NCBI GenBank assembly: GCA_930367215.1
Contig: OV884059.1
Coordinates: 16,826,945-16,890,944 of the forward strand
Source: Pollenia angustigena
Lineage: Eukaryota; Arthropoda; Insecta; Diptera; Polleniidae
Reading direction: 5' to 3'
DNA length: 64,000 bases
This document shows, in pieces, positions 1 through 64,000 of the stretch. The position numbers and the translations under genes are program-made. Within the stretch, counting starts at the first letter, position 1, and every line of letters begins with the position of its first letter. The notes beneath the pieces are model-generated. The model saw only the letters and a list, made by a program, of their open reading frames with translations. It did no database searches and was not told the origin of the DNA.

Positions 1-692
1 TGGTAGGTACACACAATTTCCATAGAAACAGACTTTTTTTTCATTTTAAAAAGTACAGTAGTAGTAGGTATGTATGTACAATGTATTTTTGTTATTGTCG
101 TTTTTATTGTTGTTAATTTGGAAAAAGCGTCTCATCGAGTGGTTTATTGTTGTTGTTAATGTAAACAAAAGTATAAGAATGTGTTCTTTTGAATTTACTC
201 AGTTGTGTTATATTGCGTAAGCAACAAAAATGCAAATAAAGCACTTTCAATAAAAAACGAATAAATGCAAAAATAAAATGTGTACGAAAGGATGTAAAAA
301 TTACCAACGTTGAACTTTGTTTTGCATGTATAGAGTTATTGTAAATTTTAGCGTATGAATAAATCAACAAAAATAGTGAATTTTGAGGTTCTCTGAAGTG
401 CACATGGAAAGTGCCACTTGTTTTAACGCGTATACCATTGCGAATACTATCTCTGAATTAATCAGGGTTGTCAGATTTTCTTCGTTGCCAATTATACAGC
501 GAAAATTGGCAAAATTCAACAAATTTAGTTTTTTTAAGACTTTTGTTAAAAAATATGTGCAATAAATCGCAAAATTTGATTTTTTATGAAACATTGAATT
601 TCATGACATTTCTGTATGCGTATTGTAAATAAAAATTTCAATGAATTCTGAATAGAATAATTATTTTCATGTTTTATGGGTTATTTTCATAG
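1..692. other. AT-rich stretch without a recognisable gene
   Basis: I see no coding region with convincing composition or splice signals. The only notable item is CAGGGTTGTCAGAT at 463-476, which resembles a hAT-type terminus and recurs near 63,026. Its partner end is not visible. Confidence 0.5.
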
Positions 693-905
693 ATGGGCAT
701 TTTTCAGTACCAGTACTTTTTCAGTATTTTCTTTTTTTTACTGATTACTGAAAAAAAATCAGTATTCAGTAAATTTTACTGCTTACTGAAAACAAAAATC
801 AGTATTCAGTAAAAAGTACTGATTACTGAAAACAAACATCAGTATTAAGTAAAAAGTACTGATTACTGAAAAAAAAAATTAGTATTCAGTAAAAAGTACT
901 GCAGA

Positions 906-1147
906 CGTATTCTGTAATTCGCTTAGCTAAAGCTAAATCTCGATCGTTAAAATGCCTAAGAGAATACAAAATTTAAAAATTTTAGCGATATCCTTAAAAG
1001 CTAAAATTGCGGCGAATTAAATTTTTATGGCATTGCCAAATTTAGCAATTCATGTTACACAGTAGTGCATTTGTAACCAAAAATCGCTAAATCAACTTTA
1101 GAGATTCTTAGCGATAGAGATTTAGCTTTAGCGAATTACAGAATACG
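906..1147. mobile_element. MITE with CGTATTCTGTAATTCGCT inverted repeats
   Basis: About 240 bp, ending in near-perfect inverted repeats (CGTATTCTGTAATTCGCT at the left, AGCGAATTACAGAATACG at the right); the similarity continues inward through TTTAGC-type repeats. It interrupts the CAGTA array of the surrounding element. No coding potential. Confidence 0.75.
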
Positions 1148-1199
1148 GCCGCTGATTACTGGAAAAAAATCAGTATTCAGTAAAGTTTACTGATACAGT

Positions 1200-1490
1200 A
1201 GTTTTGACTTAACTGCCTTTTGTTTACGTGCACTTTTGACTTAACTGCACAAAATTGATAATTTTTGGAATTATTCTTTATAATTCCATACAAATCTTTT
1301 TTAAGTGCACTTTCTATACAAAGTTAGCTGCACTTTGACTTAACTGCCCAAAATACATATTTTCTGGAATTATTATTCAAAATCCTTTTTACGTGCATTT
1401 TGTATACCTGCACATTTTTCATATTTTTGGGCAGCTTTAAAATATTTTCATACAAAACATAAAAGTTAGCTGCACTCATAAAAATATATG
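1200..1490. repeat. Degenerate repeats of GACTTAACTGC / GTGCACTTT
   Basis: Several imperfect copies of TTTTGACTTAACTGC and of TACGTGCAC or AGCTGCACTTT lie within 300 bp. They look like decayed tandem or inverted subrepeats of the surrounding element. Confidence 0.4.
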
Positions 1491-1960
1491 GTGAACATTT
1501 TTTCACATAAATATCCAATTTAAGCTATTTATAAAAGTATAAATCGCAAATATTTTGTGTTTTTCCATAAGTTTTTATGTTTTTTGTGAATTCTCATTGT
1601 TTTTGTTAATGTTTCTTTTGTATTAAATAAACATACATACACATGTATAAAATGATCTGTTAACAGCTAGCATTTTCAATCGTCTAGGAGTCTACTGGGA
1701 ATCTCATGAAGTGTGTTTTTGATCGTCGACGAGCTCATTTTTTAATCGTAGACGATTCCTAGCACGGGAGAAAATGTTACACGTGCTGATTCGTCTGTGA
1801 GATTCTTCCATAACACAGCAAAAGGCGCTTATATTAATCATAAAGGGAATCGTTTATGATGTACTATGTAGAGATTGTCTAACGAGTTTATGATTTAAAA
1901 TCGTGCAAAGGAGATTGTGCAGCTAAATCAAAACTACTGTAAATGAAAAAAGAAATCAGA

Positions 1961-2812
1961 AAGGGTATTCATTTCAATTTTTCTTGGTTGGAAAAATGGA
2001 AAAAAGAAAAATTACACTCTTATTGACGTGAACGGGGGGTTTTTTTTTACAAACTGTCAAAAAAAAAATCCGTCAAATAATTCGTGGAAGTAATTGATAT
2101 TTTTTAATATGCCGAACAAAAGTGTTAAAAGTGAATTAATTGATTATTAAATTTAAAAACTTTTTTCATTGAACACATATTTAATATGAATTATTTCTAA
2201 AGCACTTTTTTTTGTCGGTTGCAAATATCTCCCATACCACCGCATCAAATTTAATGAATGATATCTCATTTTAAAGCTTATTTCTAACACTAATGACGAA
2301 AAATAATTAGAAATTGAAAAATTAATATTTTCATTGATAAAAATTATATTTTAAAATGTATTGAAGTTACTAAAATTTCTATTAATTTTTTTCATTTTAT
2401 GTTACAAAAATGACAACTAACGGTGCGAAATATTCGCACGGGTCATCTAGTTTAATATGAATTGTTCTTTTTGAAAGATTAAATGAAAAATAAGTTATCT
2501 TTGAAATGTTGTAACTATAAAAAATAATTTTTAAAATCAGAGTTGTTCAATTCAAGAGTTTATAAAAAGAGATGCAATTTTTCGTACTTTGTATTAAAAA
2601 TTAGCAATTTTTTATGAATGGCAACATCATTTCGTTTGACGTTTAAAGCGGAAAATTACATCTTTTTATCCTGACTTTTTTACACTTGGTTATAGTCTGA
2701 TAAAAATGTAACTTTTGGTGGAATTTTTTTTCTTGTGGTTGTTGTAACAAAAATTACATTTTTTCACTTTTCCATTTTTCCAACAAATAAAAAAACTGAA
2801 ATGAATACCCTT
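1961..2812. mobile_element. Nested DNA element with AAGGGTATTCATTTCA ends
   Basis: The left end reads AAGGGTATTCATTTCAATTT and the right end is its inverse, with similarity continuing for about 60 bp through GGAAAAATGGAAAA. It interrupts a CAGTATTCAGT unit of the host element: TCAG precedes it and TATTCAG resumes after it. A relative of the left 130 bp lies inverted at about 50,240-50,385. No transposase seen. Confidence 0.65.
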
Positions 2813-3189
2813 AGTATTCAGTAAATGTTACTGATTTATGTTAAAAAAATGCAGTAATCAGTTAATGATTGATAGAAGATACTGTCTGCTTTAAAAATAA
2901 TACATACACATTGTATGAATAGTTCAGTTAAGTGTTATGCCACTATTCATGCAAGTGCGCAATCTGTACATATCATTTTGAAAACATACAGTATCTACTA
3001 TCAATCATTTACTGATTACTGTATTTTTAACACACATCAGTAAAATTTACTGAATATTGATTTCTTTTTTCAGTTATCAGTAAACTTTACTGAATACTGA
3101 TTTTGTTTTCAATAACCTGTAAAATTTACTTAAAACTGATTTTTTTTCCAGTAACTGAAACGCGTAATGCAGTATGCCCATGTATGGTA

Positions 3190-3840
3190 ATTTTATTCAT
3201 TATATACCAAGCCTTCCAATAAATTAAATTTAGGACGTTATTGCATTTTTACAAATCATATAGGTTGTTGACACCCAAATATTTGGTTGATTTGTTCGAA
3301 TTTGGTAGATCGAGCAGAAATAAACAGTTGATTATACCAAGATTAACTTCTGTTTTGGAGCGTTCATTTTGTGTAAGAGTGGCTAGGTTGTATAATAAGT
3401 TGCCTGGCTCTTTGCGGGTATTTAATGTTTCCCCTGATGTGTTCAAGATTAAACTCTATCGTGAGTTGTCTGGATTGTTAGGTTAAAGTAAACATAGTTC
3501 CTGTTAGAGAAATCTGACCTGTAAGCAGGATCCCTAAGGGAAGCATAGTAGGACTATTGTCTGACATTTATCTTAATATCTTCATGTATTTTAGATTTTT
3601 TTGGAATTGTTGGGTTTTGTTTTTGATTCTTGTGTAATTTAATTGACCTTTTTATTATAATTTATTATTAAAATGTAATTTATTTTATTTAAGATTATTT
3701 TTTTAAAAATTTTTTTTGTTGCTAAGTACTATGTGCTAATATATTTTAAAATTTTTTAATTTCTTTTAAATTTTTTTACAATTATTAAGTAGAAATTTGT
3801 AAGCCGGTTATGGCCAAAAGGCTAGGTTACTGAAATTTAA

Positions 3841-3871
<31 letters not shown>

Positions 3872-3880
3872 ATATATGTA
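3190..3880 (+). pseudogene. 5'-truncated non-LTR retrotransposon (LINE), 3' end
   Basis: An 81-codon open stretch (3241-3486) has the usual C-terminal end of a CR1/jockey-type reverse transcriptase ORF: PKYLVDLF, a basic segment, PRL, a Phe/Arg-rich region, ARLYNKLP, then FK..L at the end. After the stop come about 350 bp of AT-rich 3' UTR and a tail of TAAA/AATA repeats (about 3838-3872), the usual LINE 3' terminus. The rest of the element is missing, as expected for a truncated insertion. Clade assignment is uncertain. Confidence 0.7.
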
Positions 3881-3930
3881 TGTAAAATTTTTGTTCTTAT
3901 AATTTTTTAAAAAAAAATAGCATTAATTTT

Positions 3931-4024
3931 GCTTTAAAAAAAATTAACCTTTACTATATTCTTATAGATGGGATTCTGCTTTAAAAAAAATTAACCTTTA
4001 CTATATTCTTATAGATGGGATTCT
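3931..4024. repeat. 47-bp perfect tandem duplication
   Basis: Two directly adjacent identical 47-bp units (3931-3977 and 3978-4024), each running from GCTTTAAAAAAAATT to AGATGGGATTCT. Confidence 0.9.
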
Positions 4025-4245
4025 ATCGGGTATTTACCTGATGTCTGGGTAATTACCAAGTATATTCCTTTTTTAGGAATTTATTTGGGTATTTATAAAA
4101 CAAATTCATATGGCAATCATTAACAGTCAATAAAATTTTAAATTACTTTTCGTTTTTTAAAAACGTCATTAAATATCAAAAAGCTTATTAAATTGTACTA
4201 AAACTACAATAAACCCGAGAATATTGATTTAAAATTGTTTCGACT

Positions 4246-5639
4246 CAGTTGGCCAAATGGTCATAGACGCAAATGTCTTCAACGATGTCTCCGAACATTT
4301 TTGAATTTGTCGCCTATATAACATTGATGGCGACAACTTAAGTAACAAAACGTGTATATTGTCGTGTCAAAAATCGTATTTACTACTCTTTTGGAGACAT
4401 TTTTTTAAATTTGTCTTGAATAATAATTTATTGAGGACAACGTAAGTAACCATTGCATGCATTGCGTCGTGTTTCAAACCACACTGACGACAAAATTCAT
4501 GCAATTGTCGCTTACGTTGTCCTCTACTAAAAAAAATTCAAAACTTTTAATTTGTATGTAATTTAAAATTAATATTTCTTGATGTTTTGCTTTTATTATC
4601 AATATTTTTGATAATAAAAAAATTAAATAATAAATAATCCTTATAACGTTATTCGCGGCTGTGTTTCAATTGTGCAATTGGAATACATGAACTGATAGGA
4701 CAAGAGACCCTAAAAATAAATGTTCCTGCTGACTACATTGCCATATCGTAGGCTCAATATGCAAACCTGCTAAATCCACTTTTTAAGTAAATTGAGATTT
4801 TATTGCCGTGTGGAAGAGAAAGAAACACCTCGTCGACCAGCATGTAGTTTTTCTTCAAATTTAGTCTTAAAGTGTGTTAAACAAACTATATTTTTAGGTT
4901 TTCTCTCAAGCTGCGCATATGAAATATAAAAAGTTTGTTGTTTCCATTAAAAGTTATTGGAAGTTAGTAGGTTTGCATATTATGTTGACGATATGTTATG
5001 TTCAGAACCCATTCCCTTATTAATCAAAAGCCTATTGGAGGTCTGACTGTCTCCACACTTCCAGTATCCACTATTTTCGAGCCCAGTCTCTCAAACTCAT
5101 CGGCCATTTTATAAGTTTGGAATTCACAATTTGGAATTCACAGCCAGCAAGGCCTTGGATTTCACAGCCCATCAAGACCCTAAGAAATTTTAGTAAATAT
5201 ATCATCGAGGTATACCCATTTACCCGTTCCCCTTATTCTGGATATATCGGCAAATCTGAAGTATCGCCAAGATATCAGTATCGGTGTTCGTTAAATCCCT
5301 AATTGGCACTTACCTATCGGCGACTACATCGTAGATAGTGTCAACAATATTGTCATCAACGACACTATTAAGGTAATGTCGCTAATCGGGCATTAACGAC
5401 TTTATGAGAAAAAAGTCGTTTGTATAGTCGCCAGTGACAACTTTAACCACATTGTTACCCATATGATCATTAACGACAATATGCATAATAATGTCGCTCA
5501 CATTGTCGTTTACGACTAAAGTGCCCTTTGTTCGAAAAAGTCGTCGACGATTAGCATGGGCTGTCGCCAACATGTCGTCAGGGATTTACTATGGGTCTTG
5601 TAAGCGTCCTCGACGTTGTCTTGAAGACATGGCCAACTG
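4246..5639. mobile_element. Element with CAGTTGGCCA ends and GACGACA/TGTCGTC motifs
   Basis: CAGTTGGCCA (4246-4255) and TGGCCAACTG (5630-5639) form inverted ends. The internal parts near each end are filled with short palindromic motifs built on CGACA and TGTCG. A second copy with nearly the same ends is at 8171-10471. No coding region seen. The flanks (about 4025-4085 and 5735-5805) carry GGGTATTTACC-like motifs that may belong to an older host element. Confidence 0.5.
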
Positions 5640-6578
5640 GGGAAGGTACATACATATGTACTTATGTGTTTGAAGCTAACATTGATTAAATTAAACAATA
5701 CATTTTTATCAAATTTTGTACAAAAATTTTGTACCCACCCTTTGGGTAAATTCCAGGATATTTACCAATTCTTAACCAATTTTCCCTATTTACCGGGTAT
5801 TTGCCATTTTTTAATCTTTATGTACATATATATTCTGAAAATTTCCGAAGCTGTTTGAAATATAAAAAAACTATTGTTAAGATGGCTTAAAGAGAATTTA
5901 ATTCCAAAGCATTTGCTGATAATTGTATCCAATCGTACAAATATCTTCAAGTCATGGTTAAATAATCAACTTATTTCGGGCGAAATATATGTCATGCCCA
6001 AAATAATGAATAATAAATACATAAAATTAACATTTGTCCTACGATTTTCATGATACATGCCATGCCGTATTTTATTCGTAATATACGTCGCTTTCAGAAA
6101 AATTATAAAAATTTAAAATTTCTATCCTTATCATTTTTGCATGAAATATTGAAAACAAAAATAGTACTAACTTTGCAAAAAATGTTTCGCTACTAATATT
6201 TAAATAATTTCGAAACAGTTGAAAATATAAAAAAATATATTTGGATAACTCTTAAGTAAATTTTATTAATAATCATCTGTAATTGTTTTGACAAAATCTG
6301 TTAAGTCAAGTTATGATAAATGTATTAGTAAAAGCGCCTTATTTCGGGCGAAATATTGCTCTAGCCCATGCATTTTTACCATTTATGAAATGTTATTTAA
6401 TATTTTTAATAAATTAAACAAAATACGTGCAAAAACATTATTTGGTGTACTTATTCTGATTTTTAAGGAAGTGCCCCTTTTTTTTCTTAAATCCCCTTAT
6501 TGGTGCCACTTTTTTTTTGTAAATATCCCCTTTTTTTTTGGTACTTTTTGAAAATATTTAATGGTAATGCTGGACATA
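5640..6578. other. AT-rich stretch, no gene seen
   Basis: Contains ATTTACC/GGGTATTTGCC motifs near 5735-5805 that mirror those at 4025-4085, and poly-T/CCCC tracts at 6473-6545. No supported gene. Confidence 0.4.
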
Positions 6579-7786
6579 ACTGCCCGTCCATACCAGAGAT
6601 AATTATTGCATAAATATCAAAATTATGTTATCTTTAATGTAGACAGCAATTTTTTGTACATATTTATTGCCGACAATTTATGTTGCAATAATTGTTAGTA
6701 CATTTTCGTTGACAATTATTGCTTACATTAAACGTCAAATTTTGTTGTCAATTAAGAAAAAAGAAGCAAAAAAGAAAAATATAAAAACAAATTGTGTGAG
6801 AAAGAAATTAAATTTGTGAAATTGTAGCAAATTATAATTGTAGCAGAGTACAAAAACAAACAAAACGAAACGTTTGCTTTCGTTTTGTTTTGTTCTTTGC
6901 AGTGAGTAAAACAAAACCAAAACAATGAGAATGATTGTGCCATTTTGTTTTGTATTATTTTTGCTCGTGAGCGCAAATTGTACATTAATATAAACGTACA
7001 CAGCTGGAAAAGAAAAGAGTAAGAACACTATTGAAACATTCAGAGAAAAAACGTTTGACAAACGTTTGGTAATTGATTTACTCACTACTTTTGTTTCTAA
7101 GTGAAATAAAAAGAGAGGTTTTTAGGTTTTTTTGTTTTTATTAATGCTTATTTTGACTACCATAGTAATTAAAAAAAAAATTAAATCTAATAAAAAGTAA
7201 TTCAAAGAAAATAGAATAAAAAATAACGTAACAAATCATTTTTGGACGAAGCATTGTGGATTTTACTCTTGTTATGCCACTACAAAAACCAAACAAAAAC
7301 TAAATCAATTACTCAAAACAAAACGTTTCTCTATCTGTTTTGTACTCAGATGTACGATTGTAACGGTAAATTAAATAATGCAGATGAGTGGAAAGCCAAT
7401 TGTTTCGTTTTCTCTCTTTGACACTTGAAAAGTTTTTGTTTTGGTTTTGCTCATGTACAATATAATTTAAAAATTTTGAATAGTTTTGAACCACTAAAAT
7501 AAAATTACAAAAATTATTTTTTTTAATATAATTTTTTTTCTTATTCGACCTTTATTATTTAAATTTATATTATTTTGTTTAAGTTTGAGTTCTTTTTTAT
7601 ATAAAAATATTAATTTTATGATTTTTTTTTTTTTTTTTGTTAAAGTAATATGTATTAATATTTTTATATAAAAAAGACCTCAAGCTTAAACAAATTAATA
7701 TACATTTTAATAATAAAGTCGAATCAGAAAGAATTTATATCAATAAAAATAATTTTTGCAAGATAGCGCCAGTTTTTACACTGCAC
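6579..7786. mobile_element. Dispersed repeat with ACTGCCCGTCYATACCAGAG end, copy 1
   Basis: Begins ACTGCCCGTCCATACCAGAG and includes a large internal palindrome around 7590-7705. The same sequence is found at 20,745-21,550 (same orientation) and, as a partial inverted copy, at 18,972-19,269. Comparison of copies shows two MITE insertions in the second one. No transposase seen, so probably non-autonomous. The open frames inside are low-complexity T-rich translations and not genes. Confidence 0.6.
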
Positions 7787-8067
7787 CTAGGTCTACTGTA
7801 GTGTATCTTTACTTAGTTAAGGCACTGTAGCAATGTAGGAATTTTATTTACTCTAAGTGCTAAAAAATCAGAGCAAGTTAAGCTCTATTTTTAGTTTGAA
7901 AGTTTTTTAAACCAACAAATCTACAAATCACTAAAAATATAAACCATCTTTAAACACATAAAATTGGGCGTTTAAACTGCCAATACATCCTATATAAATT
8001 TAATAAGATTTATCGTAGTGCTGCCACATGTTATTTTTTTAACAACATATAATACATTGGACACTGA
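7787..8067. other. Short unexplained stretch
   Basis: No gene, repeat partner or structural signal recognised. Confidence 0.3.
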
Positions 8068-8550
8068 TTTACTTGAGGGTTACACGATCAAGTTTTGCCT
8101 ATCAAGTTTTAATACACTCACACTTTTTTACCAATACACTCATACTTTTAAAAATTGATGCGAACTTGCCCCTGTTGGCCAAACTGTCGTCGACGACATT
8201 GTCGTCAACAATTTATGCACGACATGTCTTCTATCACTTAGGATTTCTGGAAGACAATTTTGAGGAAAATGTCGTGGACGACAAAATACTCGACATTGTC
8301 TAGTGCACTGTCTTTTGAAAAAGTTAATAAACGACGACATGACCGACATTGTCTTTCAAGTTGTCTTTTGTTAAAACTTATCCACGACAACATGACCGAC
8401 AGAGTCTTGTAAGGTGTCCTTTATCAACTTCTAAGCACGACAATATGAGCGTCATTGTCTTTTAAGCTGTCTTCTTAACCAACAAAAATAAGTTGTTCCC
8501 AATAAAAAATAAAAATAACTGTAAAATAACGATAATAATAAAAACAAGTA

Positions 8551-10156
8551 AGAGTGCTATTTTCTGCTGTGCCGAATCTTATATACCCTTCACCATTGTG
8601 CGAGCAGAATACAGAGCAACTAGACAAAAACTAAATAAAACTGGTAAATATTTTTTAAAATAAGAGACAACCGGTTTTGAACTTCGGTTTTCATAAGGGC
8701 CCAGAATATATATACTTTATAGGGTGTAGGATCAATATTGTAGAAATTACAGTTATATATACCTTTTTTACCCTCGGTGAAGGGTATAAAAAGAGTAATT
8801 TTCGGGAATTCAGGGGTCTAATCACCGCATTCGATACTATCGTATCGAATAAACTATTGAATTTTTTTGCATACGATAGACACTGGCGTATCGAATGAAA
8901 ACTCGATAAATGTAATGTCGAGTTACTCGATGGCGAATGCTATTATTTCAAATTCAATACATTTCATTCGATATCGAGTTTCAAGATACCAAAATAAATA
9001 ATTTCGATCAATTTCGCTCGATATCGTATGCGGTGATTAGACCCCAGTATTTCGGTTATAACTCGTAAAAATTTCCGATATTTTGGTATATAAGTCATAT
9101 CCATTGGACGTATGGCATTCCTAAAATTTAGGTTTTTATACAATTTTTAATTTTTTTTGTACGGGAGGTACCACGCCCACTTCTCCAATCCCGCCCACAT
9201 TTTGTAGGATGGTGTGTATTGGCAACCTAAATGTGTGTACCTAATTTTGAAACTTTGGCTTTTGCCGTTCCCCAGATATACAGCAAAAAGTAATAAAAAT
9301 ACAACAACCACAAGGGATTTTTGGAAAAAATTAGAGGTAGTCGTGGTTTTTTGCTCATAACTCAGCCATTTTTTAACCGATATGACAGATTTATATACCG
9401 ACGTGTTTAAGAAGAAATTTACCATTTACTTGAGTTATAAAGCTTGGACTCGGGGAGATCAATGGTTCCCGAAAGTGGGTATTTAAAAAAAAAAAATTTA
9501 ATTTTGGTCATAACTTTTTTGTATCTGAACCGATTTTTCCGAGTTTTTTATAAAATATGTTCTACTAAAAATTTCCGATATTTTGGTATATAAGTCATAT
9601 TCATAGAACATATGGCAGCCCTAAAATTTAGGTTTTTATACAATTTTTAATTTTTTTGTACGGGAGGTACCACGCCTACTTCTCCAATCCCGCCCACATT
9701 TTGTAGGATGGTGTGTATTGGCGACCTTAATGTGTGTACCTAATTTGGAAACTTTGGCTTTTGCCGTTCCAAAGATATGTAGCAAAAAGTAATAAAAATA
9801 CAACAACCACAAGGGATTTTTGGAAAAAATTAGAGGTAGTCGTGGTTTTTTGGTCATATCTCAGCCATTTGTGGACCGATCTTGCTGAATTTCAATAGCA
9901 CGAAATGGTGGACTATATGTGACATAAATGTAAAACAACCTAGCCGCTATCATGTCTGGAGTCTCCGGAAAACACATATCAAACGTTAGACGGACGGACA
10001 GACGGACGGACGGACATCGTTAAATCAAGTTCTCTCCTCATAAGGACCCAGAATATATATACTTTATAGGGTCTTAGATCACTATTGTAGAAATTACAAA
10101 CGGAATGACAAACTTATATATACCCTTTTCCACCTGAGGTGAAGGGTATAAAAACA
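8551..10156 (+). repeat. Long dispersed repeat, AACAAGTAAGAGTGCTA to GAAGGGTATAAAA, copy 1
   Basis: Starts AACAAGTAAGAGTGCTA, followed by TGTGCCGAATCTTATATACC, and ends GTGAAGGGTATAAAA. It contains two imperfect repeats of a block with CCACGCCCACTTCTCCAAT and a GACGGACGGAC run near the 3' end. An internal GTGAAGGGTATAAAA at about 8776 shows it is compound. Copy 2 is 15,453-17,588, and a tandem relative is at 32,940-33,490. I see no coding capacity and cannot name the superfamily. Confidence 0.7.
8813..9045. mobile_element. 233-bp MITE with GGGGTCTAATCACCGCAT ends, copy 1
   Basis: Perfect 18-bp inverted ends (GGGGTCTAATCACCGCAT) and an interior rich in CGATA and TATCG. An equally long copy is at the same position in the second dispersed-repeat copy (15,718-15,950), so it inserted before that repeat spread. 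Confidence 0.8.
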
Positions 10157-10633
10157 ACCAAAGCAAAGTGAAGAAAATCAGTCAGTCAAGTCTGAGAACT
10201 CAAAGACTAAGGTATGATTTTAAAAACATATATGTGCTATTGTATATTTTTATTTATTCAAATACATTGGTTTATTGGTATATGTCGTGCATGTGGTCAT
10301 CAACGACAGGCTGAGCGACATTGTCTCTCTTTGTATCGTGCACGATTTACGCGACACTTGTTTGAAAATGTCATCGACGATTTGCATTTGTTGTCCCTTA
10401 CGTGTCGTGCAGGAATTAACATTGTCGTGCACGATTCATCAATGATTCTTGCACGACATAGCCAACTGGGTGCCTTTAAAATTCTCTTGCCAGTGAGTGT
10501 TTCAATTTACGTTCAAGAAAACAGCTGATTTCAAGGTTAGTGAGCTAATTTTTCGTTTCTCTTTATAAATTTTTTTCTTGATGGCATCTTGATAGTTAAT
10601 TGCTCAAAAATTGAATGCAGCCTACGTCACAAC

Positions 10634-10887
10634 CAAGGTATATTTATAGCAGGTAGCCGCGAGATTACAACAATTGTACAATAAAACAAACAACAGGGCT
10701 TTTTATTGTTGTTATGTGATACGAACTGTGAAACAGCAAAGGGGTTGAAAAGAGACAAAAAACACAAAAGATAAAGACAAAAAACTTGTTTACTTGTTTA
10801 CTATGGAACATTTGACAGTATCACAAAACAAGTAAATAAAAAATAACCAGCTGGCTTTCCGAGACTACCTGCTATAAATATACCTTG
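10634..10887. mobile_element. hAT-type MITE, CAAGGTATATTTATAGC family, copy 1
   Basis: About 254 bp with inverted ends CAAGGTATATTTATAGCAGG, flanked by the 8-bp direct repeat GTCACAAC (10,626-10,633 and 10,888-10,895). The 8-bp duplication and CA...TG ends fit the hAT superfamily. Three more copies lie in the window. Confidence 0.9.
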
Positions 10888-10933
10888 GTCACAACTATTA
10901 ATTTTTGGAAATTTTGACAAACAGTATATCGTT

Positions 10934-11309
10934 AGCTTAAATGCAAAAAAGACGTAACTAACAAAAAATTCAAAATCGAGTTTTTGATTGATTATTATGA
11001 ATGCTATAAAACTATATGTCTTGACAAAATTTTACACTCCTGCGATCAAAAATTGCACTTTTATTAACAAAAAACAAAGGGACGTAACTACAAGTTTTTT
11101 TGTTTGATGTATGCAAAACGACGTAATTACACATTTTTTTTCTAAGAAAATATAATGAAATGGTTTTCTTTGAAAATTGGTTGAAGAATTCCATGGAAGA
11201 CTTATCAATGCATGTTTTTCTGACATGTTTATAGTTTTCAATTTACAAAGTTTTTTGCTTCTCTTGTAAAATTATATTTTTGTTAGTTACGTCTTTTTGC
11301 ATTTTAGCT
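10934..11309. mobile_element. TIR element with AGCTTAAATGCAAAAA ends
   Basis: Left AGCTTAAATGCAAAAAAGAC and right GTCTTTTTGCATTTTAGCT are inverse to each other and continue into ACGTAACTAAC. A related terminus (CCTAAAATGCAAAAGGGCG) bounds the larger element at 43,359-46,984. No transposase. Confidence 0.7.
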
Positions 11310-12213
11310 CACGATATGTAGAAGACTATCAAGAAAAACTTGAGCGTGAAACTGCAGTGTTATAGTTGTTGAGTTCAAACTACATATAAATTCAAGTTTA
11401 GTTCAACTAAACCAGCGTTTAAACCATCTGTGATTTATTAGCCATAAGCAGAGTTCAGAGAAATTCATATGCGATCGCTCATATTCAACCATTCTTGAAT
11501 TTTTTTCATAAATGAAAAATGTAAAATATGTAACTTTTTTCACAGTCATAAATGAATTGTTAATATTTCGCCAAATTCATTCACGTTTTTGAGGAAAAAT
11601 CCATTTTTGCCTTTCTTCAGTCATGAAAAATGAGGAAAAAAACGTTTTAGAAACGATCCTCACTAGTAATATTGTTGTTGCTTGACAGTTTGCATGATCA
11701 CAGCTCGAAATGCCTGTCTGTATTGGTTTGTCTAAAATATTTTTGGTAAAGGCAACCAGCCAAAGTGTTTTTTTGAAGGAAAAAATTATTGAAAAAAAAA
11801 AATTAAAAAAACCGCACATATCGTCATCTTAAATGCAGACTAACATCACATTTCATAAGTTTACATGCAAAGCAGAAAACTTTGTAAAATGTTTATTATT
11901 TGAGATTTATAAGCAATTTTAAATATTTCAGCTAAAAATGCGATAACCGATATATTTTTAAGGAAAAAATATTAAATTTATTATTATTTTTTAAGTTGTG
12001 TGTGTTACATTATATAAATTTGTAATTTTCAGAAACAAAAAGACGTATCATCAACGAAAGTATATTAGTATTAAGTGAAGCAAACATTTAAAATATAAAA
12101 TAATTAAATATTTGTGTTAAATTACCGGAAAAATAGGATATATATATGATAATTTTTCAATGATTTTATTACTAATAAGTAGTGGCTTACACTAGAAAAT
12201 GTAAATTCATTTA

Positions 12214-12339
12214 GGGCCATTATTACAACTTGAAGTTAGCTAAAGTTAAGATTAAATTGACAGATAATAATGTGTTATCTGTCAAAAAGCGTATGTTAAC
12301 TGTCGGATAACAGCTAACGCCAAGTTATAATAATGGCCC
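12214..12339. mobile_element. PIF/Harbinger-type MITE, TSD TTA
   Basis: 126 bp, inverted ends GGGCCATTATTAYAACTTG, flanked by TTA at both sides (12,211-12,213 and 12,340-12,342). A 3-bp TWA duplication is the Harbinger signature. Confidence 0.85.
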
Positions 12340-13134
12340 TTAATGCTATGAATTGATTTGAAAAGGCCTTATTTTTCATTCTAATTAAAAAGTATTTTGA
12401 TTTCCTTAAAATGACAAATTTAGCAAATAAAAATTTAACACATATTACATAACATGTATGTATATATCGAATTATTTCAAGAGAACTCCGTATCGCATTC
12501 TTACAACGCTATGTACGTTGCAAAAAGTAAATTTTAATTTGGTAATTTCTGAAAAATAATAAGAAGAAGGAAAGCGTAGTGTTGATAGCTGCTCCCATAT
12601 TAAGTTAACATAAATGTTGGACAGAGTAGAACTTCTCCAAAGAAAGATATTATTACAATTTAATAATTCTAAAGGATTAACACAAAATAAAGCTAAACAG
12701 TCTATTTCCCTACTTTATAAAAAATAAATAAAAAAGGCAATTATTCCAAAAATTAAGAATAACTGTCTTTTTGAGGATATTGATGAAGGGCCACTTGGAA
12801 GAATGCAATCCTAATAAAAAAAACAGATTATTTAAAATAAACTAATAAAAATATTTCTTTTGCATTATAAACTTTTTATATTATAATGTAGAATTTTTAT
12901 GGTCCCATACAGATTCATTATAAGGAAGTTCGACTTTATTTAAATTTATTAAAAAGGAAATACATACATAGATATTATAACTCATAAGGTATATAATATA
13001 CCTTATAAGAATGTATATGATAGTATACTATCATAATAATGATGACAGTCTGTGGTAAACAAAAATCTGAGGACCTTAGAAATTCTTAGCGTTTGGAAGT
13101 ACAATGGGGTAGGCTGCAAAATAACAATTTGCCA

Positions 13135-13919
13135 CCTTAGGACAACAAGGTTCTATATGGGTAAATCCAAAGTGTTGAACGTGACAGTCGTACGCATCAA
13201 AAATGGAATAACATTTTAAACAACAAATATTTTTACGTTCGCTTAAACCTTAAATTATAGCACTAAGAAATCACTGTTATCCATACTAAAGATTATGGAG
13301 GGCGCGATTCTAGGTCAAAGATAATGGCAAAAGAAGTAGCGGTTCGAACGTGAAAAAAATAGAAGTAGTTTTGTGGCCATGTATAAAAAGGCGTAATTCA
13401 GCGAAACCTGACACAATTTTTTAGTCAAACTACTTTCATTCCAAAATCTTCTGTATTTTCTTTTTTTCAAGCCAAAATCTGGGTCGATACGTGACATTTC
13501 GAACGTGAAATTGTTTCAATAATAATTTAACTGAATAATGATTTAAATAAAATAATAATTTACCGTTAATCCGAATCACATATTGCTCTTTGAACTCTGT
13601 CTTCCTTCTTCCGTTTTGGAATAATTTTTATCAAATATCACCTCTTTTCAAAAAGATAATATTAAAGAAAACATACAATAAAACATTTTTACAAATAAGA
13701 AATTGCGTTTGCATAACTTTGCAGTCTGATTGTTCATCTTAGTGAACAAAGTTTTGAGTAAATTTATAAAATTAGTAAAATCTAAACATTTCTCTATAAC
13801 AATATCGTTAAATAATCAGCTTTTAATAACTTTAAAATTTTGGGTCACGGTGGACCTTTTGACGGATATGCCCATATGCACCTAAACAGCATGTAAAATA
13901 GAACCTTGTTGTCCTTAGG
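13135..13919. mobile_element. TIR element with CCTTAGGACAACAAGG ends
   Basis: CCTTAGGACAACAAGGTTCT near 13,135 is repeated inverted at 13,900-13,919. The interior has no convincing coding region. Exact termini and target duplication are not resolved. Confidence 0.55.
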
Positions 13920-14559
13920 TCGCGAAATACACTGGATACAACTTTATTCTTAATTATTTAGATGCGAGAAGTCAAGGCTTTGGTCTTTAATGACACTCTG
14001 TGTAAATTAGAAATACAGCTGGAATGCGACTGGAAAACTTTATATCGGCAAAAAGGCCTTCCATAAGGCCTCTTTACTACTTCATTTTCCCGCTGTTAAT
14101 GGTCGGGCAAATCGCGTTTTTTTTCATTATGAGGAATATGAATGTGAATTTTTTTTAAATTTTTCATATCTGACAAATTCACATATGAATTTTTTTGTTT
14201 GCTTATTTTTCATGAATGAGAAAATTCAAAAAATTTTTTTTCCTCACCCTCATGAATGTGAAAAAGCAGTAAAATTTTAAATTTTACACGCTCGCTCATG
14301 ACTGAAAAATGAGTGAACGTTTCGGTACTCTGGCCATAAGTATGACATTGAACTTAAAATTAAATTTATTTTTTTTTTGTTTACGATAAGTATTTTTTTT
14401 AGAATTTAATTTTTCAAGCCAATGAACTAAAATTATAATTGGTTTTTGTGTTTGGTCAGCATAAATGAGCATTGAGCTTTTTGTTGTGAACTGTTGGCAT
14501 GGGAATGGTGTAATATACATTTTGTATTGAATATTTTTGCAATAATTGTTTTCACGCGC

Positions 14560-14854
14560 CAACAAATTCTAGTAAACAAAAGAAGAATTTGTCAAAATTG
14601 CAAATTCACGCGGGAACAGCAAATTTACTATTGATTTGTTGTTGTGCCACATTAATGCTGACGATGGAATAATTAGTATATAAGTTGGAAATTTGAATGA
14701 ATAAAATCAGAATTTATTGAACAGCTAAAAGCACAAGCTTCTTTAAATCTCTCATTAAAATCCACACTGTTGGGTGCTGTAGAAAAACGGCTGCAGAGCT
14801 TAGCAAATACTGAAAACTATTTTTTTCCCTTTATTTCAAAATAATAATACAACA
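14560..14854 (+). mobile_element. Probable 5' LTR remnant of a gypsy-type retrotransposon
   Basis: A TATATAAG box (14,677-14,684) precedes a stretch ending ...AATACAACA, directly followed by TGGCGATCCTGC (14,855-14,866), which has the form of a tRNA primer-binding site. About 100 bp further on short open frames begin, and a gag ORF follows at 17,627 after a foreign insertion. The left edge is not defined and no second LTR is in the window, so this is an inference from arrangement. Confidence 0.4.
14677..14684 (+). promoter_or_regulatory. TATA box in the putative LTR
   Basis: TATATAAG about 175 bp upstream of the putative primer-binding site, in the right place for a U3 promoter. Confidence 0.4.
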
Positions 14855-15023
14855 TGGCGATCCTGCTAATCTTAAAGAATACTGTAAATATAAACAGAAT
14901 AAAAAGCTTTTGTTTATAAGATCCTGCGTATTCAAAATATATCCTTGTTCTCCTAAAATTTTTTTTTTCTCCCCCTTGCTGGAGAAATCTACAAAATTCA
15001 AATATTCAAACAGTAAAAGCTAA

Positions 15024-15155
15024 ATGACTCAACAAGAAGTAAACGAAATTTTTAAGAAGTGGCAAAAATTTATGCACGAAGAGTACGTTCCAGAAGGAGC
15101 ACCCGTTGAAGAACCACCAACCTACACACCCACACCAAAGTCTGCTGGCCCTTAA
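15024..15155 (+). CDS. Small 43-aa ORF in the retrotransposon leader
   Basis: ATG to TAA, 43 codons, beginning MTQQEVNEIF and ending in a Pro/Thr-rich tail with an acidic middle. A Lys-rich reading continues after the stop, with further stops, to about 15,350. It sits between the putative primer-binding site and gag; its codon-like composition suggests real or decayed coding sequence. Function unknown; no match recognised. Confidence 0.3.
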   Translation: MTQQEVNEIFKKWQKFMHEEYVPEGAPVEEPPTYTPTPKSAGP

Positions 15156-15344
15156 CCAATAATTATAGAGCAGTATCAGTCTAGACAACAACACAAATTG
15201 CAAACCTTCAAAAACCAAACATCTAGCAAAAAAAAAAGAAAGGAGGAAAGAAGCTAAAATTTCAAAAAGCCTGTGAGGGAAGACAAAGGCAACGATTGGT
15301 ACAGCAACTAATAGAACTCAGAAAGGAACTCGAAATTTGTTTTT

Positions 15345-15410
15345 GTTTTAAATGTAAGTTGAACGGACGAGTAAGGCGCTCGTGTTCTATAAACTACACA
15401 TTAGTAATTT
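15345..15410 (+). repeat. Short repeat shared with 24,295-24,350
   Basis: TTGAACGGACGAGTAAGGCG followed by GTGTTCTATAAACYACACAT occurs here and at about 24,300. It may be a leader or LTR-edge fragment of the same retrotransposon family. Confidence 0.6.
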
Positions 15411-15717
15411 TCGTAATAGTAGTCATATTCAAGTTTCTACAACACTATATAAAAACAAGTAAGAGTGCTATATTCGGCTGTGCCGAATCTTATATACCCT
15501 TCACCATTTTGCGAGCAGAATACAGAGCAACTAGACAAAAACTAAATAAAACTGGTAAATATTTTTTTTTAAATAAGAGACAACGGGTTTTGAACTTCGC
15601 TTTTCATAAGGGCCCAGAATATATATACTTTATAGGGTGTAGGATCAATATTGTAGAAATTACAGTTTCTACACAGTTTCGGTGAAGGGTATAAAAAGAG
15701 TAATTTTCGGGAATTCA

Positions 15718-15950
15718 GGGGTCTAATCACCGCATTCGATACTATCGTATCGAATAAACTATTGAATTTTTTTGCATACGATAGACACTGGCGTATCGAA
15801 TGAAAACTCGATAAATGTAATGTCGAGTTACTCGATGGCGAATGCTATTATTTCAAATTCAATACATTTCATTCGATATCGAGTTTCAAGATACCAAAAT
15901 AAATAATTTCGATCAATTTTGCTCGATATCGTATGCGGTGATTAGACCCC
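15718..15950. mobile_element. 233-bp MITE with GGGGTCTAATCACCGCAT ends, copy 2
   Basis: Same length and terminal sequence as 8813-9045, and at the same position within the dispersed repeat. Confidence 0.8.
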
Positions 15951-16335
15951 AGTATTGCGGTTATAACTCATACAAATTTCCGACATTTTGGTATATAAGT
16001 CATATATATAGGACAAATATGTTCTACTAGAAATTTCCGATATTTTGGTATATAAGTCATATCCTTAGGACGTATAGCAGCCCTAAAATTTAGATTTTTA
16101 TAAAAATTTTGATGTTTTTTAGCCCATTTTTTGAGTATTTTGCTCATAAATTACCCATTGTCTAACCGATTTGATAGTTTTATATACCGACGTGTTGAAG
16201 AAGAAATTTACCATTTACTTTAGTTATAAAGCTTGGACTCGGGTGATCTATGGTTCCCGAAAGTGGGTATTTTGGTCATAACTTTTTTGTATCTGAACCG
16301 ATTTTCCCGAGTTTTTTATAAAATACTTTGAGCGT

Positions 16336-17070
16336 CAAAATAAAGTGTACAGATTGTTTTCCAATATAATAAGAGTTATGTTAGTTATAAAAAGTTAAAT
16401 GTCTACTTGCCAAATTTGATCAGACTTCAAGCTTGCTGTCATCTGTGAAAAATTCGTTGCTCCAAAAAGTGACAAAAGCAAGTTGGACGAAAAAAAAAAC
16501 GTGATAAAAGGTAGAAATAAGAAATTCAACGGAAAAAATATAGTCTCTAAAGTGAAGCGTGATAGGGTAAGCTTTTGTAAAACGTCCTAAAACGGATTGA
16601 TCAGCTTAATAGTAACTCGATATCAACTCAAGTAAACATCTGGAAACATTTGGACAGACAAATTAAAAGAAAACATTAGCAGCAAGCACTCTCTGAATAA
16701 AATTCTGCAGGAAGAGTAGCCAAAATTGTCTACTGAGCTAACTTTAAAATGGGTGGAATTGATGCGAAAGAGACTAGAAGCCGTCCTTAAAGCAAAAAGA
16801 AATCAATCAAAGTATTAGCCATTCCACTTTTCTTAGTATTTTAAAACTGTACACTTTTTTTTGACGCGTTAAAAACGGAGTAAATTGGTTTTTTTATTGT
16901 ACTGTTTTTGTGGTTTTTGAAGTATTTCAAATTTTTAATTTTTAATTGTAATAACATTGTCCAAAGTTTTGTAAGTGATAATAAACTTCTAAAAATTTGA
17001 ATTCTTTTTTGCTAAAATAACACTTTTTATATTGGAAAACCAGTTGTACACTTTATTTTGACGCTGACAG
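16336..17070. mobile_element. Nested TIR element, probably mariner/Tc1 remnant
   Basis: Inverted ends of 20 bp or more (GCGTCAAAATAAAGTGTACA) enclose about 735 bp. The interior at 16,440-16,820 has decayed coding character (Lys-rich, with many stops), as in a degraded Tc1/mariner transposase, but no catalytic motif is readable. Confidence 0.5.
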
Positions 17071-17626
17071 TATGTTCTACTAAAAATATAAGTCATATCC
17101 ATAGGACATATGGCAGCCGTAAAATTTAGGTTTTTATACAATTTTTAATTTTTTTTTCGTACGGGCGGTACCACGCCCACTTCTCTAATTCCGCCCACAT
17201 TTTGTAGGATGGTGTGTGTTGGCAACCTAAATGTGTGTACCTAATTTGGAAACTTTGGCTTATGCCGTTCCCCAGATATACAGCAAAAAGTAATAAAAAT
17301 ACATATCTCAGCCATTTGTGGACCGATCTGGCTGAATTTCAATAGCAAAATTATAATAAGAATACCTGACATAAAGATACCCCAACCAAATCCCCATCAT
17401 ATCTGGGGGCTTCGGAAAACCCATTTCAACAGACAGACGGACAGACGGACAACCGGTTTTGAACTTCGCTTTTCATAAGGACCCAGAAAATATATACTTT
17501 ATAGGGTGAAGGATCAATATTGTAGAAATTACAAACGGAATGACAAAGTTAAATATACCCTTTTACCTTCCGTGAAGGGTATAAAAACAGGTTGTAAGAA
17601 ACTCTGTGCAGAGATAAATGTGATCA

Positions 17627-18726
17627 ATGGAGCAGATATTTGAAGAGTTAGAACGATTAATTGTTAACGCTAGGAAATCAATAACAAAAAAATATGCAAA
17701 AGAAACTACCCAAGAAAAACTAAAGTCAATAGAACAGTTAAGTGAAAAATTCGAAAAACTTGTAGGACACTTAGCAAATCCATTAAGAGACGAAAAAATT
17801 ATTCAATTTAGAGACGTGAGAGAAACAGCAATTCAGCTATTGACAGAACATAAAGAAAAATTGAAAATAGAGGAAAAAGTTGAAAATCTTAAAATCATGT
17901 CGAACTTTGACAGTAAAAATGCTTCGGAAACAATACCAGTCTTCGACGGAAATCCTAAACATGTTGATATTTTCCTTTCAATGATAGAAATGGTTCATTC
18001 TGAGCTAAATGGTCAAGGAAAAAAGGAACCTGATATAATATGTATTGGCAATAAAATTAGTAGACAAAGTCAGGGACATTTTGATTATACAAAATACGCC
18101 TGAAACTTTCCAGGAACTGAAGACAGTTTTGGCAAAGCAATTCAAATCGACAAGAAATTCAAGCAGCATACATTATGAATTAACGAATACAAAAAAAAGG
18201 AAATGTTCTTAATTACAAAGAACGGATTAGCACTTTAATAGCGGACTTGACATTGGTACAAATTTCAGAACTGGAGGACAGTTTAAATCAAGTAGCTCGA
18301 TCTACGATTAAGACTATGAATGAAAAACTAGCTTTAGACATTTTTCAAGAAGGTTTATATAAAGATATAAGAAAAGCTGTAATAGCCGCACAACCCAAGA
18401 CCTTGGCACAAGCCTTTGATATTGCAAGTACACAGGAAAGATCACTACAACTATCAGATACATTTACAACATTACAAATAAATAATAATAGACAAAACTA
18501 TTACAATAACGTTAATAGAAACAATTCAGGTTTTAGAAATAGCAGAAATACAAATTATCCCAATCTACAAATAGATAGAAACTTCAACAATAACAGGAAT
18601 AACAGAAACTATAACAATAATAATGGAAATTATAACAATAGCAACAGAAACTGTAGCAGTAGCAGTAGCAACAGAAATCATAACAGCAATAACAGAAACT
18701 ACAACAATAACAGACACTATAACAGT
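17627..18726 (+). pseudogene. Gypsy-type retrotransposon gag, frameshifted and truncated
   Basis: The first open frame (17,627-18,103, 158 codons) is a Lys/Glu-rich helical N-terminus; an FDGNP motif follows at about residue 107. After at least two frameshifts between 18,100 and 18,240 the reading resumes (18,247 on) with a helical capsid-like segment and an Asn/Arg/Tyr-rich tail, typical of the nucleocapsid side of fly gypsy/mdg1-type Gag proteins. The frame is cut at 18,726 by another repeat; no protease, RT or envelope region follows. It is an old, inactive copy. Assignment to the mdg1/412 group is tentative. Confidence 0.65.
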
Positions 18727-18960
18727 GACGTCCAAAATTTAAATTGTGGTTGTATTGCTTTTTATTAGTATTAGTGAATAAAGAGACAAATATTCTTAAT
18801 AAAAATACAAAAAGTATGTAAGCATCCGCCGCTTGTGCACTCGTCGCTTGGTAATCGACGACTGAATTGTGTACTCTCGTGGACTAAATGAAAGAGCGTA
18901 AGAATGCGTGTGAAGAATGTGTGTGAATAATTTCCACAATTGTGAAAATTATATTAATAA
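18726..18960 (+). mobile_element. Repeat starting CAGTGACGTCC, uninterrupted copy
   Basis: Starts GTGACGTCCAAAATTTAAAT, ends near CCACAATTGTG. An inverted copy at 56,630-57,104 contains a 246-bp MITE that is absent here; the pre-insertion target TTGGTAAT is at 18,848-18,855. This repeat truncates the gag frame. Confidence 0.7.
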
Positions 18961-18971
18961 AAATAACTGTT

Positions 18972-19269
18972 ATAATTTTATTTTAGTGTTCATTAAATTC
19001 TTTAATTTAATTCTTTTACTACAATTATAATTTACTACCATTTCATAAATTTAATTTCTTTCTCACACAATTTGCTTTTATATTTTTCTTTTTTGCTTTT
19101 TTTCTTAATTGACAACCAAATTTGACGTTTTATGTAAGCAATAATTGTAAACGAAAATGGACTAACAATTATTGCAGCATAAATTGTCGGCAAAATTTCT
19201 GTCTACATTAAATAATTTTGACATTTACTGCAATATATCGCAATAATTATCTCTGGTATAGACGGCAGT
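18972..19269 (-). repeat. Dispersed repeat, partial inverted copy 3
   Basis: Inverse of the first 270 bp of the repeats at 6579 and 20,745, ending GGTATAGACGGCAGT. Confidence 0.65.
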
Positions 19270-19320
19270 AATGCCCTGTAAAACAGTTGATTTCTGTTTA
19301 CATGGCATTTAATTTGTAAG

Positions 19321-20061
19321 TACTGGCAAGACAGTAGCAATACATGCAAACTTTTTTACTAATACATCCACACTTTTTCAACTGTCTTGTCTACTATCTA
19401 TCAAATTTTGCAGACAGTAAAATTGGATAGTGATTTGACTACCAGTGATAGTGATTTGCTACCAGTAATCTGAATTTTTGTTAGCAAAAGGAAAGAAAAT
19501 CAAAATGTAAAAAAAAATTATACATATTTTGCTTTGTTTTTTTATATTTTAGTTAAGTGTTATGTTTGGTAACACAATATACATAGTTATTTTAAGCTGT
19601 TTTTAATTTTGTTTAGTTCATGTAAAATACGTTTAGCTGGACTTGAACTGCAACATTCACGTTTGACATATTTTTAAAAGTGAACTGTCTTAACTACTGT
19701 CTTGACACTGACGTCACGAAGTAGTGTTTTTGGAAACTAAAGGCTCAACCATAATATGCATAGTCTTTCTTAACCTACTGTCAAAAATTAACAAAAAGTC
19801 TCTCAAATGTATTAAAGAAAACAAAATAAAAAAACATTTGATTCCGTACGGAATGTGCGATTAGATTCGCACCTTGCTTAAGGAAATGACAGTTTCATTA
19901 AGCTAAGCAAAAAGTTTCCTTAAGTTCAAAATGGTTTGCTTCATATATGTAATTTACATGTATTCGCTCATTCGCTTAAGCCAACTTAATCACATTGTTG
20001 TTGGGCCTTAATATGTATTTTCTAACTGTCTTGCCAGTACTGTCAAATGTAAACGTACTGT
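19321..20061. mobile_element. Element with TACTGGCAAGACAGT ends, copy 1
   Basis: TACTGGCAAGACAGT at the left and ACTGTCTTGCCAGTACTGTC at the right are inverse. An inverted copy occupies 63,360 to the end of the window. Internal motifs of ACTGTCTTG type repeat in both orientations. It carries a Harbinger MITE at 19,741-20,008. Confidence 0.65.
19741..20008. mobile_element. PIF/Harbinger-type MITE, TSD TAA, with empty-site evidence
   Basis: 268 bp, inverted ends AGGCTCAACCATAATATG and its near-inverse, flanked by TAA (19,738-19,740 and 20,009-20,011). The other copy of the host element (63,400-63,660) lacks it. Confidence 0.85.
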
Positions 20062-20600
20062 TATATATAGGGCTACCAGACGGCGTTAGGAAAAAATCGA
20101 CTATAATCAGGAAATTAAAAATTTTGAATTTTTATAGTTATTATTTTATTTTATTTTGTTATTTCTTTATTTATTTTTATTTATTTTATCTTATTTATTC
20201 ATGGTAATACAAATAGCCATTTGGCCAATAAAATATATAACAAGTAATTTCATAACTATGACGTAAGAAATAATTCAATATACATATAAAAATAAGTACA
20301 ACTATGAGATTTCATTATCTAAAACAAACATATGTATACCAACATCATGACAACCCAACCGACTCCCATACATTATAGCGAGTAAAGGATAAAACAAGAG
20401 AAGTGAAGCCCCAAAAATTATCAGTGATTACAAAATTGAGCTATGTGAATTAAGAAACACACAAAGGTCACGCTTAAAGACTGCAAAAGACATGGCGAAA
20501 GAAATTAGATTTCTAGGCAAAATATTCCATAACCTTTATATTAAAAAACATAACAAAGCATTACAGTGTTAATGGTAGGTTATCAGTGAGATAAAAATTA
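20062..20600. other. AT-rich stretch without gene
   Basis: No supported coding sequence, repeat partner or structure; includes a TTTATT/TTATTT-rich tract at 20,140-20,200. Confidence 0.4.
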
Positions 20601-20742
20601 GTGCCGGTTCACACACGTCAAGTTTGACTCGTCAAGTTTTGAGTATTTAGGAGAGAGGGGAAAATAGAATGCCATTTCTTTGCGCTTCTCTTCTAAAAGC
20701 TCAAGACTTGACGAGTTAAACTTGACGTGGGTGAACCGGCAC
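20601..20742. mobile_element. PIF/Harbinger-type MITE, TSD TTA
   Basis: 142 bp, inverted ends GTGCCGGTTCAC continuing into ACGTCAAG, flanked by TTA (20,598-20,600 and 20,743-20,745). Confidence 0.9.
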
Positions 20743-21125
20743 TTACTGCCCGTCTATACCAGAGATAACTATTGCAGTAAATGTCAAAATTATGTCTACA
20801 TTAAAGACAGCCATTTTTTTTTTACATGTTTATTGCCGGCAATTTATGTTGCAATAATTGTTAATGCATTTTCGTTTACTATTATTGCTAATATAAAATG
20901 TCAAATTTGGTTGTCAATTGAAAAAGAAGCAAAAAAGAAAAAAAAATAGAAGCAAATTGTGGGAGAAAGAAATAAAATTTGAGAAATGGTAGCAAATTAT
21001 AATTGAAGTGAAAGAAATTAATTAAAGAATTGATTAAACACTAAAATAAAATTGCAAACATTATTTTTATTAATATAATTTTTTTCTTATTCGATCTTTA
21101 TTATTAAGTTTGAGTTCTTTTTTAT

Positions 21126-21252
21126 CATCCCAATTATGAATACAAATTCCCAGGGAGTTTTTTCCCTTTTCCCATTTTTACAGTTGAATTTATATAGGAA
21201 ACATGGGAGAAGGGAGAAAACTCCCGGGGAATTTTTATTCATAATTGGGCTG
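21126..21252. mobile_element. MITE with CAKCCCAATTATGAATA ends, TSD TAT
   Basis: 127 bp with 17-bp inverted ends and TAT on both sides. The uninterrupted site is in copy 1 near 7597-7612 (GAGTTCTTTTTTATATAAAA). Confidence 0.8.
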
Positions 21253-21372
21253 TATATAATAATATTAATTTTACTTTAACAAAAAAAAATTTAATAAAAT
21301 TAATATTTTTATATAAAAAACGACCTTAAGCATAAACAAATTAATATACATTTAAATAATAAAGTCGAATAA

Positions 21373-21488
21373 CGGCCATTTTCACCAAGTTCAGTTAAAA
21401 CTAACTTTCCATTAAAGTTCCGGTTACCAATATGTTTTGACAGCTATAACCGATAGTTAATTATAACCGAACTGGGTGAAAAGGACCG
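21373..21488. mobile_element. PIF/Harbinger-type MITE, TSD TAA
   Basis: 116 bp, ends CGGCCATTTTCACC / GGTGAAAAGGACCG, flanked by TAA on each side. The matching empty site is at about 7718-7730. Confidence 0.85.
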
Positions 21489-22069
21489 TAAGAAAAAATT
21501 TATATTGATAAAAATAGTTTTTGCAAGATGGCGTCAGTTTTTACACTGCATTTTCTTCCTTGATTATTTTCAAATTATGAGTTAACATAAATACGTTTTC
21601 CCATGCCTTTAACATAAGCTAAGCAATAAGAAATATTGCTCTTTTATTTTGCCGACGTTATTGCCAACTTGCTGAGATATTTATCTTTAATGTAGACTTA
21701 GGGTTATGTAAGAGGATTCGGTGTTTTAAAATTGATCTTACTTGAGGGTTACACGATCAAGTTTTGGCTATCAAGTTTTAATACACTCACACTTTTTTAC
21801 CAATACACTCATACTTTTAAAAATTGATATGAACTTGCCTCTAAAATTCTCTTGCCAGTGAGTGTATCAATTTTCGTTCAAGAAAACATCTTATTACAAA
21901 TCTTTTGAAGTTGTTTTTGTTTTTTTTCACAAATATTTTGCCGGCAAAAGCTGAAGTTCTTTTTTTTTACAAATTGTTGCGGGAATTTTAAAATTTCAAC
22001 TAAAAACCTAAAAAAATAGTGAAATATGTTTATTAATAAAATTTATTTATAAAATTAATAAGCAAAATG

Positions 22070-22258
22070 ATGTTCTGCGATTCATAGAGCTGTACAGAAG
22101 CCATGAAATTTTATGAATCTTTCATCATATAGGCGAAATGATTTGAAAATAAAAGCCTACGAGTCTATAGCTTCTGAAACAAAAATGCCAGTGGAAGAAG
22201 TAAAGAAAAAAATAAAGTCCCTTCGAACACAGTGCAGAAAAATCAAAAGTGGAAAATA
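22070..22258 (+). pseudogene. MADF-like DNA-binding domain fragment, frameshifted
   Basis: After an AG acceptor, the reading FIELYRSHEIL then, with a one-base deletion at about 22,115, a YRRND segment, KAYESIA and VKKKIKSLRTQCRK fit the MADF domain (Trp/Leu core, YRND-like middle, helical end with a basic patch), followed by TAG. MADF proteins are DNA-binding partners of Harbinger and other transposases, so this is probably the leftover accessory gene of the surrounding TIR element. Confidence 0.6.
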
Positions 22259-22363
22259 GCAAAACATTTTGAGTTGTTTTCTCGGCGACGACATCTTTCA
22301 ACTTGCGTGCAGCCTACGTCACAGCTGTCAACTTTTGCATATTTTGACAATCAGTATATGTTT

Positions 22364-22505
22364 CATAGCGTCTTCACCTGACAATTTTTTGTCATACCAA
22401 ACGTCAAACTTCATATTAAAAAAACGCTGACAAAAATTTTCGAGTTTTTTTTATATAGACTTTGACGTTTGGTAAGACAAAAAGTTGTCAGGTGAAGACG
22501 CTATG
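22364..22505. mobile_element. MITE with CATAGCGTCTTCACCTGACA ends
   Basis: 142 bp, nearly perfectly palindromic for more than 40 bp from each end (CATAGCGTCTTCACCTGACA and its inverse). The target duplication is not clear. Confidence 0.85.
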
Positions 22506-22665
22506 TAAAAGACTATCAAGAAAATCTTGATCGTGTGGCTGCACTGTTAAAAAAATCGACAAACTAAAAAATCTTAAAAACTTCGGCAATCTGGCAAAGG
22601 TATTTTATTGTTTACATATTTTATGAAAACAAACTAAAAAATTTGCAAGAGAAAAAGTTAAAAAT

Positions 22666-23998
22666 ATGGAAATTATCGCAGCCATTACATGTGCAGAAAT
22701 GATGGTAAATCAATTTTTGGATTCATCCTCGTCATCTGACGAGGAAGAAATGTGCAATATATTTAAACGTAGAGGTCAGTCGCGTGTCAAAGGATTTGTA
22801 GAGAATGTCGTCCATGCATATTCCGAGACAAGTGTAAGCAAAAAAGCATCTAAGTATATTGATATACATACAGTATAATTAAAATAAAAATTTCATTTAT
22901 TTAAAAAAATTTAGTTTAAAAAGAAATTTCGCATAAGCCGAGAAAGTGCCACAGAACTTATGGAAAAGTATTTCCAATCCTGTTCAAAAAGAACGTACAA
23001 AGGAGGAAGACTACAGACAAGTGTTGAAACACAGATTTTGTGTTTTTTATGGTAAGCTTAAGAAAATCTAATGCAACAAAAAAAATTAATTATTTAATTT
23101 AAGGTTTAGTGGAAACAAGACAACTTTTCGGGAAGTTGCCAACATTTTTGATTTGTCATTGTCAAATGTCCACAGATGCTTCAAAAACGTCTTAAATTTT
23201 CTAGTGGATGATATGGCGCCAGAGGTAATTAAATTCCCTCGATCAGAAGAAGAGAAGGAAAAAGTTGCACAGGATTTTGAAAAGGTTAGATGATATAATA
23301 ATATGTTTACATACTTTTACTTCATAGTCAGAGTGTTTTAGGTTTCAGGGATTCCCAATATTTTAGGATGCATTGATGGCAGCTATATAAATATTAGGAC
23401 ACCAGCACACAAAATTCGTTCTACATACGCAAACAGACACGATGGAGTGTCAATAACTCTCCAGGGTGTTTGTGATTCAAACTTAAAATTCTTGGACGTA
23501 TTTACTGGTATTCCCGGCAAAATTGACGATGCACGTGTGTTAAAACTTTCATTCATTGGGAAAGAATTATCTTATTTATGTTCTCCCAAATATTATTTGC
23601 TTGGCGACTCGGCATATCCTCTAAGGGAATACCTTTTGACGCCATATAGAGATAATGGAAACTTGAGCGATTCACAAAATAATTTCAACAAAAATTTTTG
23701 CCGAACGCGAGTCAAAATTGAACAAGCATTTGGTGTACTTAAATGCCGTTTCCGTCAATTAATGCGCATGGACTTCCATAATGTGGAAACAATGGCGAAA
23801 TTTGTTGTTGCGTGCTGTGTCCTTCACAATATTTGTATTGTGCGAAATGAAAGCCTACCAGAAGAAGTTCATGATACTGAACTTGGCAATAATAATGACC
23901 ATCCAGTGGAAAGCGATAGAAAAGAAATCCTGCAAACACAATTAGGCCAAATCAAAAGGGATGAAATAAAAAACATTTTGTTCAGGTCTTCAAATTAA
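22666..23998 (+). CDS. PIF/Harbinger DDE nuclease (pair A), catalytic triad intact
   Basis: Exons 22,666-22,833, 22,915-23,051, 23,104-23,284 and 23,342-23,998, joined through GT/AG introns of 52-81 bp with matching phases, give 380 aa. Exon 1 is acidic with a Ser/Asp/Glu run. Exons 2 and 3 hold the helix-turn-helix-like HARBI1 N-terminus. Exon 4 holds the nuclease: GCIDGSYI (D174), LLGDSAYPL (D251) and KIEQAFGVLK (E289). All three acidic residues of the HARBI1-type DDE_Tnp_4 nuclease are present and no frame is broken, so it may be a recent or active transposase. It faces a Myb/SANT gene 0.5 kb away, the usual two-gene Harbinger layout. TIRs were not found. The donor of intron 3 (AAG|GTTAGA) is weak. 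Nuclease and Myb proteins of this superfamily act together in the nucleus to bind and cut the element ends. Confidence 0.87.
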
Positions 23999-24035
23999 TG
24001 TTATTATATTGAAATACATACATATATTAATAGAA

Positions 24036-24041
24036 AATAAA
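24036..24041 (+). terminator. Polyadenylation signal of nuclease A
   Basis: AATAAA 38 bp after the stop codon. Confidence 0.5.
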
Positions 24042-24139
24042 TTATTTTAAAATAAAAATTAACAATTTATATTTCTTATTTATACCTATTATAGTTTATT
24101 AAAAAGGTTAAATAAAATAATTTAAAATAATTAAATTGT

Positions 24140-24245
24140 TATATAGTTTGTTGAGCTTGAGGTTTCCTTTTTTATATAAAAAATTTTTAATATAAAAAAG
24201 AAAACCTCGTGCTCAATAAATTACACAACAATTTAATACAAAGGA
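24140..24245. repeat. Palindrome between the two genes of pair A
   Basis: GAGCTTGAGGTTTCCTTTTT is repeated inverted as AAAAAGAAAACCTCGTGCTC (about 24,152-24,215). It resembles the internal palindrome of the dispersed repeat at 7590-7705. Confidence 0.6.
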
Positions 24246-24294
24246 AAGGTTGAATAAAATAAAATGTAATGTGTTGTTTTGTTTTTGTTTTTAA

Positions 24295-24350
24295 TGTAAT
24301 TTGAACGGACGAGTAAGGCGCGCGTGTTCTATAAACCACACATAAATATA
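24295..24350 (+). repeat. Short repeat shared with 15,345-15,410
   Basis: TTGAACGGACGAGTAAGGCG followed by GTGTTCTATAAACCACACAT, nearly identical to the copy in the retrotransposon leader. Confidence 0.6.
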
Positions 24351-24509
24351 ATATAATTAAAATAAAGTTTTAATAAGTATTATGAATTATCATTACTTGT
24401 TGGCAATTATTGCCATTTGATTTATATTTCAATATTTTTACTTTGTTGAAATTAAGAAACGTAAAAAATTAAAATATATCAGGGGCAGTCTAATATTTTG
24501 TATTGAAAT

Positions 24510-25436
24510 CTAAGACAATTTCTCAAGAATTTGCTTAAGAACGTTTTGCATGTTCCTAACCACTTCAATCTTCTCTCTGTGGCGTCTCTCTCTAGCTTCT
24601 TCTTTTTTCTTAGCTATTTCTAATAAGGTGTTATTAACATTAACATTAAGCTTTTTTCTTTTTTTTCTATTTGGGATTGCATTTCCTACATTTTCTTTTT
24701 TTATTTTTTTTTGGCTGCTGATTTGAATCTCTGGTTCTATGGAATCATCGAGCGAACATATTTCATTTAATTCTTCTTCAAATTCCACTGCTTTACGTTT
24801 TGCTCCCGATCTGCTATTTTTTTCTATATCCAGCTTCTTCCTTTTTAAAACCGTTTTATATCTTTCCTCACACTGCTTAGGCGACATATTAGGTATTTCT
24901 TTGGAAATATGTATCCACATTTCTTTCTTATTTTTGAACTTATTCATCGGGCCAATATCTGCTAGACATATGCGGTATAAGTCCAACAATTTCTTCGTGT
25001 CTCCATCTGTCCAATCTAGAAACAGAAAAAAAAACTCTGTTTAGGGTGCACAAAGCAAACAGTTTTTGTTATTACACATGAGGCAATTGTTGTAATGACT
25101 ATTTTCATAACGCAGACGATTGGCAGAAAGAGCAACAAAGCTGCAAACGAGCCAACGGTAAAAGCAACATGCCTTGAGTTATTTTCGGCTGCAAACAAAG
25201 TGGATGCTTAAGATGACAGCGCAATAGCAAACATGTCCATTTTTGTATACATACATACATATGTACATAAAATCCGCGAGAGTTCACATCGTGGGCACAG
25301 TTGATTATTATTCTTCGAGTATTTTCGCCATAAGCGCAAGTTCACCTTAAGCCCCCAAAATTTTTGCAAACGTTATTATGTCTAATTTGTACTTACAATG
25401 AACGGTTTTCGAGAAAATTGAAATTTCGTCATTCAT
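24510..25436 (-). CDS. Myb/SANT-like DNA-binding protein (pair A)
   Basis: Exon 1 25,436-25,397 (ATG, 13 codons plus one base) and exon 2 25,015-24,510, with phase-1 GT/AG junction, give 181 aa. Residues about 15-70 form a Myb/SANT-like domain: WTDGDTKKLLDLY, GPMNKFKNKKEMW, then SPKQCEERYKTVLKRKK. A basic, nuclear-localisation-like middle follows, and a C-terminal helix KKKEEARERRHREKIEVV..MQNVLKQIL, probably a coiled coil. The same domain order and the same phase-1 junction before the Trp occur in pair B. In Harbinger elements this second ORF binds the termini and brings the nuclease into the nucleus; that role is inferred by family. The first exon is short and is the least certain part. Confidence 0.8.
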
Positions 25437-25626
25437 TTTGTTCTTAAAGAAATCAATAAACAAATTTTGGTTTATGTATTTTTTTTTATATTTCGAGGAA
25501 CAAACTTTTTGACTTGTTATGTATTTTTTTTTTTTTAATTTGAAGAACAAACTTTTTGTCAGCTGTTGAAAACAGGGCAATCCAATTTTGTGTTTTGTTC
25601 TCGTCAAATAACAAATTGCATTATTA

Positions 25627-26110
25627 CAGGGTTGGCAAGACATTTTATACATGCACCTTTTAACAAGGTGGTATTTTTTTGTAGAAAAGAAAACACCATA
25701 ATGGCATAAGGCATTGAACTTTTCGCCCGTATGAATTAACAGTGTTGATGGTGCCCCGTAAAATATGTACATATGTAGGTGACGCAAAAATTTTTAAATT
25801 CGGAAAAGTTGGCAAAAATGGCAAAATTAGGGAAAATTTTTTATATTTCAAACAAGGCAATAAATTGATTGATTAAAAGTACCTAAAACTAAAAGGAGTG
25901 TCAAAAATTTGTTAAAAATTGCTAAATTAGCGGAATTTTAAAAAAAAAATTGGTAACAGCGGTATGATAGAAAAGCCTAATTTTTATTAAAAATCTAAAA
26001 AGCTTTTAAGAACCAGAAAACTTACAGTAGAAAATCGCTTCTATCGTAAACATGGCTAAAATCCCGAACAATTTCAAAATTTGAAACAACCCCTTAAATA
26101 AATTTAAAAT
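25627..26110. repeat. hAT-like sequence related to 44,920-45,180
   Basis: CAGGGTTGGCAAGAC at 25,627 looks like a hAT end. The following 450 bp (ATTGAACTTTTCGCC, GGTAACAGCGGTATGATAG and others) align by eye with the inside of the hAT element at 44,479-46,146. The right end is not found. Confidence 0.5.
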
Positions 26111-26701
26111 CGGTAAAATATCAATGAAAGTGAGAAAATGAAAAACAACGAATTGAAGATAAGACAAGCCCTCAGAGATTTTACCTAGTTCATTGAAGAA
26201 TTGTATACCTTGTAATTTTTTTTCTCCGACTTAGTAGTCTTGGAAAATGACACTTAGATGATGTGCCACTGGCTTCAGTTTTAGCATTCTTACGGATTTA
26301 ACAAAAATCTAGTCGTTAGAATTAGTTGCCCCCAATTTCATCCTTTACTTATAAGATATTGATGAATTACCAGGGGGGGGGGGGGGTCTACTCTCTATAA
26401 ATACGGGAAAACAAATTTTTGTGGTTGATTTTTAAGGACGATAAGATGTCCACCGATTTTAATGAAACATACGTACATACATCGTTTTAAAGGAATGTGT
26501 GTGTAGATATGCATTATATATTTTTATTCTAAATTTTTTGAATTAAAGTGTTTGAAAAGCGTTTTAATTTATCTTACAGACATTCGTACAAAGTTAGGTG
26601 AATAGTGCATTTTTGCCTTTCTCTTAAAATGGGTACGTTTTTGTTGTATCACGCACAGGTTTTCTCGAAAGTAAATGTCGAGTGGTTGAATTTCGGACAT
26701 C
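26111..26701. other. AT-rich stretch, probably intronic or intergenic
   Basis: No gene or repeat recognised apart from a run of 14 G at 26,373-26,386. Confidence 0.4.
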
Positions 26702-26721
26702 GGGCGATTCTAGTAGATATA

Positions 26722-26927
26722 CAGCGGTGTTCTTGAAATCGAAAACGCAAGATCTTTAAACTTTGGTTTTTAATAAGATTTCTGTAATAAATGAATTCCA
26801 TTACAAATATTTTACGAATATTTCTCTATTAAACCGAATTTCATAACAAAAATTATAAAAATTTGAATAAAAGTGTATTAAAAACAACTTCCAAATTCTT
26901 GCGTTTTCGATTTCCAGAACACCCCTG
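26722..26927. mobile_element. hAT-like MITE with CAGSGGTGTTCT ends
   Basis: 206 bp with about 30-bp inverted ends (CAGCGGTGTTCTTGAAATCG and the inverse ending AGAACACCCCTG). It lies in a GATA microsatellite, so the target duplication is ambiguous. Confidence 0.75.
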
Positions 26928-27116
26928 ATAGATAGATATCTTGAAATACGAAAACACACAGTCGCCTTTTTAACTTAAAGGGCCAAATAAAGTACACAAG
27001 CGGGGGTTAATTAAACAAATGAAGCATGTTTGTTCGAAAATTAAAAATTTATTAAAATTTGTAATTAAGATATAAATTTTAATTTTCATCCAATTAAAAT
27101 TTATTTTTTATAAATA

Positions 27117-27707
27117 CATATCGTCACCTAAAAGACGAAATAACCTATTTGCAGTTTTCAGAAGTTAACAGGAGAGGGAAAAAACGTTATAAAATTGGAA
27201 CTATTAACGATATTGAAACGAAAATTACACATTTTGATTACAATGAAACCAGTAATATATATCGGTTGAGAAAATTTTGTTTTTCTAATCACAGCTTATG
27301 TTATGACACTTAGGTTTTTTGGAATTGTAAAAATCTGAAACCAAATAACCTATCTGCAGTACTAATTAGTATGAATAAATAAAAATTTCTTTATACACAT
27401 GAATATTATATACATTAATAATTACAGTATTAGTTTCTTTTACTGGTTTAAGCAAAAACAAGTACTTAATGTATGTTTAAATTACACTATGCAACAAAAT
27501 TAAACTTTTATCGTGATTTTTGATGATTTATTTTTCTCTTTTTTTGTGCGTAACGGTCCTTTAGGTACAAAAACTTTGTAATTTGTAATATTACATGTTC
27601 AAAATTTTGCACACATATGCGTTATGATATAGGGAATAAAAATCCATAAAAAACTAAATTTTGAAATTTTTGCAGATAGGTTATTAGGTCTTTAAGATGA
27701 CGATATG
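27117..27707. mobile_element. TIR element with CATATCGTCAYCT ends
   Basis: Inverted ends of about 38 bp, beginning CATATCGTCACCTAAAAGAC and including ATAACCTATTTGCAG. It ends 53 bp before the fumarase exon. TA next to the ends would fit a mariner/Tc1-like insertion, but this is not decisive. Confidence 0.65.
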
Positions 27708-27760
27708 TATGTATGTTCCTAAATTTGTAATGTTGCATTTGTATTTAAATTTAATTACAG

Positions 27761-28886
27761 GTTATTAGCAATCGTGCCATTGAATTGTTAGGTGGTAAAT
27801 TGGGCTCAAAAGATCCGGTTCATCCTAACGATCATGTTAACAAATCTCAAAGTTCCAATGACACCTTCCCCACTGCCATTCATATTTCTGTTGCATTGGA
27901 ATTAAATAACAATCTTAAGCCAGGCATTAAGATTTTGCGTGATGCTTTAAAAGCCAAATCAGATGAATTTAAAAATATCATTAAGATTGGTCGCACACAC
28001 ACTATGGATGCCGTACCCTTGACTTTGGGCCAGGAATTCAGTGGTTATACACAACAAATGTCTTATGCATTGGATCGTATTGATGCCTGTTTGCCACGTG
28101 TTTATGAATTGGCTTTGGGTGGTACTGCTGTAGGAACTGGTCTTAATACCCGCATTGGTTTTGCTGAAAAGTGTGCTGCTAAAATCGCTCAATTGACGGG
28201 ACTGCCATTTGTTACTGCCCCTAACAAGTTTGAAGCTTTAGCTGGACGTGATGCCATGGTAGAAGTTCATGGTGTTTTGAATACAATTGCTGTTAGTTTA
28301 ATGAAGATCGCCAATGATATTCGTTTCTTGGGTTCTGGTCCTAGATGTGGTTTGGGTGAACTTATGTTGCCAGAAAATGAGCCTGGTAGCTCAATTATGC
28401 CTGGCAAAGTAAATCCTACACAATGCGAATCCATGACCATGGTTGCTGCTCAAGTTATGGGGAATCAAGTTGCTGTTACTATTGGTGGATCTAATGGTCA
28501 TTTTGAGTTGAATGTTTTTAAACCTTTGGTAGTTTCTAATGTTTTGCGTTCTATCCGATTATTGTGTAAGTAACAACATTTTTTTTACAAAATTACTTAT
28601 ACAAATTTATTAAAATATTCTAGCTGATGGCAGCCGTACCTTTACTGCAAATTGCGTACAAGGCATTCAAGCCAATACCGAACGTATTAATAAAATCATG
28701 AATGAGTCCCTTATGTTGGTAACTGCTTTAAATCCTCATATTGGATACGATAAGTCCGCTAAAATCGCCAAGACTGCCCACAAGAATGGTACCACATTAA
28801 AAGAAGAAGCAATTAAATTGGGTTACCTTACTGAGGAACAATTCAGCCAATGGGTCAGACCTCAAGACATGTTGGGACCTAAGTAA
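27761..28886 (+). CDS. Fum1: Fumarate hydratase (class II fumarase), last two exons
   Basis: Exons 27,761-28,565 and 28,624-28,886 (58-bp intron, TTGT|GTAAGT and TTCTAG|CT) encode 355 aa to the stop, against roughly 460-500 aa for the whole enzyme. Fumarase interconverts fumarate and malate in the mitochondrial TCA cycle and in the cytosol. Visible signatures are SSNDTFPTA (substrate site), [16 protein letters not shown], and [11 protein letters not shown], the aspartase/fumarase family signature carrying the mobile SS loop with the catalytic Ser; the C-terminal domain ends [12 protein letters not shown]. The exon starts at [12 protein letters not shown] after TTAATTACAG, so at least one upstream exon with the N-terminus and any mitochondrial presequence is missing; I found none in the preceding 27 kb. 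Frame and conserved residues are intact, so it is either a gene with a very long intron or a captured fragment. Confidence 0.93.
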
Positions 28887-29183
28887 ATTAAGTTTTAAAA
28901 GTGTTGTACAAATAATTTATTTCTATCCATGTTTATGTTGGAAATTTTTGCAAAATATAACAATTCGATAAAAAACTACATGTATAATTATTTTGTTGGG
29001 TCCTAAAAAATGAATAAGAGTTTAGAATTGTAAACAAAAATACGATAATCTCTAGAACTCATCTATTCCTATATGGTCCGATTTATGTACCACTACTATT
29101 TTCCGATAAAGGACATTTTGGAACACCATTTCTATACGATGTGTTATGTATACCATTAGAGTGGTCCAAGTTTGTATGGCCAT
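28887..29183. other. Region downstream of fumarase
   Basis: Probable 3' UTR and flank, AT-rich. I see no clear AATAAA close to the stop. Confidence 0.4.
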
Positions 29184-29331
29184 TTGTCATAAATTCTTGT
29201 AAACCGATAACAATAGTATATAAAAAAATGTTACCCCTTCTAGAAATAACTTAATAGCAAATGTGTTTCTTTCTATTAGTAAAAGACGTTTAAAGCGTCT
29301 AAATGTTGCACCCGTCAGAATAGAATTGCCC
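29184..29331. repeat. Element right end shared with 58,365-58,507
   Basis: About 145 bp, close to 90% identical by eye to the right end of the GGGCGATTCTA element at 57,923-58,507, ending TAGAATTGCCC. A candidate left end, GGGCGATTCTAG, is at 26,702, on the other side of the fumarase exons. Confidence 0.6.
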
Positions 29332-29429
29332 ATGAGCTAAATTTCAGTTATGTATTTTATAGCTTTTTTGTAATAGTTCTATTCCTTCAAAAAAGCTTTA
29401 TAAAATACATAACCGAAATTTAGCTCATA
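29332..29429. repeat. 98-bp hairpin MITE
   Basis: ATGAGCTAAATTTCAGTTAT is repeated inverted at the right end, and the match runs almost to the centre (GCTTTTTTG/CAAAAAAGC), giving an approximately 38-bp stem. Confidence 0.85.
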
Positions 29430-30071
29430 GAATAAATTCGAAAAATGTTGAATATAATATAAAGTAACCTTCGGAAGGAAATAATTCCCATTTTCTATTT
29501 GTTTTTATCAAATTTTTTTATTTTTTTTTTTTTTTGTTAAGTTTTATCCCAGATGATAAATAAATCATAATGTAGATACAATTATATTTTCAAAAAGGAT
29601 TCAGAACTTAAAATCGGCCAAGTAATAATTTCCCAGACCACTTACGTGCCAGTTGACAGAGAAATTCAGAGAAATTTCTGCAATTTAATTTTTATTCAAG
29701 AGCCAAAATTGTGAGATATGGAAAAACGTTTTATTTTGATGGCGTAAACCTGCCCTCAGGTGGTGTCAAAACGGACTAAATTTTTGGGGTGTCCAAGGTG
29801 AATTTATTTTCGAAATTTTGAATTTGTCAAAAAATTGATAATGAAATCTTCATATTTTGATGAAAGTTGACTAAATTATTTTCTGTAATTCGTATTTAAT
29901 ATGCACTTGGGGCCAAAATTGTATTGATTTTTGATAAATAAATTACCCGATACTTTTTTAACAATAAAAACGCAGTTTCATATAAATATCTGATATAAAC
30001 AGAAAAAATACAGATTTACTGCTGCGTGATTTATAAGTCAGACAGTCAGTCAAGTAACGTAACAATTGTAT

Positions 30072-30337
30072 ATATGAGTAGGTGAGTTGCAAAACTCGTT
30101 CGTTACAAAATTAAAAATACAAGATGACAATTTATTCAAACTGTTCCTTTAGAGCTTTATGAGAAGAAATGTACTAATTGTATCAACGCATGACCTCTTC
30201 CATGTTATTCCAAGAACATGGTTTAATACAATTAGTATTTTTCTTCTCGCAAAGCGCCAAATGAACTGTTGGAATAAATTGTCTTCTTGTATTTTAAATT
30301 TTGTAACGAACGAGTTTTGCAACTCACCTACTCATAT
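30072..30337. repeat. 266-bp long hairpin (foldback MITE)
   Basis: ATATGAGTAGGTGAGTTGCA to TGCAACTCACCTACTCATAT; the two arms of about 125 bp match almost throughout, with small bulges. The open frame across it is a by-product of the palindrome. Confidence 0.85.
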
Positions 30338-31796
30338 TAATAATGCATACTTACACATTAATCTCTACCAAAAAGAAAACTAGATTTTATAACTTTTCTT
30401 TAGTTTTTTTTTTTATTTTTTAATTAATCTTATATTTGTTTAATTACATACTAAAATTTAATCAAATATTAGATAGGTGGTTAGATAGATTGTTGCAAAA
30501 AAGAACAAGCCAAAATTATCATAGCATAAGTAAAACATAATATTGTTTTATCAAAAAAAAAAAAAAAAAATAAAAAAAATTTTATAATTTTGCATAGAAT
30601 AATTTTTACTTGCTTTTTCTTCATTGTGTTGGAAAATTAAGACAAACAATACAAATTTTAAACAGAGCTTTTTTCCACCATTATATCAAATGTATTTTAC
30701 TGAAAAGACATTTCATTATTTGTTACAAGCAAAAAATAGTTAACACAAGGATATTCTTTTGCAGTTTTCACCCCTTAGACAAGTGCAACTTATGGGTCGA
30801 TTATGGATGACAACACAACTAAAGTTGTGTTGCTAGCAGCCGTAATCAGGGAAAGCCGCTGATGTTAATATATAAAAAATTTTATTTTTTAACATTAGCG
30901 GCATTGCCTGATTTTAAGCAACTGATCTTTGGTTGCTTTTTGTAATAGGCCCATTAGAGTTTATCTTTTGAAATTATTAATCGAAAAATAAACGGTTTTG
31001 ACGGGACAAAATTGTATAAAAGAAACTCAAAACCGTATAGTTATTCGATAGGCAAAAGAAAATTTTATTTCATAATATTTTACTTACTAATTTAGTTGTA
31101 ACATTTGTTTTTCAAAAAAAGAAATAAATTTATTACCAATGTTTTACAAATAATGAGTAGTATACAATACATATTTCAAAAAATAGTAAAAAAAACTATT
31201 TGTTATAGGTATTCATTTTTCCAAATCGTTTAAAATTTTAGAATTTAATTTAGAAAATAGTTACTCTTGTTCAGTTTTTAAAGTAATTAATTAATTATTA
31301 TTTAGAGAGATGTGTATGTTAACAATCATCCTCATTATCTTCATCAAAAATTTAGGACTTAAATTACTTTTTGTTTGTTTTTTTATTCATTGCATTTATA
31401 TTTTTTTAACTTTTTCACAGCAAAGTACTGTACTTGAAACAATTGTAGTTTCATTTTAGTTTTGCAAAAAAATTATTTAATAATTATTAAGTTGGTTTAG
31501 AGTTGCTGTTACATTTAAGTTTAGTTTTTTTTTAATAATAAATAGACAGAGACACATTAATTTTTATTATAATAAAAGTGTAAGCATACTTCATTCTTTG
31601 TTTTTTATATTTATTTGATGCTTCGACTCTATTTAAGAAAAAAAAGATGTTAGTGGGGTGGTTGATTATGTATTGTTTAATTTCTTTTGTTTTTTTTTTT
31701 TTTAATTTCTTATTATTTGATACTGAAGCTCTCTACTACTTTTAAAAATTACTTTTTTAAAAAGATTTCAAGTTTTTAAAACGTTAGATAAATCAT
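30338..31796. other. Downstream flank of the Q/N/G-rich gene; small palindromes
   Basis: Includes two short palindromes (about 30,843-30,915 with TAATCAGGGAAAGCCGCTGATG, and 30,980-31,048 around AAACGGTTTTG). The part next to 31,796 is the probable 3' UTR of the minus-strand gene. No other gene seen. Confidence 0.4.
31610..31615 (-). terminator. Candidate polyadenylation signal of the Q/N/G-rich gene
   Basis: AATAAA on the minus strand about 180 nt after the stop at 31,797. Confidence 0.4.
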
Positions 31797-34700
31797 TTAA
31801 ACAGTTTTAGTTTGATTTGATTTTGCATCTTTTTTGCCGTCCTTTTTGGCTGTATTATTTGTTTGTTTGTCTTTTTCATCCTGTAAAAAGTTTTATTCAA
31901 AAGAAAATTAAAATAAAAATTAAACTCACTCATTTTTACTTATGCCCCTATTACGGTTTACAACTTAATTGAGTTGAAATAAAAACAAATGCTTGTGATG
32001 AGTTAAAAATTTAAATTTTTTTGTTGTTAACCGCACTAAAGGCGACCGTTCACGACATGTATTTGTCATCTGACATGTCAAATTTTCAAGTCACATGTAA
32101 TTGTTCATGTCTGTCAAAATACAAAGTAATACATAACTGAAAAATTTCAACTGAACTAGAGTTGAGTTGTTAATCGTAATAGGGGCATTAATTTTTTCTA
32201 AAAAAAAAAAAAAAAAAACAAGGACCGTAAAAATATATATAAAATATAGTATTGTGATTATTTGTTGAACTGTTTATGATTTGTAATCCAAATTTTAATA
32301 TTTTAATTAGGCTAAAGTTCATTAAATTCAATTTTTATTAAATTATTTTAATGAAGAAAGGAATGTTACAACATGACAAAATAAATTTAGGCTAATTAAA
32401 ATATCAAAATTTGGATTATATATTAAATATGTAATTTTATGGTTTGTGTAATGGTAAACTAAGTACCAGGTTAGTTCATTAGGGAGAGTTGTCATTATAA
32501 AACATTTGCGATACACATCTTTATTAAAAAAAAATACACACCTAATGCTAGTAACACATCTGGGATAAACGACGAATTTTATGCCGCCAATATGTGTCAT
32601 CAAAAATAAAAACGTATTGTGTCAGCTCATGATTGGTTTGACCTACCGAACATTTTTTAAAAAATGAAGTTAGGTATGGAATTTATATCTATATTTTGAA
32701 TACCCCTTTCTCAATCCAAAACCTGTTTCACGAAATTTTCTATGATTTCTGTGATCTGGAATACTTTGCATTACATTTTTTGAAGGGAAGTTAAAATGTT
32801 TAATTGCTTAAAATTACTATTCAAATACAAATCATCAAGATTAAAGTCCAACAACGCAGACTGAATATCCACCGCCTCATTGTCATAAAATTGATAAAAA
32901 CTTTTTTGCTCTGATAACAAAATTTCAACAGACTTTACTTAATTCGGCTATGCCAAATCTTATACGCCCTTCACCATGGTGTGATAACAACAGAAAGTTA
33001 TATAAATACCGTTCTTTAGATATAAATAAATCAACTTTGTGCCACGCCCACTTGTCTAATAACACCCACATGTTGTCGGATGTTGTGAATTGATAACCAA
33101 GATGATTGTACCTAACTAATTGGGCACTTTCTCTCGTCGTTCTCTAGATATATAGAAATCTATGTCTTTGTATGGAAAGTGCCACGCCCACTTGCAAAAT
33201 CTCGCCCAAATTTTGTGGGATTTTGTGTATTGATAACCAATATGCTTTTATCTTATTTGGAAATTTGGCTCTTTCCGTTTTCTGGATGTACGGAAATATA
33301 TGTCTTTGTATAGGAAGTGCCACGCCCACTTGTCCAATCCTGTCCACAATTTATATGATGTTGTGAATTGATAACCAAGCTGCTTGTACCAAATGTGGAA
33401 ACTTTGGCTCTTCCCGTTCTCCAGATATACAGTAATCTTTAATGTCTTTGTATGAGAAGTGCCAAGCTTACTTGTCCAATAGGACCATTGCAAGAAAGCT
33501 TTATTAATTGAATATATTCAAAATAAAATATCTTATATTTTTTTGAACTTTATTTTTAAGTTTAGCCTATCCCATTAAGAAACGGGGATGAGTTGGCGAA
33601 AAAAACAAGAGTTTTTGGAAAATATAATAATTATTATGTGGCCCTATGTTCCTTATAGGAACTACAGGATATAATATACATAATTATTTTATATAAATAA
33701 TAATTTTAGTTAGTGAAGCCGCCCGGCCGAAGTCCTGCTATGCAAAGAAGCTTTAGTTAGCGAACACCGACTTTTTTAATAAAATGTAATTTATTAGACT
33801 TTAACTGAAATAAACTACAATTTTCACTTAGTGCCCTTCCGTAAAATTTTTTAAGAACTGCATTTGAAACTAAAGTGTTAACCATTTTTAAATAATTAAA
33901 AAAAAATTTGAAATGATACCAACAGAGGCCCAAAACCCGAAAACTAGGTATGCGTTTCCGAGATTTTTTCCATTTTATATTTTCATATATACTTATTTTA
34001 ACGCTTGTGGACTATAATCTATTCCTAAATGAGATTTGAAATTTTTACCGCAAAACCTTTGAAAATATACAAGGACTATCTATATCTTACTCATTTTTAT
34101 TTATTAAAAAAACTGATTTTATTAAAAATAAAAAGAATGGAAAAATTTTTTTTCTAGTTTTGGTTATGCGTTTCTTGTAGGGAATATTCGACTAAATGAC
34201 TGTGACCGGCGCACACTGGTTCATATTTTGAGAAGGCGGCCAAAATTATTTTTTTTTATGTTCTCCGATCTTAAAATTTTTTTATTCATGTGAAAGTAAA
34301 TACTAGTGAACCTCGGGAGCCAAAAAATTTCAACCCTATTTCAACTATTTCATTGAGAACAGGGTGGTCCGAAATGGACTTTCTCAATATTTGGTTATAG
34401 TTTTGAATTTCTGAGTAAATTTTTGAAGTTGAAATGCTCATAACTTTTTTGTTTTTTAAGATTTTTAGACAGAATAAGTTTTGTGAATTAGTTTATTTTA
34501 TTAGCTACACGTGGTTTAAAGCATTAAACTCTGCGACCTCTAGAACTATTTAATTTTTTTTTTTTTTTTTAATATCAAAATTTCTTGGAAATTTCCTACT
34601 TTATAGAGCATAAGTCCTGCCCGTCAAAACGCGTCAAAAAAAAATCTATACTCTCTTGTAGTCCAGAATCTAACCTACATTTCTATACCCCATTGTACAC

Positions 34701-37700
34701 ACGTCTGGGCACGACCTTGCGAACTACAGCAATTTCTGTGACCCAAAGTAAGATATTCGGTTAAAAAAATAAGTCCTGCAAGGACACATTACTGAAATTA
34801 AAGAAGATGAGTCTTTAAGAATTTTCGACAAATAAAGCAGTTCAGGCCACATAAATTATCACAGGAGTACATTTTGAATTAATAAGACGATTCCAGATAA
34901 TTTTACAAGTTATATCATGTAGCAGAAAGATAAATGCAAAAAAATTTGGCCAGTATGCAAATGAAACAGCAATTCTTTATAACAAAAAGTACTCTTGGAG
35001 ACATATGCCAACCACAGTTCATAAAATTGTATACCATGGGGAACAAATATTTCAACACAATATGCTACCAGTTGGAGATCTATCTGAAGAAGCGCAAGAA
35101 AAAAGGAACAAAGACTACAGATTCTTCCGCGAGCATCTATCTATATATATAAAAATGAAAAATGTTTGTATGTTTGTTTGTTTGTTGGCTTATAGACTCC
35201 GAAACTACTGAACCGATTTTCCTGAAATTTTTAAAGTAACATCACCTGAGCCCTAAAAATAAAATAGGCTACTTATTTTTTTGATAGGGACAGGGGAATT
35301 GGTACCCCCCATAGGATGCCAATATTAATTATCGCATATCTTAAGACCCGCTGGACGCATTTTGCTGAACTTTTTGTAGTAGGATCTTCTGATCCCCAAA
35401 ATTGAAATAAAATTGCAGCGGGGGAAGTGTCACCCCCATAGGACGCCAATGTTTAATATCGCATATCTTAAGAATTGTTATAGTAAGAATGTTCAAACTT
35501 TGTAGAAGTCACTCTTATGGTATACCACACTTTTGAGAAAAAAAATAAAGCGGGAAGGCGCAGGGGGGAAATACCTCCCATAGGATGTATATATTAAATA
35601 TCTCTCATTTCAAGAAGTGGTTAAAGAAGTGTAGCGAAGCTCACCGGGTTAAGCTAGTTAATATATAAAAATAAAATACACATACATCTCAAACCAAAAA
35701 TAAAAGTTGAATTACCTAAAATGTTATCGATAGCCAAGAATGCTATTTGGGCATTTTTCAAAATATTCCTTTTCAGTTGTATCCTTATAACAACTCGTCT
35801 CGTCCCAAAAAAGCCAACCTTTGGCCCCTGTGAATATTGGGACTAAAAAATTTACAGGGGCCAAATATTGGCATTTTCTGACAGGATCTAAGTTCGACAA
35901 TAAAAAAATAAGTATCAATTGTAAAATACAAGAGAAATAATGATAAATTATAAAAAAATCATATTTGAAATATTCAACTTTTACACCGAAACTCAACAAA
36001 AAAATAGTGCAAATTAAAGCCTAACATCGCACCTATCGAGCGAAAAAAATCACATAAAAAAATACCGATCCAGTCAAAAGTTATGGAATTTTGACCGCCT
36101 TCTCGTAAAATTTCCCACTGTGCGACGGCTGATTTTAAGCCGACTTTAGTGGATAAATTTTTGGCGGCGGCGGCTGTTAAAAATAATCGGCGGCGCGGCT
36201 CAGCCGGCTTAAGCCGTCAAGGCGCAGGTCTCTGTGCGTTGGTAAACTAGATTTGTTCCAAAATTTTTTTAATTGGGTTTAGTAATACTATTCTTTGTGG
36301 TAATACGTAACCGTTTTCACTAAGCAGGTTCCACGGATTGCCTTATGGTAATATTACATATGGGTAGTTCTAACGAAAAGTCTACTTTTTGTAACGTAAA
36401 GCCAGAAATAATCACCCTTATTCTATTTGGCGTCGGCAATAACAACGGCAATTTTAAGGCATCAGCAATACTTTTCTAAGACAACATCAATTCTATGTTA
36501 TATTGGTATTTTGTAAGAGTATTATGACGCCGTTGACTAGTTATCGATAATGTTAATAAAATACATCACACATATCTAATATTAAAATCAGCTGATTCAT
36601 TTTCCTTCCTGTTTTTTTATAAGAAAAAAAAATTCTGTGCTGTTTGTGCAAATTTTAAGTTAAATAAAAATTTGTTTGTAAAAAAATAATGTTTAAATGA
36701 AAATTTATTTATTATATTAAATTTTCCCAAGTGTCTAATGGAGTATTTTTAACCTTTTTAAGATTTGAAAGTTATTTTCGGCTGAATAAACTTTCTTTTA
36801 AAAATGTGTTGGAAATAATAGAGCCTCATTTAAAAAAGGGAACGTTTGTTCCAAACACATTATATTTGCAGCAACCTTGCGTTTTTTGGCCCAGGGATCG
36901 TACCAGCTCAGCGTTGGAAATTATTTAAACTTTTGACTGTCCTAGCCACAAGTTTAAAAGTTTTGTCTAAGACTCTGGAAGTCATGAAGATAGAACTTTG
37001 TCTATTTCTTTGAAAAGCAGCATTTCCAGGTGTAATTGGCTGTGTGGGCGGAACCCACATTTAAAATTTAGCTCAAAAAACAAACAAGACCACTATCTCT
37101 TCTTTAATCGCAAGGGATATTTAATTTATTAGGAAAAGAGACCCTGCATAATCCTCTGGCTAGTAATGGATTTTTTACAAGCTCTTCCACAAGCTTCTCG
37201 AACTGGCACTTAGTTGTTATTTAAATTTTTTCAATTATATCCACAAAAAATATATCAAAACACAACACAAATGAAGAAAAATACCAAAACCGCCTTAGAA
37301 ATCAAAATTGCAGCCAACCATAACGTAAAATTTTTAAAACATGACACAAAGCAGCATAAGACAACACTAAAAATGCCGACGACAAAATCAAGGGCAATTT
37401 AAGGCAATAGCAACGCCAATTTTTCTTAGAAAATACCAAACATATCGCACCTGTTCATCAAAAGTAACACAACTCAAAATTTACAAGTTTTCAGTAGAGG
37501 CAAAAAACTAATTCCGCCAATATGATGGAATTATTGTTATAAACAAATATAATGTTATAAAGGAAACTCACTAATATTTCAATAAAATCACAAAATTTAT
37601 TTCTCTTCTTCCTTTTTCCGAAATTATTACGGATTTTTGATTTAATACAGTTTTCATGAAATTTTTTGATCTACATGTCAATATTATTTCAAGTTATGCT

Positions 37701-39408
37701 TATCACAACCCAAAATCAACAGCTATTGATAAACAGATTTTTAACATGAAAACAATCACAACTCGAATTAATACAGTTTCGCTGATTCATTTGAGCACCA
37801 TAACCCTTGAACACTTCAACGCAACTAAAATTACAACTCTTTAATTGAATCAAAACAAACAATATGAGTACGCAAAGAAAGCATTTCTCTCATAAAATAT
37901 TACAAATAGAATACCAAAAATTTTACAGTCGTTAGATATGGTAATCATACACTGTTTCCTTCAAAAAAGTGGAAAATAGAATTTTTTGAGTTGTGTTACT
38001 TTTGATGAACAGGTGCGATATGTTAACAGTCATCGAAATATGGCAATATTGCCAATGGGAATACGAAATAGAAACAAAGCATAAAAAACGGCGTTGTTAA
38101 CTGTTGACGACGCCAAATAGATTTATTTAAAACCTATATTGGTATTTCCACAGAAATGTCTACTTTTTGTCACGTAACGTAACCAACCATTTTTTATTGT
38201 TTCTCAAAGAATAATGAAAATATTATTTACTTTTTTGCATTTGGGCGTAGAGTGCAACTAGGGTTTCATTTAGTGAAAGAGAGGAAAAATTTTAACAACG
38301 TGGCTCTAAAATACAAGAATAATTGCTAGGTGACGTACGTGACAAAAAGAGAGCTTTTCTGTGGAAGTGCCCATATGGAAAATAGTAAGCTATAAAAGAA
38401 TCAAGTTACCTTAGCTTTGACAGCAGCAGCCTCTTTCTTTAAATACTCTTCACGAGCAGCCTCATACATAGATACAAATTTATCGCGCTGAACCTTAAAT
38501 TGAGCAAAAAGTTCATCATCTTTATTGCCCTTAAGACGATTTTCAATATCAACTTTTTTTCCATGCTCCCCACGTATCTCATCATTTACCCATGGCTTAT
38601 CTAATGGATACTGATTAATAAGATTCTGTAGAGTTTTTATTGTACTTTTGCCTTTTGTGACTTTTTTGTTAGCTTTGCCTTTTTTGTTTATTTTACCGGG
38701 ACCGGCAATGGGAGCATTAAAAGGTACAGGCGGTATGCCACGGGCCATGCGGGGTGGTAGCATGGGTGGCATTGGTGGTGGCATCGGTCCATTGCCACGG
38801 CGCATAAATGGTGGTGGTACGGGACCACCCATGGAAGGCGGTAGTGGACCTCCACGACCCATTGGTGGCATCGGCGGTATCATGGCTGGTTGGAAACCCA
38901 TAGGTGGTGGTATTTGTGGCCCCATAAGATTCATGCCACGCGGACCAACCATAGGCCCCATCAAACGATTACTCCTACGATTACCCATCGGTTGGAAATT
39001 GCGTCCACCACCATTACCACCATTAAAACGTTGATTCATTTGTCCACCACCCTGTTGGTTATTCTGCCAATTACCACCATTCTGTTGGCTAATCTGTTGA
39101 GTCTGTGGTTTGTTTCTTTGTTTGTTTTTATTCTTCTTTTTACCTTGAACTGCTGCTGTACCTGCACCGTTGCCTCCATTTGCATTCTTATTAGCCGGTC
39201 TATTACCTGTCGCATTATTTGTCGTAGACGGTGGTGTGGGTAAATTGAAATCTAAATAACCGGGATTGTCAGGTATTTGGCTGACATTAAACATAGGATT
39301 ATTAAAGTTTTGCATCATCGGTGGTTTTAAGGGTGGTTTCTTATATGGCATTTGTCTCTGCTGCTGATTGACTCTGCCATTTTGTTGGAAATTCTTCTTT
39401 GATACCAT
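31797..39408 (-). CDS. Q/N/G/P/M-rich protein of unknown function, two exons
   Basis: Exon 1 39,408-38,410 (333 codons, ending AAG|GTAACT) and exon 2 31,880-31,797 (27 codons, after TTTTTACAG) join in phase 0 to 360 aa. The ATG at 39,408 has A at -3 and G at +4; the open frame extends 18 codons further upstream but without an ATG. Residues 1-60 are Gln/Asn-rich and basic; 75-150 Asn/Gly/Gln-rich with a Lys cluster; 150-235 carry repeats of PPMGP, PPMPP and RGGP type, as in RNA-binding or condensate-forming proteins. A compact, charged region follows (KPWVNDEIRGEHGKK ... DELFAQFKVQRDKF), then a helix, and exon 2 adds a Lys/Gln/Asn tail. I do not recognise an orthologue. The 6.5-kb intron is filled with elements. 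Exon 2 fits by phase, composition and splice site, but transcript support is needed. Confidence 0.75.
31943..32187. mobile_element. PIF/Harbinger-type MITE, TSD TTA, inside the intron
   Basis: 245 bp, ends TGCCCCTATTACG and inverse CGTAATAGGGGCA, flanked by TTA (31,940-31,942 and 32,188-32,190). It lies only about 60 bp upstream of the terminal exon on the minus strand. Confidence 0.88.
32240..32430. repeat. Palindromic repeat shared with 40,010-40,180
   Basis: ATCCAAATTTTAATATTTTA and its inverse lie at about 32,287 and 32,395. The left half, ATTTGTTGAACTGTTTATG onward, recurs at about 40,045-40,180. Confidence 0.65.
32940..33490 (+). repeat. Tandem array of ~140-bp units with CCACGCCCACTTG
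   Basis: GTGCCACGCCCACTTG-like starts are at 33,039, 33,179, 33,317 and 33,459 (periods 140, 138, 142). Each unit contains TTGATAACCAA and TCTAGATATA-like segments. Preceded by TTCGGCTATGCCAAATCTTA, the start motif of the long dispersed repeat, of which this is a relative with an expanded internal unit. Confidence 0.85.
33491..34894. other. Intronic AT-rich stretch, no gene seen
   Basis: No coding region, inverted repeat pair or repeat partner recognised. Confidence 0.4.
34895..35139 (+). pseudogene. Transposon-derived coding fragment cut by a Helitron
   Basis: An open reading of about 80 codons, with KKFGQYANETAILY, SWRHMPTTVHKI and LPVGDLSEEAQEKRNKD, has clear protein-like composition but no start. 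It ends where the Helitron begins. I have the impression of a recurrent motif in uncharacterised transposon proteins of insects, but I cannot name the family. It lies within the intron of the minus-strand gene, on the opposite strand. Confidence 0.55.
35140..35657 (+). mobile_element. Non-autonomous Helitron
   Basis: Begins TCTATATATATAAAAATGAA and ends ...AAGCTCACCGGGTTAAGCTAG, flanked by A on the left and T on the right, as Helitron insertion between A and T demands. No TIR or TSD. The terminal GCGAAGCTC...CTAG pattern is common among insect Helitrons. Confidence 0.75.
35658..36361. other. Intronic stretch with GC-rich CGGCGG segment
   Basis: No gene. A patch at 36,113-36,230 is unusually GC-rich (GGCGGCGGCGG, GCGGCGCGGCTCAGCCGGCTT) in otherwise AT-rich DNA, probably a decayed element end. 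Confidence 0.4.
36731..37073 (+). pseudogene. HARBI1-like nuclease pseudogene
   Basis: An open part (FRLNKLSFKNVLEIIEPHLK) resembles the HARBI1 N-terminal region; after frame breaks FPGVIGCVGGTHI matches the first catalytic block FPxVIGCIDGTHI, with the catalytic Asp replaced by Gly. Nothing downstream is recognisable. Confidence 0.65.
37441..38022. mobile_element. TIR element with CATATCGCACCTGTTCATCA ends
   Basis: Perfect inverted ends of about 36 bp (CATATCGCACCTGTTCATCA onward, inverse at 37,980-38,022), about 580 bp in all. The interior contains only AT-rich sequence with short frames. Confidence 0.85.
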
Positions 39409-40194
39409 TTTTCTTTTTTTTTTTCTCTCGAATTGTACTTCACATGCACCAACAACCTTCAATATGTATTTGTAATGTTTAAAAGTAAATAAGTATTTGT
39501 TTGTATTTAAAACTAATAAATAGGTGGATTTAATCGTTTGATAAGACGTTTAAATATAATTTTAGCTAAACTACTCGATATTTCTTTTTACTTCTTTTTT
39601 ACTTTACAAAACTGTAATTTTTTTCTTCACACAATCACGAAATACCAAAATGTCTGCTTAAATGAAAAAAGACGCAGTTAGATAATTTTGCTGAATGTTC
39701 ACAGTTGTATTTTATTGCACTTTTATAAAGGTTGAAGTAATGTAAACATATGGTACTAGCAAGAGAACAAATATAGAATGAAATTAGAATTTTAAGTTTA
39801 TTTTAAAAACGTATTTTTAAAAATTTGCGGTTAGTAAAATACACATACCGTTTCTAATACACCAATCCCATTAATATACAGAAAAATATAATTTGGGTAT
39901 TTTCATTTCTGTTTTTTAATAATGTGTACATTAAATCATTAAAAATATCAAATTCTTCACGGCACAACAGTATAGACCATAAAAAATATTAAGAAATGAT
40001 ATAACATAGAGCTCGTGCCTTAGCAACAACCTGTATTGTGGTTATTTTGTTGAACTGTTTATGGTTTTTGATCCAAATTCTGATATTTTAATTAGGCTAA
40101 AGTTCATCAAATTTGATTTTCATTTAATTATTTTTAATGAAAAAAGGAATTTTACAACATGAAATTAATTAAAGTTTATTAATAGTTTTTCATT

Positions 40195-40290
40195 CCTGAC
40201 TGCCCCGGGGCTCGAACCCATGCTTTAACGGACAGGTTACCCTTACATGTTTTAATTGCCACTCAATCTCTTCAGAGGGTTTTGCCGTTT
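40195..40290 (-). repeat. tRNA-like segment, probable SINE head or tRNA relic
   Basis: On the minus strand GGGTTCGAGCCCC is a perfect B box/T-arm, with an A-box-like ATTGAGTGGCAATT about 55 bp before it. The acceptor stem cannot be paired, so I do not call a functional tRNA. Confidence 0.4.
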
Positions 40291-40402
40291 AATCAGACCT
40301 TGAAAAATAAATCTTCATATTTTCAACACATGGGCAGTGCATTGGTTTGCATTTATTTTATGTTTTAGTAACAGATTTAATTTTTATTCCAAACACAACG
40401 GA

Positions 40403-40408
40403 TTTATT
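40403..40408 (-). terminator. Polyadenylation signal of the CFAP70-like gene
   Basis: AATAAA on the minus strand about 40 nt past the stop codon at 40,448. Confidence 0.5.
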
Positions 40409-40447
40409 ATTGCTTTTATAACGCTCACATACATACATATTTTAAAT

Positions 40448-43400
40448 TTAATGTTTATTAGGAAGATCCACAAAAAGAAAAACATCGTTATGATCAATTT
40501 TATTTAACTCCTTAACAATGCCCTCATCTATTTTTACATTTTTATTTAATCTATAGTACTTCCAACATTCTAGGGCTTTATAATTATTGCCTTTTTTAAG
40601 ATTGATTAAGGCCAAATATGCCCAAGAATTTGGCATACACATGTCGTATTCGGTACTTGAGGCAAAACATTTTTCAGCCTCGTCTAATTGACCCAACTAA
40701 AAATAATAATGTCAATATACATATATGTAAGTATGAAAACATGTACTTATATTAACATTTAACTTACATAATAACAAGCTTTTCCTCTTTCAGCTGCAGC
40801 TACAACACAATTCTTTTTATTGCTTACGAGATTCAGAAAAACTCGACCAGCTTCATTATATTTTTCCTCCTCCAACATTTTGTAGGCAAAACGCAGCAAA
40901 CCTAGTTGATACAAATTATAATCATCTAATTCTGTCAGTTCCACTATATCTTGATAGTTTTTAATCGAATTGGCGCTGTTAGCTTTAAGAAAATATTCCA
41001 AATTTCCATTCACTAGGGATAAAGTAGCACGCTAAAAAAATTTTATTACTTATTTAAAGTAATATAAAAAAATTGATTGTATAACATTTACCAATTGCAG
41101 GGGATTCTTTAATTTTTCCACAGAAAACATTTTCATATTGAAGGTATCACTCTGTAACTTATTTTCCAAGATATGGAAAGTTTTTGAGAAAAAATATTTT
41201 TCTATTTCTAAACACTCTTCAGCTATTTCTTTAAAAACCAATTCGGCAAAATTATATAAACCTAAACGTAGTAATTTATCACAAACTTTTATAAAGGTTT
41301 GACCTTTTGACGATTTTAAATCGATCTTATAGGGCATATAGATTTCCCAAAGGCTTTTTGGTATAAATTCTAGTTTAACGTATAAGCAATCATATAGATT
41401 TTCATATTTCCAACGACAATATGACATGCCCGCTTGGTAATTATACTTTTTATAAAGACAATATAACAATATCCAGCCAGTTACAGATTTTGGACTATGA
41501 TTTATGCTATAATAGCTTAAAGCTTCAATAAGATTCTCTTCTGCCATATGATATATGTCGGGATCTTGTAATTGCAGCTTATAGTTTACGTAAATACGTA
41601 TTAGATCCCTGCACATTAAAAAAAACATTAGGGATTAAATTATTTATTTTATCCTGTCTTCTTACTTACACAAACAATTCGCCCTCCATATCCTTATCAT
41701 CCAAATCTTTTTCAAAATATTCTTTAACTAATTCAAAATCTTGTCTCTCAATATCATATAAAAAGACGTAAAAATTTAACATTGCATTATTTGGATATTG
41801 TGCTCGTAACTTGTTCATAATAAAATTAGCCATTTCTGAGTTTCCAACTTCGTACAAGTATTTTGCCATGCTCATGTTAGTTATAATAGAACTTTGCACA
41901 TCCGTTTTTGTGAAAATACAATTCTCAATGCCATTGAGAGAACATTTATTTAAGTTGTCGTAAATTCGTAAAGCCAAATCATGGTAAACAGTTGTTATAA
42001 GATTCTATTAAACGAATAAATTGGAAATGTAATATAAATACATACATATCGCACTTGATCAACTAATTATTAAATTGAAAATTGATTTGCTTCTACTGAA
42101 AATTTTAAAATTTCGAGTAAATACCGATATTTATTACTTTTTATTCTGCTTTTTATGAAATACCAATTTTATTTATGTTTAAAATAAAGATGTATACTAA
42201 ATATTCGATTAATCGAAAGAAGCGATAGCCTTTTTTAATCTTAATCGCGATTATGAAAATTTGCGGGTAAATTCAAATACAACATCTACTGCAATTGTTA
42301 GAGGCAGCTTACACATTGCGTCTTGCTCTTCCTTTAAATTTAGTATTTTCTTTTGGTGTCCCTTCATAACCCTTTATGAAATCACACTGCGTTTTTTGTT
42401 GTTGTTGGGGACTTTCAGAGTTGAGTAAAATACTTGCACAGATGTACATATTTAAAATAAAAATTACTTTAAGTCATGTATTTGAAATACAAAACAATGG
42501 AGGAGGTTGCAGATCATATATTCGCGTAACGCAAAAATGGTTTAGTTTATTAAATAAACTAAAAAAACGGAATTCCGCAATAAAATTACCTTAAAGTAAC
42601 GTTATACTTTTTTTTATGCACAATGGTTTTAGAAACAGTATTTTATTTGGGAAAAAAATATTTTTTTTGCAGAATTTCAAAATTTTTTTTTATTAAAAAT
42701 TCATAAAAAACTGGAAAATTTAGCTATGCTTCTAATTTCTACACATATAGAAAACAAAGTTCCAAACGATAAAAGTAATAAATGATTAAAATCTGTCTAC
42801 AACTTTTGGCGCCTGCAGCATGTGGGTTGCTCTAAGACGGGTCAAATGTATGAACAACCCCACATTATTTTTCATCTCCATCAATTATTTCAAACATATA
42901 AAATATTAATTGTTCGTTTAATAGAGAACTATTAAAGCAATATGTTCCGTAATCAAAAGAAACCCATTTGAACATGAGAACGCTGTTCAACCTTCATTCC
43001 GCCTCCAGTCTATCTCTCCGCTCGACCGTCCCCTCACATAATGTGATAGCGACCAAGGAGGGACATACCTACAATTACTGCCACTCCGAAAATACCTATC
43101 TAACCAATTGTGCTGAAATTTGAATAGATAGATCAGCGTAATTAAAACACACAGTGTTTATATATTTTTCAATCAAGGAATATGAAGAGACAAATGGACA
43201 ATTTCCAAAACATATGTAGATCGATCTACACACAATAAAACACACAGGCTTTATATTTTTTATAGTAAATCAAAATTTCATTCTGGGCGGACAACGCTGC
43301 GAGAACGGCTAGTTATATATAAATAAAGGTCCAATACGATACAATCTACATACCGCGACCTAAAACGCAGAAGGGCGTAACAACAAAAAATACTAAATAC

Positions 43401-46400
43401 AAATTTTTATTGATTTTTTTTTTGTTCGTTTTATTAAACTACATGTTCACAAAAAATTTTAGATATATGTAAATGGCGACTTTAGTTGCGTTCGAGAACA
43501 CAAAAGTTTTTACTATTTTTTACTAAACTTTACTGCATTTTACGAAATTGAGTTCGAGTACACAAAATGCAGTAAATGAGAACATAAATTGAGAGCGAAA
43601 AGTGAAAGTTCTTGTCTGAGTATTTACAAATTTTTACTGCAGAAATTTTTGCAGTAAAATTTAGTAAATCAAAAAAAACATATGTATGTTTCATAAGGTA
43701 AATAAACAAAAGTAACAAATAAAAAGCATATAAATTGTGAAAAAATTGTTAATTAAAAGAAAAGTTAAAATAAAATTAAACCAAAACAAAAAGTGAATAA
43801 ATATTATTTATTAAACGTATTTGTGAAGCATTTATTTGGCTAATACAAACTTTTGAAATTTTTTTGTTATGTTAATTTTTTAGAGTTGTAAAAGTTTGAA
43901 GTATTTGGGTACTTAAGTAATCAATAGTAAAAAAATTATGCATGTTCTTTTAAATCAGCGGTGGGCGCTGGTTTGCCTGGATAACGAAGTTTTTCGGGTT
44001 TTTCCATTTACTCTTCGTGTTTTTTTTACCAGAGCTGATAAAAATGCAAAAATTGCCCTACTCAGGTATTCCTTAAAATCACCAAAACATACCATACACT
44101 GGTTTTATTATACTACTTTTTAACTTAAAAAAAGTAAGTTTAAAATAGAGAAAATAAATAAAAAACAATTTTTTAGCAGTCAAAACAAGAAGAAACAACA
44201 ATATTTACATTGAAATTAGAATGTGAAAAAATTTACCGTATAACACATACACGTGTTTGTGTGATGTTGCTTTCACTCATTTACAACTGCCCACAAACTG
44301 AAAATCTTGAATTCATTGTTTCATGCGTAAAAAGTAACAAAGGCAACCCGAAAAACAAATACAACAGAAAGAAAAAAAATTAAATTGTATTCAGTTGCTT
44401 AATAAATTTCAACAAAGCAGGACTGTTGCGCATGTTGTTATTTTGGCAAATTTTGCAATTTCGTAGTGGTACACTGACCAGCGTTACCGTTGTGATACTA
44501 AAGTATCAATTCGACCCTTTTTTGACGGTGTTGATACCTTTTATGACCCTTTTTTTAAATTATACTTTTGTATCATTATCACCTATTTTGTGACACTTTT
44601 TGACCCTTTTATGGAAATAGCTCTCACATTTTGTTTTTTGTCGACACTGCGGATCAGAAGTGCTAAACAAATGTTTTCGAAATAAGCATTGCTTGATATG
44701 GAACAGACTCAAAGTATTAACTTACAATTCCATGCTTTCTTCTCCTTGATTTTTGATAGTAAAGTACAATTTCCCTAAAAGCAAACATAACTCATATAAA
44801 TATTTGTTATTTTTTAGAGTGGTTTCTTTTCAAAAAAAAAATTTTACATTTTATTAAAAAAATGCAATTTGGTGTTTTGCTCTCTTAAAGAGTAGCATGT
44901 TTTATTCAAAAAAATTCGCCCTAAATAATGGCAAAAGGTATTGAACTTTTCGCCTTCTTTTGAATCGACAGTGTTGAGAGTGCCCTAACAGGAATGAGGT
45001 AAAAATTGCTAAATTAGCTGAAATTTCCATATATTTGGTAACAGCGGTATGATAGCAAAGTCTTATATTTATTAAAAATCGTAAAAGCTTTAAAAAATCT
45101 GACACTTACAGGAAAAAATCGCTTTAATCGAGAAAATGGTTACAATTTGCGAACGATTGCAAAATTTAAAACAAACACTAGAATTTTTTGACATCACTAA
45201 ATCGGAAAATTACATAAAAAATATTAAAAAATTAGCTATGTATAATGACAAAGAATAAACATTTTGTCAGGTGTTTAACCCTTATGTGCGTGGAAAAAAA
45301 ACACCTTCTATAGGGTGGATAGGTACCTGGGTACCTTCATGCAAATTGGATGAGAAATCTAATTTTTTGTCTTGTATTGTACAAAAATTCGATGGTTAAT
45401 GATATAATATTAGAATTTTACTCTGGTTTTCCCCTTTTCATATATTTTTTAAAATCCTACACCCAAAAAAAAAAAAATTTGTAATATAAAACACCTTCTA
45501 TAGGGTGGATAGGTACCTGGGTACCTTCATGCAAATTGTATGAGAAATCTAATTTTTTGTCTTGTATTGTACAAAAAATCGATGGTTAATGATATAATAT
45601 TAGAATTTTACTCTGGTTTTCCCCTTTTCATATATTTTTTAAAATCCTACACCCAAAAAAAAAATTTGTAATATAAAACGTATACAGGTACCCAGGTACC
45701 TGTTCACCCTATTAAGGGTGCAAAAAGCAAATTGATATGCCACGCCCCCCCAACTGATATTGTATATAAACACCTATGAAAATATAATAATAACAAAAAG
45801 TTAGGAGTTCTCATGAAATTGTAGAATTGTAGACTAAAATCTTATATAAAAAATTTCGATTTGAAAAAGCAATAGGTACACAGGTACCTACACACCCACA
45901 CACATAAGGGTTAAAATAGGATAGAGCATTCCATAAAAAAATTAAGTTTTTTGAGCTCTTCCTACCTGAAATATTATTTTTTTGTTTGCTTATAAAAAAA
46001 CTTGATCTAATTTTGTTCATTAAAATGGGAAATACTGCAAATAAAAAACTTGACCCTTTTTTTATTGAAATACCCTTTATTTGACCCCTTTTTCTGGAAA
46101 ATACCCTTTTTGTGACCCTTTTCGAAAATTTCCAACGGTAACCCTGACACTGACAATATATTTATTGTGTTGTGATCAAGCTGTGCTTATGTATGTTTTT
46201 TTCAGCTTGTTTGAAAAACTTTTCAGCAATCATGTGGGATGATGAATTATATTATAATCAAGTGTTTTACTGAATTCCTTTTTTTTTTTTGCATAGTAAC
46301 ATATAAATAGTACACATTTTGAAGTTTTTGCTCACGGTCTTTTCGATTTCAGGTGACCATATGCATATTGTATATATTTTACCGTTAATGAAAACTTGAT

Positions 46401-49049
46401 GAATTGTATAATAATAATAATATTTTTACTAAACTTTTTTTTTTTTTTTTGGTTCTGCATATTTACATACAGTTTGAAAAGCTTTTAAAAAATGTCTCTA
46501 AGTGTAAATCAACTAATTTACTCTCTTTTATTCAACGTTCTCTATCTGCCCTTCGCTGTTTTAAATAAATTAATCCGCTACATATTAGTAAAGTGAAATA
46601 AAATTAAAAACAAACAAATATGAAAGATTACATAAAATAGTTTGTTTGTATTTTCCAAAAATGTTCGTGTTATAAAAAGTATTTAATCGAGTACCAATAA
46701 GAGAACGAGTTAAGTAGTCAAAAGTGTCAATATTTTTCAACACTTCAATTATTTGCCATCAGCTGTTGCCTTTTTATAAGAATTTTTACAAATTTTGCGT
46801 TCGCGTACTTTTTTGGACAACAGCTTTTTGTGAGAGAAAATTTTTTAGTTTACTCATTTACTGCATTTTATTGTAAAAGTACTCAAATGAAATTTAAACG
46901 CCAAGTACACCTTGTTGTTATTGATTTTGTAAACTTTTTTGCTTCTCCTTTAGAAGTGTTATTACGCCCTTTTGCATTTTAGGTGAAGATATACATATAA
47001 AACTAATATAAGCTGTGTTCATTTACTAAAAATTGTTACAAGTAAATGTTAATCGTACATGTTAAAAAAAATTTACTAGTAACAATTGTTACAAGTTTGT
47101 AACAATTTTTAGTAAATGAACACAGCTAATGTTAAAAATTTAAAAACACAAAAATCATTACCATAAACTCTATATTTGATTTTGTTGGTATTTTTATGTT
47201 AAAATCGCAGGCCACTAGTTTTATAATTTTGTTAGTTAAATTGCCTATTTGATTGCAAAAGAATTCTTTATCATCACTTATTGTTTCAATATTATTTCGT
47301 ATTATATACTCCAATATTTCAATTATTAAATCATCAAAAGATTTATAATTTTGTGTACACTTGTTGTGCAAACTAATTTGTGGGGTCTTAGTTATTTTAG
47401 AAGCACATTGATCATATTTATTGTAATTTTGGTCTGAAATTTCATTGATATCTTGGGGTGGATTTGTTATAGGCGTATTTAGGCATATTTGTATTATGAC
47501 AAATTGTATTTTTTCTTCTTTTATTTGTTGTTCTTGAGAATTATTTGAATTTTTGCGTTTACTTTTATTTTTTTCACTCTTCGGGTTAGCTTTAGCAGCA
47601 GCCTGAGAACTGTTTTTATAATCGGGTGGTCTTAATTCAATAACAAAAGAACTGTTATTTACTAAAATGGAAGTTTAAGGCAATTTGTGTTAAAAAAACA
47701 TTCAAACATTATTTTTTTTTTTGATATTTATTAACTGACCTTCGGGGTAAACAAATATAGCTAAGTCAATATAACCTTGTAGTAAAATTTTGCTCTTATC
47801 CTGTTCGGAATATATTTCCACTATAATTTTATATAAATTTTGCGTTACAACATTCTCTAATATTCTCTGCATTGTATCAGTCAGCACATAACGATGCATA
47901 GAATTACAAATTAGTGCAAAATCTTCGTTCAAATTGATGCTACTAAAATTAAACTCCACATTTTCCGTAGTTAAATGATTTGAAAATAGGTGATTTATAT
48001 TAAATTTAGCTTCTGAAGCTATACCCATGCTATTAATATTGTCAAATTCAGTACTCTTAAGAGATTCCCATGACATTGTTTGGTTTTGTTGAGATATAAT
48101 ACTTTTGGTAAATGTTTTAAAATTGCAAATAAAAATTTTATCATATTCATTATTTTCATCGGGGACTTTTGATATAAAAGATAGATTGACCCCTAAGTTT
48201 TGAAAATCATTCATTAGGTCTTCGTTAATATTATAAAGTGAACCCATAGTTATAAAGAGAACATTAGAAAATACACTATTTTTTAAAATAGGATGTAAAG
48301 AGTATATTTCCCACTCTGTTTTACAAGTCAAGGATTGACCAGAATTTTTCAGAGGATACAAATAAACAGTATCGGTACTATGGCTGCGTTTTTTATCAAA
48401 ATATTCTATCACATCAATATAACCCTGAGCCACTGGCAATCGAATGTCGTCTGATATGTCTTTATCTGTTATACTCTTATCTACATCTATGCCGCTAATT
48501 GATTTTCTTGTTGTATGAACGTATAAGGTGAGCATAACTGGAGAATTGCTTAACATTGTTATGTCATCTAAACTGTCTTGTTCGATGGTGATGCTAAATG
48601 TTGGTTTGATAAAATCAAATTGATCTACTTGTATAACATTGCGTGGCATGAAATGATCACTTAATGTTGTTATGGTATTTGATTGATGTTCCACTTCGAT
48701 TTCCGTTCTGCCCGAGGGTACATCGTCTAATGGATATGTTATTGATGCAGGATGTAAATATAGGAAGACTCGTTGTGGTAAAGTTATTCTTTGTTGTTCC
48801 GCTATAACAGTCTATGAAAACAAGGCGTTATTTAAGCAACAGTATACAATGTTCATGCTTATAAAAAATTACATAAAAATTTTTGAATATTAAAAATTTT
48901 AAAAAAACTGACTTTACCGAAATTCTGGATTTACGATTGTTTTTGGTTTTTTTCAATTTTTCTTTTACCGTACTCATTCTAAGGTCCAGGGAATGTTTAA
49001 TTGTATATTTATTTACTTGGTCCATTTTATTAAAAAATATTGATGGCAT
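40448..49049 (-). CDS. Cfap70: CFAP70-like (TTC18) ciliary TPR protein, 7 exons, complete
   Basis: Exons 49,049-48,918, 48,811-47,740, 47,661-47,162, 42,004-41,670, 41,608-41,092, 41,031-40,768 and 40,696-40,448 join with consistent phases (0,1,0,2,0,0) to 1,022 aa. CFAP70 is an axonemal protein tied to outer dynein arm function; in a fly the expected place is the sperm flagellum or sensory cilia. The N-terminal half (exons 1-3) has C2-like blocks, with VAQGYIDVIEY and LQGYIDLAIFVYP as recurring GxxDL-type ends, then a Lys/Asn-rich linker. Exons 4-7 form TPR helices; the C-terminus (YLALINLKKGNNYKALECWKYY) matches the CFAP70 end well, and total length is near the human protein (about 1,120). 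Gap four is 5.2 kb, filled with nested elements; an undetected small exon there cannot be excluded. Start: ATG at 49,049, with an alternative at 49,025. Confidence 0.85.
42005..43012. other. Part of CFAP70-like intron 3, no gene seen
   Basis: AT-rich. No repeat partner, open frame of coding character or splice-bounded exon recognised. Confidence 0.4.
43013..43313 (+). mobile_element. Helitron-like 3' end
   Basis: Ends GGACAACGCTGCGAGAACGG then CTAG followed by T, like a Helitron 3' terminus. The 5' end is a guess from TCTATCTCTCC near 43,013. Confidence 0.4.
45279..45910. mobile_element. piggyBac-type MITE with TTAA TSD and internal tandem duplication
   Basis: 632 bp with ends CCCTTATGTGCGTGG and its near-inverse CACACACATAAGGG, flanked by TTAA (45,275-45,278 and 45,911-45,914). 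TTAA duplication and CCC ends fit piggyBac. Inside, a block of about 187 bp is duplicated in tandem. Confidence 0.88.
45304..45678. repeat. ~187-bp tandem duplication with GGTACC palindromes
   Basis: Two nearly identical units starting ACACCTTCTATAGGGTGGAT, each with the palindrome AGGTACCTGGGTACCT. A third GGTACCCAGGTACC follows at about 45,686 and another GGTACACAGGTACC at about 45,874. Confidence 0.88.
47012..47126. mobile_element. PIF/Harbinger-type MITE, TSD TAA
   Basis: 115 bp, ends GCTGTGTTCATTTACTAAAA and inverse, flanked by TAA (47,009-47,011 and 47,127-47,129). It ends about 35 bp from exon 3 of the CFAP70-like gene. Confidence 0.88.
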
Positions 49050-49716
49050 TTTTAATATTGATCGATTATTTAATAGAATATATATGTATTGTATGTTATT
49101 AACAAAAAATATAAAAATTATAACCCAATAAACATATTACTAAAATTATTTAAATTGAATTTGAACCAGAGACCCGAAAACTTTTATTTTCTTTTGTTAA
49201 AAAAATTAAACATTGTTATTTATTTTCAAATTTAAATATCCATCAGGATGAAAAAATTAAAATCCTTCAACGACAAATATCAACAAAAAAATTGTCAAAT
49301 AATTATTTTCTTTAAATTTGTCAATTAAAATTTTATTTAAAACAAAAAATTATTTTATTAAGAAACTAAAGTTCGTAAATTATGACGAACCCCCATCGTT
49401 TTTAACCCGCCCAAACAAGAGGGACGCTACAAGTTTTTGTTTGTTCCAAACTTACCCACTTTAGAACTCCATGGACAATTGCAAATTAATTGTGGCTCCA
49501 CTTATTCCTTACGCATCTTTAATTTCTTGTGTTTATATTTTTTCACTTTTTTTGTTTTATATAATTTAAATAAGTTTTTTTTTTCAACTATTTATATTTT
49601 TATTGAATTTTAAATTTGAATTAATTTTTTCACAAAACGTAAACAAAGCTTGACATTTAGTATACACACAAAAAAATAAACAATAAACAGATGACTGGAA
49701 AATGTCACCTTTATGA
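49050..49716. other. Upstream flank of the CFAP70-like gene
   Basis: Putative promoter and 5' UTR of the minus-strand gene. AT-rich, with no clear TATA box or repeat. Confidence 0.4.
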
Positions 49717-50036
49717 ATTCGCCTTGGTTACAACATTTCAAAGATAACTTCTTTCTAATTTAATCTTTAAAAAAGAAAAATTCATATTAAGAATGTGTTC
49801 AATGAAAAAAGTTATTAAAAAAGAATTAAAAAAAGAAATGAGAGCAAAAAAATGGACAGAAGCTGAAGTTAATAAAATACTCGACTTTTTGGCAGACAAT
49901 CGCCATTTTGAGGTAACTTTTTGTAGTCGAATATTATGATGAAAATAACACCATTCACTTCGCTTAAAATTAAATAATGAATTCACTTTTAACACTTTTA
50001 TTCGGCATCTTGGAAAATATCAATTACAAGGCGAAT
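49717..50036. mobile_element. Element with ATTCGCCTTG / CAAGGCGAAT ends
   Basis: Inverted 10-bp ends, slightly extended by AT-rich matches, around a 320-bp interval with a Myb-like exon (49,793-49,912). The same motif bounds the neighbouring interval at 50,072-50,228. Confidence 0.5.
49793..49912 (+). pseudogene. Orphan exon with Myb/SANT-like start
   Basis: ATG followed by 40 codons, a Lys-rich start then RAKKWTEAEVNKILDFLADN, ending GAG|GTAACT, a good donor. The Trp-Thr-x-x-Glu-Val opening resembles Myb/SANT or trihelix-like domains of transposon accessory proteins. No following exon is found, so it is probably a relic. Confidence 0.4.
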
Positions 50037-50071
50037 TTATAACAGGTAAGTGCAACTCTACAACTACAAAA

Positions 50072-50228
50072 CAAGGCGAATTAACTCCATGTATTTTGTT
50101 TTTGCAATTTTCTGCTTGTTGTCAAATTTCAGTATAAAAACAAAACAATATTTTGAAGTTTCATGATTTTTGTGGATACAGCTGATGAACGGCTGACGAG
50201 TTGAGTTTACCTTGTTGAATTCGCCTTG
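50072..50228. mobile_element. 157-bp element with CAAGGCGAATT ends
   Basis: CAAGGCGAATTAAC at the left and GTTGAATTCGCCTTG at the right, inverse to each other. Confidence 0.5.
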
Positions 50229-50239
50229 ATCAATTACTT

Positions 50240-50387
50240 CTACAAATTATATGACAGATTTTTTTTTTTGACAGTTTGTACTTTTTACAAAAAACCCCCC
50301 CCCCCCCCCCCCCCCCGTTCACGGCAATAAGAGTGTAATTTTTCTTTTTTCAAAAAAAAATTGAAATGAATACCCTGTTATATATAA
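50240..50387. repeat. Fragment of the AAGGGTATTC element, with a run of 22 C
   Basis: Inverse of 1961-2090, ending GAATACCCTG. It contains 22 consecutive C at 50,295-50,316, where the other copy has only six G. Confidence 0.7.
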
Positions 50388-51306
50388 ATTTTTCATCCGA
50401 TAAAAAAATTTTAAAATAATTTTCAAAATTAAAAATTTCATAAACGATTTTTATAGCTTAATAATAACAAATAATTTTAATAACGAATCGGATTCTAATG
50501 CTGTAATTTATAATATACTGTATCTTGTTGTATTAAAAAGGCACTAAATAAATACAAGTTCAAATTGTTTTTCTTTCACTTGTAATGAAATATTCAATTT
50601 GAAACACAAAAATACTTTCATTTCATATTTATTTATTTTTATTTTTCTTCGTTCGCAACAGTACAGTACAGAATTAGATTTTAGTCGAAGTATGACTTAT
50701 ACTGTAAAATTAATCTTAATTATAAATAGGTAAAAAGTCCATATATGGGAACAAATCTATAACATAAAACTAATTGGCGTTAAAGTTTTATAAATTAAAC
50801 AATCTATTTAAAAAAAGTTTAGAAGACTTTTAAAATCAATAAAATACGAAAAAAATTACTTTCATACATACTTATATACAAAATTATTCAAAATCTAAGA
50901 AAATCATATAATTTAAATAATCATTACTAAGAAATCCCGAAATTTTAAAATTCAACAAAAACTAAAAATTAATATTGAACGTGTTTATTTCCATTTCGTT
51001 TCTTTCATTTTAGAAAAAAACTTCAAGGTGGCAGCACCATTACACAAAGTTATACACATGCTTAACTACCCTAAAAATACAAGTCTGTTTATTCAGCAAA
51101 TAACCCGCTTTCAAAAATTATTTTCAACTGAAATTTTGTTTTTAACAACAAGCGCGGACGGTAAAAATTATACTCTGTTGTAAAATAGAAAATTGTGTTG
51201 TTTGATCGTAATAAAGTTGTTTTTAGGGATACACACATTCAAAGGATAGTAAAATCAATACAAGTGCATTTTTCATATAAAAGTTTAAATTAAATTAAAA
51301 AAGAAA
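50388..51306. other. Upstream flank and 5' UTR of the feo-like gene
   Basis: AT-rich; no TATA box stands out and no repeat was recognised. Confidence 0.4.
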
Positions 51307-53460
51307 ATGTCTAACTACGAAGATGAAAAACAAGCTATGCAATTACTAACACAAAAATATGTGGATAAATTATCAGGCATTTGGCAACAAATATTTCATC
51401 CCGATACCTGTCGTGAAAATTTACGTAAACTCGTTGATCACGCCACATTTTTCTATGGCGAATTAGTGGATGAGTCGTTGTCGCGCAAAAGTTTTATTGA
51501 AAATGAAATTAATGATTTGAAAAAAGAAGCTGAAAATTTGAAAAGATTACTAAAGACGGATGTACACTTGCCCAGTTATGATAATAATGATGTGCCTTTA
51601 TTAATTGTGCAATCCGAATTAGATAAAAGTTTGGAAGATCTTCGGGAACAATTGCGTTTGCGCAAAGAACAAATATGTGAGCTGTTGTTAGAACAAGAGG
51701 CTTTGTGTGAGGAGTTGGGTGAGCCACCACGTGCTTTACTGGCAGATCCTTTACCCACGGCAGAAGATATTGAAAATTTTCGTAAGCACTTGGAGTCCTT
51801 GAGAGAAGAACGAGTAGAACGCATGAATAAAATCTCTTCAATGAGAAGAGAAATTAAAAATTTTCTTCAAATATTGGAATTCAATGTAAATACTGAACAT
51901 GAGGATCGTCTCTTAAATCACCGTCAAATAAAAATGAACAAAGAAACCTTTGAGGGTCTTAAGCGAATACATGATTTATATGGCGGCCAGGTGAAAGAGT
52001 TGAAAGAAACTATACAAGGCATGCGCAACAAATTGGATACTTTATGGGATCGTTTAAAAACATCACCTAACACTCGCAACAAATTCAATCGCTATAAGGA
52101 CTATAATCAACATACATACGATGTTTTCTACAGCGAATTACAAAGGTGCGAAATTTTAAAAAGCCAAAATATCAAACTATTTGTCCAACAGATACGTGAT
52201 GAAATAACAAAGTGGTGGGAAAAAACCTTAAAGTCGGATGTTCAAAAAAGTCGATTTTCAAATTTTACCTCTACATGTTACACAGATGATTTGTTGGTTT
52301 TACATGAAATGGAATTGGAGGATTTGAAATTGTTCTATGAGACAAACAAACAAATATTTGAATTGTACGCGGATCGAAATATGCTTTGGGACCGTATGAA
52401 TGCTTTAGAAGCAAAAGCCTCTGAACCAGGAAGATATAATAACCGCGGTGGGCAGCTGCTAAAGGAAGAAAAAGAAAGAAAAACAATAGCAACCAAATTG
52501 CCGAAAATTGAACAACAAATCTGTGAGCTAGTGGGACAATACGAAGAAAGAGATCATGTTCCATTTTTAGTATATGGTGAAAATATAATTGATGTAATGG
52601 CAGCTCAATGGGATCAAAAACGCCGTGAAAAGGAATTATTACAATCGGCAAGAAAAAATGCTGGTAAACCAACGGCAAATTCAGTAACCAAAACAAATTC
52701 CACTATAAGAACTCCTTTATCGGTTAAGAATGCTAGCTCTGTAAGTTCTCTACGAAAAACTCCTTCTACAACTTCTTTAGCTTCCAATGCAGTATCTAGC
52801 CAAAAGCGTAAATTAAACCCGTCCGATCGAATTACACCCCTTGCAAAACGTTCCCTAATGCATGCCCTAAATAGTCCTAGTGTTTTTCTAAAACCATGCT
52901 CTAGTAAAACCAATATACAAAATTTCAAAACCGGCACTTCACACACCATCAACAAACACAACAAATCGGTAACAAATTTTAAATCGCCTTTAAAAAAATC
53001 TAAACTTATTGCCACGACCATACGCCGGCGAAGCGGCAGGCATAGTAGCGGTTTGAAAAAACGTCGCTCTATTAATAAGGGCTCTTCTACGAAAACTATA
53101 CCAAAAATTGTTGTAGATAAATGCCAATCAGATGGCTATAGTACAGATTACAATGCTGACGACACTTACGATTCATTTCAAAAATGTATAGAGCCTGCTT
53201 CACGTTCTTCCATCATACAAGATGTTACTCTAAATAGTGATTCTTCTCGTACAAAACGTATGCAAAGAATTGTCGATGATGAAAATATAAAATTGGCCAA
53301 ATTGCCAAGGCCACGAGTGGTGAACCGAACTCCCTCTAAACAACATGCTAGTTTTTCGAATATTACACGTACTACTGCACACAACAATCATCATTCACCC
53401 TCTTCTTGTGCCACAACTGGACGTAAATTGACCACAAAAAACTTGCCTATTATAATTTAA
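51307..53460 (+). CDS. feo: Ase1/PRC1/MAP65 spindle midzone protein (fascetto-like)
   Basis: One uninterrupted frame of 717 codons; ATG with A at -3. PRC1-family proteins are homodimers that crosslink antiparallel microtubules in the central spindle and are needed for cytokinesis. Residues about 10-330 are long charged helices (dimerisation and rod), e.g. RKEQICELLLEQEALCEELG. Residues about 340-460 form the spectrin-like microtubule-binding domain with the family signature YNNRGGQLLKEEKERK at about 377-392 and QWDQKRREKE at 440. From about 465 the tail is basic and Ser/Thr/Pro-rich, as the regulated, disordered tails of the family, with TP and SP sites such as RTPLS and RITPLAKR that could be Cdk sites. 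Drosophila has a second family member as well, so feo versus its sister is not decided. The absence of introns might mean a retrocopy. Confidence 0.92.
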   Translation: MSNYEDEKQAMQLLTQKYVDKLSGIWQQIFHPDTCRENLRKLVDHATFFYGELVDESLSRKSFIENEINDLKKEAENLKRLLKTDVHLPSYDNNDVPLLIVQSELDKSLEDLREQLRLRKEQICELLLEQEALCEELGEPPRALLADPLPTAEDIENFRKHLESLREERVERMNKISSMRREIKNFLQILEFNVNTEHEDRLLNHRQIKMNKETFEGLKRIHDLYGGQVKELKETIQGMRNKLDTLWDRLKTSPNTRNKFNRYKDYNQHTYDVFYSELQRCEILKSQNIKLFVQQIRDEITKWWEKTLKSDVQKSRFSNFTSTCYTDDLLVLHEMELEDLKLFYETNKQIFELYADRNMLWDRMNALEAKASEPGRYNNRGGQLLKEEKERKTIATKLPKIEQQICELVGQYEERDHVPFLVYGENIIDVMAAQWDQKRREKELLQSARKNAGKPTANSVTKTNSTIRTPLSVKNASSVSSLRKTPSTTSLASNAVSSQKRKLNPSDRITPLAKRSLMHALNSPSVFLKPCSSKTNIQNFKTGTSHTINKHNKSVTNFKSPLKKSKLIATTIRRRSGRHSSGLKKRRSINKGSSTKTIPKIVVDKCQSDGYSTDYNADDTYDSFQKCIEPASRSSIIQDVTLNSDSSRTKRMQRIVDDENIKLAKLPRPRVVNRTPSKQHASFSNITRTTAHNNHHSPSSCATTGRKLTTKNLPIII

Positions 53461-53661
53461 GTTTTATTCGTAGTAACGTTTTTTAATGTATTGTTTATTT
53501 TATGTTAACATTTTTATTTATAGATGGTTTAATTGGTGTTAGGCTTTTGCTAGTATTTTATTTTTAATTTAATATGTAATTTGTTTTGAAAGTTATTTTG
53601 GAAGTACATATTTTATAAGAAAAGGTTAAGAATTTTTAAAGCAGCTTAAGAAATCTGAGCG

Positions 53662-53667
53662 AATAAA
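53662..53667 (+). terminator. Polyadenylation signal of the feo-like gene
   Basis: AATAAA about 200 bp after the stop. A second AATAAA is at 54,007-54,012. Confidence 0.5.
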
Positions 53668-53781
53668 AATAACTTTCGAATCTGGTTGTATTTTAATAAA
53701 AATTGTAATTCGAAAAATTTCTAAAAATCTACAAATCTCGAAAGGAAAATTAAAATTTTATCCGTTCTTTTTAAAAAATTA

Positions 53782-53875
53782 AAACAAGTGAGTGAGTGAG
53801 AAATTATGTATATTGAAACAACGTTAAAAAACGAAAATTTGTTTTCAATATATTCTCTCACTCACTCACTTGTTT
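53782..53875. repeat. 94-bp hairpin downstream of feo
   Basis: AAACAAGTGAGTGAGTGAGA is repeated inverted at the right end (CTCACTCACTCACTTGTTT), with the match continuing through TATATTGAAA-type sequence. If transcription extends to 54,007 it would be within the 3' UTR. Confidence 0.85.
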
Positions 53876-54514
53876 AAATTTTCTAAAAACAGACAGTAAA
53901 ATTTTCGTTTCGAAACCGTCCCAATAATTTAAATTATTTTCTGCTCTTAATTAAATCTATAATTAAAAATTTCTTAAAATTTAACCTTTTCCTTTGATTC
54001 TTCCAGAATAAAGTTTTATTTTGTTTTGTATTCTATATAATATGTATTTTCTTTTTTTTTATTGCAATTTTTGTTTTTTAATATTCTATGTACCTATGTT
54101 TGATTTTTATTAACTTTGACTTATGATTATAACTTAGAAAAGTGTACTTAACGGAAAACTATAAAAAAGTTAGGGGCTTTATAACAAAATTTATTAAAAT
54201 AAATCCTCATGCTTAAAGAAATTGATAATGACTAAAAAAAAAAATCTTGTGAAGAAAATATTATTTTTTCGAAATAATCTTAAAATTTAAATAAAATATT
54301 TAACTTTGATTCTTCAAATCTAAAAGGAAGATAAGAGTATATTCGATGTGCAATGCGAAATTCTTATGTACAAAATTGGAGATAACTCTAAAAAATATAG
54401 TTTCGAGTGTGTTTGTATTCAATATAAATATGCCTTTGAAAATGTTTCATCTCAGATTAAGTTTCTGTTGATTTTTCCAATATTTACTCTAAAATTCAAT
54501 TCGAAAGATAATCC
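53876..54514. other. AT-rich flank of feo
   Basis: No gene or repeat recognised. Confidence 0.4.
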
Positions 54515-54645
54515 GCCTTATTACGGTTGTCATTGTCGTAAATAACTGTGTCGTGCAATAGATTAAAGTAAAACACAACTTGTGTTCTTTAATCTACTAC
54601 AAAAAACGACCCAGTCGTTTACAACAACGACGACCGTAATTAGCC
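54515..54645. mobile_element. MITE with GCCTTATTACGGTTGTC ends
   Basis: About 130 bp; left GCCTTATTACGGTTGTC, right inverse of GGCTAATTACGGTCGTC. The ends resemble those of the Harbinger MITE at 31,943 (CTATTACGGTT), but no clean 3-bp duplication is seen. Confidence 0.65.
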
Positions 54646-55436
54646 TGAATATTTCATATTCGATTGCTTTGTTTTTCAAATATTCTTTAACACTACCACT
54701 GTAAAACATTTGAGAAATGAATTAAATTTAATAAATACACTAATTGAAGTGAACAATAAAACGGTTGATAAAGGAATTAAAAATAATAAGTATTTTTAAC
54801 ATAAAATAGAACGTGTTTGAATTGTAAATAATCCTTGGAAATTGCTTTTAAAACTTAAGAACCCAAACCCAAAGTTTTTTTTAACATTTTTAAAAGATTT
54901 TACAAACCCTTATTACTTTTTATTTTTCTACGGTTTTCTTTTATTGCTTACAAACTAAAAAAAATTAAATTAAAAAAGAAAATGTAATTATTGCTTAAAA
55001 ACTATGAAATGTTATAAAAGCACAAAATTTTATTAATAAAATCGCATTTAAATTTTGATAATTATATGTATGTAATAATAAAATCCAATGTTATTACATA
55101 ACTCTATTTTGATTTTATTATAATGTAGGTATAAAAAAAATATGACGAAAAACGTACATATTTTAAATTCGCCAACCACAATTAGGATGATTGTTGCGTT
55201 CCCACGACAATCGGTTCTACGGACCGAAACGTCTCGGAACAATAATTGTCAACTCAGCAAAACATGTTCTTCAAGCCTTGCTGCTGCATAATTTTGCGAT
55301 CTTAAAAAACCATTTTGTTTGTAGGAATTTCTACAACTTCGTCGGCACATTTACATTTTGAAAGTCTGCTATTTTTATGTAACCCCTTTAGACTGCAAAG
55401 CACAGAATATTCTGTGCTGCAAAGTTTTAAAAGTAC
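54646..55436. other. AT-rich stretch without gene
   Basis: No supported feature. Confidence 0.4.
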
Positions 55437-55676
55437 ATATGAGCCGTTTATTTTGAAAGTGGCATTAGTCACTTTTTCAAAAAAAATCGAGTTAATAATA
55501 AATAATAATAATAATAAATACTGAGAAAAACATCATTATCATGATGTATCAAATACAAGTGAATCTTCTCGAAAGTTAGCATCCATATTTTTAAACGTGT
55601 TAAAACGCAAACCCTCAAATATTTCGACTTAAAACCGAAATGACTTATGCCACTTTCAAAATAAACGGCTCATATA
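55437..55676. mobile_element. MITE with ATATGAGCCGTTTATTTTGA ends
   Basis: About 240 bp with inverted ends of about 34 bp (ATATGAGCCGTTTATTTTGA and inverse), adjoining TA, so possibly a mariner/Tc1-type MITE. Confidence 0.75.
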
Positions 55677-55787
55677 TTAAATTGTATGCTTAAATTATTG
55701 CGGGCAAAACAGGCTAAAAAATCGTACTTTTGGTACATAATGGCAACACAACAAATAAAGTACATACATAAATACATATGTATGTAC

Positions 55788-56025
55788 CAAGGTATATTTA
55801 TAGCAGGTAGCCGCGAGATTACAACAATTGTACAATAAAACAAACAACAGGGCTTTTTATTGTTGTTATGTGATACGAGCTGTCAAACAGCAAAGGGGTT
55901 GAAAAGAGACAAAAGATAAAGACAAAAAACTTTACTATGGAACATTTGACAGTTTGTATCACAAAACAAGCAAATAAAAAATAACCAGCTGGCTTTCTGA
56001 GACTACCTGCTATAAATATACCTTG
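55788..56025. mobile_element. hAT-type MITE, CAAGGTATATTTATAGC family, copy 2
   Basis: 238 bp; flanks GTATGTAC (55,780-55,787) and ATATGTAC (56,026-56,033) match at 7 of 8 bases. Confidence 0.88.
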
Positions 56026-56033
56026 ATATGTAC

Positions 56034-56370
56034 ATACGAACGACTCAAGTTGTATGGAAGCAAAATTCGTGCTCGCCTTTTTTAAGATGACATTTTAAAT
56101 ATTTCGGCACCAGCTTTTTGACCTCTCGTGAGCTAAACCAGTTTTAAAAATTTATATATTTTTGCATGTTTTGTTAATTTAAGAATCTTTTTCCTTACCA
56201 ACATATACAAATTGGGTATCGTAAGAAAGGTTTTTTTTTATATACAGTTGGACACTGTTGTGCTGCTGCTGCATAAAAAGCGTTGCATGTAACTTGAAAC
56301 GTAGAACGCAAGTAAGGTTAGAAAAGCATGCGCTGCGTGTAGGCGAAAATGCGTGGTATGTACCTCCAGC
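56034..56370. other. Unassigned flank between MITEs
   Basis: No gene; the open frame crossing this region joins unrelated MITE sequences. It ends with CCTCCAGC (56,363-56,370), the target duplication of the next MITE. Confidence 0.4.
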
Positions 56371-56600
56371 ACAGAGCACACAGAGGCGTCACGAGACAGA
56401 AAATATTGGGTTTTTTCTGTCTCTTCAAGCTGCCCTTTTTGGTTTTGATTATGCAATTTGTGTTGATAGTAGCCGCCTGTTTTTACACATTACCACTTCA
56501 CTAGCAAAAAACGTTTTTTTTCTTTTTCTTCGAAAGCTGCCCTCGCAAATGATTAAGCCATTTTTCATACGTCACTTTTTTCATCTCTCTATGCTTTGTG
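56371..56600. mobile_element. hAT-type MITE, CACAGAG family, TSD CCTCCAGC
   Basis: 230 bp, ACAGAGCACACAGAG and inverse-like CTCTCTATGCTTTGTG ends, flanked by CCTCCAGC on both sides (56,363-56,370 and 56,601-56,608). Inverted relative to the copy at 56,728-56,973. Confidence 0.85.
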
Positions 56601-56629
56601 CCTCCAGCTCATTGGTGTCCAGCCCATAC

Positions 56630-57104
56630 CACAATTGTGGAAATAAATTCTCACACATTCTTCACACGCATTCTTACGCTCTTTCAATTAGTCCACGAGA
56701 GTACACAATTCAGTCGTCGATTACCAACACAAAGTATACAGAGATGAAAAAAGTGACGTATGAAAAATGCCTAAATCATTTGCGAGGGCAGCTTTCGAAG
56801 AAAGAGAAAGAAAACGTTTTTTGTTAGTGAAGTGACAATGCGTAAAAACAGGCCGCTACTATCTACACAAATTGCATAATCAAAACAAAAAACGCAAAAA
56901 GGGCAGCTTTCGAAGAAAAAGACAGGAAAAAACACAATATTTTCTGTCTCGTGACGCCTCTGTATACTCTGTGATTACCAAGCGACGAGTGCACATGCGG
57001 CGGATGCTTACATATTTTTTGTATTTTTGTTAAGAATATTTGTCTCTATTCACTAATACTAATAAAAAGCAATACAACCACAATTTAAATTTTGGACGTC
57101 ACTG
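56630..57104 (-). mobile_element. Repeat starting CAGTGACGTCC, copy interrupted by a MITE
   Basis: Inverse of 18,726-18,960; the match is broken only by the 246-bp MITE at 56,728-56,973. Confidence 0.75.
56728..56973. mobile_element. hAT-type MITE, CACAAAG family, TSD ATTACCAA
   Basis: 246 bp, ends CACAAAGTATACAGAG and CTCTGTATACTCTGTG, flanked by ATTACCAA (56,720-56,727 and 56,974-56,981). The paralogous empty site, with a single TTGGTAAT, is at 18,848-18,855. Confidence 0.93.
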
Positions 57105-57133
57105 CTCCAGCTTTATTGCTACATAGTGAGAAC

Positions 57134-57364
57134 CATGGCCCAATTAGTAGGTCTGCGCGCAACTACAACAATCCAACAAAAGAAAAAACAACACGCATTT
57201 TGTTTGTGTAAAAAATGATAAAGATGTCAAGAACAAAGGCAATTGTTTGTGTAAGAAATGGTAGAAATGTCAAAAGCAATTGTTACAAAAACAATTGCAC
57301 GTATAAAAAACAACTCTGCAAAAAATCAGCAGGCGTTTCAAGCAGACCTACTAATTGGACCATG
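57134..57364. mobile_element. hAT-type MITE with CATGGYCCAATTAGTAGG ends, TSD GTGAGAAC
   Basis: 231 bp, inverted ends CATGGYCCAATTAGTAGGTC, flanked by GTGAGAAC (57,126-57,133 and 57,365-57,372). The right-hand duplication is also the left-hand one of the next MITE. Confidence 0.9.
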
Positions 57365-57372
57365 GTGAGAAC

Positions 57373-57649
57373 CAAGGTCTATCTAATAGATCTGCGCAAG
57401 AAGCCAGATGTTTACTTGGTTTATTCTTCAACGACGTCAAACGTTGTTTACATTTTCCTTATACATGTGTATTTTTGTTTACGTTTTTGGTTTTTTGCCA
57501 CACATACATACACACAAATCACATTTTTTATTTTGTTTTCCCTATGTAGTAGTAAGATTTTGACAACGGCGGGGAATTTTACACAAACAAAATGTCTGTT
57601 GTTTTTTGTATTGTTGTAGAAGTAAGCAGACCTATTTTTATAGGCCTTG
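57373..57649. mobile_element. hAT-type MITE with CAAGGYCTAT ends, same TSD GTGAGAAC
   Basis: 277 bp, ends CAAGGTCTATCTAATAG and inverse of CAAGGCCTATAAAAATAG, both followed inward by an AGRTCTGC-like motif as in the adjacent MITE. Flanked by GTGAGAAC (57,365-57,372 and 57,650-57,657). Confidence 0.87.
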
Positions 57650-57922
57650 GTGAGAACCATGGTGGAATAAGCAGGTGGCATCGTTACGGCAACAAATACA
57701 ACATTACAGAACAAGAATATTATGTGGCGTTAATACTACAATACAAGACCAATATTAAAAAAAAAAAACAAAATTAGCTCAGCTGTGCTTTCACCACTAC
57801 CTGTAAAGTTCGCCTTGATTTTAAAGGGTCAAAAAAAAAAACGACACAAGCAGTTTGACAACAAAAGCTGTGTATGTATGAATATTAATTTTTTTTTTAA
57901 ATTTTTCATATGTTTGTTTGGT

Positions 57923-58507
57923 GGGCGATTCTACTCTAGACAACTTTTAACATCAATTTTCAAATCACACTATTTAACACTTTTTGATGCAAATTTAAAG
58001 TAAAATATCTATATTTTATAATAATATAATTTTTTTAGACGTAAGCTTAAATATAAATTTGTTGTGCACTTCGAATCATTAAGATTCATAGATTTGGCGC
58101 GAACAAAAAATTCATTGAATGTTGCACCCGTCATGGCTTAAAGAGAAAATTTCTTATTATTGGATTATATTTCTCTACGATGTTTGATTTGATAATCATC
58201 GTCTCATATCTCATCTTTCACAATAAAAAAAGAATAATACAATAAAAGTTTAAAAATTAATAGAGTTTTGTGTTTTTGTGGTATGATCTTATGTAAGTGG
58301 GCTGATTTGGTTGCACCCGTAATGCACTTTAAAGCTCTCTCGTGGCTATTTGATCGTTTCATATAAATTCTTGTAAATAGATAACAATAGTATATAAAAA
58401 AAAATGTTACCCCTTCTAGAAATAACTTAATTGCAAATGTGTTTCTTTCTACTAGTAAAAGACGTTTAAAGCGTCTAAATGTTGCACCCGCCAGAATAGA
58501 ATCGCCC
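57923..58507. mobile_element. Element with GGGCGATTCTA ends
   Basis: 585 bp, GGGCGATTCTA at the left and TAGAATCGCCC at the right, with TGGT on each side as a possible 4-bp duplication. Its right 145 bp recur at 29,184-29,331. GTTGCACCCG motifs repeat at about 58,122, 58,312 and 58,481. Confidence 0.65.
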
Positions 58508-58960
58508 TGGTCTATTTGGCCCTTTAATTTATTTTATAGCAACTTTTAAATATTTTAAATGCCAACAAAGAAATAATAAAAAACGAAAAGTTTGATTGAA
58601 AATCGCTAGATTTGACGAGAAAATAGCTAATTTGCAACAGTGATAAAAGTTTACATGAATTTTGTCCCACGGTTGGTGTTTTAATGTGATTTTGCTGCAC
58701 TTTTCTAAATTTAATTTGAACTATAAAACGCTGAATGTGCATTACTTTTTGAGATGTTAAGCTGTCAAAAGTTAATTCCGTGAAATCATAAAAAGGTAGC
58801 ATTTTGTAAATTTTTGTGCAGCATTTTATTAGGACATAAGAGAATATATAAAATATTCTTTATTTTGTATTATTGCAAATAATTAAAAAAATATTTGCAG
58901 TGATAAGAATAAATAAAAAATACCTTGCGACCCTAACAAGCATTTAAAAAATTTCTAGAG
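58508..58960. other. Upstream flank of the triple Myb gene
   Basis: Putative promoter and 5' UTR. CTAGAG|GTAAGTACG at 58,955-58,969 is a good donor, and TTTTGTCTTCAAAG at about 59,004-59,017 a possible acceptor, which suggests a 5' UTR intron of about 57 bp. Confidence 0.45.
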
Positions 58961-59055
58961 GTAAGTACGTAGTTTTAAACTTGCATTTGTAAATTTTCTC
59001 ATTTTTTGTCTTCAAAGAAGAAAATTTGTAGAGCTAAATTATAAATAAAATAATA

Positions 59056-60490
59056 ATGGATATAAAGATTGAAGACGATATAGATGTTGCTCCAACTGAA
59101 ATTATGTTCGAAACAGTAGAAATGCCCACTCCTTGTAAAAATATTGCTATCTGGTCAAACAAGGAAACGAAACAGCTCATGGAGCTCTATAAAAGTTTTA
59201 TAATGGAAGTTGGTCCTGAGAAGAGATTTAGACGCAAAAAAGATATGTGGGGTGAAATTTCCACACATATATCCACGGATATTTCCTTCAAAAGTTCAAA
59301 ACAATGCCTAGAGCGATTTAAAACTTGTCTTAGAAGAAAGAGAAAGGGCGTTAAAGAGTCAAGCACAACGGGTGATAAGAAAAAAAAGTACGATTCTGAA
59401 GCAGAAGTCGAAACTGATTTTGAGATAATAGAAAAACTTAAAGGGGAATATGAAACTGACGATAGTTCAGCTCCTTTTAAACAAGTTCAACGTAAGTAAT
59501 TGAGCCCCATCATTTGTATTTTATTTCTAATTTATAAATTTATAACAGTATGGACAGACAGCGAATCCAAGCAGCTAATTGAACTATACAAACGTTTAAT
59601 AAATGATGTTGGTCCGATGAAAAGATTTAAACGCAAACTAGATATGTGGTCTGAAATTTCCTTACAAATTGGAAATAAAACTTCTAAGCAGTGCGAAGAA
59701 CGATTTAAGACTGTACTAAGAAGAAAAAGAAAAGACAATGAAATGGCCTTCATATCACAAGCTGAATCGGAAAACGAAAATACATATCAGATTATTAGAA
59801 ATCATAAAAAATACTACGAAGACGTCAAGAATATACCACCATTCAAGAATGTTCGAAGTAAGTTATTTAGTAGATATGAGTAGGTATAACTTTTATTTAA
59901 TAACATAAAAAATTACAGTATGGTCAAACAACGAAACAAAACGACTAATGGAACTTTATAGACGTTTTATATTAGAAGTTGGTCCCGAAAAAAGATTCTT
60001 GCACAAAAAAGATATGTGGGTTGAAATTTCTTCTAACTTTACAAATAAAGATCCTAAACAGTGTCAACAACGCTATAACACTATTAAAAGAAAGAAAAAC
60101 CTTGCAAACCTCTATCGATTGAAAGCAAGAAGAAGATCCATCGATTTTAGAGCAAAAAATAGATTTGAAACACATTTTAAAATAAGAAAAATACATACAT
60201 TACAAAACGAAAAATTTTTAAGTGATAAAGAAACGATTGCCCCAGAAAAGAATAAACTTTCTTATACACAGGAGAGTAAATTGACTACCACATCGAATGG
60301 AGAAGAGCTTAGTGCACAGCGAACACATTCTGTAAGCCCTCAGGAGAAAGAGGAGCTTACTATAAGCAAGACCTTATTTAAAATAGCTGCGATGAGAGAA
60401 GAAGCAAAAGAACGTCGTCATAAAGAAAAAATGGAAACAATGAAAAATATGCAAAATATATTACAACAAATTTTGGATAGTAAAAAATAA
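59056..60490 (+). CDS. Triple Myb/SANT protein of Harbinger origin (pair B)
   Basis: Exons 59,056-59,491, 59,549-59,857 and 59,919-60,490, joined by 57- and 61-bp GT/AG introns in phase 1, give 438 aa. Each exon carries one Myb/SANT-like domain (about residues 32-97, 147-205, 250-305): W[ST]xxExKxL[MI]ELY, then VGPxKRFxxKxDMW, then SKQCxxRFKTxLRRKRK. The third is the most diverged at its end (PKQCQQRYNTIKRKK). The C-terminal helix KERRHKEKMETMKNMQNILQ matches the end of the pair A Myb protein, so the ancestral gene had one domain and exon duplication gave three. The second intron junction falls at the same point, just before the Trp. It faces the catalytically altered nuclease gene 240 bp away, so a joint role in DNA binding or gene regulation is likely, but is inferred. 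No stop or frameshift interrupts it. Confidence 0.87.
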
Positions 60491-60655
60491 AACTTACAAT
60501 TTTAATTATCTTAATCCAAAGTATAACTCCTAAGCTATCTAAATATAAAAATTTGTTCTCCCATTCTGCTTCCTATTCACTTCTATTCAGCACATTAAAA
60601 TACATAAACAAATTTTTTTTTATTGATGGCTTACATTACATTTCTTATAAAAAAA

Positions 60656-60661
60656 TTTATT
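60656..60661 (-). terminator. Polyadenylation signal of nuclease B
   Basis: AATAAA on the minus strand about 70 nt after the stop at 60,732. Confidence 0.5.
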
Positions 60662-60731
60662 GATGCGAACTGCATGCTGATGGAATTTTTTTCTTAAACT
60701 AGTAAAGATTAAGTACAAAAAAAAATACATT

Positions 60732-62209
60732 TTAAGTTTTTGTTCTAAATAATAATTCTTTAAGTTCGTGTCTTTTCATTAAACCTAAATCTGAGAGAAA
60801 TTCGTTGGTTTTAACAGAAGTCAAAGAACTGGTAGAAAGTCTATCAGATACATCGGTGTAAATTTCACCACTAAGAACATCTTCCCTATTAATACAAATA
60901 TTATGAATAACACAACAAGCAATTATGTATTCAAACATTACTTCTACATTATCGAAGTGAAAATATTTTAACTGGTGGAAACGACTTTTAAGAATACCAA
61001 AGGCATTTCTAATTTTAACATGAGTTCTTTCAAATTTTATGTTAAAATATTTTTCAGAATCGCTTAAGACGCCATTATTTTCATATGGTATAATAAGATT
61101 TTCCCTAATTGGACATTTTAAATCTCCCAACAAATGGTATTTGGGGAAGCATAATTTGGGTAAATCTTTTTCTAAAAAGGAATCGTTAATTTCTTTAGTT
61201 ATACCAGTTTTCACATTCAAAAATCTTCTCTTTGAATCACATATTCCTCGCAGGTATATACATGAACCACCACATTGTTGGACTTGTTTTGGCAATTTAA
61301 CCGTTAAAAAACTATCAGCAACACAACCAAGAACATTTGGAAATCCGGCAATCTAAAATATAACAAGAATTAATAAACTATCATTAAGCTTGTTGGAAAA
61401 ACTTGCCTGTTCAAAATCTTTGGCAACAGCTTCTTTTTCAATATATGTGCTTGGTAACTTTATAACATCAGGTGCTAATACATCTACCAGAAATTTTAAA
61501 ACACTATTAAAGGACTGATATATAGCTAACCATGTTGTTTTAAATACTTGTGCAACATCTTCCAAATTAACTTCATTAGCGGAAAACCTAAAATAATAAT
61601 TCAGCCAAGATAATATAATATTTTTGATTTTTATAACTATAACTAGAAAACGTTAAATTTTATTCACTGAAGGGTTTTTGAAATTACAAACTTACCATAA
61701 AAAAGAGAGTATATTTGTTTCGACTGTTGATTTTTGGGTACTCTCGTTAAAAGGACTTTTACCATACCATAAGGAATACTGTTCCATCAAATATGTAGCA
61801 GTTTCACGGCTAATATGAAATTTTGTTATAAACTAAAAAAAATTATATTTTATAATGCTTTTTTATGTTCATTCTATATAATTAAACTTACATCAGTTTC
61901 GGACAGTGAATTCATAAATGTATTTTCAAAACTTTCTGGTTCTTGTTTGATGTTATCGTCTAATACTGCATTCAATTCGGAATTTGCTGATAATGAATTA
62001 ATTTTTTCGTTTTCAATATAGTCTCTTTTTTGGTTATTACTATCGTTAAATTTTGTACTCGATTGTTTATTTTTCCTAATATTTTCTTTTTTTCGCTGTT
62101 CTTCGTTGCATACCATTGCAAACATTTCATCATCTTCATCCGATGACGAAGAAGACTCCATTAAGTCATTTATTAACTTAAGTGCACATAAAAGTTTGAT
62201 TCTTTTCAT
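60732..62209 (-). CDS. Harbinger-derived nuclease-like protein, catalytic residues lost (pair B)
   Basis: Exons 62,209-61,892, 61,832-61,696, 61,587-61,407 and 61,352-60,732 give 418 aa. Exons 2 and 3 have exactly the lengths (137 and 181 bp) and phases of nuclease A, and exon 1 has the same acidic SSSSSDED motif, so the genes are homologous throughout. Exon 4: the first catalytic Asp is Ala (GCVADSFL, residue 224, against GCIDGSYI); the second Asp is kept (LLGDLKCP, residue 289); the Glu is Arg (VKIRNAFGILK, residue 327, against VKIEQAFGVLK). A few residues are also missing between the first block and CIYLRGICDS. Frame and splice sites are intact, with intron 3 using a GC donor (CAG|GCAAGT). 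Nuclease activity is not expected; the N-terminal HTH-like part and the Myb-interaction surface may be retained. Probably a domesticated host gene. Confidence 0.87.
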
Positions 62210-63094
62210 TTTAAGTTGGCTTAAGAAAAAATTTTTTATAAGTCCGTTCTATTTTTTCAATATTTTATTAAGAAACCTTTAAGGAAAATACAAATAAAAA
62301 AAAAAATTTTAAAAGTCGTTTTCATCGGCAATCAATAGCTCCCGAGTTATAAGCCTATAGAGTGGAAACTTTATTCTATGTGAGTATGTATGTATCTTTT
62401 TAGCTGAATGAAATACCTTTCGAATGAGATAAAGCCTTAAAAGCCATATTAAAATACTAAGTCAAAAGTTTTGTATCCTCTGTAATCCTTTTTGCAATAG
62501 GACACACATTGTGGAGGGTAAGCAGAAACGATTTAGCTTGCTAGAAAATCGGCATCGGTTTAAATTTTTTTAGTAAAATCATAAAAATCCGCCTTTAGCA
62601 CAAATTTTTGTTTCTTGATCAGTTTTACTTACATATGTATCTAATTTCCATTTTAAATTGTTTCATGATCCAATCTTTAATAATTTTAACATGAATTGTT
62701 TATTTGCCTTGTTAATGATTTTGACACCATTGATATTAAAACATAATACAAAACATGGTCCAATTGGGCCATGATGATGATAGGTGTTGGTTTTTCTTTT
62801 GAAATGTTAACAAATTCCCAGAAAAAGTGAGATGTAAAAGCTACATTACATAGTACATATTTCCATTTTCGCTGAAAATTTGCTCACCAAATCTAAATCT
62901 AGCTTTCCAAAAATAAAACTAATAAATCAAAATGTACATACTTATGTGATTACTTGGTAAGTGGTTCTACAATTCCAATCAACGCCTTGATGAAATTTGA
63001 ATTGATTGAAATTTGTTTCTGGAAGTTGTAATCAGGGTTGTCAGATCGATTTTGACCTTTTTCGCCAAATTCAATGCCAAAAATCGCCAAAGCC
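62210..63094. other. Flank upstream of nuclease B
   Basis: No gene seen. CAGGGTTGTCAGATCG at about 63,026 repeats the hAT-like motif of 463-476. Confidence 0.45.
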
Positions 63095-63342
63095 CAAGGT
63101 ATATTTATAGCAGGTAGCCGCGAGATTACAACAATTGTACAATAAAACAAACAACAGGGCTTTTTATTGTTGTTTTGCGATACGAACTGTCAAAGAGCAA
63201 AGGGGTTGAAAAGAGACAAAAGATACAGCAAAAAACTTGTTTACTTGTTTACTATACAAAATTTGACAGTTTGTATCGCAAAACAAGCAAATAAAAAATA
63301 ACCAGCTGGCTTTCCGAGACTACCTGCTATAAATATACCTTG
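63095..63342. mobile_element. hAT-type MITE, CAAGGTATATTTATAGC family, copy 3
   Basis: 248 bp, perfect 8-bp duplication CCAAAGCC (63,087-63,094 and 63,343-63,350). Confidence 0.93.
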
Positions 63343-63359
63343 CCAAAGCCTTTACTTTT

Positions 63360-64000
63360 ACAGTACGTTTACATTTGACAGTACTGGCAAGACAGTAAGA
63401 AAATACATATTAGCAAGGTATATTTATAGCAGGTAGCCGCGAGATTACAACAATTGTACAATAAAACAAACAACAGGGCTTTTTATTGTTGTTTTGCGAT
63501 ACGAACTGTCAGACAGCAAAGGGGTTGAAAAGAGACAAAAAAACTTGTTTACTTGTTTACTATACAACATTTGACAGTTTGTATCGCAAAACAAGCAAAT
63601 AAAAAATAACCAGCTGGCTTTCCGAGACTACCTGCTATAAATATACCTTGCATATTAGTTTCCAAAAACACTACTAACTGTCTTCGTGACGTAGGCGTCC
63701 AGACAGTTGTTAAGACAGTTCACTTTTAAAAATAAGTCAAACGTGAATGTTGCTGTTAAGTCCAGCTAAACGTGTTTTACATGAACTAAACAAACTTAAA
63801 AACAGCTTAAAATAACTATATTGTGTTAACAATCATAACACTAAACTAAAATATAAAAAATCAAAGCAAAATATGTTTAATTTTTTTTACAGTTTGATTT
63901 TTTTCTCTTTTGCTAACAAAACTTCAGATTACTGTTAGCAAATGTCAAATCACTGTCAAATTTTACTGTCTGCAAAATTTGCTAGACAGTAGACAAGCCA
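63360..64000. mobile_element. Element with CAGTACGTTTACATTTGACA end, copy 2, cut by the window edge
   Basis: Inverted relative to 19,321-20,061 and continuing to the end of the window. It is interrupted by a hAT MITE (63,414-63,650) where the other copy has a Harbinger MITE. Confidence 0.7.
63414..63650. mobile_element. hAT-type MITE, CAAGGTATATTTATAGC family, copy 4
   Basis: 237 bp, perfect 8-bp duplication CATATTAG (63,406-63,413 and 63,651-63,658). Confidence 0.93.

Follow-up and report, generated by a model that had tools for sequence, protein, structure and literature searches.

A candidate co-domesticated PIF/Harbinger pair with a nuclease that looks catalytically dead and a triple-Myb partner

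Co-domestication of the two proteins of PIF/Harbinger transposons has already been published for insects, with at least four such events in print (DPLG7/DPM7, APLG1/APM1, APLG2/APM2 with APLG2b/APM2b, and LPLG2/LPM2), and the pair of genes described here, which we call pair 2 (nuclease gene nuc2 and Myb gene myb2), is therefore probably a variant of a known phenomenon (PMC9710019). The first-pass annotation of this DNA had cited vertebrate HARBI1/NAIF1 and PIF-like genes of Drosophila as evidence that both partners can be domesticated; the point is sound, and these insect cases are nearer than the vertebrate example. In them, as in pair 2, the transposase gene and the Myb/MADF gene stay adjacent and TIRs are absent, and in three Anopheles species a diverged second pair is found in the neighbourhood, much as a related pair (pair 1; nuc1 and myb1) is found near pair 2 (PMC9710019). 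Unlike pair 2, however, they are not credited with a multiplied Myb/MADF domain or with triad loss in the available portion of that account (PMC9710019). HARBI1/NAIF1 resembles what we propose for pair 2 in that both partners are domesticated, and there the nuclease depends on its Myb-like partner to reach the nucleus (PMC9710019).

Two Arabidopsis pairs provide further comparisons. ALP1, which has DGA in place of DDE, occurs with Polycomb complex 2 (PMC4671723). Like pair 2, ALP1/ALP2 unites a nuclease lacking two of the three triad residues with a Myb-derived partner, but ALP2 is devoid of the DNA-binding tryptophans and the two genes lie apart (PMC4671723, PMC7282668), whereas two tryptophan columns are kept in all three repeats of myb2 and the genes of pair 2 are adjacent. 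HDP1/HDP2 is similar to pair 2 in having a triad-less nuclease and a Myb-derived protein in which the tryptophans are retained (PMC7282668). It differs from pair 2 in its plant lineage, and the tie of ALP2 to DNA runs via Polycomb rather than through its Myb domain. HDP2 has one Myb domain only. The vertebrate genes HARBI1 and NAIF1 lie apart, and the triad of HARBI1 is intact. Among the matches listed in a limited search of open-licence literature, none was a Harbinger-derived protein bearing three Myb domains. The aspects of pair 2 that look new are the triplicated Myb partner and the linkage of an intact and a dead pair. If confirmed, this would be an insect co-domestication uniting triad loss, an exon-triplicated DNA-binding domain, and a nearby triad-intact sister pair, and it would allow a direct test of what a non-cutting Harbinger nuclease contributes, a question that is also posed by HARBI1/NAIF1 and the Drosophila genes.

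We built and translated gene models for pair 2 at 59.06-62.21 kb of the window, which is the whole 64-kb stretch of DNA that was analysed. The two genes are convergent: nuc2 (minus strand, 62209-60732) encodes 418 aa in four exons and myb2 (plus strand, 59056-60490) encodes 438 aa in three exons, with zero internal stops in either and with both frames open across all five introns. The features of pair 2 are as follows.

58961..59031, plus strand: candidate 5'UTR intron of myb2, from motifs only (GTAAGT at 58961, TAG ending at 59031)
59056..59491, plus strand: myb2 exon 1, with N-terminal leader, Myb/SANT repeat R1, and linker (translation and Pfam)
59549..59857, plus strand: myb2 exon 2, with Myb/SANT repeat R2 and linker; 309 nt, a phase-1 intron on each side
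59919..60490, plus strand: myb2 exon 3, with Myb/SANT repeat R3 and C-terminal tail; stop at 60488-60490
60491..60731, no strand: spacer of 241 nt between the facing stop codons of nuc2 and myb2; nuc2 AATAAA at 60661 and 60624 (minus strand)
60732..61352, minus strand: nuc2 exon 4, encoding the catalytic domain; D1 replaced by A224, D289 kept, and E replaced by R327; two 6-aa gaps relative to nuc1
61407..61587, minus strand: nuc2 exon 3, 181 nt, equal in length to its nuc1 counterpart; followed by a GC-AG intron (61353-61406)
61696..61832, minus strand: nuc2 exon 2, 137 nt, equal in length to its nuc1 counterpart (translation)
61892..62209, minus strand: nuc2 exon 1, ATG at 62209; acidic SSSSSDEDDE stretch (translation)

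Pfam searches matched nuc2 to DDE_Tnp_4 (PF13359) with an E of 2.8e-10, covering only model positions 52-158 of 158, and recovered three Myb_DNA-bind_6 stretches in myb2 (5.9e-20). DDE_Tnp_4 homology is present in both nuc2 and nuc1, and a Myb-family gene stands beside each nuclease, which is indicative of PIF/Harbinger descent; models, open frames, and domain matches thus agree on the two convergent multi-exon genes of PIF/Harbinger layout that the first-pass annotation had described. Its statement that the nuclease keeps its frame, its four exons, and its splice sites stands for the frame and the exons, while one of the three nuc2 introns, intron 3, has a GC donor (GC-AG, CAG/GCAAGT); the other four introns of the pair open with GTAAGT (GT-AG). 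The start given for the locus, 58961, falls on a GTAAGT that could be a 5'UTR donor (motif only), and the coding start of myb2 is at 59056. We considered chance joining as an origin of the pair 2 models and ruled it out, given the equal lengths of exons 2 and 3 in nuc1 and nuc2 and given that GTAAGT, found at four of the five donors, occurs just 31 times in the window (both strands). The two proteins differ in charge: myb2 has a pI of 9.6 with five runs of at least four K/R, and nuc2 has a pI of 5.8 with zero such runs and one short KRIK.

The catalytic triad is altered in nuc2. Residue 224 is Ala (GCT) for D1 and residue 327 is Arg (AGA) for E, as had been read earlier, and the middle D is kept at 289; a mobile PIF/Harbinger transposon has an intact DDE, which is present in nuc1 and broken in nuc2. 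The change in the catalytic domain is not limited to these two residues, since in the alignment nuc2 is without two six-residue stretches found in nuc1, one in the YANRHD region and one at ARVLKL, and GDSAYP of nuc1 reads GDLKCP in nuc2. Both motifs, YANRHD and ARVLKL, are conserved among PIF nucleases, and the two stretches were presumably lost by nuc2 rather than gained by nuc1. Judged from these residues, nuc2 looks unable to cut DNA, a loss that we infer; D225, which adjoins A224, may conceivably replace D1.

When the 64-kb window was searched by tblastn with nuc2 and myb2, pair 1 was the sole relative recovered. Its features are given below.

22666..23998, plus strand: nuc1, 380-aa nuclease with D174, D251, and E289; exons 22666-22833, 22915-23051, 23104-23284, and 23342-23998
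24510..25015, minus strand: last exon of myb1, with one Myb domain, C-terminal tail, and phase-1 acceptor
25397..25436, minus strand: candidate first coding exon of myb1, 40 nt, from a pattern search for GT[AG]AG donors across 3 kb

Longer candidate starts of myb1 occur at 25643, 25652, and 25772, all using the same donor as the 40-nt candidate. The DDE_Tnp_4 model is covered by nuc1 over positions 1-158 of 158 (E 3.6e-31). Homology of pair 2 to the pair at 22.7-25.4 kb, also claimed beforehand, is borne out by 44% identity between nuc1 and nuc2, by the matching exon lengths, and by 33/62 identical residues between R2 and the Myb domain of myb1. Exon 1 of the nuclease is weakly kept (20/55 identical), exons 2-3 have 49/106 identical residues, and exon 4 has 92/206; the intron positions in the nuclease are the same, and both pairs are arranged tail to tail within 40 kb. 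Over aligned lengths, R1, R2, and R3 are 35%, 41%, and 36% identical to myb1, the C-terminal tail has 22/41 identical residues, and of the three repeats R2 shows the smallest number of non-synonymous differences to myb1. Where the DNA of the two pairs matches strongly, it does so in coding exons, with no clear common non-coding stretch. Pair 1, at which TIRs were not found and whose nuc1 has an open frame with a full triad, could be domesticated as well. Between its two 3' ends is an imperfect palindrome of 108 bp (24130-24237). A Lyase_1 exon (27755-28570, 2.1e-87), presumably of fumarase, could serve as a synteny anchor for pair 1, and one long frame of the MAP65/ASE1 family (PRC1-like; 51289-53460, 8.7e-130) as that for pair 2. 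We also considered whether the Myb partner is better conserved than the nuclease, which would be contrary to the usual rule in transposons (PMC9179366); this holds for R2 when compared with exon 4 and is weakened by the 35-41% over aligned lengths.

In myb2, there is one exon per Myb repeat and the introns separating these exons are in phase 1; exon 2 is 309 nt long, so its duplication preserves the frame. Among the linkers, L1 and L2 are clearly related (0 of 2000 shuffles as good) and L2 and L3 weakly so (24 of 2000), while a relation of L1 to L3 was not supported (662 of 2000). Three tryptophans are needed for DNA binding by Harbinger Myb proteins (PMC7282668), and only two tryptophan columns are common to R1, R2, R3, and myb1, which is why DNA binding by myb2 is put forward conditionally here.

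The Myb repeats diverged from each other under purifying selection. Their omega is 0.18 over 61 codons (likelihood ratio test against 1, p = 4.6e-8), an intragenic rather than between-species value that spans the time since triplication, possibly including a mobile-element phase, with gene conversion among repeats left aside; pairwise values are 0.21, 0.08, and 0.36 (p = 1.5e-4, 5e-8, and 0.02, respectively). Between nuc1 and nuc2, omega is 0.10 by maximum likelihood (p = 7e-30; 0.12 in exon 4 and 0.07 in exons 1-3), which is a paralogue comparison and a mean of two branches with no outgroup, and hence not a measure of constraint on nuc2 alone. Counting gave 0.28 for the same comparison (dN 0.456, dS 1.64), with synonymous sites saturated. 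We then simulated neutral decay by substitutions only, with the present coding sequences, nuc1 codons taken as ancestral, and an AT-rich equilibrium. The joint probability that D1 is changed, that E is changed by at least two steps, and that nuc2 has no stop peaks at 1.6e-5 among nine distances, a figure which is a guide and not an exact probability because nuc1 codons were assumed ancestral and both residues were picked beforehand. At 0.05 substitutions per site, the mean number of stops is 3.6 in nuc2 and 4.2 in myb2, and both genes are stop-free with P = 0.0004.

Around pair 2, TIRs with a TTA/TAA duplication were not found between 56000-59056 and 62209-64000 at four settings, nor around pair 1 between 20000-22666 and 25015-27700 at four settings, in searches that had no positive control and that miss drifted ends. 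With any 3-bp duplication allowed, pair 1 gave none (20500-22666 against 25015-27500), and for pair 2 (from 56500) a single site, 58916/63425 with ATA, appeared at two of the four settings. This is within the chance range (resampled flank means of 0.20 and 0.33, maxima of 2), and the right arm of the site is the end of a hAT-like MITE. The absence of terminal repeats around the pair, as noted in the first-pass annotation, thus holds in the sense that none stands out beyond chance in flanks of ~3 kb and 1.8 kb.

Taken together, we consider it probable that pair 2 is a co-domesticated PIF/Harbinger pair, in which the dead nuclease acts as a scaffold held on DNA by the triple-Myb partner for a regulatory purpose. 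The coding regions of nuc2 and myb2 are both intact and no TIR/TSD was detected within the flanks searched (~3 kb and 1.8 kb), as in known co-domestications, and the triad is dead yet the frames are clean, so that pair 2 was probably adopted by the host, a domestication suggested from the window alone. Of the earlier proposal of a host DNA-binding or regulatory complex, the co-domestication part is favoured by the open frames, the dead triad, the lack of a standout TIR, and the Myb constraint; the complex of nuc2 with myb2, its nuclear location, its DNA binding, its regulatory role, and its function for the host are what we infer beyond this. A DNA-bound complex with the nuclease as scaffold would be the simplest reading. 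On this reading, the two genes have been neighbours since an old insertion, after which the element ends were lost and both proteins were kept under selection. The active site of nuc2 would have been lost and its protein turned into a scaffold, and myb2 would supply the DNA-binding domains and basic clusters resembling import signals. In-frame triplication of the Myb exon with its phase-1 introns may have provided higher affinity or one protein that touches several sites, and the C-terminal tail of myb2 would hold the dead nuc2 on DNA, in the manner of HDP2/HDP1 and ALP2/ALP1 in Arabidopsis. In Harbinger pairs and their domesticated descendants, the N-terminus of the nuclease contacts the C-terminus of the Myb protein (PMC7282668). 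In pair 2, the Myb tail and exons 2-3 of the nuclease resemble those of pair 1, exon 1 of the nuclease much less so. The Myb-like partner is required for nuclear localisation of the nuclease, and a predicted nuclear localisation signal is present in one partner only in 33 of 42 species (PMC9710019). A PIF-derived MADF protein is described as regulating its own gene and a neighbouring gene via a histone acetyltransferase (PMC11893794).

Several other explanations have to be weighed against co-domestication of pair 2. Pair 2 might be a regular Harbinger copy inactivated only recently, with the catalytic residues struck after insertion and the stops yet to come. A young copy would also have open frames and kept splice sites, other recent repeats are close by, and a 64-kb window cannot reveal copy number; nevertheless, the best joint neutral probability is only 1.6e-5 even before the two in-frame gaps are counted, and ends with a 3-bp duplication, which are expected of a young copy, were not seen beyond chance in the flanks searched, so we regard recent death as unlikely. 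The open frames and the constraint on the Myb repeats in the absence of an intact triad could also come from a mobile family that encodes a dead nuclease. Its proteins would be under selection for the sake of the element, say as a repressor or a helper, and an intact nuclease would mobilise it, for example nuc1, the triad-intact relative ~35 kb off. Mobilisation needs ends, however, and none were found in the flanks searched at pair 1 or pair 2, which makes such a family quite improbable.

It is possible, though we lean somewhat against it, that both pairs are host genes that arose by local duplication of an older domesticated pair, with catalysis lost in one of the two copies; this would refine co-domestication of pair 2 rather than exclude it. 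Two related tail-to-tail pairs within 40 kb, with the same nuclease intron positions and with ends found at neither, are what local duplication would leave, and it has been proposed for the neighbouring APLG2/APLG2b of Anopheles at 57% identity (PMC9710019). On the other hand, the strong matches between the pairs are in coding exons with no clear non-coding match, and pair 1, with its full triad, could be a transposon copy. Least credible to us is that the two pairs form one domesticated system in which the intact and the dead nuclease form a complex with the single-Myb and the triple-Myb protein and the dead subunit works as a pseudoenzyme to steer or restrain cutting; if true, such a system could hold Harbinger elements in check or act at a host locus.

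Broader searches were made with both pairs and with the window. Using phmmer, neither nuc2 nor nuc1 matched a solved structure at E up to 10. A profile of nuc1 and nuc2 gave three matches to KRR1 and DNA polymerase I (E 1.1 to 1.5), which we took as chance, and a Myb profile gave six weak Myb-type matches (best E 0.002), with no single stretch passing alone. Rfam and tRNA scans of the 64-kb window returned nothing, and scans of viral and prokaryote contigs returned 171 and 122 pattern stretches, respectively, with zero relatives.

The window carries a number of other repeats. Four MITE copies of 237-254 bp, 87-94% alike, lie at 63095-63342, 63414-63650, 55788-56025, and 10634-10887; their ends (CAAGGTATATTTATAGCAGGTAG) and 8-bp duplications, which are perfect at 63095 and 10634 and were judged by eye to be perfect at 63414 and to have a single mismatch at 55788, mark them as hAT-like. 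At 18184-18765, a weak Ty3 capsid-like match (4e-4, under the curated cut-off) is perhaps a remnant of a retroelement gag. A repeat at 56370-57104 is ~96% like 18723-18944 and is interrupted by 56728-56973, of which an inverted copy, 88% alike, lies at 56370-56600, an arrangement resembling nested recent insertions. Further, 63655-64000 (to the window end) and 19383-19740 share a repeat (86% over 366 columns), 63360-63412 matches 20009-20061 at 98%, and there are several more repeats in the vicinity of pair 2 whose copies are at least 85% alike.
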